In this document: piece by piece, positions 1 through 64,000 of the stretch
Position numbering within the stretch: the first letter of the stretch is position 1
How the letters are laid out: every line of letters begins with the position of its first letter
NCBI GenBank assembly: GCA_035235625.1
Contig: CP141144.1
Coordinates: 32,423,014-32,487,013, forward strand
DNA: 64,000 bases
Source of the DNA: Saururus chinensis
Lineage: Eukaryota; Streptophyta; Magnoliopsida; Piperales; Saururaceae
Direction of reading: 5' to 3'
Program-made: the position numbers and the translations under genes
Notes under the pieces: model-generated
Databases searched by the model: none
What the model saw: only the letters and a program-made list of their open reading frames with translations
Told to the model about the DNA's origin: nothing

Positions 1-582
1 AATACGAGTATTCTAAAATTAGTTTATTTGGAACCATACACTATTATGTTCATCGTCCCATACAAATTATTACACATTCTTTCCCATATTAAGTGCTCTA
101 AAATTAGTTTATTTTAAAAATAAATAAGAGTTTCAATTATATGTTTAAATAACTGTATATTTGTCGAGCACCATATATAAAAAAATAATTATGTAAATTA
201 CATGGACCTACCCGTATTCATCTCATATAACTTTAAAAATATCATTTTTTAATATAACAAAATATAATCTTTCAAAGAAATTTGTTTGAATTGTATTTTT
301 GTTTTTAAGAAAAAAATTTAAAAAATAAATTTTATTTAGAAAAAAATATTTTTGAAAATAAAAAACTAATTTTTAAAATAGAAAAATATTTTTTTTGATG
401 AAAAAATAAAATTATTTTTTAATACTGTATAGATACATATCAGCCGTATTGATACGGTACATCCGATACATATCATGATTCGGTGTGGGGGGTATACCAC
501 CACCGTACCCGTATTAGCCTCAACCGATACAAGTACATATCAGTCGATACGGTCCTGTATTGACTGATCTACCCTTTCAGGG

Positions 583-1125
583 TCTTTTTCGTAAGTGAAT
601 ACATGATCATAAATAGAAACTGAATTAGCTGAAATTTGTTGCACCATTTCCTCGCCTTCAATTCCTTCTTGGGCCTCATTCGTACCACCACGTAACACAT
701 CAATCTAGCAAAAACAAAAAGCTTTTTTTCAGAACAATGACACTACCGTGAGAAGAAATTCACCTTGAAAAACAAAATTCAATTAGTTTCATCTACATAA
801 GAAAAATTAAAATTCACAATGGAACTTCATCAACAATAAAATGCACCTTGACTCCAAAATCCAATGTCACGAGGACCGCATTTTAGGGCAAGGTCTCCGT
901 AGTGAGCTTCTGCTTGAGCGGATTCAGGCCCGGATGCTGTGGCGGCCTGGGCGATAGAGGACTCTGCGGCTTGGGCACCAGAGGCTTGGGAACGTCGACA
1001 AAAGTGTTGGGGTCCACATTCTCATATCTGAGCTTCTGGGAAGGGGCTTGCTTTTGCGGGGAAGGAGAGGCCTCCGACGGCGAGATCCCCCTCAAAACCC
1101 GGCTCCTCGGCAATGAACTCATCAT
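583..1125 (-). pseudogene. KIN-12 kinesin 5' fragment, copy 1 (exons 1-2)
   Basis: On the minus strand exon 1 (1125 to 847) encodes an N-terminus with SRVLRGISP, NVDPNTFVDVPKPLVPK and PLSPRPPQHPGLNPLKQKL. This is the proline-rich leader that precedes the motor domain in plant phragmoplast kinesins of the KIN-12 (PAKRP1/POK) group. Exon 1 ends in GVK followed by a GT donor. Exon 2 (691 to about 583) continues VVVRMRP, the first beta-strand of a kinesin motor, and runs to SANSVSIYDHVFTYEK. The motor domain is then cut off, long before the P-loop, so no ATPase could be made. This copy has a stop in exon 1 and an AC in place of the AG acceptor. The exon order and splice sites show a genomic copy, not a retrocopy. 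Confidence 0.8.
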
Positions 1126-1461
1126 GGCCGATTCGGATCCATACTAGATCTTGAACCAAAAATGTCATAGAGAAAGGAGGGATCAGAGGTGTAAACCCTA
1201 GAGTTTCAAAGCCTAGAGAGGAAATGGAGGGCGGAGGGTTCCAGTTCTCGCCGTTGCGAAGGGGGGGAAGGCAGGCAATTTTGAAATGAAATTCTAGAGG
1301 GATAAGAGAGATAGGGGAGAGAGAAATTGCAGAAGTAGTAGTCAATTTGGGTAAATTGCAATCACGCCCCCGATGTTTTAAAAATGGGGGTGTGTGGGGT
1401 ATATGACAATTTAGCCTTCATCGTACTTTGTGATTTGAATTTTGCTGTGGTGGTGATTTAG

Positions 1462-1658
1462 GGAACACTTTTTCTTGCTCTCTTTTAAAAATGAGGTCAG
1501 CATAAGTTACACATAGGAGTTATTTATCCATGAGATTAACACCATATACGTTGACACTAACATGAACTAGTGTGTGCACCGTCAATCATAAATATTAACA
1601 GCTCCTATGCGTAACTTACACTAGACTCATTGTAAGAGGGGAGCGTAAAAATTCTTCT
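1462..1658. mobile_element. Mutator-type MITE, 197 bp, in KIN-12 unit 1
   Basis: The element is flanked by identical 9-bp duplications GTGATTTAG (1453-1461 and 1659-1667). Its ends form an imperfect inverted repeat of about 50 bp, clearest at AAGTTACACATAGGAG against CTCCTATGCGTAACTT. It has no coding capacity. The 9-bp duplication points to mobilisation by Mutator-type transposase. The same insertion occurs at 3767 and 57592. Confidence 0.75.
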
Positions 1659-1667
1659 GTGATTTAG

Positions 1668-2330
1668 AATAAGTTCATCCCTAAACGCCAATGTAGCTAT
1701 ATAATATTTCTTTGTCTTATATATTACTTGTAAAAAATTTATAAAACTATAAAAAATTAAATTTATTTTGAATTAATTTTTAATTAGATAATTAACGCTC
1801 CATTTGTCTTATAGCTCCATTTGGTAAAAAATTATTATTATATATTAATAACTTCATTTTATTTAACTTAAATAATTAAATACTTAAATAACTTCATTTT
1901 ATAAGCTTATTTTTTTCTTTACCTTCTCTTAAATGTGAGTTTCACCATTTACTAAAAACAACTACTTGCTTCATCTTATATTAGTACTTAATATCTAATT
2001 TATATCATTTTAATCAAGATGGTAATTATTGCATGTAAAAGTAGTACAATCCGACTACTAACTCAGTAAGAAAAGTATGAGGAGATCCAAACAATAGAAA
2101 AGAGGAAAAGCGGTTTCACTAACATACACGCATGTAAGGCTGTATCAATACAAATGAGAGTATCGATGACTATGGATATGAGTACGGGCCGATGATTCGC
2201 TTTGTACGTGCCTGAACGGGCTTAAACCCTTTTATAAACATAAAAAATATTATAATTAATAATATATTATTATAAAACTTATTTTAGAGTATAATAAGAC
2301 CGTAAAATGCTGTATCAACCAATACGGGTA
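1668..2330. other. AT-rich part of the unit, no gene
   Basis: AT-rich spacer with no coding frame, RNA gene or terminal repeat that I can see. It is part of the tandem unit and recurs at 3973-4620, 55893-56500 and 57770-58380. Confidence 0.6.
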
Positions 2331-2854
2331 TTATAAAATTAGTTTATTTAGAACCATACACTATTATGTTCTTCGTCCCATACAAGTTATTGCTCATTCT
2401 TTCCCATATTAAGTGCTCTAAAATTAGTTTATTTTAAAAATAAATATGAGTCTAAATTATATGTTTAAATAAATGTATATTTGTGGAGCACTATATATAA
2501 AAAAAAAATTATGTAATTACATGGACCTACCCGTATTCATCTCATATAACTTTAAAAATATTATTTTTTCGTATAACAAAAATATAAACTTTCAAAGAAG
2601 TTGCGTATGAATTGTTTTTTTAAGAAAAATTTCAAAATTTTTTTCGAAAAAATTTATTTTTAAAATAGAAAATTAATTTTCTAATACTATATCGATAGAT
2701 ATCGGCCTTATCGATATGGTATGGCTGATGTGTATCATGATTCGGTATGGAGGGGCGTACCACCCCCCGTACCCATATCAGTCTCAACCAATATGAGTAC
2801 GTATCAGTCGATACGGTGCAATATTGACCGATATGGGCTTCTAGGGTTTTTTTT

Positions 2855-3433
2855 GAATGTGAAGACATGATCAAGAATAGAAACTGAATTAGCTGAATTT
2901 TTTTGCACTATTTCCTCGCCTTATTTCTCCTTCCTGGGCCTCATTCGTACCACCACCTAACACATCATTAAGTATAAAAAAACAAAAAAAGAATCGATCA
3001 TTTTCATCAATCTAGCAAAAACAAAAAGCTTTTTTTCATAACAACGACACTACCCCGAGAAGAAATTCTCCTTTAAAAACAAAATTCAATCAGTTTCATC
3101 TACATAAGAAAAATAAAAATTCACAACAGAACTTCATCAAGAATAAAATGCACCTTGACTCCAGAATCCATGGTCACGGGGACCCCTTTTCTCGGGCAGG
3201 GTCTCCATGGTGAGCTTCCGCTTGAGCGCATTCGGGCCCGGATGCTGGGGCGGCCTGGGCGGTAGACGGCTCCGTTCCTTTGGCACCAGAGGCTTGGGAA
3301 CATCGACAATAGTGTTGAGGTCAACATTTTCGAATCTGAGCTTACGGGAGGGGGCTTGCTTTTACGGGGAAGGAGAGGCCTCCGACAGCGAGATCCCCCT
3401 CAGAACCCGGCTCCTTGGCACTGAACTCTTCAT
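2855..3433 (-). pseudogene. KIN-12 kinesin 5' fragment, copy 2 (exons 1-2)
   Basis: Second copy. Exon 1 (3433 to 3154) begins MKSSVPRSRVLRGIS, and its 3' end reads DSGVK-like residues followed by a clean GT donor (AAG/GTGCAT). After an intron of about 200 bp, exon 2 (2957 to about 2855) starts GTGGTGGTACGAATGAGG, encoding the kinesin VVVRMR strand, directly after a TAG acceptor. Exon 1 contains a premature stop in the SPSP region and a frame slip near METLP; exon 2 has a frame slip after the VVVRMRP start. This copy gives the clearest view of the original exon-intron boundary. Confidence 0.8.
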
Positions 3434-3766
3434 GGCCGATTCGGATCCGTACTGGATCTTGAGCCAAAAATGTCATAGAGAAAGGAGGGATCAGAGGTGG
3501 AGACCCAAGAATTTCAAAGCCTAGAGAGAAAATCGGGGGCGGAGGGTTCCAGTTCTAGCCGTTGCAAAGGGTTACGTAGGCGATTTTGAAATGAAATTCC
3601 GGAGGGATGAGAGAGATAGGGGAGAGAGAAATTACAGAAGTAGTACTCATTTTGGGTAAATTGCAATCCCGCCCCCGATGTTTCGAAAATGGGGGTGTGT
3701 GGGGTATATGACGATTTTGCCTTCATGGTACTTTGTGATTTGAATTTTGCTGTGGTGGTAATTTAG

Positions 3767-3963
3767 GGAAGAGTTTTTCTTGCTCTCTTTTAACAAAGAG
3801 GTCAGCATAAGTTACACATAGGAGTTATTTGTCTATGAGATTAACACCATATATGTTGACGCTAACATGAACTAGTGTGTGCATTGTCAATCATAAATAT
3901 TAATAGCTCCCATGCGTAACTTACACTAGGCCCATTGTAAGAGGGGAGCGTAAAAATTCTTCT
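3767..3963. mobile_element. Mutator-type MITE, 197 bp, in KIN-12 unit 2
   Basis: Same element and same position in the unit as 1462-1658. The flanking 9-mers are GTAATTTAG (3758-3766) and GTGAATTAG (3964-3972), two decayed versions of the GTGATTTAG duplication in copy 1. The TIR ends GGAAGAGTTTTTC and, on the other strand, AGAAGAATTTTTAC can be aligned. Confidence 0.75.
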
Positions 3964-5132
3964 GTGAATTAGAATAAGTTCATCCCTAAATACCATTGCA
4001 GCTATATAATATTTCTTCATCTTATATATTACTTGTAAAAGATTTATAAAACTATAGAAAATTAAATTTATTTTCTCTTATTTTTTAATTAGATAATTAA
4101 TACTCCCTTTGTCTTATAGCACCATTTGGTAAAAAAATTTATTCTATTTTAATAACTTCATTTTATTTAACTTAAAAAATTAAATACTTAAAAAAAATAT
4201 TATAAGCTTATTTTGTTCTTTACCTTCTCTTAAATGTGAGTTTCACCATTCACTAAAAACAACTACTTGCTTCATCTTATATTAGTACTTAATATCTAAT
4301 TTTTATCATTTTTATCAAGATGGTAATCATTGCATGTGAAAGTAGTAAAATCCTACTACTAACTCAATGAGAAAAGTATGAGGAGATCTAAACAATAGAA
4401 AAGTGGAAAAGTGGGTTCACTCACATACATGCATGGAAGGCTATATCGATACATATGAGAGTATTGATGACTATGGATATGGGTACGCGCTAAAGATTCA
4501 CTTGGTACACACCTAAACGGGCGTAAACCCTTTTATAAACATAAAAAACTATTATAACTAATAATATATCATTATAAAACTTCTTTTAGAGAAGAATAAG
4601 ACCTTAAAATGCCGTATCAACCAATATGTGTATTCTAAAATTAGTTTATTTGGAACCATACACTATTATGTTCTCTGTCACATACAAATTATTGCTCATT
4701 CTTTCCCATATTAAGTGCTCTAAAATTAGTTTATTTTAGAAATAAATATGAGTCTAAATTATATGTTTAAATAAATGTATATTTGTGGAGCACTACATAG
4801 AAAAAAAATAATTATGTAAATTACATGGACCTACCCATATTCATCTCATTTAAATTTAAAAATATTATTTTTAATATAAGAAAAATATAAACTTTCAAAG
4901 AAGTTGGGTTTGAATTGTATTTTTGTTTTTAAGAAAAAAAATTAAAATTTTTTTTCAAAAGAAAATAATTTGTTTAAATAAAAAAGTAATTTTTAAAATA
5001 AAAAATTTAATTTTTTAATACTGTATCGATATGTATCGGTTGTATCGATATGGTATGGCTAATTACATATCTTGATTCGGTGTGGGGGGCGTACCACCCC
5101 CCGTACCCGTATCAGTCTCATCCAATACGGTG

Positions 5133-5246
5133 TCATGTAAGGTCGTAATTCCTAGTGCATTGATTTTATGCAAAGAGTTTTTGTCGTGTTTTTTACGCTA
5201 GTTGGGCATTTCCACTTAAAAATGTAGAGAATTCTTGCATGATTTA
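5133..5246. other. Unassigned segment between the unit block and the gypsy LTR
   Basis: About 114 bp that match neither the tandem unit nor the LTR that follows. I see no coding frame or terminal repeats. Confidence 0.4.
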
Positions 5247-8200
5247 TGTAAGATCCCTAAACTTGAACCGGTTGATTTTATTTTATTTAATTGCAATTGT
5301 GTGGTTTAATGATAATTCTGACCGGTTTTCACTATTTTTGAAATTAACGTGGTTAGTCAAAAATTTCTTTACATTTATAGTTTTTAAGTTAATTTAAGTC
5401 ATTTACAGTTTTTATAGAATTCTTAGTTTTTTTATTATTTTTCTCGAAAAGTTAGGGGGCGGCGCCCACCGTGGGCCCCACATGCAAAATTGAGATTATT
5501 AGTCTTAAATGACCATAACAACAATCTAAGACATCAATAATTATTTTAAAAATTTTAGACTTCAATTTGGGTTTGAAATGAGTAAGTTTTCCATTTTTTT
5601 AGTGTGAAACCATATTTATACCCCACAAACCTATTAGGTTTACCCCTAACCTTTACTATTAAAGGAATGACACAGTGACTTTCCCAATTAGAAAAGGGCC
5701 GAGACCAGGATCTTAGGAGCCAAATCTCCATTTTCCAAAAAGAGAAAAGAGATTAAGGTATGGATTGCTTAATTTTCACTAATCTCTTAGGGTTTTCCTT
5801 AAATCTTCCAAACCTCTTCTTTTGTTATGATTTAATATCGATTTCTACTAAAAAAAACTACTAATTTGAACTTCTATTTAAAACCCTAATAATGGGAATT
5901 TCATTTTTGAGCTTCTTGAACCCTAGATCTACTAGTTTTTGAAAGATTTAGGAGTTTAAATCGGATTTATGAAGGTATTAATAAAAACCATATGTTAGGT
6001 AGGTTTTGAAGGTGTTAGAGGAGCTATTTCAAGTGAAGAAGCTTGTTGAAGGTAAGTGTTTTCATCCCAAATGTTGTTGTGATTTTGGATTTGAGTTTGA
6101 TAGAGTTTTGAAGTGGGTTCCATGGTTATGAGCTTTAATAGCGATTTGAAAAAAGTTCAATCTTTGATGAAATTTCTTAGGGTGGGCTAGATTTGATGTT
6201 CTCTTAGCATGGATTTGATTATTATGATGTTTGGGAGTGTGATTTGGTAATTTAAGATTTGTATGTGAAGTTTCAGTTTTGATTTCGAAGTGAGGAAGAC
6301 AAACCAGAGATTGCCTTTGGCGATCGAACGGCCTGATAGCCGATTGAACGACCAGGCGTTCGAACAACAAGGCGTTCGAATGGCCCTGTAGGGCGTTCAA
6401 ACACCAACACTGCAGTTTGGCTAATTTTGTGTATTTAGCTCATTCTAATGTTTTTACTCTTGAGTATCATTTCTTATGACTTTGATGAGTAATATATGCT
6501 ATGATAAGCTACTGGAACGACATGATATTGATGTTGGAAATTATGAAGAATAATTAGGTATTATGTGAAATTGCATGTGGTTGGCAAAACATGTTAGGAT
6601 TGTTTATCTTCAATCCATGATTGAATGATTCCTTATGTTTTAAGCATGATTCTAGCAAGATTATAGCATGAGAATAGACTAGTATATCTTCATATAATGT
6701 GATTTAAGTTATGGTGAATGATAGTGTCATGTTTAGATTCAAGTGTGGTGTGTATATGCTTATATAGATCTAGCATGAGGTTGCACTTGACATGATTGAT
6801 GTTTTCTGATGGGTTTCACTCATGATTTCAGCTAGGAACCATGATTAGATAGATGTTAAAGAGCATGTGTGTAGTGTCTTGTGAGTTATCTATAATGCAT
6901 GTGGGGGTAATCATGATAATTTGTTGATATTTATGATTAAATATAATGCATGTGGGGCTTATGGGAGTACGTTTTATGAATTAGAATTCATGTAGAGATT
7001 GCTCACGTATGTATCATGTTGCATGCATCATGAAACGGATTTTTGAATGAAACTTTACCGAGTTTAGCCGATGCTGGTCGATTGGATGCAATTGTGTGAG
7101 AATTGCTTGAAGAGTTAATCAATTGAGGCTTTTCGATGCAGTTTTACGTCCAAGAGGATGGGGTTTTACGTCTGAAAGGGCATGATGTCCCTTGAGGACG
7201 GGTTTCCTCAATGCTATAAGGAGATAAACTATTGAGAATATCTTGACCCTAAGAATCTAGGCTAGTGTAGTCTAGTGCATGCATAAGGACTGCTTATGCT
7301 TTAGCCGATTAAGCAGGATTATTTTTATCGACTTTCATGGTTATGGAATGTGTGTTAGAAACACTTTATATGCAGGTTAGTAAGTGATGTTTATGCATGA
7401 TCTAAAATGTGTATTACAGATACTTCCCATGCAGGTTTATGTGATGTTTTTGCATGATCTAAAATATGTGTTAGAGACACTTCTCATGCAGGTTTATGTG
7501 ATGTTTATGCATGATCTGAATGTGTGGTAGAGATACTTCTCATGCAGGTTTATGTGATATTTATGCACGAGCTAAAGATGTGGTAGAAGCACTTCTCATG
7601 CAGGTTATATGTGGTGATTATGCATGATATGATTATTTGAGAATCACTTATTATATAGGATGGATGTGATGTCATAATGTGATTATTCATGCCATTATTA
7701 GTATGTATGAGATACTTGTATGCAGGATAATTACTTATGGATAATTAGGGGTATGGTAAGGGAATTAATCAGAAATGGGGATATTATGTGAAATGTAGAT
7801 CTGAATTACCATGTTGATGTGTTGTGGTTGTTTTCTGATTAACGTTACTGTATTTCAAACCTTAGTTTTAATCACCCCTCTTTCTATAGTTTTTTTGGGG
7901 TTGCATGGTACGACATGCAATTGATCAGGTTACCTGTATGAGGGACGATCGGGATATGAATGGGAGTAGACGTGGATGCCTTTGGACATTGTTTTGTCTT
8001 CTAATTTATGCTTTGATGACACTAGAAAACTATGTATGGATGATTATGTTTCAGACTTGTGTATAACTGATGCTTTTAGGTCTGTCTAAGATTTTTAGAT
8101 TTTGAGCCACATGTCGGCTAAGGATTTTAAGTATGTGGGTTAAGTTTGAGGATTTATTTCAGAGATGTTATCCTATTTTATTTTACCTTATTTCTCTTGC

Positions 8201-8360
8201 ACAAAGGATAAATGGTGCACGATTTCGTGTCTGTTATTTACCCATTAGAGGGGTTAAGACTTCCGCAATGTGTTAAACCAACAATCTTGTCGCCCCCGTG
8301 TGCTTCAACCGGCCCCTAGACCGGGTTCGGCTCGGGTCGGGCGGGCGCCAGGGTGTGACA
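5247..8360 (+). repeat. 5' LTR of the gypsy element (3.1 kb)
   Basis: Begins TGTAAGATCCC and ends GGGTGTGACA, matching the ends of the solo LTR at 9645-13007. Shared landmarks in the same order are an ACCGGTT-rich start, a GGGCCCC patch, a cluster of TCGAACG motifs (about 6320-6400), tandem units with TTATGCATGATCT (about 7370-7640), and a GC-rich end with CGGGTTCGGCTCGGGTCGG. Small reading frames inside it are not genes. Confidence 0.85.
7370..7650 (+). repeat. Degenerate ~60-bp tandem repeats inside the LTR
   Basis: About five imperfect units, each containing TTATGCATGATCT, a GTGTTAGAGACACTT-like stretch and CTCATGCAGGTT. The solo LTR has a matching array at 12060-12360. Confidence 0.75.
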
Positions 8361-8699
8361 AAAAGTTTTTTATATCGGATCACCTCTTTGTCCAAGAGTA
8401 AATAAGGTTAGGTTATGAGTGTTAAGGGTTAATGGGTTGTGAGAGGATTAAGGTCTAGACTTAACTAACGAGGTTGAATTTTGTTAGTTGTTTGTCTTAA
8501 ATATTTGCTTGCTTGATTGTGTTGTTTGCTTTGTCTGGTTGCTGGTGTTGCTTTCAGTTATTAGGTTATATGATTAATGTCTGGTTGTTGTGTAGATGGC
8601 TGACTCTAATCATGTAGGCACTAATAACCATAGCGGTGCTAGAGACCCGAGAGTTGACGATGGTTAACTGCCATTGAGGGGTTAACACAGGTTGTCTAG

Positions 8700-9470
8700 G
8701 CTAAGCACGTGAGTGGCAATGGGTTTGGGTCTCTTTCACTTGAGGGATTCAAGAAGCTTAACCCTCCTACCTTCAAGGGTGGGATAGATGCTTCAGAGGT
8801 GGATAACTGGAAACTCCATATGGAGAAGATCTTCAATGCCCGATGTTGCGCAGCAGAGGAGAAGACTCAACTTGCAATCTTCACATTCGAGGGCAAGGCT
8901 TAGAGATGGTGGTTGTCTATGGAGCGGAAAAGGGTCCAGGGTTGCCTTTCCCTAGGAGGAGTTCTTGTCTGCTTTCAATGACAAGTACTTTCCTCTCCAT
9001 GTGTGGAAAGAGAAGAAGAAGGAGTTCTTGACCTGCAAAAGGGATTCATGTCAATCTTAGCCTATGAAACTAAGTTTGTGGAGTCGAGCGCTTTGCACCT
9101 CCCTTCTTTGGCGATAAGTACGAGCATGCGAGGAAGTCGAGGATGGACTGAGGCCCTTCATCAAAGGCTGAGTAGTATCCTTCAGGCATAAGACCTTAGC
9201 GGAGGTGCTTGAGACCACTGTCATCGTGGAGCGGGACTCGGAGGACTACATGCGTAAGAGGGGGTATCAGCCCAAGAGGCCGAGACAGGAGGATTCTCAT
9301 AACCTCCGGAACCATAAGTGTCATGATGGTCATCATGCCAGGAACCACACTACTCATGTGCAGTCAGACGGTCAGGGCCAGAGGGCCACTGCCACTTGCT
9401 ACCTTTGTGGGCAACGGGGACATTATAAGCAGGAGTGTCCTCATAACACTCAGGGTGGTGCATAAAGACG
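8700..9470 (+). other. Gypsy gag region (fossil)
   Basis: Contains the retrotransposon gag signature FKKLNPPTFKGG followed by VDNWKLHMEKIF, and later a zinc knuckle CYLCGQRGHYKQECP (about 9396-9440). It belongs to the element starting at 5247 and is broken. Confidence 0.85.
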
Positions 9471-9644
9471 TCCACTGGTACCACCTAACACTGGTCCTAG
9501 GCAGTAGGGAGCACCATAGGCAATACCCCAGGCGAGATCATCAGTCGGGCAGCAAGATGCTAAGGGGAAGAGGCCAACTAATGATGGGATAGTGTTTGCT
9601 ATATCAGCACAGGAGGCAGGCAACTCCTCGGGTGTGGTGAAAGG

Positions 9645-12600
9645 TGTAAGATAGCTGATCTTAAACCGGTTTTTGTTTCACTTTAATTATCGGTTATCGT
9701 GAGGTTAACTCGTTTTCTGATTTATTCGGTGGTTTCAAAGATAGATGGTGTTTCTCATAGTTTTAATCAAATTACAGATACTGGTTTTATGTGATTTTTA
9801 ATCAAATGTAAAGTTTTGGGATTTTTTTAAAATTTTACTATTTTTCCAAAAATTAGGGTTTGGCGGGACCCTTGTGGGCCCCTTCGTCAAAATTTGGGTT
9901 TTTGGACCAAATTAACCCAGACATCAACACAAGCCCTTATAAAAATTTTCATAATTTTTTCAGGTTTTATTAGTGCTCAAATAACTAAATTACCCATTTT
10001 AAACCTATTTTTCTATCATACCCCACAATTTACCCATGGACACCCCAAGAACTTACTATAAAAGGCCAGACCTGAGCCATTCCCATTTTGGGAATAGGCT
10101 GAGATGGTGAGGACAGGCATAATCCCCAATTAGGCCCTGATTAGAAGGTGTTTAAGGTAAGTCCATTCTAATTAAGCACCAAATCCTAGCTTTCCTCATA
10201 ATCCGTTCTAGATCTACCATTTCCTATTTGTTTTTATTCATTTTTAAACATCAAAACTACTTATTTGCATCTTTACTTCAAACCCTAGCTCTAAAAATCT
10301 AATTTTTATGTTCAACAAGCCCTAGATCTAAATTTTTTATTAGGGTTTTCTATGTTAAATAGGTTTCAATGGAGTTTAATTCAAACTCTATGTCTTTGTA
10401 AGGTTTTCAAGAAAGGTGACCATCAAATCCAAGCCTAATCAAGGGATAAGGTAATGGACTTTCGAAATTTCAGTCTTCCTATGGTAAAACTCTTGATTTT
10501 GTGGTTTATTTTGAATGGAGTTACTTGATTTAGTGTTCAAATGTTATAATTTGTAAATGGTAATCTTTAATCCCGATTTCATAGGGTTTTATCTTGTTAT
10601 GATGTGGATTAGCATTTTGGAAGTTATGGTGGACTTTTAATGGCATTTAGGTTGTTAGATGGTGATTTTGAGTTTTATCAATGGAGTTTCGGTTTGAAAA
10701 TTCAAAAGGAAGAAGGTCAATTCTGCCTTGTTGGCGTTCGAACGGCCCTTCTGGGCATTCGAACGGCAACACTGTCAGTTCAACATATTTCCTGTTTAGC
10801 CGATCGAACGACCCTTCTGGGCATTTGAACGGCTACACAGCAGATTTTTGTATTATGTGTATGATGTTTATTTTGATGATTCTACTCTAATATGCCAATT
10901 TCATATGAATGTGGAGTGTTTTGAGCTATAGTATGCTACTGGAAAGGTATACCATTGAGGTTACGAAGTTGAGGTATATATTTTGAGTTATGTGGAATGA
11001 ATTATGGTTGGAGGTATGATGTTGGAATTGCCATCTTGAAGTTATAAATGGTTGATTCTCTATGGTTAAGTATATTTTCAGTAGAGCTACAACCTACTAA
11101 TGGACTGATATGTCATGATATGATGTGGTTAATTGATGTGTGAATGTTAGTGAACGTCATGGCTTAAGGATGAAGTGAATGATCTTATATGTGTTTAGCT
11201 TGTGGTTGAGCTTTGATTTGAGTAATGATTTCAATGATTCTTCTCCTATGATTTCTGCTAGAATTCATGATTAGATATTAATTCACATGTGTAGTGTGGT
11301 AGTGAGTTAATTTCAAGCATGTTGATTTGCATTGAGTGAAGTGCTTCTACTAGGTACACACACGCACATGTGGGGTTTAATGATGATGTTGAAGCTTGAT
11401 ATTATAATTATGAATGATGCATTAGGGGCTGATGAGAGCACTTATCATGAATTAGGATTCATGTATGCCTTGCCCACGTATGTACCATGTTGCATGAATC
11501 ATGAAAATGGATTTCCAATTGAGGCTTTCTCAAGGATAATCGAATTTGATCGATTGGATGCAATGTAATGAAATTGCGTACCGGATTGATCGGTCGTGGC
11601 TTAATCGAAACTTGATTGGTCCGAAAGGACATGTTTTGATTTGAGTTCTTGTGTGGAACGAGTGCACTCCCCGGGTTGAGTCTAGTTAAATGGAGTTATG
11701 TAGGGATGAGTTGTGTACTTGTCTTGTAGATTGAGATTATTATGATTATCTGGACCCTGAGAATCTAGCTGGTTTGTCCGAGTACACCTGCTTACCAGGT
11801 ATCATTGCTTAAGACTTTAGTTTTGACAAGCAGGGTTGCTTGGGAGTTTAGATTTGATGGGTAGGAGTTGCTCGAAGGTGTTGGCCTTGAGGAGCAGGAA
11901 TTGCTCGAAGGCATTGGCTTTGAGGAGCAGGAGTTGCTTGAAGGCTTTGACCTTGAGGAGCATGTCTATTTGATAAGTGTTTACTCAAGGGCTCTGGCCT
12001 TGAAGAGCAGGTTTATTCTCCATGTGTATGGACTTGCATGTTGGACTAGTGTGTGTGTGACACTTATACATGCATGATGAATGAGAATGTTGATGCATGA
12101 TTGGATATATATGTTAGAGATAAATTTCATGCAGGTTTATATGATGTTGATGCATATGTTAGAGATACATCTCATGCAGGTTGATATGATGTGATGCATG
12201 GCTAGATATGTATGCTAGAGATACATTTCATGTAGGTTGATATGATTTGATGCATGATTGAATATGTATGTTAGAGATTCATTTCATGCAGGTCGATATG
12301 ATGTGATGCATGATTGGATATGTATGTTAGAGATACATTTCATGTAGGTGGATATGATGTAAATGGTACTATGTGGATTATACACTATGATGCAGGTTTA
12401 GGTGATGTGTATGTGTGATCAAAAAATGTTACATCTTGTAAATCTTTGATTTGAATGATTATATTGTTATGTTGTCGTGTTGATGATGCTGATAGTAATT
12501 AGAAAAACCATTGCTGAGTTTGTTTAAACTCACCCCTCTTTATTGTGTTTTGCTTTGGGGCTGCATGGCGCGACACGCAGACAGACATGATATCCTCTTT

Positions 12601-13007
12601 GAGGAAAAGATCGGAGACGACTTGGATGTGATCGTGGAGATATGTGACTCATTTTCCTTGGTTTATGCTTTATGTTTAGAACCCTTGTGTATGGTTCTCT
12701 GTTAGATTTATATCACTTTATACAGTTATGTTGTCTAAGACCTAATTTAGAGCCAGTGTGGGCTATGGTTGACTAAGTATGTGGGTTTGAGACTAGTCGT
12801 TTATTTTGAGTTAAGCGTCTCTCTTTCTTTTCTACTTATTTATTCTTGCTCAAAGGAATGTGCGTACTCCGTAATTCTATTAGATCACCCGTATTTAGGG
12901 TTAAGTCTTCCGCTAAACTATGTCTCAATTTTCCCTCGTCGCCCCCGCGCGCTTGACCGGCCCTTGGACCGGGTTCGGCTCAGGTCGGTCAGTGCCGGGG
13001 TGTGACA
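9645..13007 (+). mobile_element. Solo LTR of the same gypsy family, nested
   Basis: Starts TGTAAGATAGC and ends GGGGTGTGACA, with a 5-bp target duplication AAAGG on both sides (9640-9644, 13008-13012). It shares its sequence landmarks with the LTR at 5247-8360. The host element's coding region resumes directly after it, so this is a later insertion that lost its inner part by LTR-LTR recombination. Confidence 0.9.
11868..12360 (+). repeat. Tandem repeats inside the solo LTR
   Basis: Two arrays: about three units of roughly 36 bp (TTGAGGAGCAGGAATTGCTC-like) near 11868-11965, and about five or six units of roughly 60 bp containing GATGCATGATTGGATATGTA and CATTTCATGCAGG at 12060-12360. They appear to be non-coding. 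Confidence 0.7.
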
Positions 13008-13013
13008 AAAGGT

Positions 13014-14590
13014 ATGATTATTGTTGCCTCCCACTATGCTAGAATACTATTTGATACCGGTTCCTCTCATTCTTTTATCTCCCCGCATTTTGCTCATGAG
13101 ATTGGTGTTGGTCATAAATTGTTATTTATTCCATTGCGAGTCTACACCTTTGTCTTCACTTCGGGCAGAGGAGTATCTTGAGATGGTTTCCATGATGATT
13201 GATGGGCATGTCTTACATGTGGATTTGATTATATTACCAATCATTGATTTCGATGTGATTTTAGGCATGGACATGATGTCGAAGTATCGTGTGCATGTGA
13301 ATTTTCAAAGTATCGTGTGCATGTCAAAATATCAAAGATGGCGTTCCGTACCCGTTATGGACATTATGAGTTCCTAGTGATGTCTTTTGGTCTCATCAAC
13401 GCACCAGCCTTGTTCATGGATCTGATGAATTGAGTCTTCCGGCCTTATCTAGATCAATTTTTGATCATATTTGTGGACGATATTCTGATCTATTCGGCGA
13501 GTGAAGAGGAACATGAAGCACATTTTAGAATCATTCTGCAAACTTTACAGGAGCATCAGCTCTTTGCGAAGTTTGACAAATGTGAATTTTGGTTAAAGAA
13601 TGTGCATTTTCTTGGTCATGTTATATCGAATTACGGTATAGCGGTTGATCCTTTGAAAGTCGAAGTCGTGTTGAAATGGGAGCAACCAAAGAGTGCATCT
13701 AAGGTTCACAGTTTTTTAGAACTTGCCGGGTACTACCGCCGGTTCATTGAGGGCTTATCTAGAATTGCAAGCCATATGACCAACATGACCAGGAAGAATG
13801 AGAAGTTTGAGTGGAGTCAAGCATGTGAAGAAAGCTTCCAAGAGTTGAAGAAGAAATTGACTTCAGCCCCAGTTTTGACTTTGCCTTCTGGAGTGGTGGA
13901 TATGTGGCCTATAGTGATGCTTCACTTCGTAGTTTAGGTTGTATACTCATGCAGGATGGGAGAGTGGTAGCTTATGCATCTCGACAACTTAGAGTGCATG
14001 AGCGGAACTATCCCACTCATGATTTGGAGTTAGCGGCCGTGGCCTTTCCATTGAAGATTTGGCGCACTATCTTTATGGTAAGAAGTTTGAGGTGTTTATT
14101 AAGCACAAGAACTTGAAGTACCTATTCACTCAAAGGGACTTTAATATGAGGCAAAGGAGATGGTTGGAGTTCCTTAAGGACTATAATTTCACTATCTCTT
14201 ATTATCCCTGAAAAGCTAATGTGGTGGCGGATGCCGTGAGTAGAAAATCAGCCACTTCGATAACTTGTATGTGTGTTTGAGAATGGCTCTTGTACGAGGA
14301 TGCCATTGAGCTTAAGCCAGAGTTAGCTATGTAGAACACATGTAGTTGGTTGGTCAACTTTTCCATAAGCTCTAGCTTAGTTGATGTGGTAATTGAAGCT
14401 CAAAAGAAGGATGAGCATACTCAATCCCTTAAGGCTAAGTTGAAGGAAAAGGTGGTGTTGACTTCGAGGAAAGGTCCAATGGGAGTTTGACTTATAGAGG
14501 CCAATTGTGTGTGCTCAACTCCTTCGAGCTTAAGGAGTGTATCTTGTCGGAGGCACATCACTCTAGGTTTTCCATTCAAGGAATTTTTAA
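13014..14590 (+). other. Gypsy pol region (fossil)
   Basis: Protease with LFDTGSSHSFI (about 13045), reverse transcriptase with the FVDDILIYS active-site box (about 13470) and LGHVIS, RNase H with AYSDASL and [11 protein letters not shown], and a trace of the integrase N-terminus (ILSEAHHS near 14550). Typical Ty3/gypsy order. The region is broken and stops there. Confidence 0.85.
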
Positions 14591-15199
14591 GCCTTCAATT
14601 TCCTAGATAGAAGTCTAGAAAGCTCCTCTAATTAGATTATTTGGGCCTACTAGAATCTAAACTCATTAGTCAAAAAGTGTTTAAGAATTATCTCTTGAAT
14701 TTTAATCTTGAATTTGACTTGAGTTGATCATGATATGTACAAGTTTTTGAAAATCAGATAATTGTAATATCAAGCAAAAGAAAATAAAAAAGACCTTCAC
14801 TCTCCTTGGTGCATTTCTCTCTTGGTTAAAATACATAGACCACACATTATAGTGTTTTCATCTTAATTGTGAATTAACACCTTATTGAGCTGAACATTCA
14901 AAAATGGCAAAAAGCAACCTATGAAACCAAATCATCAACTTTTTGTTTGTTCTTAAATTTTTTATTTTTTTCATTGAAAACTTATGAAGAAAAAATAAAC
15001 ATGTAACAACAATGCAAATGAAACAAAATTAGAAAACATGATCACGTCAAAAGTATAAGAAGAATTAATACATGGACAAAAATGACATCATTTCTAAATA
15101 GATATTTTCTCCCCCTAAGTCTTGCCTAGTCATCCTATCCTAATGCATTCTAAGGGCTTCTTGTTGATTTTCCAATTTAATTATTGAAGCATTGAAGAT
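14591..15199. other. AT-rich segment, nothing recognised
   Basis: No coding frame, RNA gene or repeat end was recognised between the end of the gypsy element and the copia gag trace. Confidence 0.5.
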
Positions 15200-15700
15200 C
15201 AATTTTTCTAATCCACACTCACTTCATCTTATGCTCATACACTTGGTGTGGCAACCTTGGGCTTACTTTCTTAGGGGTGGCAATCCTCTTCTTTCTCGTA
15301 GGGTTTGACTTGTGTAGGTGGTTGTTAGGGCACTCATACCTAGTGTGATTCTAATTATGACAAATGTCACATATCATCAAGGCTCTAGATTTCATCTTGA
15401 TCACTCTCCATCCTCTTAGCTTTTGTGGGGTGGGCACTACCTTAAGTATGTGGTTACTCTCTTTGGCTCTCACAAAGGTAGTGGGTTTAACACTAAGTAT
15501 GTACAATGATGACTTAAACCCTAACACTTTCTTATCCCATTGACCAATGTTAATTATGGTCTCTAGAGATTTCTTCCCACTTCTGAATCCATCTAGCTAC
15601 TCCTTAGAGGATATGAGTTCACTTTGAAGTGGACTATACTTCATTCTCACATTCTCAAGTTAAGTCTTGTCACACTCCAACATAACATTCAACTCATACA
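15200..15700 (-). mobile_element. Copia gag trace, probably SIRE/Maximus-like (fossil)
   Basis: Read on the minus strand, it holds a knuckle-like CDICHN...NHTRYECP, preceded by LQSELISSKE and followed by a basic and proline-containing stretch. This is the arrangement at the end of gag in SIRE-type copia elements. It is heavily decayed and no LTRs are visible. The lineage is a judgement from a few motifs. Confidence 0.45.
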
Positions 15701-16214
15701 ATCTATCCGGAATTCCTCCGTCAAGCACCAATCGATTCATTAAACCAACAATCAATCATTCAGGTTGCAATGATCAACAAATTAGACAACCAATCGATCA
15801 TTTCTCACAATAGATGCTCAATACATCAACTATTAAAAATCCCAAAAATCATTCAACATCGATCAATCTGTTCAAATAACCAATCGATCACTTTTGGACT
15901 ATAATTACAATTTTTTTCCTTTATGTCCAAAACTCTCAAAAATACTTTCTAAAAGTTTTCTAATTTAAATCTGAGTATTAATGCATGTGAATGTATGTAA
16001 AATTTACCTTTGAGGATTATCACAATGTTAAGTTTTCCATCTTAAAAATGAAAATTTCTCAGCTTCTTTTTGTCAAAGTTGAGTAATTCCAAATCTGACT
16101 TTGATCACATCAATAATCTTTATCAGATTTTTAAAACTTAAAACATACAACATTTGGACATAATTTTGTTCATTTAAATCAAGCCAATTACATGACATAT
16201 ACCCATATATTCTA

Positions 16215-18670
16215 ATGTTCAAGAAGTGGAAGGCACCCTAAATGAGACTGGTTCAAAGTTGAAGTGTCTCAAATCAAATAATAGTAGTGAGGATTGTAGT
16301 GCTGAGTTGGACCAGTTTTGAGAAAAGCATGGGATTAGACATTAGAAAACAATTTCGAGGACAACTCAACAAAATAGGGTGGCAGAGCACATGAACTATA
16401 CTATTACTAAAAGGGCTAAGAATATGAAGCTACATGCAAGATTCTAAGTAGTTTTGGGAAGAAGAGGTGCAACAACAGTGAACCTTATCAATAGAAGTCC
16501 CTTAGTACATACCACAGAAGCTCATATCCTAGAGAACATTTGGATAGTTATATAAGTGACTCTTTCACATCTTAGAGTATTTAGTTGCACCTCTTATGCT
16601 CAAACCACAAGAGAGGTCCAAACATGACGCAAAATCCAAGATGCACATACATACATTATGAATCGGATGAGTTCGGGTACCAGTTGTAATATCTCGGTGT
16701 AAACGGGCCCTACACACGATGATCAACTTTGAATGGTTATATATCTCTCATTCAAACTCTAATTTATGCGAGCTTGGTGGCGTTTTGAAGCTCTTCATGT
16801 ATAATTTTTAACACCATTTGTTTCAGCCTTAAATTCTATCTATTTAGGAAGTTAATAAAATTATAAGGTCATGGGGTCAAACACACTTTTTTCTCACGGT
16901 TAAGCTATAAAACTTAGGAAAATCTTGGATATTGCACTAGGTTTGGGATTATGAAATAGGAAGGTAGTCAGAAGCAGAGATGCGGTATTTAGAGACGACT
17001 AATACTACAAAGATTGGAATAGTCATGTGGTTCCTATAGAACTTGATTATCTAAGTGATAGTGATTAGTACGAGGCCGAACCATGGACACCTCCACTTGC
17101 ACTTCGACAATCAAAACACTAGCCAGTTCCTCTCCTTCCATACATTACATCTTATTTGTTGATAGTGGCAAACCTAAAACCTTTTAGGACACAACCAGTG
17201 GAAGAAAGAGTTAGGTGACAACAAGCTATGACTGAATAGATGAAGTCTCTCTCTCACAACTAAACATGGAACTTGTAGAGTTTTTGAAAGGGGAAGAATG
17301 TTTTGTACAATAAATGGTTTTTTCAACTTAAAGAAGAACTAGATGAGTCTCTGAGGTACAAGGCTGGACTAGTGGCAAAGGGGTTTCAATAAAAGCATAG
17401 TGTTGATTTTACAAAGACATTTCTTCAGTAGTGAAGATGAACACAATACGAATTGTGTTAACTATTGTGGCTATTGAGGACCTACATTTGGAACAGTTAG
17501 GTGATGAGACCACTTTTATTTTCAATGATATTGAGGAATAGATCTACATGAGGCAGCCAAATGGCTTTATAGTCCCAAGTATAGAGAGTTAGTTTGCAAG
17601 CTCAAGTAGAGTTTGTATGGTCTTAAACAAGTGTCCATGCAATGATACAAGAAGTTTAATTATTTAATGTTTAAGACCAGTTATATGTGTTGTGAGGTTG
17701 ACTTTGTTACTACATCAAGTAATTGAGATATTTATACATTATTTTGCTGCTATGTGTAGATGATATGTTGATTACAAGGTCAAATATGCCAAAAATCCAA
17801 AATCTCAAGGGGGCTTTGTCTAAAGAGTTCTCTATGAAGGATTTAGGGTTATCAAAACATATCCTTATGGTAAGATCAATAGAGATAGGAAAGCACATAC
17901 TTTGAAACTTTTCTAAGTAAATTACATGGATAAGGTGTTGAGATAGTTCATCATGCACACAACTAAGCTAGTCAACACAACCCTGGCTCATTTCAAGCTA
18001 AGCAAGAAGGATTGTCTTAAATCCAAGGAGGATAGGCTGGAAATGGCCAAGATGTCATATGCATCAATAGTGAGGAGTCTTATGTATGCCATGATGAGTA
18101 CTAGGCCAAATATTTCTCATAATGTGGGAGTTGTGGATTGATTCATGAGTAATCCTAGACTGGAACATTGGAAAATTTTGAAGTGGATTCTTAGGTACTT
18201 GCAGGGTAGCAAGATCTAACCTTAGTTTATGGTGGAATTTTGGTGGAGCTGTAAGGTTATGTGGACTTAGATATGGTAGGTGAACTAGATGGGAGGCAAA
18301 ATATTACTAGTTGTATTTTCCCATCAGGTATGGTCTCATGGATGTCAAGATTGCTGAAGATTGTTGCTTTGTTAACCATAAAGGCTTAGTATGTTGCAGC
18401 TACAAAGTTTAGCAAGGAGTTAGGCGAGGAGCATGATTGGAGAGTCCATTGTATAGTAACAGTCAAAGTGTTATACTTTTAGTAAAGAATGCAGCATTCC
18501 ATGCCCAAATAAGCACAATGACGTAAGGTATCACTATACAAATTTTTTTACGAGAGCGTGATCAAGTTAGAGAAAAATATGTACAAAGAAGAACACTGCA
18601 TATATGTTTACTAAGGTTGTACCTAGTGAGAAGCTGAGGTTTTGTTCAACCTCAGTGGGTCCTCTAGCTT
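16215..18670 (+). mobile_element. Old Ty1/copia pol region (fossil)
   Basis: Integrase core traces (EKHGIRH, then TQQNRVAEH near 16360), reverse transcriptase traces (SLYGLKQ near 17610 and CVDDMLIT near 17755, with FSMKDLG), and the RNase H region (YASIVRSLMYAMMSTRPNIS near 18060). The order is that of a plant copia element read left to right. It is heavily broken throughout. Confidence 0.8.
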
Positions 18671-18739
18671 GAAGACCGGTGATATCAATAGTTTCTATGA
18701 TGAGACATGATAGCATTGTTGTAGGAAGTTGCAATTAAG

Positions 18740-19300
18740 GTGGAGAACATTGGTGCACTTTTATCCAGGTGGATGCAGGTACAAATTCTTATAGGTATCT
18801 CGTAGAATTCAAGTTAAGGTGCAAGTTGTGGTGACAAAGAATGTGTGAACGTGTTTGTGACAATTGTGACTTGACTAGGAAAGTCAGGAAATAAACTCCC
18901 ATGTGGACTCCACATTACACAATGACTATAACTTTGTAAAACCATATATGTGGGTCACATAAGAAAATATGGGTAAGAGTGCGTTAAGGTTGTGAGTGAC
19001 AGGTGGGTTTTAGCTTTTATATTTGTATGTTTTGAATGGCTTTTTTGGGAGTTTTTCCAAGAGGTAAGAGAATAGCCTATTGTAAGGGAATCTTCTTATT
19101 TAGTGGATTTGTTGTTACTCGTAGAGGCAAGTGTTGCTGAACCACGAGGTAAATCTCATTTTTTGTTTTAGTTTTATTTTTCTATTATTTATGTATCCTT
19201 ATACTCGTTGTTCTTGTAATCAGGCTTGTACTAACGATTGTGTTCACAGACAGAAATAGATGATTGGATTTGGTAAGACTCCTAGAACCCCAACAAGGCT
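18740..19300 (+). repeat. Possible 3' LTR of the old copia element
   Basis: A GTGGAGAACATTGG purine tract follows the end of pol, as in copia elements whose polypurine tract abuts the 3' LTR, and the AT-rich sequence after it has no coding potential. No second LTR is available for comparison, so both ends are approximate. Confidence 0.35.
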
Positions 19301-19399
19301 GGGAACCTATTAGTAATGGTAGGCCTAGTTTTCTATATTTGGAAAAATTATTGAGTGGAACCTTTCTATGAGCCACGTGGTATCTTGACACGTTTCAAT

Positions 19400-20498
19400 A
19401 TCTACGTGTTTGAAAGTGAGTAAATTCATGTTTTAAATTGAGTGTACCTGTTACAACATGAATGGACTTGTGCATGGCCACGTGGTAGAATGGTTCCACT
19501 GGATACCTTTGCCTATATTTGAGCCCTGGCTCGTGCCTGCACTTGACTTCGCAGTACATGGAATTTCAGTTGGTGATGAATCGACTTCTTCAAGTGAATA
19601 TGAGCAGCCAGGCTTTGAAAGTAGGTCAAGCTCGAGCGGAATTTGAGCTCAATACAAAACAAATGGGGCTTGAGCCAAGCGAGCATAATGCTCGACTCGA
19701 CCCGGACAACTCCTCCTATGTGTCATATGGCAATTTATAGTGCCTAATTAACCAGGGGGAGGCACCTAAAATAAATGTTTTTCACAATTTAATTATAATA
19801 TCATAAGAACATGCGCTTAAAAAATGGTAAAAGCAGAGCATAATTATGTCCTCTATATCTCGTTCAAGACCACTATCGATTTATGCATTATACCTCAGTG
19901 CCACTTTTTCAACTTTTCCTTGTGGTTTCAGGTCTATTTCATGAAAAACAAATTTGATGATTCGCATCTGCCATGTCGATCCATAGAACGTGGTTCTTCA
20001 CAAAGAACATGAAGATTTGCTCAGCATATTGCGACATGCAGAGTTTAGTTCATTGTTCACTTGATTTTATCATTGGATTTACAATATTGCCTGATACATT
20101 TCTTGATTTTCTTGAAAGGATTAATGGGCAGATGAACTTTCAAAGACAGCCACGTTGCGGTTGATGCTCCTTTGCTAATAGTTGTAAGGGTCGTCTTAAA
20201 AGGCGACGAACTTTTCTTAAATCGTCACTGCTTACAGAAGTGAATAATGCTCTGTGCTTTTTACTAAACAGCCATTTGGATGAAAAAATTGAATGGAAGG
20301 GAGAGCAAACTCAACAACATAAAATTCATGTGAACAACAAAAGATTATGTTCATCCTTAAGCTCTTACTTTAATTTGGGTATGAATCTCATCATGGCTCC
20401 ACAAACTTAATTGGCAAAAAATTTTGAAGTAAAAAACAAACAATAACTGAGAACTAATAATCCTTTCCACTTGATCAGAATGTAAACCGTCGATCTAA
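19400..20498. other. Non-coding stretch next to the SKP1-like gene
   Basis: Contains an AGCTCGAG/GCTCGACTCGA-rich patch at 19620-19710 and otherwise AT-rich sequence. Nothing is recognised as coding. The right part should be 3' flank of the SKP1-like gene, which reads leftwards. Confidence 0.4.
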
Positions 20499-20712
20499 CT
20501 AAGACTTTGAGATATGTGATTCACTGATACTCAGATATCTCTGCACTTCACCCGCAGACATGTCCCCTATCTTCTTCCCCATCACCTCACTTATCAGATC
20601 CACTAGCCCCTCAACCTTCATGTAGTAAGCAGCGTTGACCATTTCAAAGAGTGTTTCCTTGTCCACGTCCATAAACTCCTCTTCCCACTCATTCAACTCC
20701 TTCCCAACTGCC
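20499..20712 (-). pseudogene. SKP1-like gene, C-terminal half (split by the MULE)
   Basis: On the minus strand the frame encodes WEEEFMDVDKETLFEMVNAA, then YYMKVEGLVDLI and a final helical stretch with VMGKKIGDM. This is the SKP1 C-terminal domain (compare canonical WDAEFVKVDQATLFDLI), which in SCF ubiquitin ligases binds the F-box. It ends LSISESHISKS and lacks the acidic tail and final WAFE of classical SKP1, so it is a divergent ASK-type paralogue or was already decaying. The N-terminal half lies at 42426-42667 on the same strand, beyond the 21.7-kb MULE. The two halves would total about 152 codons, close to the family's 155-170. The MULE boundary lies at the linker between the two SKP1 domains. 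Confidence 0.85.
20704..20712. repeat. Left 9-bp target site duplication of the MULE
   Basis: CCAACTGCC; the partner CCAGCTGCC lies at 42426-42434 (8 of 9 match). Nine bases is the Mutator superfamily's signature length. Confidence 0.85.
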
Positions 20713-20732
20713 GGCTTCGGATCGGCTGTGAT

Positions 20733-20760
20733 GCACTCCCACCAGGGTGGGTGGGAGTGC
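20733..20760. promoter_or_regulatory. Subterminal hairpin, left end of the MULE
   Basis: GCACTCCCACC and GGTGGGAGTGC form a perfect 11-bp stem around a 6-base loop, 20 bp from the element end. The right end has the same stem at 42378-42405. Such a site could be seen by transposase, but that role is inferred. Confidence 0.55.
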
Positions 20761-22484
20761 CGAATTAGGTGAAACCACGTCACCAGGGTGGCAGCAGGAG
20801 ACCGGGTTACTGACCCGGGTGACCGATGGCTTCGTGAACAGGACGACCGGGCGAAGGTATTAATCAGATCAGAACCGGGCGAAGGTATTAATCAGATCAG
20901 AACCGGGCGAAGGTATTAATCAGATCAAAACCGGGCCAGGCCAGTGGAGTGCATTTCACGAAACCCAGAACTCCCACTCTGATCTGCCCCGGTGATCCGA
21001 TCAGCACTCTGCGACTCACTCCGTCCCGCTGCTCCCGCTCCCACCCGGTGACCAGAGAAGCACCGATCGACGCCGGAGAAGAGTGGAGTGTTCTTCAAGG
21101 AAACCACTTTCAGAACTCCCGCTCCCACCCAACCCGGCGATCGGAAGAGCTCCCGCTCTGCTCTGCCCCGGTGATCCTTGGAGCACTCTGCAACTCACTC
21201 CGTCCCGCAGCTCCCGCTCCCACCTGGTAACCAGAGAAGCACCGATAGACGCCGGAGAAGAGTGGAGTGTTCTTGAAGGAACCCACTTTCAGAACTCCCG
21301 CTCCCACCCACCCCGGCGATCGGAAGAGCTCCCGCTCTGCAACTCACCCATCCCGGTGACCAGAGCAGCGGCGATCGACGCCGAAGAAGAGTGGTCAGGC
21401 AGCAACATTCTCAGAGGCAGCCGACACATAAAAAATGAAATAGGAGGTGCAGTCTGTTGGCACTCGCTCCTGCAAGTCGGTCTGATTCCCGTTCGATAGT
21501 AGAAAAAGCACGATCGTTGAGGTACAACAAACGAACTTGAGATACAGATGCGCTTATGTATTTTTTTTTTTGTCTCTATCCATCATTCCAGGGGGAAAAA
21601 AAGGAACTTCGATTGTTTTAACATTCCATTTTCTTTCACGGACAACTTCTGGGGTTTGATTGTTCTGCATTGTGTTTACTGCACGCCAAAGTGACTGCTC
21701 CATCCCAAATTCTTTAGGTTCCATTTTCTTTCACAGATATTTTCTGGGTTTTGAATGTTCCACATTGTGTTTACTGCAAGCTTCAGTCACTACTCCATCC
21801 CAGATTCTTTAAAGAATAGAAAATTGGATTTTTTGCTTTTTACCACATTTCCACCGACCTGCCTTTCGTTTGTTCCGCATTTTTTGATGGGCTTTCTTTC
21901 AGCTTACCACGCTTCTATATGTCGGAAAGAATAAACTGCATATGCTCTATGGTTATTTTTATTTTTGAATCTGAAGTCCTAGATCGACAAAGTGAGGCCT
22001 TTTCATCTCCTGCAAATCAAAATTATGTTGTCCAGAGCCTCTTCTCTGTTTTGCTTTTTCCAGGAAAAATTGTATCTTTTCCACTTTAGAATTTTTTGTT
22101 GCCTGTCTACTGATGAAACTGCATATGCTCTGTGTTTATTTTTATTTTTTAATCTGAAGTCCTAGATCGCCAAAGTGAGGCCTTTTCGTCTCCTGCAAAT
22201 CAAAATTATGTTATCCAGATCCTCTTCTCCATTTTGTTTTTTCCAGGAAAAATTGTATCTTTTCCATTGTGGAATTTTTTGTTGCCTGTCTACTGATGAA
22301 ACTGCATATGCTTTGTGTTTATTTTTATTTTTGAATCTGAATTCCTAGATCGCCAAAGTGAGGCCTTTTCGCCTCCTGCAAATCAAAATTATGTTGTCCA
22401 GAGCCTTTTCTCCGTTTTGCTTTTTCCAGGAAAAATAGTATCTTTTCCACTTTGGATTTTTTTGTTGCCTATCTGCTGATGAAC

Positions 22485-23325
22485 CTTGGAGCAATATTAT
22501 TCCAACTTGGAGCAATATTGCTCCAACCTGAAATGTTCAATGATTTTGATGCATTTAATTGCTTACCAATTATTTTGATGCCTTCAATTCATATAAGCCT
22601 TGCAGCAATATTGTTGTAGGGTTGGAGCAATATTGCTCCAACCTTGAGCAATATTGCATTAGCGTTGGAGCAATATTGCTCCAACTTGGAGCAATATTGC
22701 ATCAACCTTGGAGCAATATTCTTCCAACTTGGAGCAATATTGCATCAACCTTGTAGCAATATTGCTCCAACCTTGGAGCAATATTGTTCCAACTTGGAGC
22801 AATATTACATCAACATTGGAGCAATATTGCTCCAACCTTGGACAATATAGCATCAATATTGGGGCAATATTGCTCCAACATTGGGGCAATATAGCATCAA
22901 CATTGGGGCAATATTGCTCCAACCTGAAACTGTTCATTGATTTTGATGCCTTTAAATGTTTACTGATGATTTTGATGCCTTTAATGTTCGATTATTTTGA
23001 TGCCTTCAATTTATATAAGCCTTGCAGCAATATTGTTGTAGGGTTTGAGCAATATTGATTCAACTTGGAGCAATATTGCTCCAACCTTGGAGCAATATTG
23101 TTCCAACTTGGAGCAATATTGCACCAACATTGGAGCAATATTGCTCCAACCTTTGAGCAATATTGCTCCAACCTGATAGGTTTGATGATTTTGATGCCTT
23201 TAATTTATTTAAGTCTTGGAGCAATATTGCTACACTGTAGGAGCAATATTACTACACCTTAGGATCAATATTGCTCCAACCTTGCAACAATATTGATGCA
23301 AGGATTGAGCAATATTGCTACAATT
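22485..23325. repeat. Palindrome array in the left TIR (TTGGAGCAATATTGCTCCAA)
   Basis: About twenty to thirty copies, often imperfect, of a 20-bp self-complementary sequence (TTGGAGCAATATTGCTCCAA), joined by short spacers such as CATC or CTT. Two short unrelated inserts with GATTTTGATGCCTTTAAT interrupt it. Any reading frame through it is a by-product of the repeat. Confidence 0.9.
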
Positions 23326-23441
23326 GTAAATTATAAATGCTAATAATTCTTAACAACATTATAACTTTTGTAATGTGCTTTTTGATGTTTCAGGAACAGT
23401 GTCTTCACTATAGTAGGGCTTCCTTTCATTGAATATCTATC

Positions 23442-26400
23442 ATGGCAACTAAATCAAGTAGGTTTTTTTTAATCCCTACGTTTAAAATGTTTGTGGATGT
23501 TGTTGATGTACTAATATTAATGCTTATGCATTAGGATTATTGCTTTTGTTATAGCAATATTTTAAATGTTAATCCTATTATCGATAATTGAATTATATGC
23601 GACATTTTAAAGACATTATTGCTACAACATTTCTGCATTATTGGTAATTTTATAGCACACTACCTAAAAATGTTGTAGCATTATTTCAGCTATACTCATA
23701 CCATCTTGAATATGATGCCAGTGTATATTTTAAATATTGCTATGTTATTTACGGGGTTATATTCAACACTTTTATTATATGTCTAGGTACCTTCTTACTA
23801 ATACTTAGATATGTATTGATGCAGAAGTTCTTGAATCAAAGAAGAGGGGCTCAAACCTTGGAGGAGGATCAGGAAGAAATAGGCGAGAGTCATTGAAAGT
23901 CCCTTGTTTCCCCTCGGGACTAGCAAAGTCAGTGAGCATATTGTCTACCTTCCCAGAGGTGAAGACTCTTGTTAGCCAAACCCCCTTCATCCAATTGTTA
24001 GACGCCAGAAACATCGTTTGTCAGGCGTCACTTTTTGAAGTAATTTTGGGTTATTGGACTGAGGCCCAACCTGGGGTCACATTCAAAGGATGTAGAGTGG
24101 ACTTCCTTGTGGAGGATGTGGCCCTCATTGCGGCCTGAAGAAGGGGGGCAATCGGGTGGTCTTCGCCCAAGAAAGGGAGGAGAGGGGTGCGTATTGTAAG
24201 CGTCGTTTTGGGAAGAAGCAGGTTACAAGATCTGAAATTGAGAAGACCATGGACGTTTTAACTGCCACGACCGACCCTACATCGGTGGAGGATTGTGCAA
24301 GAACGATCATCTTGCACATTTTCTCATGCCTCCTATTTCCTCATACCCACACTGTGGTCAAGAACGCGTTAATTGACCTGGTGGAAGACATGGGCAGCCT
24401 CCATCAATATGACTGGCCTCAAGCTATTTATGAATTTTTAGTAGTCTCAGCCTCAACTCTCCATAGGAAGATTATGTCGAAGGAGGCAGGCAAGTCTGAG
24501 GGCTATGGATCATTGATTGGAGCAGCATTTGTCCTACAGGTATTTTATACTTGCTACATAATTGTATTTACATGATTATATAGGAGTTACAAAATGCTAA
24601 TTTTTATCTTTTATATGTTATAGGTTTGGGTGTTTGAGCATTTTAAGATGTTCATATCCCCTGTGCCGCATAAGCTGCCCCGATTTGCGAAGTGGCCAAA
24701 TTGTGGCATGCTAAAGGGGGAAAAAGAGGCTAAGCACCATAGGTCGGTGGGCAAATATGCACAAATGTTTAAATTTCTGAGACCACAAGAGGTAAGTAAT
24801 TGTGACTATTTTTTATATTGAAATGTTTGAGTTTTTAAAATCTGTTCAACTTTTTAGTTTATTGAACTTTGCATGTTAACTAATTGTGCATATGTTGACC
24901 ACAGGTTCTATCTGTGTTGGTTCCTGTTGCGAATGAGGCAAATCTCATTGAAGGGGCAGGAAAGGCCTTAAAAAAAAGGAAGGTAGGAATGGAAGGTGGG
25001 GCGCTGGTGAAGGCGAGTGGGGGAGGAATGTTGGTCCTGAAGTCGGCACTAGATAATATGGCCTCTGCACTTGGAGTTGTGCATACTGCCATGCATATAT
25101 TGGAGGAGGAGGGCTACCCTACTGACCATCTACATGGTGTCATGGACACCATTTCAGAAAATTTTTTGACATTTAAGAACATGGCCAATCATTTGGTTAA
25201 GAGGCCATCAAAGAGGATGAGGCATACCTCTCCTGTAGCAGCGGACGAGGATGAAGGTGGCAAAGCTGACGAGGAAGATATTGGAGATAATAATGATGAT
25301 AATGAAGAGGAGGGTGAGGAGGAGGGAGGGGAAGAGGAGGGTGAGGAGGAGGGAGGGGAAGAGGGGGAAGTGGTGGAGGAAGAGGGGGAGAGAAGGAGGA
25401 GAGGAGGCCGAGGGGGGAGAAGGAGGAGAGGAGGCCGAGGGGGGAGAGGAGGTGGGAGAGGATGGGGGAGAGGAGGAAGAGGGGGGAGAGGAGGTGGGAA
25501 AGGATGGGGGAGAGGAGGAAGAGGGGGGAGAGGAGGTGGGAAAGGATGAAGAGGTGGGAGAGGATGGGGGAGTGACACGAGAGGAGGGTAGAGTGGATGA
25601 GGGAGAGGGGGGAGAGGAGGAAGAGGGGGGAGAGGATGGGGGAGAGGCAGGAGAGGAGGGGAGAGTGGATGAGGGAGAGGGGAGAGAGGCGGATGAGGAG
25701 GAGGGGGAGCGGAGCAAGGGGAGGATAAGAGAGAGGAGGGTCCAGTTGGGGAGTGCCGAAAGAATGATGAGGAGGGAGATGGGGAGGGAGATAAAGAGGG
25801 TCTCACTTCGAAAAGACCTCTACGGATAAAATATAAAAGTAAGAAGTATGGGACCCCTTTTACTCAGGAGACAAAGAGGAAGAGGAGGGAGAAGAAGGAA
25901 ATGACTGTGGAGGGGGCTGCAACCATTTTAGTTTCTTGCGAAGCCTCAGCCAAGCAAGCATCCCGTACCTTCCCTTGCCGTCCAATGAAGATTAACTTAT
26001 GCAGTCCTCTATCTAATTTGTGTACGCGAGATCAAGACACTATTCAAAAATTCATTACAGATAGGAGCCATTCTGTGGTGGGTGTCGGTGTCGCAGACAA
26101 TGACTTAGTGGATATGTTGAAGGCGGAGTACATCTCGTCTAATGTAAGACTACAATTTCTATCTCTTTAAATCTTAAGTATTCAATATTGATTTTATACT
26201 AAGTGTATGCTTCAATGTATGTAGGTAATAGATGCTTACATGTATATGCTACAACAAAGAGCATCTAGATCTACTGGAAATGCCTTCCCCAAATGCCACT
26301 TTGGGACCTTTGCGTTGCAATTTTATTTCACCAAGGTATGGTCCAAAGCCTAATATATTTATGTATTGGGTTAAGTTAGGATATGGACTAAGTCAAATCC

Positions 26401-27057
26401 AATGGGAATTGCAATTGAAGGTTATGGCAGAGGACGCATTGGAGGACCTCGCAACCACATGTTTTGGAGCGGATAAAGAATGTCCTGATTTCATCTTTAT
26501 ACCAATGTGTGACAATGCACATTTTTACTTATTGGTCATAGATGTTGACAAGACTGAAGTGAAATGGTTCGATTCCATGCCTGGGTATGGCCATAAGAAA
26601 CGACATCCTAATGTGAAAAAATTGGTGAGTTAATGTATGATTCATTGAAACCAATTTTTCTTTAAACAATTGCTTTGAAACTAATTTGGCAAATATGTGA
26701 ATAATAGATGGATAGCATTGGAGTATTTCTTGAGGAGCACCTTAAGGTACCTAATGCTAAAAAGTGGAAGATCGTTAGTAAGAAGGGACCATACCAATCA
26801 AACGGGGTTGATTGTGGGTTCTTCCTCATGCGTACTGTATATTGCATTAGTTCTGGTTTGCCAGTTGATTATACTCAGGTATAATGGGGTTAACAAGATA
26901 TATGGGCCAATTGCATATATTTTTTTATTTCTTCTTTATTCCTTCAGTCAAAATGGGATACTAACAAATTTATTCGTTTCAACTTTTTTAGGAAGATATC
27001 TCTCAGCGTTTGAGACTTGGAATGGCTGCAGAGATCCTAAGAGGCTCTACTGATTGA
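23442..27057 (+). CDS. Ulp1-type cysteine protease gene of the MULE
   Basis: Likely SUMO-protease-like (peptidase C48) protein encoded by the element. Exons that join in phase at GT-AG sites: 23442-23457, 23825-24539, 24624-24791, 24905-26143, 26225-26335, 26421-26624, 26708-26878, 26992-27057. The first half (TFPEVKTLVSQTPF, CQASLFEVILGYW, GVTFKGCRVDFLVEDVALI) resembles the domain that precedes Ulp1 in other plant MULEs, possibly DUF1985. A long Glu/Gly tract follows (25260-25830). The C-terminal protease core keeps the catalytic His (NAHFYLLVID, about 26519), Asp (WFDSMPG, about 26570), Gln and Cys (YQSNGVDCGFF, Cys about 26811). One base is missing near 24135 and the reading frame slips within the Glu/Gly tract, so the gene is slightly damaged or misread. 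The promoter is expected in the left TIR. Confidence 0.75.
25260..25830 (+). repeat. GA-rich low-complexity tract within the Ulp1 gene
   Basis: Almost pure purine sequence of GAGGAGGGAG-like units encoding Glu/Gly-rich repeats in one frame and Arg/Gly-rich repeats in another. The opposite strand gives long Pro/Ser frames that are artefacts. Confidence 0.85.
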
Positions 27058-27943
27058 GTATGAGTCTTTATGGTGATGGTGAGAACCTTAAATGATATGT
27101 ATTAATGTTTCCTAGATCCATAGGTATGTATATATGAAAGGGGTGAATCTAACATTTGCTTGGGCTTTACTTTGTATTAAAGGTTGAAAGCTGATGAATT
27201 TGGTTTCCGTCGGTTTTTTTATTCTACTACTTACATTGGTGATTAGATGAATGAAGACAAAAGTTCCCGGTTGAGACTGTCATGGGGTCTTTTGTTTTTA
27301 TCCGCCCAATATTTAACTCTCTTCTTCTTCATTATCTCCTTCTTCAATGTTTATCACCCAATTATTTCTTTTTCTCCAGAAAAAGGTGATGATAGATGAG
27401 AAGCCTTTGTTTTAAAAGGTAGAGTATAATACAAAGGTTCTCACCGAATTTATATTCATCTCTTTTTCTCTCACTTTCTATCAAATGCTTATACCAAATT
27501 CATTGACAATTCGCCATTATTTGCTAGAGGTCTTCTAATGAAATGTATGTTTAATTTTTTTATGATCCTGGTTGTTCACTCGTCAATTAATTTTGCCATA
27601 ACCCTCATTCTTTGAATATTACCCAATTAGCTTTCAAAAGAAAACTAACTATTGCTTTGGCTGATCCTAGTTGTTCTCACTCATCAATTAGATACGTCAT
27701 GACACTCATCCTTTGAACTGTTACCTAGCTAGCTTAAAAATGAAAATTGTTTCTGCATCATGTGATTATATGTTGAAGTCACGATTTGTGGTGTGATCCA
27801 TATATGGGACATGGTGATATACCTTTGTATTTTACATTTTTTCCTTTTTGTTTTGAATAATAAAAGCATTTGCAACTATGTTTAATAAAACGTTGGCCCA
27901 TTTGTTTGTGGTGACAGAATCATCTGAGACTTGAAATGTAGGC
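27058..27943. other. Spacer between the Ulp1 gene and the UFL1 fragment
   Basis: AT-rich, with no coding frame recognised. It probably contains the 3' end of the protease transcript and possibly intron sequence of the captured UFL1 segment. Confidence 0.5.
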
Positions 27944-30712
27944 AGAAATTGAAAAGTCTGGACGAGTTTCAATGATAGATCTTGCTGATAATATTGGTGA
28001 TGATTTGTTCTATGTGGAGATGCAGTCTTGATAGATAGTTTCTAGCAATTCAGATCTCATGCTAATACAAGGAGATATAATAGCTCAATCCTATTTGGTC
28101 TGCAGTTGCTGAAGAAATTAATGAGAGGCTTCGAGAATGTAGTCAAATTGCATTAGCAAATCTCGCTGCTCAATTGCATGTCAGCTCAGAGTTGCTAGCT
28201 TCTGTTTTGGAGACCCGTCTTTGGATTCTTGTAAGCATATATTTCTCCTTGCATTTATATCGTATAATGTTTGTGTGATTGTAGATGACCACTGTATGCA
28301 ACAAGGTGTCATGAAGTTTGCACTTTGTTATCAAATTATATCTTTCCCCTTGTTGAAACCACATAGTACATCAACGTGCCAACTTTGTATTTGTAGGATA
28401 TGAAAAATGCTGTAGAAAATTTAATATGATTCTTTGTCTTTGCCTTGACCAATTTATAGCCAACATCGACAATTTTACATATTTCATGAATAGTTATCAC
28501 CTTTACTATCATCTTATCTGTTGCTCATTTGAGAAAATTGAATTTGATTGAGATTATTGCACCCACAAAGTGTGGATCATCTGCTGCTACTAATTGACTA
28601 GTGGATACTTATTATCTTTCTCTTGTTTATTTTTATTTTCTTCATCCTACGTTAACATGCATTCAAATTCTTCCATGTTAAATTCAATGAAACTTTTTAT
28701 CATGTAATAATTTTGTGTATGCCAAAAACCTCATTGTCAAGTGGAGCAGTAGCTAGGAATATCATTTATGTGAATAGCACAATATCATATGAACTTAACT
28801 ATTCCAAGAAAATAAAGATGAACAGAAGATTAGGTTAACTACTGTTTATAAGTTAAAATGTTCTTCTACAGGGATATGTGGAGCCAAAAAATATGAGGTG
28901 CTACTCATAGAAACGTAGATCTGAATATAATCCTTTGAGTTCTTGTCATAATGGGATTTTATACTTCTGAGAGCTGAAAGAAATACCAGGCAATCACTTG
29001 TAGCCATGTCACTGGCCTATGAAGAAAAGGATCTCCATGACTTTTACAACTTTTTTCTTTATTTTTGTTCTCTGAGACATTCTTTACTACTCAAAAATAT
29101 GCTTCATCAATAACCATTTGTATTTATCATGTCTCCAATTGTCAAAGCAGTACCAACATTACAATTTTATTCTTTCTAGGTGCAAGGAAGACTTGAGGGA
29201 GGACAGCTGTATACACCTGCATATGTTGCACGTATTAATGCTATGGTGCGTGGAGCTTCAAGGGGTATCATTGTTCCCACTAATTTATCAACAGTTTGGA
29301 GCTCTCTACAACAATTATTAATTGAGACAGATGGATTGAGTGGTGTATCTGTTGAAGGTGTTTTCTTCCAATCTTTATGTAATGGTCTAGTTAAGGAAGG
29401 CGAGATACTTGGATCAATTCGTGCTGGAGTTCAATGGACACCTGCTGTATGAAACATCTTATTAGCATTTGTTGCTCTTAATTATGTTGTGGCTTTCAAA
29501 ATCTCCAATTTTCTGGCTTGATTTGCTTAAATTTACGTGAACTTTTATGATAAAAAGTTACCAGGATTAAGAATGTGAAAATGGGAGCAAATTAAACTGT
29601 TAGTAATTTGATGAAGGTTGTTGTGGGACACTTATTTTTAAATGCTGTTGTCGGTTTTGTGCTGCAGGTTTTTGCCCATGCTCAAAGAGAAAGCATAGAA
29701 TCTTTTTTCACTTAGGTAGGAGTGCATACTAGCTTTCCAGCTTGAAACAGATATTTATTTTTAAGAAAAATTAATGCATACATCATCCTTGCTGCCTTTT
29801 CTGATATAATTCCCCTTGTGGATTACAGGATTATTTGCCTTTCAATTCTACTGCAGTTTATGGGCCTCAGGATGCTCCAAAGGTTTTGTCTCTTTGTCCA
29901 TCAGTTAAGAGGGCACTTAAGGTGAACCTTTTTAATGTTTAAGACACTTCTTGGACATGTACTTTGATTTTGAATTATTTCTCACACATCACTTCCCCAG
30001 TCAGCTAAAGCAACTATTCTAGGGGAGTATTGTGTGTTGAGTACCAATTTCATCAAGGTCAGTCTATAGATCCTAGTCCCTTGGTATTTAAGATTTCTGC
30101 AAATATATTTTTTCCCCTTTCCTTTGGTCTCTTTTTATTTGTTTGTTTATTATGAGGTTATGTCATTCTCCCTTTCTTTAATGTGCAGGATGTGTTCGGT
30201 CTCCTAGACAAAGAAACAAAAACTCTTACTCATATAAGGGCTTCTCATGACACTGTTCTTTCTTTTATGTGAAATAAAAAAAAAAATTAGAAGCCCACCC
30301 TTTTAATCTAAGGTAGTCTTTTGTATGGCATCTTAGTTTGGTCTTTACCTTCTAATGGCATGACAATTTGTGAATGAGGATTTTTATTCTAGTTTATTTC
30401 TTTTATGAGAAATAAAAGCCCAAGATTTATATATTTTTATAACATCTTTTTCATATCTCCTTCCAGGCCTTTTTGGATATTCAACTTTATGAGAAAGCCC
30501 TCGATTTATTTGAAGATGATCCATCAACCTCAGTATGTTTTTCATTGTTGATCTTATGCTATAGTGTTTTGTACTTAATATGGATATTTAATATTTGTAG
30601 AATGATGATGCTAAGATTTTCTTCTTTAAATTTTAGGTAATTCTCCTTAGGCATCTGCTAAGGACGACATGTTCATCTATGGTGGATTTTCTTTTATCAA
30701 ATTTGGTAAAAT
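27944..30712 (+). pseudogene. Captured UFL1 (E3 UFM1-protein ligase 1) gene fragment
   Basis: Exons in the order of plant UFL1, separated by introns with GT-AG ends: 27944-28230 (SGRVSMIDLADNIG, EEINERLRECSQIALANLAA), 29180-29448 (GRLEGGQLYTPAYVAR, VRGASRGIIVPTNLS, LVKEGEILGSIRAGVQWTPA), about 29668 (VFAHAQRESIESFF), about 29829-29921 (LSLCPSVKRALK), 30001-30057 (SAKATILGEYCVLSTNFIK), about 30189 (DVFGLLDKETKTL), 30467-30533 (LYEKALDLFEDDPS) and 30637-30703 (LLRHLLRTTCSSMVD). UFL1 transfers the ubiquitin-like UFM1 to proteins at the ER. The true N-terminus, several middle exons and the C-terminus are missing and there are internal stops, so no ligase is made. Retained introns show capture from genomic DNA. 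Confidence 0.85.
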
Positions 30713-30739
30713 TTACTTCACCCACTTAATCGACTGATT

Positions 30740-31707
30740 ACGTAAGGATGACACTGTCTGCAAGGACAATTTCTCTTAGTCGGGAAATAGCTCAGCTTGT
30801 CGGAGCAGTCCAAAATGACCAAGAAACATTGCAACAACCATGGAGTAACCTGAATCCTGCACAGGTTTGTTAAGGGCTAGCATGCATGTGTTTGAACAGT
30901 TATAAGTTCTAGGAAATAATGGAACGAGCATGTCTGAGAAAGATAATCTGCGTCGTTACATGCATTGGTTTACCCGGTCAATTCCTGGGTTTGTTTGGTT
31001 AGCAAAATACCGGAAGTAACAAGCACAAATTTTCTTGCAAAAAAGACACAGCCTTGGTAAATGAATGACTTGTATTTGGTTCCATTTACAGTTAAATTTT
31101 TTGTTGCTTTTTGTTTCCCTATTATATGTCAATTTAATCTTTAACTCTCTCTCTTGTGCCCCTTTTTTTTTGGCTTTCCTCATGCAAGATAAGCATGGGT
31201 TTTCCTTCCCCCCCCTCACTTATTTCATATATTTGTAATCTTTTTCTTCTCTATCTAATCAAACAGCTTCGTCAAAGTCGTTGTAAACATGTATTCTATT
31301 TATGAAATGGAGATCTCAGGCATAAAGAAATAGACAATAATAATATATTTACTTAGACTGCAACACAGAGTTTGTTGCTGCCTGTTCTATCTCGTTTCAG
31401 AGTATTTCACTTTTACAGGTAGTGGCTGCTGTTGGTTTCAAGGGCAGAAAGGCTTGAAATTCCGAGTGATATTAACCCTCAAGTCGCTGCTGTGATTGAG
31501 TCCTGCTGGGTCAAGTAACTAGATAACCGAACATCCATTTTTCGTTTTGGATTCCCTCTTACAGCAATGAAACACATCTTTTGTTCGTAAAACTGTAGGG
31601 ACCCTTGGAAGAGACCATCTTTTGCCAGTATCATGGAGTCTTTGAAACCCATGATAAAGCCTTCAACACCTCAACCAGTTCTTGCTGAAGTATCACAGCT
31701 TACATAA
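30740..31707 (+). pseudogene. Captured CTR1-type Raf-like kinase gene, 3' end
   Basis: Three exons: up to 30864 (ETLQQPWSNLNPAQ), 31419-31514 (VVAAVGFKG..., then INPQVAAVIESCW) and about 31600-31707 (DPWKRPSFASIMESLKPMI, ending VSQLT and a TAA stop). This is the last part of the kinase domain and the C-terminus of CTR1-like MAPKKKs, which repress ethylene signalling. The exons join in phase across the introns. An extra base after GFKG shifts the middle exon. Residues before LQQPW do not fit CTR1 and may be a fusion with other captured DNA. It lies next to the UFL1 piece on the same strand. Confidence 0.8.
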
Positions 31708-33085
31708 AACGTGAAATTAGTTGCTGAGTGCTTGTTTCTCGGCATGGACGTTTTTTGGTGAAGCAATTCTAGTGGGAGCGGTTTGTGTGCAGATTGTCAC
31801 ATGTACAGGACTAAATCTATTTTGTGGATGAGTTTCAATTCTTTTTTGCTTCTACCTAACTCTTACCTCTTATTACGTTGGTCAATCAGAGTGCCCTGCT
31901 ATCTACACTTTCTTTGTTCTGTTGAAGGCGAGCTGCTATCTCACATTTCAGGCTGAGTTTCAAACGCCCAACTTCAAATCTTTTTTCTCCGCAATCACTA
32001 AATGTGTATGGTCAAATATCTTAATATGTTTTTTGTATGTATTATTATTCCTGTGTAATTAAATGTCTAACTCATAGAGAAAATGAATTATATGCGAAAA
32101 GTGAGCAATTGCTTCACTAATGTCCAATATTTACATAATGCTTATTGTACAAGCAGGGATTCTTCAATAGATGGTCGTAAATTTCGATTCTTGGTTTGCA
32201 GGCAGCAGCGATTGATTTCATTTGTAATATCCGGACAGTTAATTATGTAAGCGTGCTGGTTTTGCCTCTTTCATCCTTTCTTATAGGGACATTCGTGATA
32301 GAAACATGGCGGTGATCATTGTTCGGTTATTTCGTCTCAAAGAGAAGAACGCATGGATGATGTGTTTATGAGTGGACTCCACGCCATGGCCTGGACACAT
32401 GGCTGTTATAGCCTTGCAGGACTTCCATGCTATATGCTAAGCCTTAAGGAACCAAACCTAGTCCTCTACATTAGAAGAGTTTTCATTTTCTACTTCTCAT
32501 TGACAATGATCCCAACCTAAACTATGCATAGGAGATCGATAGTGTATATGTTAGGGCATGTTAGCGTCTGTATTACTATGAGCGTCGTTAATCTTATATA
32601 TCAACTGCTTTCGTATGTAGCTTATGCTGGGTTTATTGTTATAGGGGAGCATAAATTGATGTAAATTTGCTTATGCTTATTTTGGTGTGATAAAAAAAAA
32701 GATTGGTGTGCACAATCACCCTTTCTGAATTTTGAATGCATGAAGGGCATCCCCACCCTGCATGGCCTCTGTTTGGAAGTGCTTGTATGATTTTTATTTT
32801 TGTGTTTTTGCCAAGAATATTAGCAGCACAAAAGTAGAAAAAGGGTGCTAATAACCATACATTGCTACACCAAAACTTGTCTAACAAAACATTATATTTG
32901 GTCTTGATTTAAGAATCCAAAATAAATATACATTTTATTAGACAAATTCTCGTATAGAAAAATCATTATCATGTAGGAGGCCTCTTATTGCACTAACACA
33001 TTGTTCGGTAGGAAGGAACACACGCATCTTATAAGATTTGGTAATTTTTGTTTTCTAATTGTCTTATTTTTGTTTTCTAAGGACA
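31708..33085. other. Non-coding interior of the MULE
   Basis: AT-rich, with no gene recognised. The left end may be 3' flank of the captured CTR1-like gene. Confidence 0.45.
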
Positions 33086-33925
33086 TTGCTACTGTTAGGG
33101 CAATATCGCCCCAACATTTGAGCAATATCGCTCCAACATTAAAGCAATATCGCTCAAATGTTGGAGCAATATCGCTCCAAAATTGCTACAATATCGCTTC
33201 AATGTTGGAGCAATATCGCTCCAACATTGGTGCAATATCGCTCCAACATTGGTGCAATATCGCTCCAACATTGGAGCAATATCGCTCTAACATTAAAGCA
33301 ATATCGCTCAAATGTTGGAGCAATATCGCTCCAAAATTGCTACAATATCGCTTCAATGTTGAAGCAATATCGCTCCAACATTGGTGCAATATAGCTCCAA
33401 CATTCCTACTGTTGGAGCAATATCGCTCCAACATTAAAGCAATATCGCTCAAATGTTGGAGCAATATCGCTCCAAAATTGCTACACTATCGCTTCAATGT
33501 TGGAGCAATATCGCTCCAACATTGGTGCAATATCGCTCCAATGTCGCTCCAACATTGAACATTAGAGCAATATTGCTCCAATGTTAGAGCAATATTGCAC
33601 CAACATTGGTGCAATATCGCTCCAACAGTAGCAATGTTGTAGCAATATCGCTCCAACATTGGTGCAATATCTCTCGAATGTTGGAGCAATATTGCTCCAA
33701 CATTGCTACTGTTGGAGCAATATCGCTCCAACATTGAACATTAGAGCAATATCGCTCCAACATTGCTACTGTTGTTGCAATATCACTCCAACATTGAACA
33801 TTAGAGCAATATCGCGCCAATGTTGGAGCAATATCGCTCCAACATTGGAGCGATATTGCACCAATGTTGGAGCGATATTGCACCAATGTTGGAGCTATAT
33901 TGCTCCAATGTTGGTGCGATATTGC
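33086..33925. repeat. Third, internal palindrome array (GAGCAATATCGCTCC variant)
   Basis: About 35 copies of a near-palindrome, TTGGAGCAATATCGCTCCAA, mostly spaced by CATT, CATTGGTG or TGCTAC. It differs from the TIR arrays by one base in the core (ATCG for ATTG), which breaks perfect symmetry. Near its right end the units switch to the complementary core CGATATTG. The array is outside both TIRs. Confidence 0.9.
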
Positions 33926-34159
33926 AGAAAGTTTAGCATCTCTTTTGGATGAACATTGATGTTATTCACTATAAATTTGTTTCATATTAAGTGTTTCCAA
34001 GTGATAATTTCTCTTAATGGAAATTTTAAATTACATTTCAAAACTTGAGTTCGTTAATGCTTTGATGATCACGCTTAATATATTAATGCATATGAAACTT
34101 ACTAGGTTCCAACTACTCTTTTAGTATTTACTTCATATTCATTCCCTCTAACAAACATA

Positions 34160-34640
34160 TCAAGTAATAAAATGATCAAAGATAAGAACGAACCAAACAA
34201 AAATTTCTCTACACTTTCGTTGGGCATGAACTCATAGATCAATAATTTTTATTCTTAGCGGATGCACCATCCCAAAAGCCTAACAAGGTTTTAGTGCTAG
34301 AGCTTTGCAATTAGTTCCACCTCATTCTTGAACCCTTCAAATCCCTGTCCTGAACTTTGAGAGAGCCTTTTCACAGCTATTTCTTGACCCTTTACTAATT
34401 TTTCCTTGCAAGATTGCCATTAAGCTCCTTTAATACCTAGATGCTTATGATTAATGCTCAGTGAGCTATTTTATAAAATATCTATTTTTATGATCCTCCA
34501 ATTTCTTTTCTTATGTTTCTGTGGAGTTACGGTTCTTAAAATCCCTACAATGAAGTGGGGAAAAACCATATAAACATGTCCACATCCACCCTCTCCAAGC
34601 TTGTTGGCTGTAAAGAAATTCTCAGAGTATGCAATATTGT
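34160..34640 (-). pseudogene. Captured receptor-like kinase fragment (S-domain/CRK type)
   Basis: On the minus strand, NFFTANKLGEGGCGHVY (about 34625-34570) is the glycine-rich loop. After a probable intron comes [20 protein letters not shown], then [10 protein letters not shown] (about 34400-34300) and LIYEFMPNESVEKFLF (about 34220-34180). These are the N-lobe and hinge of plant receptor-like kinases related to S-domain or cysteine-rich RLKs. Internal stops are present, and no catalytic loop or ectodomain follows. Confidence 0.75.
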
Positions 34641-34689
34641 GATAAAGGAAAACAGAGTATGCAATATTGTGCACAAATAAGAAACACTA

Positions 34690-35780
34690 GCAGTCCCATC
34701 TTAGGCAAGCCCCACCCATCCAAACAATAAGAATGAGGTCAACACATTTTATTTGGGATCATGTAATATGTGCAGCTTTAGCCATACTGCATCAAGGAGG
34801 ATGTTTGAAGCTTTAACATCGCGATATATCACTTGACATTCTGAATCGTGCAATAATGTGAGTTCTCATGCAGCACCAATTGCAACTTTGATTCTTATAT
34901 CCCAAGAAAGTGGCTGAGCTCCTCCTGAAAAAGAGGTCCATTTTCTATGAGATGTAATATAACTAAAAAGAAATCAACAACTACTAAATAGATATCTTTA
35001 CGTATTAACAGGAGTCACAACAAGTACACAATCATGTCCGTACACCACAAACAAAGGCACTTCATCATACATGAATTATATGAAATCTACGTCTTTAAAT
35101 GTTGAAAGTGTGGGATTTTTTTTACTTATGACAAACGTTTCTCCCGAAGATGCACAAGGAGCATGATTTCATTTCCAAGTAACATAAAACAAAGTAGTTC
35201 TAATTTACGTTTAAATAGGTGGTTCTCTAGACTACCTTTTGGCAAGTACTCATAGACCAGTAATCGGTAGTCACCCTCAGAGCAATAACCAATGAGCTTA
35301 CCTAGATTTGGATAGTGAAGTTGACTGAGGTACTGCACAATTGTCTGTCCACATCAGTTGTGAAACCAAATTAATAACACCAATAAAACTGAGAAACTTA
35401 ATTAAACAAATTCTATAAGAGAAGAAAGGCTTACCAACCACTCTTTGTGGCCTTGAAAACCATATGCTTTAAGATTCTTCACAGCAACAACCGTTCCAGA
35501 TCCAGGCTTTAAAGCAGTTATTGTTTGCTCATCGACCCATCCCTTGAAAACATAACCGAATCCTCCTTCTCCAAGGAGAGATTCTGTATGGAAGTTTCTA
35601 GTCGCATTTCTGAGCTGATTGAAAGGGAAGTTCTTCAAATATGGGGATGACAAGATTTCGCACTCAATTTGTGGTGTTGGAGCATTAGAACTACCACTAT
35701 TCTCGCTGTAAGATGGCAGAGTCAAACTTGATACACTTGTACATATTTTTCTCTTGCTATTGGTTTTTGAAGCCTCTGAT
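34690..35780 (-). pseudogene. Captured receptor-like cytoplasmic kinase VII (PBL-type) fragment
   Basis: Minus-strand exons in PBL order: 35725 to about 35430 (FPFNQLRNATRNFHTESLLG, EGGFGYVFKGWVDE, GTVVAVKNLKAYGFQGHKEW), about 35335-35215 ([40 protein letters not shown]) and about 34925-34775 (PLSWDIRIKVAIGAA, then VIYRDVKASNILLD). The last holds the catalytic loop with RD in YRDVK. PBL proteins act below immune receptors at the plasma membrane. The end of the kinase domain is missing and there is a stop after VAIGAA. It lies beside the other kinase fragment on the same strand. Confidence 0.85.
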
Positions 35781-37504
35781 GCAGAGATATAATGGAGTTA
35801 CAAAAAGGATACAATGTTATACACATTTTGTCTCCTGATTCTTTAAAACTACAACCAGTATGAAGGAAGAATAAAACCTAAGAATTGAAGAATATTTTAT
35901 AGCAAGTGTGAACAGAGCCTGCAAATGCTAACAGGAAAAAGGGAAAGGAGAACATTTTACAGCAAAGTACTATATTCCCCCTAATTAAATAGTCCATGGA
36001 TAACCAAATGCTATATGTCCTAGAAATCCGGAGATAGAAAATCATAACTTTAATATTGATGTTGCCGAGTTAATATGGCCTTAATTATGCAACGTAAAAA
36101 TCACCTCAAATCATATACTAACTTGGTTGCAAAATATAACAGAAAAAACTTTGTGGTCTACACCTCGAAATATCTCACTTCTAATCCCACAGCCCAATTA
36201 AAAAGAGCAAATTAATATAACACGAAAATAAGCATATTTAGATCATTTGTCCCAACTAAATCTATACAACGAAAAACTTAAAAAAAAACCAAGCACTTTC
36301 ACTTTTCCAAAACATTAACTAAAACATACATACCCTTGTTCCTAACTAAAAAATTAACTAAAACATAGTGCAAATCCCAATGTTCCTAAGTTTAACAAGT
36401 GAACATCAGTATAAACATAAATGGTGGATCACACAAAAATACCTAACAAGGTTTCACAAATCTCTGGAATATTGCACAGCTGATGGAATAAGAACTCCTT
36501 CAAAGTATCTGTTTATCTTTCATATGCAGGTAAGCAATAGTTTAAAAAACTATATCATCATTGCAATATTGCTACCTGTAACATAGTTGCCAAATTAGTT
36601 ACATGTCTACCTATAAAGCTTAAAATATTATGGTACAATTCCAATAATCAAAGTTCCATCATCAAGTTTATGATTGCCAAACATTGATAGGAACTATATT
36701 ATGAACAATCAAGCCTACTGACAGTCATTGTTCTTACAGGTCTGACCACAAAACGGTCATTCTTATTACGATATACAAAAGCAAACGACAATTTAGCATC
36801 TCTTCTTCTTGCTTGAGGATCAACCTCTTTGACCGAAAAAAGTTTATAAATGTGTACAGTTCATGTCCAGGAAAAAAAATATTACAAAAGACTTCAAGAG
36901 GGGTAATATAAAATTTAATATACCATATCTATCAATTCATGAATTGTAGCATCCTTCCATGTTTAAATTTATACTTCATCCTTGGGTTCCTTATCTCTCA
37001 TTGCAAAATCTTCATTGGAATGGTGCCCACCAATCTACAATAAATAGAAAGCATTTAGACAAAACAACCAAATGACAAAAGGAGAGCTACATAATATGAT
37101 TAGTGTGACACTCATCGAAGTTGGATTCATCACCATGTTTGAGAATATCTACAAAATAACCTAGCTTTCTTTTTTTTACAAACTCGATTCCAAAGACTAG
37201 ATTCAATACAAATTGTTACATAGTAGCATCATGCAGGAAAAATTACCTCATCTATTTTCCAAATCGTAGAAATTGTCTTCAACCTTCCAAGATTACATAT
37301 AACATGACTTAACAAAATGTTACAAAATGTTATCAACCTTGTGATTCATATAGCATCACTTAGCAAAATGGCAAAAAATATTTTCAACCTCCTGCATAAA
37401 AAACCACTTAAAATTGTAATCAGTAAAAGCTTATAAAAACTAATTTTATACTTCATGTTCAATTAATAACGAGTGATTAATATCTATTTTTACCTGAATT
37501 GGCT
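35781..37504. other. Non-coding interior of the MULE, left of the transposase gene
   Basis: AT-rich, with no coding exon recognised. It probably includes the 3' UTR of the leftward-reading transposase gene. Confidence 0.45.
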
Positions 37505-40079
37505 TCAGCTAAACCTCAGTTGAGGTTTAGGAATCTGCAAGTGGCTTGATTCTATGGGAGACATACTGACTTGCTGACGCACAATGTAAATAAATTTACT
37601 AAATCATATTTTGCTAAAACTATCAAATAAAATGCTTTAGTTAAAGCAAATGATTGAACTTACCTCAAGTAAGTTGGAAAAACTTTCGATACCTCTAGGA
37701 GTATCTTCGCAACAAAATGAATCCTATAATACATGCCAATAATTTAGAATTATATAGAATACAAAAAGACATGTGATAGTATCTATAACATAGTGAATAA
37801 ATATAATTACTTGAGGTGGCTGAAACATTGGGATATGAGGTCGAAGCTGCAATTGAGGCAATTGAGTACATGAGGCGGGAGACTGCTGAGTGCTTGGACT
37901 TGATTGCTTTTTTTTCTTGTGATGTCTCTCAAGGCAACCCCTCTTCCTCGCAGCTGCTTTACCATCACGAGCACGTTTCTCCCGTATTTTTATCCCTGAT
38001 GCAGGTACCTCAATATTTTGGTCATTGATATCCTTTTGTGCGAGGGTCTCATGCATATTTGCAGCCTTATCTTGAAGCTCATTTTGATGAGTTTGCTTCA
38101 ATTCCTCATCTATTACTTGGGACATAATTTTAGCTTGAATCATTGTTGCCTTATATGCCGCTTCAGATTCAGCACCCCGTCCTGCTATGGCAATCAATAT
38201 ACGTCACACCTCCATGAAGCGTGTTCCCATAGCCTTATGTGGGTCAGTGTCAGTAGTTGTTGAAGTTGAATTCATTATGACCTGAACTTTTGCATCTCTT
38301 GACCACCGTCGATTATGTATTGGGGAGGGAGCATCTTCACACATCTATTATCAAACACTTTCAATGAATGACTGCATAGTATTCTGCAAATTCAAACTTC
38401 TTACAACTGCAAACAATTGTGTGATCTTGTAAATCAAATGTGACATTGTGTTGACCATGCTTTCCTACAACTTTGAACTCCATTGTTGCTCCTTTCTCTA
38501 TATATTCATGAATTTCACAATCTAAGTGATCTTGATACTCACTTAAAAATATTTCAAAAGCAGCTGGGGTATAAATTTTTGCCGCTTGTGCTAACATTTT
38601 AGAGAACATGAGTAACCTAGGAGTTCTATCCAACATTTTAAAATCAGCTTGTAACTCTTGAAAACGTCGATCATCTACTAATCTATCAAAATGATGAAGA
38701 AACTCCATAGGATTTATTTTAGAATTTACATACCTCCTCAAAATACTGTTCATAGATTCACTGCGCTGTGTGGACTTCATTCCCGCACAAAAATGATGTC
38801 GACCATAAGCCATAGCCCATTTTTCCTTCTCACGAAACAACTGAAGCAACCACGGATGATCTTGAACTGTATATTTCTCAATCATCCTATTCCATCCCTC
38901 TAAGAACTCCTCCTCTGTTTCAAACTCAAATATGCATTGTTTTAGATCTCTTGCAAATGACTGAAACTTTTCAAAAATATGGCTGAGATGTTTAGCTGCA
39001 TTCTGATATATATGTCATATACATAAGCGATGATGGGTTTCCGGCATAACAACTCGAATAGCTTTAGCCATTGCTGCACATTGGTCTGTAATGATAGTAA
39101 CCAGTTTCTTACCAGACATTGCAACAAGATAAGTCTCAAGTAACCAAATAAAAGAATCAGCAGTCTCATCATATAACAAGGCAGCCCCAAATATGGTATT
39201 TTGGCGATGATGATTTACACCAGTGAACAATGCACACGGCCAATTTATGTTAGTAGTTCTATACGTGGTATCAAAGCTGATCACATCCCCAAAATTCTCA
39301 TAGTCTACTATCATCCTCGCATCTGCCCAAAAGATATTAGTTATCAAACTATCTTCATTCAACTGCATTGAGTAGAAGAAAGATGGATTATCCTTTTGTT
39401 TTCTTTTGAAGTATTCTAACAAAGCCGCTGCTTCTCCTTTTTCCATCACCTTTTGACGCTTAGTACGTAAATAATTTTTCAGATCCACTGCAAGAAACCC
39501 TACATTTTGTTGACCACCAGCTTGGCTTGCTTGCAAAACTATAGAATCTTTAGGTGGAATGCCTACACTTGCCGCTGAATCAGCCAACATAGATTGAGAC
39601 ATACTCATGCGTCTATGTGAATTCAAAAATGGAACCTTTGTTGGGGTCACAACCATGTGATTATGACTTGGCTCAAATTCTACAATTTTATACATGTCAC
39701 CTACAAGCTTGATAACCATCATAGCTAAACAGCCCGTTCTTGTTTCTGGACGAGGATTCTTCACCACTCTATTTCTTTTATCTTCAACTCTTTTGCCTTC
39801 TTTTGAACAACAAAATCTTCGCATTCTAATTATGCCATCTTTTTTCCATTTCCATCCTCTTCGAATGCTAAATCCAATTGTTGCACTATAATCATTGTAG
39901 AATTTGTAAGCCATCTCCTCTGTTGCAAACTCCATTCCAATATTTGGTACTCTTTCTTCTACTTCATGAAAATCTAATTTCCGACAAGCAGAGTTTACTT
40001 GGCTTCCTATTTGAATGTCATTTTGTTCATCACCTTCATTATGCCCATCACATCGAACACTTGACCCCTCACTTGCCAT
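37505..40079 (-). pseudogene. FAR1-type MULE transposase gene (lightly damaged)
   Basis: Starts MASEGSS (40079), or a few codons earlier at MDLCRAM. Domains in order: FAR1 DNA-binding region (EMAYKFYNDYSATIGFSIRR, RTGCLAMMVIKL; about 39940-39680), MULE transposase core (DVISFDTTYRTT near 39280 and VTIITDQCAAMAKAI near 39090, with the likely catalytic Asp residues, then TQRSESMNSILRRYV near 38760), SWIM finger (CSCKKFEFA, then LCSHSLKVFDN; about 38420-38340) and a basic C-terminus (RARDGKAAARKRGC). Two short last exons join in phase (37723-37664 and 37573-37505). I see about four lesions: a stop where Trp is expected after HRLCI (near 39016), two frame slips around the SWIM motif, and a stop near 38204. 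Related to FAR1/FHY3 and Jittery. Confidence 0.85.
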
Positions 40080-40179
40080 TGCCCTACACAAGTCCATAAA
40101 AATATTATGAAGAAAAGAAGGGAATATATTCAAAATTTTGAAACTAAGACATTTTATTAGTGTGTAACAAAATACTATA

Positions 40180-40980
40180 TGGCTATATTGTAGCAATAAT
40201 GCTCCAATAGTGTAGCAATATTGCTGCAATGTTAGAGCAATATTGCTGCAAAGTTGGAGCAATATTGCACCAACAGTGTAGCAATATTGCTCCAAGGTTG
40301 GAGCAATATTGCCCCAATGTTGATGCTATATTGCTTCAAGGTTGGAACAATATTGCTCCAACAATGGAGCAATATTGCTCTAATGTTGATGCAATATTGC
40401 TCCAATGTTGATGTAATATTGCTCCAACCCTACAACAATTTTGCTCCAAGACATATAAATTAAAGGCATCAAAATCATAGAACATTTCAAGTTGGAGCAA
40501 TATTGCCCCAATGTTGATGCTATATTGCCCCAATGTTGGAGCAATATTGCCCCAATGTTGATGCTATATTGTCCAAGGTTGGAGCAATATTGCTCCAACC
40601 TTGGAGCAATATTGCTCCAATGTTGATGTAATATTGCTCCAAGTTGGAACAATATTGCTCCAAGGTTGGAGCAATATTGCTACAAGGTTGATGCAATATT
40701 GCTCCAAGTTGGAAGAATATTGCTCCAAGGTTGATGCAATATTGCTCCAAGTTGGAGCAATATTGCTCCAATGCTAATGCAATATTGCTCAAGGTTGGAG
40801 CAATATTGCTCCAACCCTACAACAATATTGCTGCAAGGCTTATATGAATTGAAGGCATCAAAATAATCGGTAAGCAATTAAATGCATCAAAATCATTGAA
40901 CATTTTAGGTTGGAGCAATATTGCTCCAATGTTGATGCAATATTGCTCCAAGTTGGAACAATATTGCTCCAAGGTTCATC
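40180..40980. repeat. Palindrome array in the right TIR
   Basis: Inverted counterpart of the array at 22485-23325, with the same perfect palindrome core (TTGGAGCAATATTGCTCCAA), the same GATGCAATATTGC spacers and the same short inserts. Confidence 0.9.
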
Positions 40981-42377
40981 AGCAGATAGGCAACAAAAAA
41001 ATCCAAAGTGGAAAAGATACTATTTTTCCTGGAAAAAGCAAAACGGAGAAAAGGCTCTGGAAACATAATTTTGATTTGCAGGAGGCAAAAAGGCCTCACT
41101 TTGGCGATCTAGGAATTCAGATACAAAAATAAAAATAAACACAAAGCATATGCAGTTTCATCAGTAGACAGGCAACAAAAAATTCCACAGTGGAAAAGAT
41201 ACAATTTTTCCTGAAAAAAACAAAACGGAGAAGAGGATCTGGATAACATAATTTTGATTTGCAGGAGACGAAAAGGCCTCACTTTGGCGATCTAGGACTT
41301 CAGATTAAAAAATAAAAATAAACACAGAGCATATGCAGTTTCATCAGTAGACAGGCAACAAAAAATTTTAAAGTGGAAAAGATATAATTTTTCCTGGAAA
41401 AAGCAAAACAGAGAAGAGGCTCTGGACAACATAATTTTGATTTGCAGGAGATGAAAAGGCCTCACTTTGTCGATCTAGGACTTCAGATTCAAAAATAAAA
41501 ATAACCACAGAGCATATGCAGTTTATTCTCTCCGACATATAGAAGCGTGGTAAGCTGAAAGAAAGCCCATCAAAAAATGCGGAACAAACGAAATGCAGGT
41601 CGGTGGAAATGTGGTAAAAAGCAAAAAATCCAATTTTCTATTCTTTAAAGAATCTGGGATGGAGTAGTGACTGAAGCTTGCAATAAACACAATGTGGAAC
41701 ATTCAAAACCCAGAAAATATCTGTGAAAGAAAATGGAACCTAAAGAATTTGGGATGGAACAGTCACTTTGGCACGCAGTAAACACAATGCAGAACAATCA
41801 AACCCCAGAAGTTGTCCGTGAAAGAAAATGGAATGTTAAAACAATCGAAGTTCCTTTTTTTCCCCCTGGAATGACGGATAGAGACAAAAAAAAAATACAT
41901 AAGCGCATCTGCATCTCAAGTTCGTTTGTTGTGCCTCAACGATCGTGCTTTTTCGACTGTCGAACGGGAATCAGACCGACTTGCAGGAGCGAGCGCCAAC
42001 AGACTGCACCTCCTATTTCATTTTTTATGTGTCGGCTGCCTCTGAGAATGTTGTTGCCTGACCACTCTTCTTCGGCGTCGATCGCCGCTGCTCTGGTCAC
42101 CGGGATGGGTGAGTTGCAGAGCGGGAGCTCTTCTGATCGCCGCGGGGCAGATCAGAGCGGGAGTTCTGGGTTTCGTGAAATGCACTCCACTGGCCTGGCC
42201 CGGTTTTGATCTGATTAATACCTTCGCCTGGTTCTGATCTGATTAATACCTTCGCCCGGTTCTGATCTGATTAATACTTTCGCCCGGTCGTCCTGTTCAC
42301 GAAGCCATCGGTCACCCGGGTCAACGAGTAACCCGGTCTCCTGCTGCCACCCTGGTGACGTGGTTTCACCTGATTCG

Positions 42378-42405
42378 GCACTCCCACCCACCCCGGTGGG
42401 AGTGC
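42378..42405. promoter_or_regulatory. Subterminal hairpin, right end of the MULE
   Basis: GCACTCCCACC and GGTGGGAGTGC form the same 11-bp stem as at the left end, 20 bp from the element end. Confidence 0.55.
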
Positions 42406-42425
42406 ATCACAGCCGATCCGAAGCC

Positions 42426-42434
42426 CCAGCTGCC
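42426..42434. repeat. Right 9-bp target site duplication of the MULE
   Basis: CCAGCTGCC, partner of CCAACTGCC at 20704-20712. Confidence 0.85.
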
Positions 42435-42667
42435 CTCCCCGCCCCCCCCCCCCCCCCACCCAGTGTCTTGCCATTCTGCTCCCAGCCCATACGCTTCTCA
42501 CAAAACTGAATGATCTTTCTTATCATCTTGGCGGTGATGTTGAGCAACACGATTGATCCGGCGCAGTTCTCTTTCCTCATCATCACCCCCTTCACCAGCC
42601 CCATTTCCATGGCTACTTCTTCTTCCACCTCCACCAGCTCGTCGTCCACGCACAGGAAACAGACCAT
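42426..42667 (-). pseudogene. SKP1-like gene, N-terminal half (split by the MULE)
   Basis: Minus-strand frame starting MVCFLCVDDELVEVEEEVAM, followed by GLVKGVMM, then SIVLLNITAKMIRKIIQFCE and KRM. This is the BTB/POZ-like SKP1 N-terminal domain that binds cullin-1 (compare canonical IPLPNV...ILSKVIEYCKKH). The Met at 42667 is chosen because the SKP1 fold begins right after it. After KRMGWEQNGKTL comes a Gly-rich run encoded by about 16 G on this strand, where length errors are likely, then the MULE. The C-terminal half is at 20499-20712. Without the MULE the gene would be a compact SKP1-like gene with no visible intron. Confidence 0.85.
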
Positions 42668-43023
42668 GCTAGTTCTGGTCTCTGCAACAGCTCCTCGAAT
42701 GCGACTTCGTCAGTCGATTATAAGGCGACCCAATCTTTTATTGATATGTGGAAGCTTCTTCATGACACTGTTGGAGACGGATTTTAGCATGATGGCGAAG
42801 TCACACTTTTATGCAAGGGGGAGAGAACATTCTAATGGCTTCATGTCAGTTCTGCATGAAAGGCCCTTTTTGGAAATGCCGTTATGTTCTGTTGCTGTTT
42901 ACACACGGACTGGAGAGGGAGGGGGGCGCCCTCCAGCAGGAAAAAGAGTTCATTCGCTGGCTGGTCACAGGGTATTAATATGAATTGCACTTTAAATATG
43001 CATGTTATTTGAAAATTATTGAC
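42668..43023. other. 5' flank of the SKP1-like gene
   Basis: No recognisable coding sequence. It separates the SKP1-like start from the copia element and would hold the SKP1-like promoter if one remains. Confidence 0.4.
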
Positions 43024-43028
43024 ATAAC

Positions 43029-43400
43029 TGTAAGCAATTTTATTAGTCACATATGTGGTCCCACATGATAATTAATAAATAATAATAAGTATATCTATCT
43101 TGTTTACGATTGGTCTTACAAAAGTGAACGTTGTAACCGCTTGATGGAAGCAGTTACGTGAAGATAAAAAATAGAGGAGACGGTCTTCTCTCTGCCCAAC
43201 GAAAAACCACGACAGTGATGATCCATCTCAAGTGAAAATCATCAGAACGAAAGGGCTAAGGGAGAGAAACCTATCCTAAGAAGATTCGTCGATTCGGAAT
43301 GGAACCAGGTACGCTATTTCTTTTGAAAATACAGTAAATAGTAATAAAGAAATTAATTTCTATGATATATGATTCATTTACAAAAAATTTAATGCTTACA
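43029..43400 (+). repeat. 5' LTR of the copia element
   Basis: Begins TGTAAGCA and ends TGCTTACA, perfect inverted ends. It aligns along its length with 49440-49798, apart from one 11-12-base gap near the left end. Confidence 0.92.
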
Positions 43401-43401
43401 A

Positions 43402-43415
43402 TTGGTATCGGAGCC
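43402..43415 (+). other. Primer binding site of the copia element
   Basis: TTGGTATCGGAGCC, one mismatch from the usual initiator-Met tRNA site TGGTATCAGAGC. Confidence 0.8.
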
Positions 43416-44760
43416 ATGTTCATAAATCTTAATGCAGAGAATGGTTTCTAATTCGTAGCATGAAAAAGTTTAATTTTTTTTATGAATTTTATACCATTTT
43501 CGGATGATTTATAAAAGTAGCATGTTGTGAATGAATCAATAAAAAATAAACGTACCCTTTTTTCCGTGTTGATTTGGCGGAATGATTTCCCAAATTTTAC
43601 TGTAAACGGCAACCTCAGGACTGAGAATCAGAAATTTTCTCTTCCCTAGTTCGCTGAGTGTTTTTCCCGTTTTGAACTCACTGTAAGTGCCTTGATGAAG
43701 AAGGACGACTATAGTGAGGCTTAAAAGAAGAAGACATCAGATGTAAAGTTGATTTCTGGTTTCATATAAAGACAAAAAACCTCACATGAAGATGTTTTTA
43801 AAGTAACGTTGGTTATGGCTGGGTGGTACTTTTAAAAGTATATGATGACTAAAATGTGTTAATGCCCATATGATAGCTTTATAAGTCTTTGAACTGGGTT
43901 AATGTACCCATTAAAATGGTCAACGTATTATAGCTTTATTTCCTTTTATTATTAGCTTTATGTATCAAATAGTTCATGTGTTCAAATGATTTATTTATTA
44001 TTATAAATTTTAATACACATGCTTATAATTTGGTTTATTTATGTGCAATTAATAATTTATGTACTCAAGCTTAAATATATAGATGAATAAATAAATGAAA
44101 GGGGATGTTCTTTATGTTTGATTTATTTATTATTAGTCTATTTTGCTTCCGCTTACGCATTAGGAAATGATTATAAATAAATTTATGTTCTGAATATTTA
44201 CTTATGCACATATAAATGTTCACTTATGATGTTATGCAAAATTATTCAATTGAATTAATTTTCTAATATTAAGATACAGTTGGATAGTCACCAAAGTGGC
44301 TCAACTGAAATGTAATTAGAAAATAAGCATATTAAGATATCCTAGCATAATTTTCCTAATGTTAGAGATAGAATAATTTAGCAAATTTTAATTCTTTGAT
44401 TACTAAGATATCATGTTGACCCAAAGGTGCACCACTTTTCTATTAATCATTGAATTGTAAAAGAATAATTTGAAAATGCTATTCGTTAGGTTAGAACACT
44501 AACCCAAAGGTAGTGAACCGACTTAATGTGTGTACTTGGCTAATTATTCTTAAGGTGATAGGGAACACCATAATAGTTGAATAGCATAACATTAGATTAT
44601 TCCCAAAGGTAGATCAAAGTTATGTTGTTCATTGTGTATGTATTTTTCATGTGTTTTATTATGTCATATTCATAGCAATAATGTATTGAGCATTATTATT
44701 TAATTGCAGCATCGATTCCTATTTCTTTGCATTCACATGTTTCCTCCATTCATATGCTTC
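43416..44760 (+). other. Untranslated leader of the copia element
   Basis: AT-rich, with no coding frame recognised, between the primer site and gag. Confidence 0.6.
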
Positions 44761-45520
44761 ATGCCTTAATTTTTCAGACTAGAAAGAGCAAGTCTAATTC
44801 AACTTTGGTGTATTGGATCTTGATGTAGCTCTTAGAACTGAAAAACCTGCCGCACTTACTAAAATTAGCAGCACTGAAGATAAGGCATTATTTAATGCAT
44901 GGGAAAGGTCCAACAGGTTAAGTCTTATGTTTATGCGAATGACAATTGCAAATAACATTAAGACTACATTGCCTCCAATTGACAATGCCAAAGAATTTCT
45001 CAAAAAGGTTGAAGAACGTTTTAAGTCAGGAGATAAGTCCCTTGCAGGGACTCTTATGGCTAAGCTGACCACGATGAAGTATGATGGTTCTCGTGGTATG
45101 CATTAGCACGTTCTAGAGATGACAAATTTGGCAGCACAACTTAAGTCGTTGGGAATGTCAGTGGATGAGTTCTTTCTTGTTCAGTTTGTTTTGAATTTCT
45201 TGCCACCTCAGTATGGGCCATTTCAAATTAATTACAATACCATGAAAGATAAATAGAATGTAAATGAATTGGCCAATATGCTTATGCAAGAGGAGTCAAG
45301 GCTTAAAGCACTGGAACAAAACTCAATCCACATGGTTTCTCAAGAGGCTAAAGGCAAACAAAAGAAATTCAAAAGCTCTAAAGGGAAGGCTCCTAAAGCG
45401 AATGATGCTGCCCATAAAGACAACAATCAACAGAAGGAAAGGGGTTTGAAGTGCTATTTTTGTAGAAAATTTGGCCACCTTCAGAAAGATTGCCAGAAAA
45501 GAAATGAATGGTTCCAAAAG
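44760..45520 (+). other. Copia gag region (fossil)
   Basis: UBN2-type gag motifs ([45 protein letters not shown]) and a zinc knuckle [14 protein letters not shown] (about 45450-45495). Confidence 0.85.
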
Positions 45521-48500
45521 AAAGGTATTGATTCAATTTATGTTTTTGAATCTAACCTTACTGAAGTTCCTTCTAATACTTGGTGGGTAGATTCAGGAGC
45601 TACCACTCATGTTTCCAATACTTTGCAGGGATTCCTTACGACCCGAACCACAAACCTAAAGGAGAACTTTCTGTTCATGGGAAATCCGGATAAATTTCCA
45701 ATTGAAGCCATTGGGACTTATAGGCTATTCCTAGATAGTAGACATCACTTAGATTTATTTGAAACTCTTTATGTACCCTCAGTTTCTAGAAATCTAGGTT
45801 CATTATCGAGACTTGATGTTGATGGATACACATTTAAGTTTGGGAATAAGTGTTTTAGCCTATTTAAGAATGCTTCATGTGTTGGTTCTGGTATTTTATG
45901 TGATGGCTTATATAAATTTAATCTTGATGATTATTTTTCTGCTTCACTGCTTTCCCTGCATACTTATGTTGGTGCTAAACGTAGCTTTATTGATGAAAAT
46001 TCCTCAAACTTGTGGCATAGAAGATTGGGACACATTTCCCGAGAAAGAATGGAAAGATTAGTAAAAGATGAGATTCTTCATAATCTTGATTTTACTGATC
46101 TTGGTGTGTGTGTGGAATGTATTAAAGAAAAACAAACCAAACACACAAAGAAGGGTGCCACAAGGAATAAGGAGCCTCTTGAGATAGTTCATACAGATAT
46201 TTGTGGGCCTTTTGATGTTCCATCTTTTGGTGGAGAAAATTATTTTATCACCTTTATAGATGATTTTTCACATTATGGTTATGTCTATTTGTTAAATAAT
46301 AAATCTCAAGCAGTGAATACCGTTGAGGTATACATTACTGAGGTTGAAAGACAATTAGACAGAAAAGTGAAAATCATAAGGTCTGATAGAGGTGGCGAAT
46401 ACTTTGGAAGATATGATGAAGCAGGACAACACCCAGGTCTATTTGCTAAACTTCTTGAAAGCAAAGGCATATGTGCTCAACACACTATGCCTGGAACGCC
46501 TCAACAGAATGATATGGCTGAAAGGCGAAATCGTACTCTTATGGATATGGTTAGAAGTATGATAAGTAATTCCACTTTACCCTCATCTATGTGGATGCAT
46601 GCACTAAAGACTATTGTTTATTTGTTAAACAGGGTTCCTAGTAAGGCAGTTCCAAAAACTCCTTTTGAGTTGTGGACTGGAAGGAAACCCAGTTTAAGAC
46701 ACCTACATGTTTGGGGTTGTCCAACAGAAGTGAGAATTTATAATCCACATGAAAAGAAATTGGATTTGAGGACAATCAGTGGTTACTTTATTGGTTACCC
46801 TGAAAAATCCAAAGGGTATAGGTTTTACTGTCCTAATCATAGTACAAGAATTATTGAAACTGGTAATGCAAGATTCTTGGAAAATGGTAAAATCAGTGAG
46901 AGTGTTACAACTAAAAATGTGGTAATTAAAAAAGTTAGGGTGCATGTCCCATTACCCATAACTCTTAAACAAATTGTTGTTCCTATGATTGATGTATGTC
47001 CTATCAATCAAGAACGACAATCTAATGAACCACAACTTGTTGGTCCTTCAATAGTTGAACAACATGATGAAATGAAACAACAAGATAATATTTCAACACT
47101 CCATAATGAGATTGTCACCAATGAGCAAATAGTATATGAACTACAAATAACCTTAAAAAGATCTGAAAGGATCAAAAAACCAGCTATTTCTAATAATTAT
47201 ATGGTTTATCTACAAGAATCTGATTATGATATTGTGACATCTAAAGATCCAGTTTCATTTTCACAAGCCATAGAAAGCATTAATTCTGAAAAATAGATTG
47301 AAGCCATGAATGATGAGTTAAACTCAATGGCCCAAAATGAAGTCTGGGAACTCGTTGAATTGCCCAAAGGATACAAGAAAGTGGGTTGCAAATGGATCTT
47401 TAAAACCAAATGTGACTCAAAGGGTAATATAGAACGATATAAAGTCAGACTTGTGGCCAAAGGTTTTACTCAGAAAGAAGGCTTTGATTATAAAAAGACT
47501 TTTTCTCCAGTATCCAAAAAGGACTCAGTCAGAATTATTTTAGCATTAGTTGCTCATTATGATTTAGAGCTTCATCAAATGGATGTGAAAATAGCTTTCT
47601 TGAATGGAAGTTTAGATGAAGAAGTCTATATGAACCAACCTGAAGGATTTTTTATTGAAGGCAAAGAGCATTTAGCTTGCAAACTTAATAAATCAATTTA
47701 TGGACTTAAGCAAGCTTCCCGACAATGGTACCTTAAGTTTAATGATATCATTACCTCCTTTGGATTTAAAGAAAACATCGTTGATCGATGTATTTATCTA
47801 AAGATAAGTGGGAGTAAGTTCATATTTTTGATTTTGTATGTTGATGATATATTAATTGCAAGCAATGACCTTGGATTATTGTATAAAACCAAGGACTTTC
47901 TCTCTCAAAATTTTGAAATGAAAGATATGAGTGAGGCAAAATACGTGATTGGAATATAAATATTTCAGGATCGTTCACGTGGATTGTTAGGTTTGTCTCA
48001 AAAAGCCTATATAGAAAAGATTTTAGAGAGATTTGGAATGGAAAAGTGTTCATCAAGTCCAGTTCCCATTCAGAAAGGGGATAAACTAAATCTTATGCAA
48101 TGTCTAAAGAATGAATGGGAAAGGAAAAGAATAGAGGGAATTCTTTATTTATCTGCAGTTGGAAGTTTAATGTATGCACAAACCTGTACAAGGCCAGATA
48201 TCAGTTTTGCCACTGGTATGCTAGGAAGATATCAAAAGGATCTAGGATTTGATCATTGGAAAGCTACAAAGAAAGTCATGAGATATTTACAAGGAATAAA
48301 AGATCACATGCTCATATATAGAAGGTTTGAAAATCTTGAGGTCATTGGCTACTCAGATTTGGATTTTGTTGGATGTGTTGATGATAAAAAGTCCACATTT
48401 TGCTACTTATTCATGCTTGCTGGAGGAGCCATATCATGGAAAAGTAAAAATAAATCTATCATAGCTTCATCCACTATGGAGGCTGAATTTGTGGCATGCT

Positions 48501-48990
48501 ATGAAGCCACACTTCATGCTACAAAAGATCACATGCTCATATATAGAAGGTCTAAAAATCTTGAGGTCATTGGCTACTCAGATTCTGATTTTGCTGGATG
48601 TATTGATGATAGAAAGTCCACATTTGGCTACTTATTCATGCTTGCTGGAGGAGCCATATCATGGAAAAGTGGAAATGAATCTATCATAGCTTCATCCACT
48701 AGGGAGGCTGAATTTGTGGCATGCTATGAAGCCACACTTCATGCTTTATGGTTGCAGAACTTTATTTCAAGGCTTGGAATTATTGACACCATTCATAGAC
48801 CGCTGAAAATTTATTATGTTAACTCCGCGGCAGTTATCTTCTCAAAGAATGACAAGTACTCTAAATGAGCAAAGTACATGGAATTAAAGTTTCTTATTGT
48901 TAAAGAAGAAGTGAAGAAACAAAAAGTGTTTATAGAGCAAATTAGTACTAACCTTATGCTTGCAAATCCATTAACGAAAGGATTACCTCC
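45521..48990 (+). other. Copia pol region (fossil)
   Basis: Protease [13 protein letters not shown] (about 45585), integrase zinc region ([13 protein letters not shown]) and core with [20 protein letters not shown] and [12 protein letters not shown], reverse transcriptase with GCKWIFKTK, MDVKIAFLNG and YVDDILIAS (about 47840), and RNase H with TRPDISFATGMLGRY. The order protease-integrase-RT-RNase H defines Ty1/copia. Confidence 0.92.
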
Positions 48991-49439
48991 AAAGACCTTT
49001 ATTGAATATGCTAATAGAATGGGTCTTGAAAATAATTCATGATTGTAAACATTTATTTTGTGATGAATTATGCTTTATTTATGATGATGATGCTCTATTA
49101 CATTTTGATATCAATAAAGTGTTTCTAATTTTCCTGTCTTAGTTATTATGTGCATCGATGTGAATGAATATATATTTGTGACAGGATTAGTCTCTATTAG
49201 TAGAGACATTATGTGAACTCTTATGATTTCCTCTTTTGAACACTATATTGAGCAGATTTTTTAATATTGTGGTACATAGAAGGGACCATGTCATTTAAGG
49301 ACATAGAACTGCCATGACTCATATTATAAATTTGTTTAATGATAGTATTATGTAACCAATTTGATTAGATAATTGTGTATACCTTATGTTGTCTTGTTAT
49401 ACTATCATGATTAATTATCATTCGGACCAAGTGGGAGAA

Positions 49440-49798
49440 TATAAACAATTTTATTAGTCTCACATAATAATTAATAAATAATAATGAGTATATCTATTTT
49501 ATTTACGATTGGTCTTACAAAAGTGAACATTGTAACCGCTTGATGGAAGCGGTTACGTGAAGATAAAAATAGAGAAGACGGTCCTCTCTCTGCCCAACGA
49601 AAAACCACGTCGGTGATGATCCATCTCAAGTGAAAATCGTCAGAACGAAAGGGCTAAGGGAGAAAAACCTATTCTAAAAAGATTCGTCGATTCGGAATGG
49701 AACCAGATACGCTATTTTTTTTGAAAATACAGTAAATAGTAATAGAGAAATTAATTTCTATAATATATAATTCATTCACGAAAAATATAATGCTTACA
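49440..49798 (+). repeat. 3' LTR of the copia element
   Basis: Follows the purine tract AAGTGGGAGAA and ends TGCTTACA, then the ATAAC duplication. Confidence 0.92.
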
Positions 49799-49848
49799 AT
49801 AACAACAACATAATAAGCAGCAAGCTTGCCAGCAGTGACGGAGAGATT

Positions 49849-50935
49849 CATAGCGCTCGTCTGCTGTCATAACAGTCTTCCCTTTGTACTTGTGAGTAAC
49901 TTCATCATTGCAGCAGCCAACAAGCAAATAAGTATTTGGAAACCTATAAATTTTGTAGCATAAGTCATTGCATGTCAGATTAAATGTACCAGGCTCGCAA
50001 ACAAACATGTCAAGCAAACATAGCACACTGAAGCCCACTATCTGACTCAGTAGCTAAAAAAAAAAGGGTAACACATAAAATAAACAAAGAGAGATCTCGC
50101 ATTATATGTCCCACAAATACTCCAAGGAAATTTCATGAACTTAAAGAAGTAATACGATGGATACATCAGCATGTCACATAAGAATCGACAAAACGAGAAG
50201 CATTACGTTAACAGTGCAACATCTACACACTCTACCTTTTCCTCTCTCTAAGCTACAGTGACGTATTTCAAAATAACATGAAAACCCCATTCCAAATATG
50301 CAGCAAATCCACTAAAATTTTCAATGAAAGACAACCATGCATATTCCCCACTAACTAGAAAGGAATATATGAAAGGAAACCACCAAGTGCCCATAACCGA
50401 ATGTCAGTTAATCAATCATAAACAGCTAAATTTAGAATCAAATATTCATCAAATCTTAAGAAGATTCAGTTCCAATACTAAAACTCAGCTCAAGGGTCCA
50501 TTTTCCACCCGAACCAGACAAAAGCAACACCAAATTTACATTTTTTTCAAAGAAAAACCATAAACATTAACCAAAAGAAATTAAGAAGAACGGTTATAGT
50601 CAAAATCCAAACACATCAAAGTAACAACCACCCTCCTCAATAAACAACCAAAAAAAACCGGGAAAAATAAACAAGAAGAACCTCAAAACAAAAGGTACCC
50701 AAAAAGCAATAACCAATCCCCAAGAATTCGAATAAAAAAAATTACAAAAAAAACGATCGTACATTAGCAAACGAAGAAAGAGTGAGAAGAAGAAAAATTA
50801 CAGTTTTTTGGCTTGCTCGAGGGATCAGGCATGGCCGAAGTGGAAGAGGTCGTAGATTTCATCTGCGTACACCCTGAACGGCGCCGGACCGTTGCGTCCT
50901 GGTCCCATAGCCTGAGCCAAACCCTTCCCCGCCAT
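49849..50935 (-). pseudogene. CTP:phosphocholine cytidylyltransferase 5' fragment (exons 1-2)
   Basis: Exon 1 (50935 to 50802) starts MAGKGLAQAMGPGRNGPAPF and continues RVYADEIYDLFHFGHA, with the HxGH nucleotide-binding motif, then SLEQAKK. Exon 2 (49943 to about 49849) reads [19 protein letters not shown], then [18 protein letters not shown]. The exons join in phase at GT-AG sites across an 0.86-kb intron. This enzyme makes CDP-choline for phosphatidylcholine synthesis. Only the first part of the catalytic domain is present; the rest, including the RTEGISTS region and the membrane helix, is missing. The Arg expected after HFGHA is a TGA stop. It points towards the SKP1-like start, which would lie about 0.4 kb downstream without the copia element. 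Confidence 0.88.
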
Positions 50936-51240
50936 TATTCGGATCCCGGCGGCTGCCCTTCGCCTTGTCTGTCTGATGACGGGGGGAGCGAGTCGTCGAA
51001 AAGAGGGGTTTTTGTTTGTTGGGAATTGAACGGTAGCGAGATTCCGGAGGCAGCGTGAATTTTGAGGAGACTAGTCAATTAGACGCCTGCCCAGTCCGAC
51101 CTCCCGGGTCCTCTAGAGTGTGGGGACCACTCATTCCTAGAAGCTGCCGACTATGGGGCCTTTAAGTGGGACCTCTCGTGGGGGCCCTGTCATTTCCGTT
51201 GCACAAATGTGCGTGGGTGGTAATTTATGCAATCAACCGA
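50936..51240. other. Probable 5' UTR and promoter remnant of the CCT fragment
   Basis: GC-richer than its surroundings and directly upstream of the cytidylyltransferase start on the minus strand. No coding sequence seen; the promoter role is inferred from position. Confidence 0.4.
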
Positions 51241-51636
51241 TGTCAACTAAATTGTATTTAAATATGCATGGTAATGTAATTAGAAACTTTATTAAAAGTA
51301 TAAATAATTTTTTTATTTTTTTAATTATATAACTTTATCTAGTAAAATTTCTCACTCATCCTCCCTATCTAATAAATATTCTACCGTCTCTTTACCCTAT
51401 ATTTCTCTCTCCTTCTTCGACACTAGTTGGCATTACTACGACCATTGCTAGCCCGGCCTCATCCTCTTCTTCTTTTTCTCTCATTCATCCTCCTCAGCCT
51501 ACCTGCCTCATTGTCATGCCCACTTGCCCCTCCTTTGTCAAAATAGGCTACCATCACTTCACAAATGGTGTGTGCACCGTTGTCCACAGCTTGGGGAATA
51601 CCTAGGTGTGCCAACTTGCAACATCGTGCAAATTGT
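51241..51636. other. Spacer, nothing recognised
   Basis: AT-rich, then a pyrimidine-rich stretch (TTCTTCTTTTTCTCTC-like). No gene or repeat end identified. Confidence 0.4.
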
Positions 51637-51840
51637 AAGAAGAGTTTTTCATATTCCCCATGACAATGAGCTTAACATAAGTAATGCATGAGAACTATTG
51701 CTATTTGAGATAGATGGTGCACACACTAGTGCACATTAGTGCAAGAACTATTGACGCTAAAGTGTGCTAACATGTGCGCCATCGATCTCACAGATGAAGA
51801 GTTTTTATGTGTTCTTTATGTTGGGCTTATTGTCAAAGTA
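51637..51840. mobile_element. Diverged relative of the KIN-12-unit MITE
   Basis: In inverted orientation to the MITE at 1462-1658. It shares GGTGCACACACTAGT and the spacing of the inner palindromic segments, with an AAGAGTTTTT-like motif near each end. The ends are approximate and no clear target duplication was found. It is an older or separate family member. Confidence 0.5.
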
Positions 51841-54377
51841 GATCATTAAAAATACTTCCCATGTAGTATTTTCAGTTGGTTGACATCCACTTCCTAGACT
51901 CTATCCCTACTTCTTGGGCTCCATCCCTACTGTGAAGGAGTACCTCTTAAGGTGGTAAGACTGCACACTTTTCTCATAATTCTTGAACATGATCTCGATG
52001 AAGTTTCTAAAGGTAGTGTTGAGGAGGACCGATGTCCACAATGTTGTGGGCAACCTTGGCAATGACAAAAATGGAGTGTCACTTACCCATGTGAATGTCA
52101 AGCACCTCATACATGTTTTGGATTGTGTGGGAGCCATCTCCACAAACTTCATATGGTCGCCTCGGCAAGCCCAGCTTGATATAAATAAAGGCCTAAAACG
52201 AAAAGTTTAAATTAAGTATTTTTTATATTTTATAAAAAAATAGTCGTATAATTAATTAATTATTAGGATATAGTTAACACTTTTATTCAAATATTTCTAT
52301 TTTTTTACTTCAGAGGTGCAAAATCATTTATAAACATCTTATATTTAAATTTTACTAATAAGATAAATGAAGTAAAAACAAGAAATGTAAAGCTAAAAAA
52401 TTAGAAGGTAGAGAGATTTTAAAATAATTATTTTTTCTTTATCTAATTATAGGCAATGCTCTTTACATAGATGTTTATCTTCAAGGGGGCTACCTTGAAT
52501 TGCCCAAGAAAGAAGAGGCTACCCATCAAAATTATGTAACACTATTTTAAAGAATAGGATGAAAGTAAATAGAAAGGAAAAAAAGAGAAATAAGAAAGAG
52601 TAAGCATTGAATGAGGAATAGGCAAGGTGGTTCCTTTAATAATATATAAATATATAAAAAAAGTAAAAATTGAAGAACCTGCCACTTACTAATTTTATTG
52701 TTTATTAATAGACTTTTTTTGTAGTGGGGCCTTAGGTAATTGCTTTAGTTGCCTAAGGTATTGGGCCAGCCCCGGGCCTTGGATCCAGAAGTTGATTGAG
52801 TTCTTGAGACTCACATTGCATATCATTAATTGCCTAAGATATTGGGCCGGCGGGCCTTACATCTAGAAATTGATTGAGCTCTTGAGATAGGTAGTTTTCC
52901 TTGCTTCTTTCAAAATTATTGGCAAATGTCAGTCATGTTAGGAACTTCTTACTGTTGCATCTGTCGTGGATGAAAGAAAAGATCGGTTCAAAAGAGTAGA
53001 GGGTCATCATTGAACTAGGTAAGATTAATCTACCTAACTGAAATTTTACATTCAAATCATAGTATGTTGTGTCCAATAAGAATAGCAATCCCTTATTCAA
53101 CATATAATTAGTGCCTCTCCAGTAGAGTCATTTTAATCTACCTTAACTGAGGCATTAGGTTTTTTTTTAATGCTAGAACTAGAGAATGTGTGGGAGATGA
53201 AACCTCTTCTTGATGGTAATGTCATCACGAGAACTCTTCAAATTAAAAGGAGAGGACCATAAGTCAACTAATGGGTAAGAAATTTGTGTATCCTCCACGT
53301 TGCGGAGCAACAAATATGGAAAATAACCAATATTTTTTTGTCGCAGAAACAAAGAGCGCTCAAATGTCACCTTACCCACCCTTTTGGAACAACTGATGAA
53401 TGCCTTGATTGGATTAGCTGCTTAAATCCATGGGAGCTGAGCTGTATACTAAACAAAGCATTGGCAATATTTTTTCATGCATACATATGGAATTGCTGAG
53501 GGGTTTCTTTGAATTTTTTTCTCTTGATCTTGTATTTATTTTCTTCAACTAATATTTTAGATATTTAAAAAAAAATTATAGGGGGATTTCAATTATTTCT
53601 CTATGCATAAGAGAACATAAGAAAAGAGACGAGATGATCATTTCCTTACAAAATATAGAGAAGAAATATTTTTTTGTAAGATGACCCTGGCCAATCACTA
53701 TTATTTCTTGAAATTTGAGATAAAGTAGTGGTGATTAACCAATTTCACCTTTGATTAAATGATAAAAAATAAAAATAAATTAGTAGAGAAATAATAAGAA
53801 TATTAAAATTATCAAAAAATAATTATAAGTATTAAAAAGAAAGAACACAAAGAAAATGAAAATATCACGTACAAAGACTCCCCCTTTTTATGTTTTCTTG
53901 TCTTCAAGCTTGAGAATATTCTTTTTTTTTTGCCTTGTATAACTTCTCCTACTTTAAACTCCTTAGGATTGAAATAATGCTTTCTTGCAAACTCCTTGAT
54001 GATTTGAAAAAGATATCTTTGGAATTGAGAGTTAGACTTTGTGAATGCTTCTTCTTTTGAAAAAGATATCTTCTTCTTTCCTTATTTTTGTTGTTTCTTT
54101 AGAATTGAGAGTTAGACTTTGTGAAGGTTTCTTAGATTTGACGGTCTAAAGTCCATTTCTCCTCTTAATTGATGTAACACCTTCATTTGTCTTAAAATGA
54201 AAATTCTCTTTTCCTCTTACTTTTGGAAGTATTTTCCTTTGATCTTCAAAGTCCTTGAAAGTCTTCAAGCATCTTGATTTGGTAATGGCTTTGAAGGATA
54301 ATGGTTTTTTTTACTTTAAGAGAAATGTTTAAATTTTTGTGGAGAATTCTTTGGATTTGGTAGAGACTTTATGGAAT
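51841..54377. other. Long AT-rich stretch without recognised genes
   Basis: Short open frames (51907-52210, 53284-53499) match no family I know and lack supporting context. The region 52720-52900 holds a repeated TGCCTAAGGTATTGGGCC-like segment of unknown origin. Nothing else is supported. Confidence 0.45.
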
Positions 54378-54386
54378 TTTTTAGAT

Positions 54387-54542
54387 GGATGAGGAGTTAG
54401 CCACCCCATATTTTATCCAACTCACCCCCTTAAAACAGTCGGTAAATATCTACCGTCTATGTATATCAGGCCAGTGGATATCTACCGTCTGTATAAATGT
54501 GGGGTGAGTGGGATAAAATGGGGGGTGGCAGACTTCTCATCC
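54387..54542. mobile_element. 156-bp Mutator-type MITE
   Basis: A perfect 9-bp duplication TTTTTAGAT flanks it (54378-54386, 54543-54551). The ends start GGATGAG and form long imperfect inverted repeats, with GCCACCCCATATTTTATCC at the left and the complementary GGATAAAATGGGGGGTGGC at the right. It has no coding capacity and is unrelated to the MITE at 1462. Confidence 0.85.
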
Positions 54543-54779
54543 TTTTTAGATTTGGTTAGGGATTTTGGGACTTGGTGGGGGCTTTTGGGCTTTAGTGCTG
54601 GCTTTTAGGATTTTACGGCTAACCTCTTCTATAAATGAATTAATGGTGGAATGTGTGGATGAGTAATGGTGGTTCAATTATGATTTTTTAAGCATAGTGG
54701 GATAGTTATGTTGGAAGTGGGATTGTATGAAGAGTTGTGGGTAGTTTGTGAGAAGAAGTGAGGTTACTTGGCATGTAGT

Positions 54780-55200
54780 AATAATTTGACTTGGTCTTCT
54801 CCCTACTCTTTCATAATTTTTTTGTGAATTAAAGGTAGCATGAACATTAGAGAGGCCAAAGGGCTTGACCAAAAATTCGTAATGGTCGTCATGTGTCTGG
54901 AAAGCAGTATTATGAACATTAGAAGGGTACATCCGGATTTGGTGGTACCCTGAGTACAAATCAAGCTTATTGAAAATGATTGCCCTAGATAATTCATCCA
55001 AGAGCTCTTCAATTATTGGTACAAGATATTTATCTTTAATAATGATGATATCAAAAGCACGATAATCAACGCAAAAACACCATGATCCATCCTTTTTGCA
55101 GATGAGGAACACTGGGGAAGAATATTGGCTCAACACCTACTCAAGCCTTTCAATTTCATCATTCTGCACTTGAGGATACCGGTAGGGACAAACATTAGTC
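54780..55200 (-). mobile_element. Ty3/gypsy reverse transcriptase remnant (fossil)
   Basis: Minus-strand RT motifs SSPVFLICKKDGSW, FCVDYRAF, KDKYLVPIIEELLDELS and LDLYSGYHQIRM, then FLVKPFGLSN. They resemble the RT of the element at 60589. No LTRs or other domains are seen, so this is a short broken relic. Confidence 0.8.
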
Positions 55201-55892
55201 GGTGGACACCCTGGCTAAATATGAATATAGTGGTCATGTTGGTGCACTAGTGGTAAGGAGGACGGCTCCCAAAAAATACAATCATGCTTCTCTAGCAAGG
55301 ACTATAAATCGGAAGGAAGGGAGCCGGCCTCATGTGGCAGAGCGGTGCGAAACTACAATAACATCCCTTGGGTTGCAAATTGAGGCATAATGCATCACAA
55401 TTGCTTATGACTTCTGTAAGTCTTCTTTTCAAATCTCCCCCTTCCATCTGCAATGGTTGAATTGCAAATGTTCACATATCAACATCACTAAAACAAACAT
55501 ATTATAATAGTTGTAAACGGCTGTAAATTGATGAATGTGGCTTTGAATGATGACTTTAATGAAATGGATCTACATAAATAGCAGCATCTCCCTAGTTACT
55601 AGCTATAAGCTACACAGTCACATTCATAAGTAATTGGCTCAATGGTAGAAAAAGAGTTTTTCCTTCATGAAGGCTGCTGAACATTAGCATATCAAATCTT
55701 GTCCAAGAAATAAATTTGATAGGGATCAAGTAAGTTTACATAACTGCAGCATAAACGATACTTTCCAAAAAATTAAAAAGAAAAGAAAAGAAAATTCACA
55801 GAGAACATATCTCATATAAAAACAAGGTGGAAATTACCACCTCATAAATTGTGTGCGGTCATCCACATCAATGATACTGAGTATTAAAACGC
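55201..55892. other. Spacer before the right KIN-12 block
   Basis: No gene recognised. Upstream gypsy remnants could extend into its left part. Confidence 0.4.
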
Positions 55893-56909
55893 TGGAGAAG
55901 CTGTAATATTTCTTCATCTTATATATTACTTGTAAAAAATTTATAAAACTATAAAAATTAAATTTATTTTCTTTTAATTTTTAATTAAATAATTAATACT
56001 CCCTTTGTCTTATAGATCCATTTGGTAAAAAAATTTATTCTATACTCATTTTATTTAAATTAAATAATTAAATACTTAAAAAAATTATTATAAGCTTATT
56101 TTTGTCTTTACCTTCTTTTAAATGTGAGTTTCACCATTCACTAAAAACAACCACTTGCTTCATCTTATATTAGTACTTAATATCTAATTTTCATCATTTT
56201 TATCAAGATGGTAATCATTGCATGTAAACGTAGTAAAATCCTACTACTAACTCAGTAAGAAAAGTATGAGGAGATCCAAACAATAGAAAAGAGGAAAAGC
56301 AGGTTCACACACATACAAGCATGGAAGGCCGTATCGATACAGATGAGAGTTTCGATGACTATGGGTACGGGTATGCGTTGATGATTCCCTTGGTATGCGC
56401 CGAAATGGGCGTAAACCCTTTTATAAATATAAAAAATATTATAACTAATAATATAACATTATAATACTTCTTTTAGAAAATAATAAGACCGTAAAATGCC
56501 GTATCAACCGATACAGGTAATCTAAAATTAGTTTATTTGGAGCCGTACACTATTATATTCTCTATCCCATACAAATTGTTGCTCATTCTTTCCCATATTA
56601 AGTACTCTAAAATTAGTTTATTTTAAAAATAAATATAAGTCTATATTATATGTTTAAATAAATATATATTTTTGGAGTGCTATATATAAAAAAAATAATT
56701 ATGTAAATTACATGGACCTACCCATATTCATCTCATATAACTTTAAAAATATTATTTTTTAATATAACAAAAATATAAATTTTCAAAGAAGTTGGGTTTG
56801 ATACGTATTGGCCGTATCGATACGGTACGACGGATATGACCGATACATATCGTGGTGGGGGGGCGTACCACCCCCCGTACCCGTATCGGTTTCAACTGAT
56901 ACGGCCTTC

Positions 56910-57400
56910 TGGGGGTTTTTTCAAAAGTGAACATGATCAAGAATAGAAACTGAATTCGCTGAAATTTTTTGCACTATTTCCTCGCCTTCCTCCACCTTCC
57001 TGGGCCTCATCCGTACCACCACCTAACACATCATTCAGTACAAAAACAATGAAAAAATAAATCGATCAATTTCATTAATCTAGGAAAAACAACAACACTA
57101 CCCCAAGAATAAATTCACCTTGAAAAACAGAATTCAATCAGTTTCATCTGCCGAAGAAAAAAAAATTGACGACGGAACTTCATCAGAAATAAAATACACC
57201 TTGACTCTAAAATCCGAGGTCACGGGGACCCCATTCCTGGGCAAGGTCTCCATGGTGAGCTTCTGCTTGAGAGGATTCGAGCCCGGATGCTAGGACAGCC
57301 TGGGTGGTAGAGGGCTCCATGCCTTGGGCACCAGAGGCTTGGGAACGTCGACAAAAGTGTTGGGGTCGACATTCTCGAATTTGAGCCATTTCGATGGGGC
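56910..57400 (-). pseudogene. KIN-12 kinesin 5' fragment, copy 3
   Basis: Exon 2 (57022 to about 56910) is the best-preserved motor start: VVVRMRPRKVEEGEEIVQKI, then SANSVSILDH, where two bases are lost. Exon 1 (about 57400 to 57200) keeps KFENVDPNTFVDVPKPLVPK but has lost its first 25 or so codons. Confidence 0.8.
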
Positions 57401-57591
57401 GGAAGGCAGGCAATTTTGAAATGAAATTCTTGAGGAGTGTGAGAGACTTGGGAGAGAAACTATAAAAGTAGTACTCAATTTGGGTAAATTGTAATCACGC
57501 ACCCGTTGTTTCGAAAATGGGGGTGTGTAGGGTATATGGCGATTTTTCCTTCGTGGTACTTTGTGATTTGAATTTTGTTGTGGTGATTTAG

Positions 57592-57768
57592 GGAAGAGTT
57601 TTTCTTTTCTCTTTTAACAATGAGGTCAGCATAAGTTACACATAAGAGATATTTATCAATGAGATTAACACCATATGCGTTGACGCTAACATGATCTAGT
57701 GTGTGCACCGTCAATCATAAATATTAACAGCTCCTATGCAGAACTTACGCTAGGCTCATTGTAAGAGG
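57592..57768. mobile_element. MITE copy in KIN-12 unit 3, right end lost
   Basis: Left flank GTGATTTAG (57583-57591) and left TIR GGAAGAGTTTTTC as in the other units. The right end is cut at AAGAGGGCAGC, so no right duplication remains. Confidence 0.7.
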
Positions 57769-58911
57769 GCAGCTATATAATATTTCTTCATCTTGTATAT
57801 TACATGTAAAAAATTTATAAAACTATAAAAAATTAAATTTATTTTCTTTTAATTTATACTTAGATAATTAATACTCCCTTTGTCTTATAGCTCCATTTGG
57901 TAAAAAAATTTATTCTATATTAATAAATTCATTTTATTTAACTTAAATAATTAAATACTTAAAAAAATTATTATAAGCTTATTTTTTCTTTACCTTCTCT
58001 TAAATGTGAGTTTCACCATTCTCTAAAAACAACTACTTGCTTCATCTTATATTAGTACTTAATATCTAATTTTTATCATTTTTATCAAGATGGTAATTAT
58101 TGCATGTGAAAGTAGTAAAATCCTACTACTAAGTAAGAAAAGTATGAGGAGATCCAAACAATAGAAAAGAGGAAAAGCGGGTTCACTCACATACACGCAT
58201 GGAAGGCTGTATCAATAGAGATGAGAGTATCAATGACTATGGATACGGGTACGCGCCGATGATACGCTTGGTACCTGCCAAAACGGGTGTAAACCCTTTT
58301 ACAAACATAAAAAAATATTATAACTAATATTATATCATTATAATAATTATTTTAGAGCATAATAAGACAGTAAAATGTTGTATCATCCGATATGGGTATT
58401 TTAGATTAGTTTATTTGGAACCATACACTTTTATGTTCTCCATCCCATACAAATTATTGCTCATTCATTCTCAAATTAAGTGCTCTAAAATTAGTTTATT
58501 TCAAAAATAAATATGAGACTAAATTATATATTTAAATAAATGTATATTTGTGGAACACTATATATTAAAAAAATAGTTATGTAAATTACATGGACCTACA
58601 TGTATTCATCCCATATAGCTTTAAAAATATTATTTTTTAATATAATAATAATATAACCTTCAAAGAAGTTGGGTTTGAATTGTATTTTTGTTTTTATGAA
58701 CAAATTTCAAAATTTGTTTTTCAGAAATAAATATTTCTTTAAATAAAAAAATTTAAGTAAAAAATTTATTTATTTAATACGGTATCGATACGGTACGACC
58801 AATATGGCCGATACGTATCGTGATTCAGTGTGGGGGGATACTACCCCCCGTACCTGTATCGGTCTCAACCGATACGGGTACGTATCGGTCGATACGGCCT
58901 TCTAGGGTTTT

Positions 58912-59462
58912 TTTCGAAAGTGAATACATGATCAAGTATAGAAATTGAATTAGCTAAAAATTTTTGCACTATTTCTATGCCTTCTCCTCCTTCCTGGGCC
59001 TCATTTGTACCACCACCTAACACATCATTCAATGCAAAAAAAACGAAAAAATAAATCAATCAGTTTCATAACAACGACACTACCCCGAGAAGAAAGTCAC
59101 CTTAAAAAACAAAATTCAATCAGTTTCATCTACATAAAAAAAATAAAACTTCACAACAAACCCTCATCGTGAATAAATTGCATCTTGACTCCATAATCCA
59201 AAGTCGCAGGGACCCCATTCTTGGGTAGCGTCTCCATGGTGAGCTTCCGCCTCAGCAGATTCGGGCCCGGATGCTGGGGCGGCCTGGGTGGTAGAGGGCT
59301 CCGCGCCTTGGGCACCAGAGGCTCGGGAACATCGACAAAAGTATTGGGGTCCACATTCTCGGATCTAAACTTTCGGGAGGGGGCTTGCTTTTGCAGGGAA
59401 GGAGAGGCCTCCAACGGCGAGATCCCCCTCAGAACCCGGCTCCTCGGAACCGAACTCTTCAT
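58912..59462 (-). pseudogene. KIN-12 kinesin 5' fragment, copy 4 (fullest exon 1)
   Basis: Exon 1 (59462 to 59184) is open throughout, 93 codons: MKSSVPRSRVLRGISPLEAS, then SENVDPNTFVDVPEPLVPKA, SPLPPRPPQHPGPN and METLPKNGVPATLDYGVK. The donor GT has become AT. Exon 2 (59016 to about 58912) starts VVVQMRPR and slips frame in the Glu-rich stretch; EIVQKFLANSISILDHVFTF follows in another frame. As in all copies the sequence ends just after the TFTF-like strand of the motor. Confidence 0.85.
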
Positions 59463-60439
59463 GGCCAATTCGGATCCGTACTAGATCTTGAGCCAAAAAT
59501 GTCACAGGGAAAGGAGGGATCGGAGGTGGAAACCCTAGAATTTCGAAGCCCAGAGAGGAAATGGGGGGCGGAGGGTTCCAATTCTAGCCGTTTTGAAGGA
59601 GGGCAAGGTAGGCGATTTTGAAATGAAATTCCGGATGGATGAGGGAGACAGGGGAGAGAGAAATTACAGAAGTAATACTCAATTTGGGTAAATTGCAATC
59701 ACGCCCCTGATGTTTCAAAAATCAGGGTGTGTGGGGTATATGACAATTTTGCCGACTATGGATACCGGTACACGCTGAAACTGGTGTAAACCCTTTTATA
59801 AACATAAAATAATATTATAACTAATAATATTTCATTATAATACTTCTTTTAGAGCATAATAAGACAGTAAAATGTTGTATTAACCGATGCGGGTATTCTA
59901 AAATTAGTTTATTTGGAACCATACACTATTATGTTCTCTATCTCATACAAATTATTGCTCATTCTTTCCCATATTAAGTGCTCTAAAATCAGTTTATTTT
60001 AAAAATACTTATGAGTCTAAATTATATGTTTAAATAAATTTATATTTTTGGAGCACTATATATAAAAATAATAATTATGTAAAGTACATGGACCGATGCG
60101 TATTATCTCATATAACTTTAAAAATATTATTTTTTAATATAACAAAAATATAAACTTTCAAAGAATTTGGGTTTGAATTGTATTTTTGTTTTTACTAAAA
60201 AAATTTATGAAAAAAAATTTTTGAAATTTTTTTTATAAATAAAAATATAATTTTAAAAATAAAAAAATTAATTTTTTATTACTATATCGATATGTATCGG
60301 CCGTATTGATACGGTACGCCTGATATGTATCGTGATTTGGTGTGGGGAGTGTACCACCCCTCGTACCCGTATCGGTCTGAACCGATACGGGTACATATCG
60401 GTTGATACGGTGCAATATCGATCGATACGGCCTTCTAGT

Positions 60440-60548
60440 GTTTTTTCGAAAGTGAATACATGATTAAGAATAGAAACTGAATTAGTTAAATTTTTTACAC
60501 TATTTCCTTGCCTTCCTCCTCCTTCTTGGGCCTCATTCATACCACCAC
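60440..60548 (-). pseudogene. KIN-12 kinesin fragment, copy 5 (exon 2 only)
   Basis: Exon 2 begins at 60548 after a CCTAAC (GTTAGG) acceptor and contains NSVSILNHVFTFEK. The gypsy element at 60589 has inserted in the intron, so any exon 1 would be on its far side, outside the window. Confidence 0.75.
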
Positions 60549-60588
60549 CTAACACATCATTTAGTACAAAAAAAAATGAAAAAATAAA

Positions 60589-60928
60589 TGTTGTGCAAGT
60601 GTGCACTTGGTTACGTACTTACCTTTATTTCAGTACATTATTACTTTATTTTTGTTCCTTAGGCTAGTTTCCCTTATGTTAGTAGTTGACTGTAATTTGT
60701 ATTCTGTTATGAACTGTAATGGGTACACTAGTGTACCACGGGCGAGCCGGGCCCACTAGTGGCATGATTCCCAATGTGGGAGGGCACGACTCCCCATAAA
60801 GGGTCGTCTCCCTCCTTGGTTAGGCATGCTAATTGAATTCCAGTTATTTTCTCTCATTTCTTCCTACTTCTTTCCCTTTCTTTGCGTAGAACTCCTGTGT
60901 ACTGATTGTGCCCATGTCGGGCACAACA
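60589..60928 (+). repeat. 5' LTR of the right gypsy element (340 bp)
   Basis: Begins TGTTGTGC and ends GCACAACA, perfect inverted ends, immediately followed by a primer site. The 3' LTR is outside the window. Confidence 0.85.
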
Positions 60929-60929
60929 T

Positions 60930-60941
60930 TGGTATCGAAGC
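60930..60941 (+). other. Primer binding site of the right gypsy element
   Basis: TGGTATCGAAGC, two mismatches from the initiator-Met tRNA complement TGGTATCAGAGC, starting two bases after the LTR end. Confidence 0.75.
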
Positions 60942-60957
60942 TCTTATGATCCCCGAC

Positions 60958-62200
60958 CATGGCTCGAGGCAAACAAGCTACCACGGCCCTGGAAATTCAG
61001 CCCGAGAAGGAGGTTCTTGCCTCTGCGAACAGTCCAAAAACAGCGCCTGATTCTAGCGGCAAGCTTACAATGGCACAACTCATGGCGAAGATCAGGGCTT
61101 TGAGCATGGGCGTAGCCAAGGTCTATGCTTTGGGCTTGGCCGTTGCCCAACTTCAAGCATAGCGCACAACACCCCTTCTGTCCAAGCCGCCATCAGTATC
61201 CATGGAGAAGGGGGGTCCGTCCCAGGCTCCTAAACTTCTCCGCTCTGACTTACCGGCACCGGCAAACCGCGATATGCACTTTTCCCAAGATGCTCTGTGC
61301 TTCGGCACTATCGACCAGGCCATGGATGGGAGGCGCCAAGCCTGGGATTCAGGAGGCACATCAGGTATTCAGGAAAATGCCCCAATGGTGCCGCCTCCCT
61401 GAAACTTGTTCCAGGAGATGGAGGATGACTGGGAGGAGTACCCAGGGCCCCGTGGAGCACCCCGTGGTGGGGCGGAACCTCGTTTGGCCCGCCTACAGTT
61501 CCCACGTTATAATGGGGACGATGACCCATTTGAATGGTTGTACAAGGCGGAGAAGTTTTTTGCCTACCAGGGAACACATTCGGAGGCTGAAAGACTGCAC
61601 ATAGCGGCCTTCCACCTAGGCAGGATGCTTCGGTATGGTTTCAAAGCTTTGAGAAGGAGGTGCACTACCCCACTTGGACCGCCTTCTCCGACGAATTGTG
61701 CATCCAGTTCGGCCCAAATGAGTTCCAAGACTTCAACGAAATGCTCTCCTCTTTGCGATAGACATCCACCGTCCAAGCATACTATACGGAGTTCATGAAG
61801 GTGGCCAACCGCCTCCCTGACTGGCCGGTGGCAGCCTTGGTGGGCACATTCAAGAGAGGACTTAAACCAGAGATTTCTGAGGAGATGCGCCATTTTCCCT
61901 GTTCCAGCATGTGGGATGTCATGCGTCATGCACGCATTGAAGAAGAGAAACTGGCTAGATAGAGGTGTGGGGGCAGGCTAGGACCTTTTCCTCGGGCTGT
62001 TGTGATTGCCTCCCCTCTTGCCGCCCCAGCCAGCAGCTCAGTGGCTGGCTGCACTGGCCAACCATCCCCTCAGGCCGGCCCGATTGTCCGCCGTCTCACT
62101 CCGGCTCAAATGGAGGAACATCGTTTGAAAGGGCTTTGCTTTCGCTGCGATGAGAAGTTCATTCCAGGGCACCGTTGTTCCTTCAAGGCAGTCTCTTAGT
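60958..62200 (+). other. Gag region of the right gypsy element (fossil)
   Basis: Starts MARGKQATTALEIQPEKE. The gag core has LARLQFPRYNGDDDPFEWLY and KAEKFFAYQGT (about 61480-61575), and the zinc region LCFRCDEKFIPGHRC lies near 62140-62185. Confidence 0.85.
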
Positions 62201-62299
62201 GAAGGAGATCGATGAAGAGGCAGAGGTGGTGGACAGGCTTGACACTTCGTACCATGCTGACACACTGCCGGAGATTTCTGTGCATGCCTTTTTGGGGGC

Positions 62300-64000
62300 A
62301 TTCACTCCGCGCACAATGTGAGTACACGATTATCTCAAACGGTAGTAGGTGGCCATTCTGATTGACAGTGGGTCTACTCACAACTTCATTAACGACAAAG
62401 TCGCCTAGCGGCTAGGCTGCTTTGTGTCTGATTTGATGCCCTTTGACGTATTGATTGGCGATGGCAAGCACCTCCGGAGCTCCGTGGTCTATACCTAGGC
62501 AGTGCTCTCCATTCAGGGACACACCTTCGTGACAGACCTCTTTCGGCTTCCTACGAAGGGGGCAGATGTGGTGTTAGGGGTGCAGTGGCTCCAAGAGCTT
62601 GGGGACGTGCTATGGAACTTTAAGGACCTGGTGATGGATTTCGCAATTCATGGGCACCGGGTGCTCCTCCAAGGCTCTCAGCCATGCACTCTCCTTTCTG
62701 CTCAATCGACGGGGTCCTTATTCCAGCTTGCATCTCAGGGGCTACTCCTACAGCAGCGGGCATCGGTGGACATCATGCAAGATGAGTTGCCGCAGGATCT
62801 CCTTGACTTATTGGCAGAGTATGGTGCGGTGTTTGCCTAACCGCAGGGCCTTCCTCCGGTGCGGTTGCATGATCACTCTATCCCTATCCTTCCAGGTGCT
62901 TCTCCAGCCAATGTCCATCCATACCGCTATCCGTACATTCAGAAGGCTGAAATAGAATGTCTTGTGGCTGACATGCTTCATTCTGGTATCATTCGGCCGA
63001 GCACGAGCTCCTTCTCTTCCCCGGTGTTGCTGGTTCATAAGAAAGATGGTACTTGGCATTTCTGTGTTGATTACCGGGCTCTAAATGCTATCATAGTGAA
63101 GGACAAATATCCTATCCCGGTGGTGGAGGAGCTTCTTGATGAGCTAGCTGGCGCTACTGTCTTCAGCAAACTCGACCTCAGGTCGGGTTATCATCAGATA
63201 AGGGTGCAGCCCGCCGATGTGCAAAAGACCGTTTTCTGAACTCATAGGGCCACTTCAAGTTCCTTGTCATGCCGTTCGGCCTTACAAACGCCCCCTTTAC
63301 ATTTCAAAGCCTTATGAATGATCTCTTCCGGCCTTTCCTCCGCCGCTTCATCTTGGTTTTCTTCGATGATATCCTTGTCTACAGCAAGTCATGGGGAGAA
63401 CATTTGGAGCATCTCAAGTCTGTCTTTGCTATTCTGAAAGATAATTCCTTGTTTCTTAAATGTTCGAAGTGTTCGTTTGGCAGCCCATAGGTGGAACATT
63501 TGGGTCATATCATCTCTCGTGATGGTGTCGCTACTGACCCCTCTAAGGTGACCGCCATGCTGCCCTGGTCGTCCCCTGCTTGAGTCTGGGCGCTTTGGGG
63601 CTTTCTCAGCCTTACTGGCTACTATCGGCGATTCATTCCCCACTATGGCAAGATTGCTCGACCCCTTACTGAGATGCTGAGGAAGGGGGCCTTCATCTGG
63701 TCTAAGGCTGCCCAAGAGGCCTTTGACACACTGAAGAGGGCTATGGCGTCTGCCCCTATTCTTATCCTCCCTAACTTCAGCTAGCCCTTTGTGGTGGAGA
63801 CCGATGCGTCTGATACAGGCTTAGGGGTGGTGCTACTCCAGGAAGAGCGTCCCATTGCATACTTCAGTAAGGCTTTGTCTGCCATTCACTATCCTTGTCT
63901 GTATACGAGAAAGAGATGCTGGTCATCGTCCTCGCAGTCAACAAGTGGCGCCCTTATTTGCTGGGATGCCGGTTCTTGATTCGCACTGACCATCAGCCCC
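62300..64000 (+). other. Pol region of the right gypsy element (fossil, cut by window end)
   Basis: Protease LIDSGSTHNFIND (about 62358), RT with HKKDGTWHFCVDYRALNAI, KLDLRSGYHQIRV and FFDDILVYS (about 63361), and RNase H with VETDASDTGLGVVL and PIAYFSKAL (about 63792-63875). Integrase would lie beyond 64000. Confidence 0.88.

Follow-up and report, generated by a model that had tools for sequence, protein, structure and literature searches.

Truncated, intron-bearing and pseudogenic pieces of host genes lie within repeat DNA in the Pack-MULEs, Pack-CACTA elements and Helitrons of plants, according to one account (PMC13317346). Satellites that arose from transposon or foldback pieces, such as Tetris of Drosophila virilis, consist of tandem units with palindromic, transposon-like DNA, as described in PMC4079207. 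For HvARM1 of the Triticeae, which duplicates a host gene in truncated form, neofunctionalisation of the partial copy is reported (PMC6092874), and the Kinesin-14 Kindr of maize Ab10, a multiplied kinesin sequence, is reported to be a drive gene present in 8 copies (PMC11549084).

The locus described here lies in a window of 64,000 nucleotides of Saururus chinensis DNA (the whole stretch that was analysed; contig CP141144.1, positions 32,423,014 to 32,487,013) and contains what appears to be the start of a KIN-12 kinesin gene, repeated in tandem. Like the plant captures, it holds a truncated, intron-bearing host gene piece in repeat DNA and is pseudogenic, but it is an array without proven transposon ends, and its copies in this window are tandem, not dispersed. 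It shares with the Tetris-type satellites the tandem units with palindromic, transposon-like DNA, whereas its unit includes a host-gene start and the part of the array that can be seen is short, with units that are not homogenised. In contrast to HvARM1, it consists of several broken tandem copies, and unlike Kindr its fragments come from a KIN-12 gene and lack nearly the whole motor. Among the literature matches listed, no title or opening of an abstract describes an array of KIN-12 gene starts. We consider it probable that the locus is a small, old and inactive tandem array of a composite repeat, in which the 5' end of a KIN-12 gene was joined to transposon-like DNA, multiplied and left to decay.

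Comparison of the window with itself revealed two blocks, 1-5127 and 55904-60588, built of head-to-tail copies of a 2302-bp unit; together they amount to about 4.3 unit lengths. The blocks are separated by 50,776 bases of other DNA (50.8 kb), in agreement with the distance of some 50 kb given by an earlier, sequence-only reading of this DNA; the span 583-3433, which that reading gave as the extent of the feature, takes in only the first two copies. The second unit, U2, served as the reference on which unit phases are numbered (Table 1). U1 can be aligned with it from end to end (2369 columns, gaps included), and all unit-length matches have the same orientation. The repetition is not due to chance, since none of 20 single-base shuffles of the unit exceeded 34.6 bits when compared with the window. 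Calling the array satellite-like, as had been done, is apt for its head-to-tail tandem arrangement and generous for its length and for the 10.7-18.5% by which units differ from one another (18 of 20 pairs), a spread that shows no homogenisation in the window. The two pairs left out of this range, U4-U6 (25.1%) and U4-U7 (51.9%), are dominated by flanks beyond the array, and the distances for U3, U4 and U7 generally take in short flanks of this kind and are slightly inflated. Neither true end of the array falls within the window; because the window opens within a unit, the array may extend further to the left. Dispersed copies of the unit were not found in the window, except for part of a MITE-like insert. 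Exact patterns derived from the unit had no matches in collections of bacterial and archaeal genomes and of viral contigs, and the unit itself had none in a plasmid collection, results that say little about plants.

On the minus strand, the order within the unit is leader, ATG, exon 1 (93 codons), intron 1 and about 34 codons of exon 2, after which non-kinesin DNA follows. The truncated exon 2 is found in five copies (U1, U2, U5, U6 and U7), and its pieces start within 13 bases of 583, 2855, 56910, 58912 and 60440, the positions at which five minus-strand copies had been proposed; these copies are real. The consensus of this piece reads VVVRMRP...SILDHVFTF, with coding ending at the V-F-T-F codons, and the edge at which it ends is common to all five copies, as had also been noticed before; in U5 a deletion of two bases lies next to this edge. 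Four of the five (U1, U2, U5 and U6) also carry intron 1, together with exon 1 in full or in part. The further claim that every copy contains exon 2, the intron and exon 1 holds for U1, U2 and U6; in U5 exon 1 lacks its 5' part, and U7 retains only exon 2 and the 3' part of the intron because an LTR begins at 60589. Intron 1, which is bounded by GT...AG in the consensus and measures 155-197 bp, is kept in all four copies that span it, which indicates copying at the DNA level and rules out a processed retrocopy. The acceptor-side motif is recognizable in all five copies, with the AG itself in four (all but U1), the donor-side motif in all four copies that reach that point, with the GT itself in three (all but U6), and the start codon in all three that keep that stretch (U1, U2 and U6). 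KIN-12 coding is disabled in each of the five copies, none of which amounts to a functional coding gene.

That the fragment is the start of a class II KIN-12 (PAKRP1-like) gene is well supported by sequence comparison, and the sequence-only reading had named the same kinesin family; the assignment leans on a query that is presumed to be the N-terminus of Arabidopsis PAKRP1 and was searched by tblastn in the window only, with filters off. This query matched exon 1 of four copies, with E values down to 7e-11, and the exon 2 piece of U2 and U5, but that of U1 and U6 only at E 0.09 and 0.17 (Table 1); the exon 2 of U7 gave no tblastn row, but its DNA matches that of U5 over 168 columns. Of five peptides compared with the presumed PAKRP1 query, four reached scores not attained in 2000 shuffles, and the score of the fifth, which has 23 residues, was reached by 7 of 2000. 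Against a segment of KIF5A, in contrast, all five did no better than shuffles (163 to 1599 of 2000 as high), so that only the PAKRP1-type query is matched specifically. The N-terminal extension of the PAKRP1 type, which leads into GVKVIVRMxP, has its counterpart in the fragment, as judged by tblastn with this query. The 87-residue motor part of the query has as its best PDB match KIF15, a kinesin-12 (E 2.5e-18), and its N-terminal extension, from which the strongest matches come, is presumed to be that of PAKRP1. Pfam returned no hit for the 133-aa joined consensus or for the 31-aa exon 2, only about 34 motor residues being present, and PDB searches with the short pieces likewise returned no kinesin; a six-row profile compared with the PDB gave a single row, an unrelated methyltransferase subunit (E 0.35). 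In the kinesin-12 proteins of plants the motor is preceded by a long disordered N-terminal region, and the class II members PAKRP1 and PAKRP1L regulate phragmoplast organisation during male sporogenesis (PMC6747500); exon 1 would encode the disordered N-terminal region known from these proteins.

Table 1. Features of the array and of the element that interrupts it, in window coordinates (identities are those of DNA; E values are from tblastn with the presumed PAKRP1 query)
Feature	Position	Strand	Remarks
U1, full-length unit	1-2320	+	85.3% to U2
U2, full-length unit	2321-4622	+	reference unit; from self-comparison
U3, partial unit, end of left block	4623-5127	+	85.2% to U2 phase 1-473
U4, tail only (from phase 1687), start of right block	55904-56510	+	90.7% to U2
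U5, unit with internal deletions	56511-58389	+	from self-comparison
U6, unit without phase 1402-2183	58390-59886	+	from self-comparison
U7, unit cut off by LTR	59887-60588	+	83.5% to U2; TGTTGTGC at 60589
U1 exon 2 piece	591-691	-	one-base deletion; acceptor AG lost, reads TTAC; E 0.09
U1 exon 1	847-1125	-	in-frame stop; E 4e-8
U2 exon 2 piece	2855-2956	-	in-frame stop; E 0.001
U2 exon 1	3154-3433	-	in-frame stop and one-base insertion; E 2e-7
U5 exon 2 piece	56923-57022	-	two-base deletion; E 0.002
U5 exon 1, 3' part only	57200-57381	-	5' part deleted; in-frame stop; upper edge approximate; E 3e-5
U6 exon 2 piece	58916-59016	-	one-base deletion; E 0.17
U6 exon 1, open	59184-59462	-	ORF from 59462, 103 aa; donor GT changed to AT; E 7e-11
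U7 exon 2 piece, without exon 1	60448-60548	-	in-frame stops and one-base deletion; 88.7% to U5
U2 leader and upstream DNA	3434-3757	-	MSA-like box TGCAACGGCTA at 3566-3556; upstream limit is the MITE-like insert
GATACG-rich palindromic stretch bordering the exon 2 truncation (U2 copy)	2681-2845		most variable part of the unit, mean difference 24.5%
MITE-like insertion, 197 bp (U1 copy)	1462-1658		imperfect terminal inverted repeats
5' LTR of gypsy-like element in U7 intron 1	60589-60928	+	TGTTGTGC...GCACAACA, then TTGGTATCGAAGC

The remainder of the unit resembles transposon-derived DNA. A first GATACG-rich zone borders the truncated exon 2 and is followed by AT-rich DNA, while upstream of the leader come the MITE-like insert, a further AT-rich segment and another GATACG-rich zone; 26 of the 28 GATACG or CGTATC words of the window fall inside the array. 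Relative to U2, the end of the first zone is shorter by about 20 bases in U6 and by 40 in U5, length differences of the sort that exchange between short repeats could produce. The MITE-like insert of U1 is bounded by the 9-bp flanks GTGATTTAG at 1453-1461 and 1659-1667, the only good 9-bp duplication observed in the unit. Outside the array, part of this insert occurs again in reverse at 51638-51741, within a second partial copy at 51638-51835 that has its own imperfect palindrome at 51661-51835.

Between 123 and 133 bp upstream of the ATG, an MSA-like box with the core AACGG is present in all three copies that keep the stretch (U1, U2 and U6; U5 lacks it) and agrees at 9, 10 and 9 of 11 positions, respectively, with the MSA consensus. 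The window holds 12 sites with an AACGG core that fit at 9/11 positions or better, nine of them elsewhere, including one on the other strand of U6 exon 1, so that an MSA-like site alone proves little. The cytokinesis genes rice MAP65-3.1 and Arabidopsis MAP65-3 have an MSA element near the transcription start, and such elements are bound by MYB3R factors (PMC9643714); the predicted box would therefore fit a genuine KIN-12 promoter.

The pattern of divergence within the unit bears on whether the array is dead. Mean differences between copies are lowest in the AT-rich segment B (6.7%), the MITE (8.1%) and the AT-rich segment A (11.6%), followed by exon 2 (11.8%), the leader (12.6%), the second GATACG zone (14.0%) and exon 1 (14.2%), and they are highest in intron 1 (17.5%) and the first GATACG zone. 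The exons are not the best conserved region of the unit, which supports the reading of the array as dead; that exon 2 differs less than intron 1 is a weak hint against it. With the GATACG zones left out, CpG transitions affect 71 of 372 cells (19.1%), as compared with 110 of 2318 (4.7%) at other C or G positions, and this fourfold rate reads as the trace of a presumed past cytosine methylation. The observed/expected ratio of CpG is 0.89 and 1.01 in the two blocks versus 0.47 in the DNA between them, so the composition of the array makes it rich in CpG, and its CpG decay is incomplete.

Raw dN/dS is 0.33-0.47 among three exon-1 pairs. For both exons together it is 0.47, against a mean of 0.71 (s.d. 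0.16) in neutral simulations, 70 of 2000 of which were as low; the corresponding counts are 79 of 2000 for exon 1 including part of U5, 527 of 2000 for exon 2 alone, and 26 and 11 of 1000 for exon 1 of three copies under two rate sets. The simulations used context-dependent (CpG) rates and assumed a star tree with the consensus as ancestor. Since the neutral expectation for exon 1 with CpG rates is 0.66-0.77, part of the dN/dS deficit is a CpG effect, and the slightly low values hint only weakly that coding constraint may have acted during some of the history.

The window as a whole is rich in transposon pieces, and the kinds of genes and transposons in it suggest plant nuclear DNA. Downstream of the LTR that cuts U7, Pfam recognizes a reverse transcriptase piece at 62841-63236, and the DNA between the blocks contains a Mutator-like element, a copia-like element and gypsy-like pieces. 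Inverted repeats at 20713-23256 and 40189-42425, identical to 89.7% and 91.0% in two pieces, enclose a stretch of about 22 kb with a FAR1/MULE transposase frame at 39018-40325 on the minus strand and a piece of an Ulp1-type peptidase at 26232-26630 on the plus strand; the stretch is probably an Ulp1-carrying Mutator-like element. Arrays of 22-bp palindromic repeats of the TTGGAGCAATATTGCTCCAA type occur in it at 22479-23323, 33085-33934 and 40172-40979. An SKP1-like fragment on the minus strand at 20502-20891 (PDB SKP1, E 3.5e-7), which lies at the edge of this stretch and overlaps the start of the inverted repeat, is possibly a captured host gene piece. The copia-like element, classed as such by its Pfam domains, spans 43058-49800; its direct repeats of 345 bp share 93% identity, and a tandem duplication of 225 bp lies inside it at 48298-48745. 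The minus strand at 35405-35797 may encode the N-terminal part of a protein kinase, the Pfam kinase match lying below the cut-off (E 0.027).

The common edge, the retained intron and the head-to-tail order suggest a single fusion, the product of which was then duplicated in tandem at the DNA level. In the history that we favour, the 5' end of a KIN-12 gene, a piece that begins in upstream DNA, takes in exon 1 and intron 1 and ends within exon 2, would have become joined to AT-rich DNA with GATACG palindromes. Unequal exchange, suggested by the shared truncation edge and the head-to-tail order, would then have multiplied the 2.3-kb unit; it probably took place between the GATACG-rich stretches, where exchange would account both for the common stop and for the varying length of the stretch. 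The copies have since diverged to the extent observed, losing reading frames, splice sites or exons and gaining CpG transitions. A gypsy-like element cut U7 at 60589, and the array is broken between 5127 and 55904, by loss of DNA or by separate growth of the two blocks. The unit phases on the two sides of the break, 473 at the end of the left block and 1687 at the beginning of the right one, do not meet. A clean insertion splitting a single array is thereby ruled out, and deletion and separate growth are both compatible with these phases. The quartet of the four fullest copies favours U1 and U2 versus U5 and U6 (21 sites against 10 and 6), and the other seven of the eight quartets tested are weakly resolved or unresolved. 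The open exon 1 of U6 and the incomplete CpG decay also count against a dead array.

Other origins can be weighed against the same features. Pack-MULEs prefer the 5' ends of genes, and the hallmarks of Helitrons are a 5' TC, a 3' hairpin plus CTRR and insertion at AT. Capture of the kinesin start by a Pack-type DNA transposon or a Helitron (transduplication), followed by duplication in tandem, would suit the first of these habits and the transposon-like palindromes and AT-rich DNA of the unit, and the taking of gene fragments by transposable elements is well documented in plants (PMC13317346). Clean terminal inverted repeats with a target-site duplication were not seen round the kinesin piece anywhere in the window, and the scarcity of dispersed unit sequence there (part of the MITE-like insert) also argues against capture, which we regard as rather unlikely. 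Partial tandem duplication beside a living parent would explain the missing flanking duplications, as well as the common stop at a GATACG-rich edge, if unequal recombination took place between two GATACG-rich elements, one in exon 2 and the other upstream of the gene, with the remainder of the KIN-12 gene lying just to the left of position 1, a direction in which the array may continue, given that position 1 falls within a unit. A search of the window with the 49 residues that come next in the presumed PAKRP1 motor domain, as far as the P-loop and including it, yielded nothing better than a chance-level row (E 2.1), and we judge this arrangement unlikely. Tandem arrays are often misassembled, but the differences between these units and their private deletions and insertions are far above sequencing error, which makes an assembly artefact extremely improbable.

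It is also very unlikely, in our estimate, that the array has a function, whether as a source of small RNAs against the parent kinesin, as a set of decoy promoters or as the template for an N-terminal peptide. The sequence-only reading had proposed, as speculation, that promoter copies might be spread by the array or that RNAs directed at the parent might arise from it. Such roles would be in keeping with the AACGG box upstream of the ATG in every copy that keeps the stretch, with the one open exon 1 frame (103 aa, in U6), with the slightly low dN/dS, and with captured gene sequences reported as siRNA reservoirs in maize (PMC13317346). The disabled coding of all five copies weighs against them, and together with it the CpG decay, which is typical of methylated repeats, speaks against active promoters; the single orientation of the unit-length matches provides no ready hairpin, and nine of the 12 sites of MSA quality in the window lie elsewhere than upstream of these ATGs. 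More improbable still is a trans-acting regulator, whose mitosis-type promoters and N-terminal pieces would titrate MYB3R or feed small RNAs against the parent in a contest between a repeat and a gene of cell division, with a history partly under coding constraint. Functional ideas of this sort have little in their favour. As a decayed composite repeat, the array most likely does nothing now.

Truncated gene starts carried on repeats are one way in which genomes make pseudogenes and sources of small RNAs, and a tandem array of the 5' end of one cytokinesis gene offers a clear case for asking whether repeats silence or spare the parent. If it is inert, as we believe, the array would be a record of how pieces of host genes enter repeat arrays, and a trap for gene annotation.
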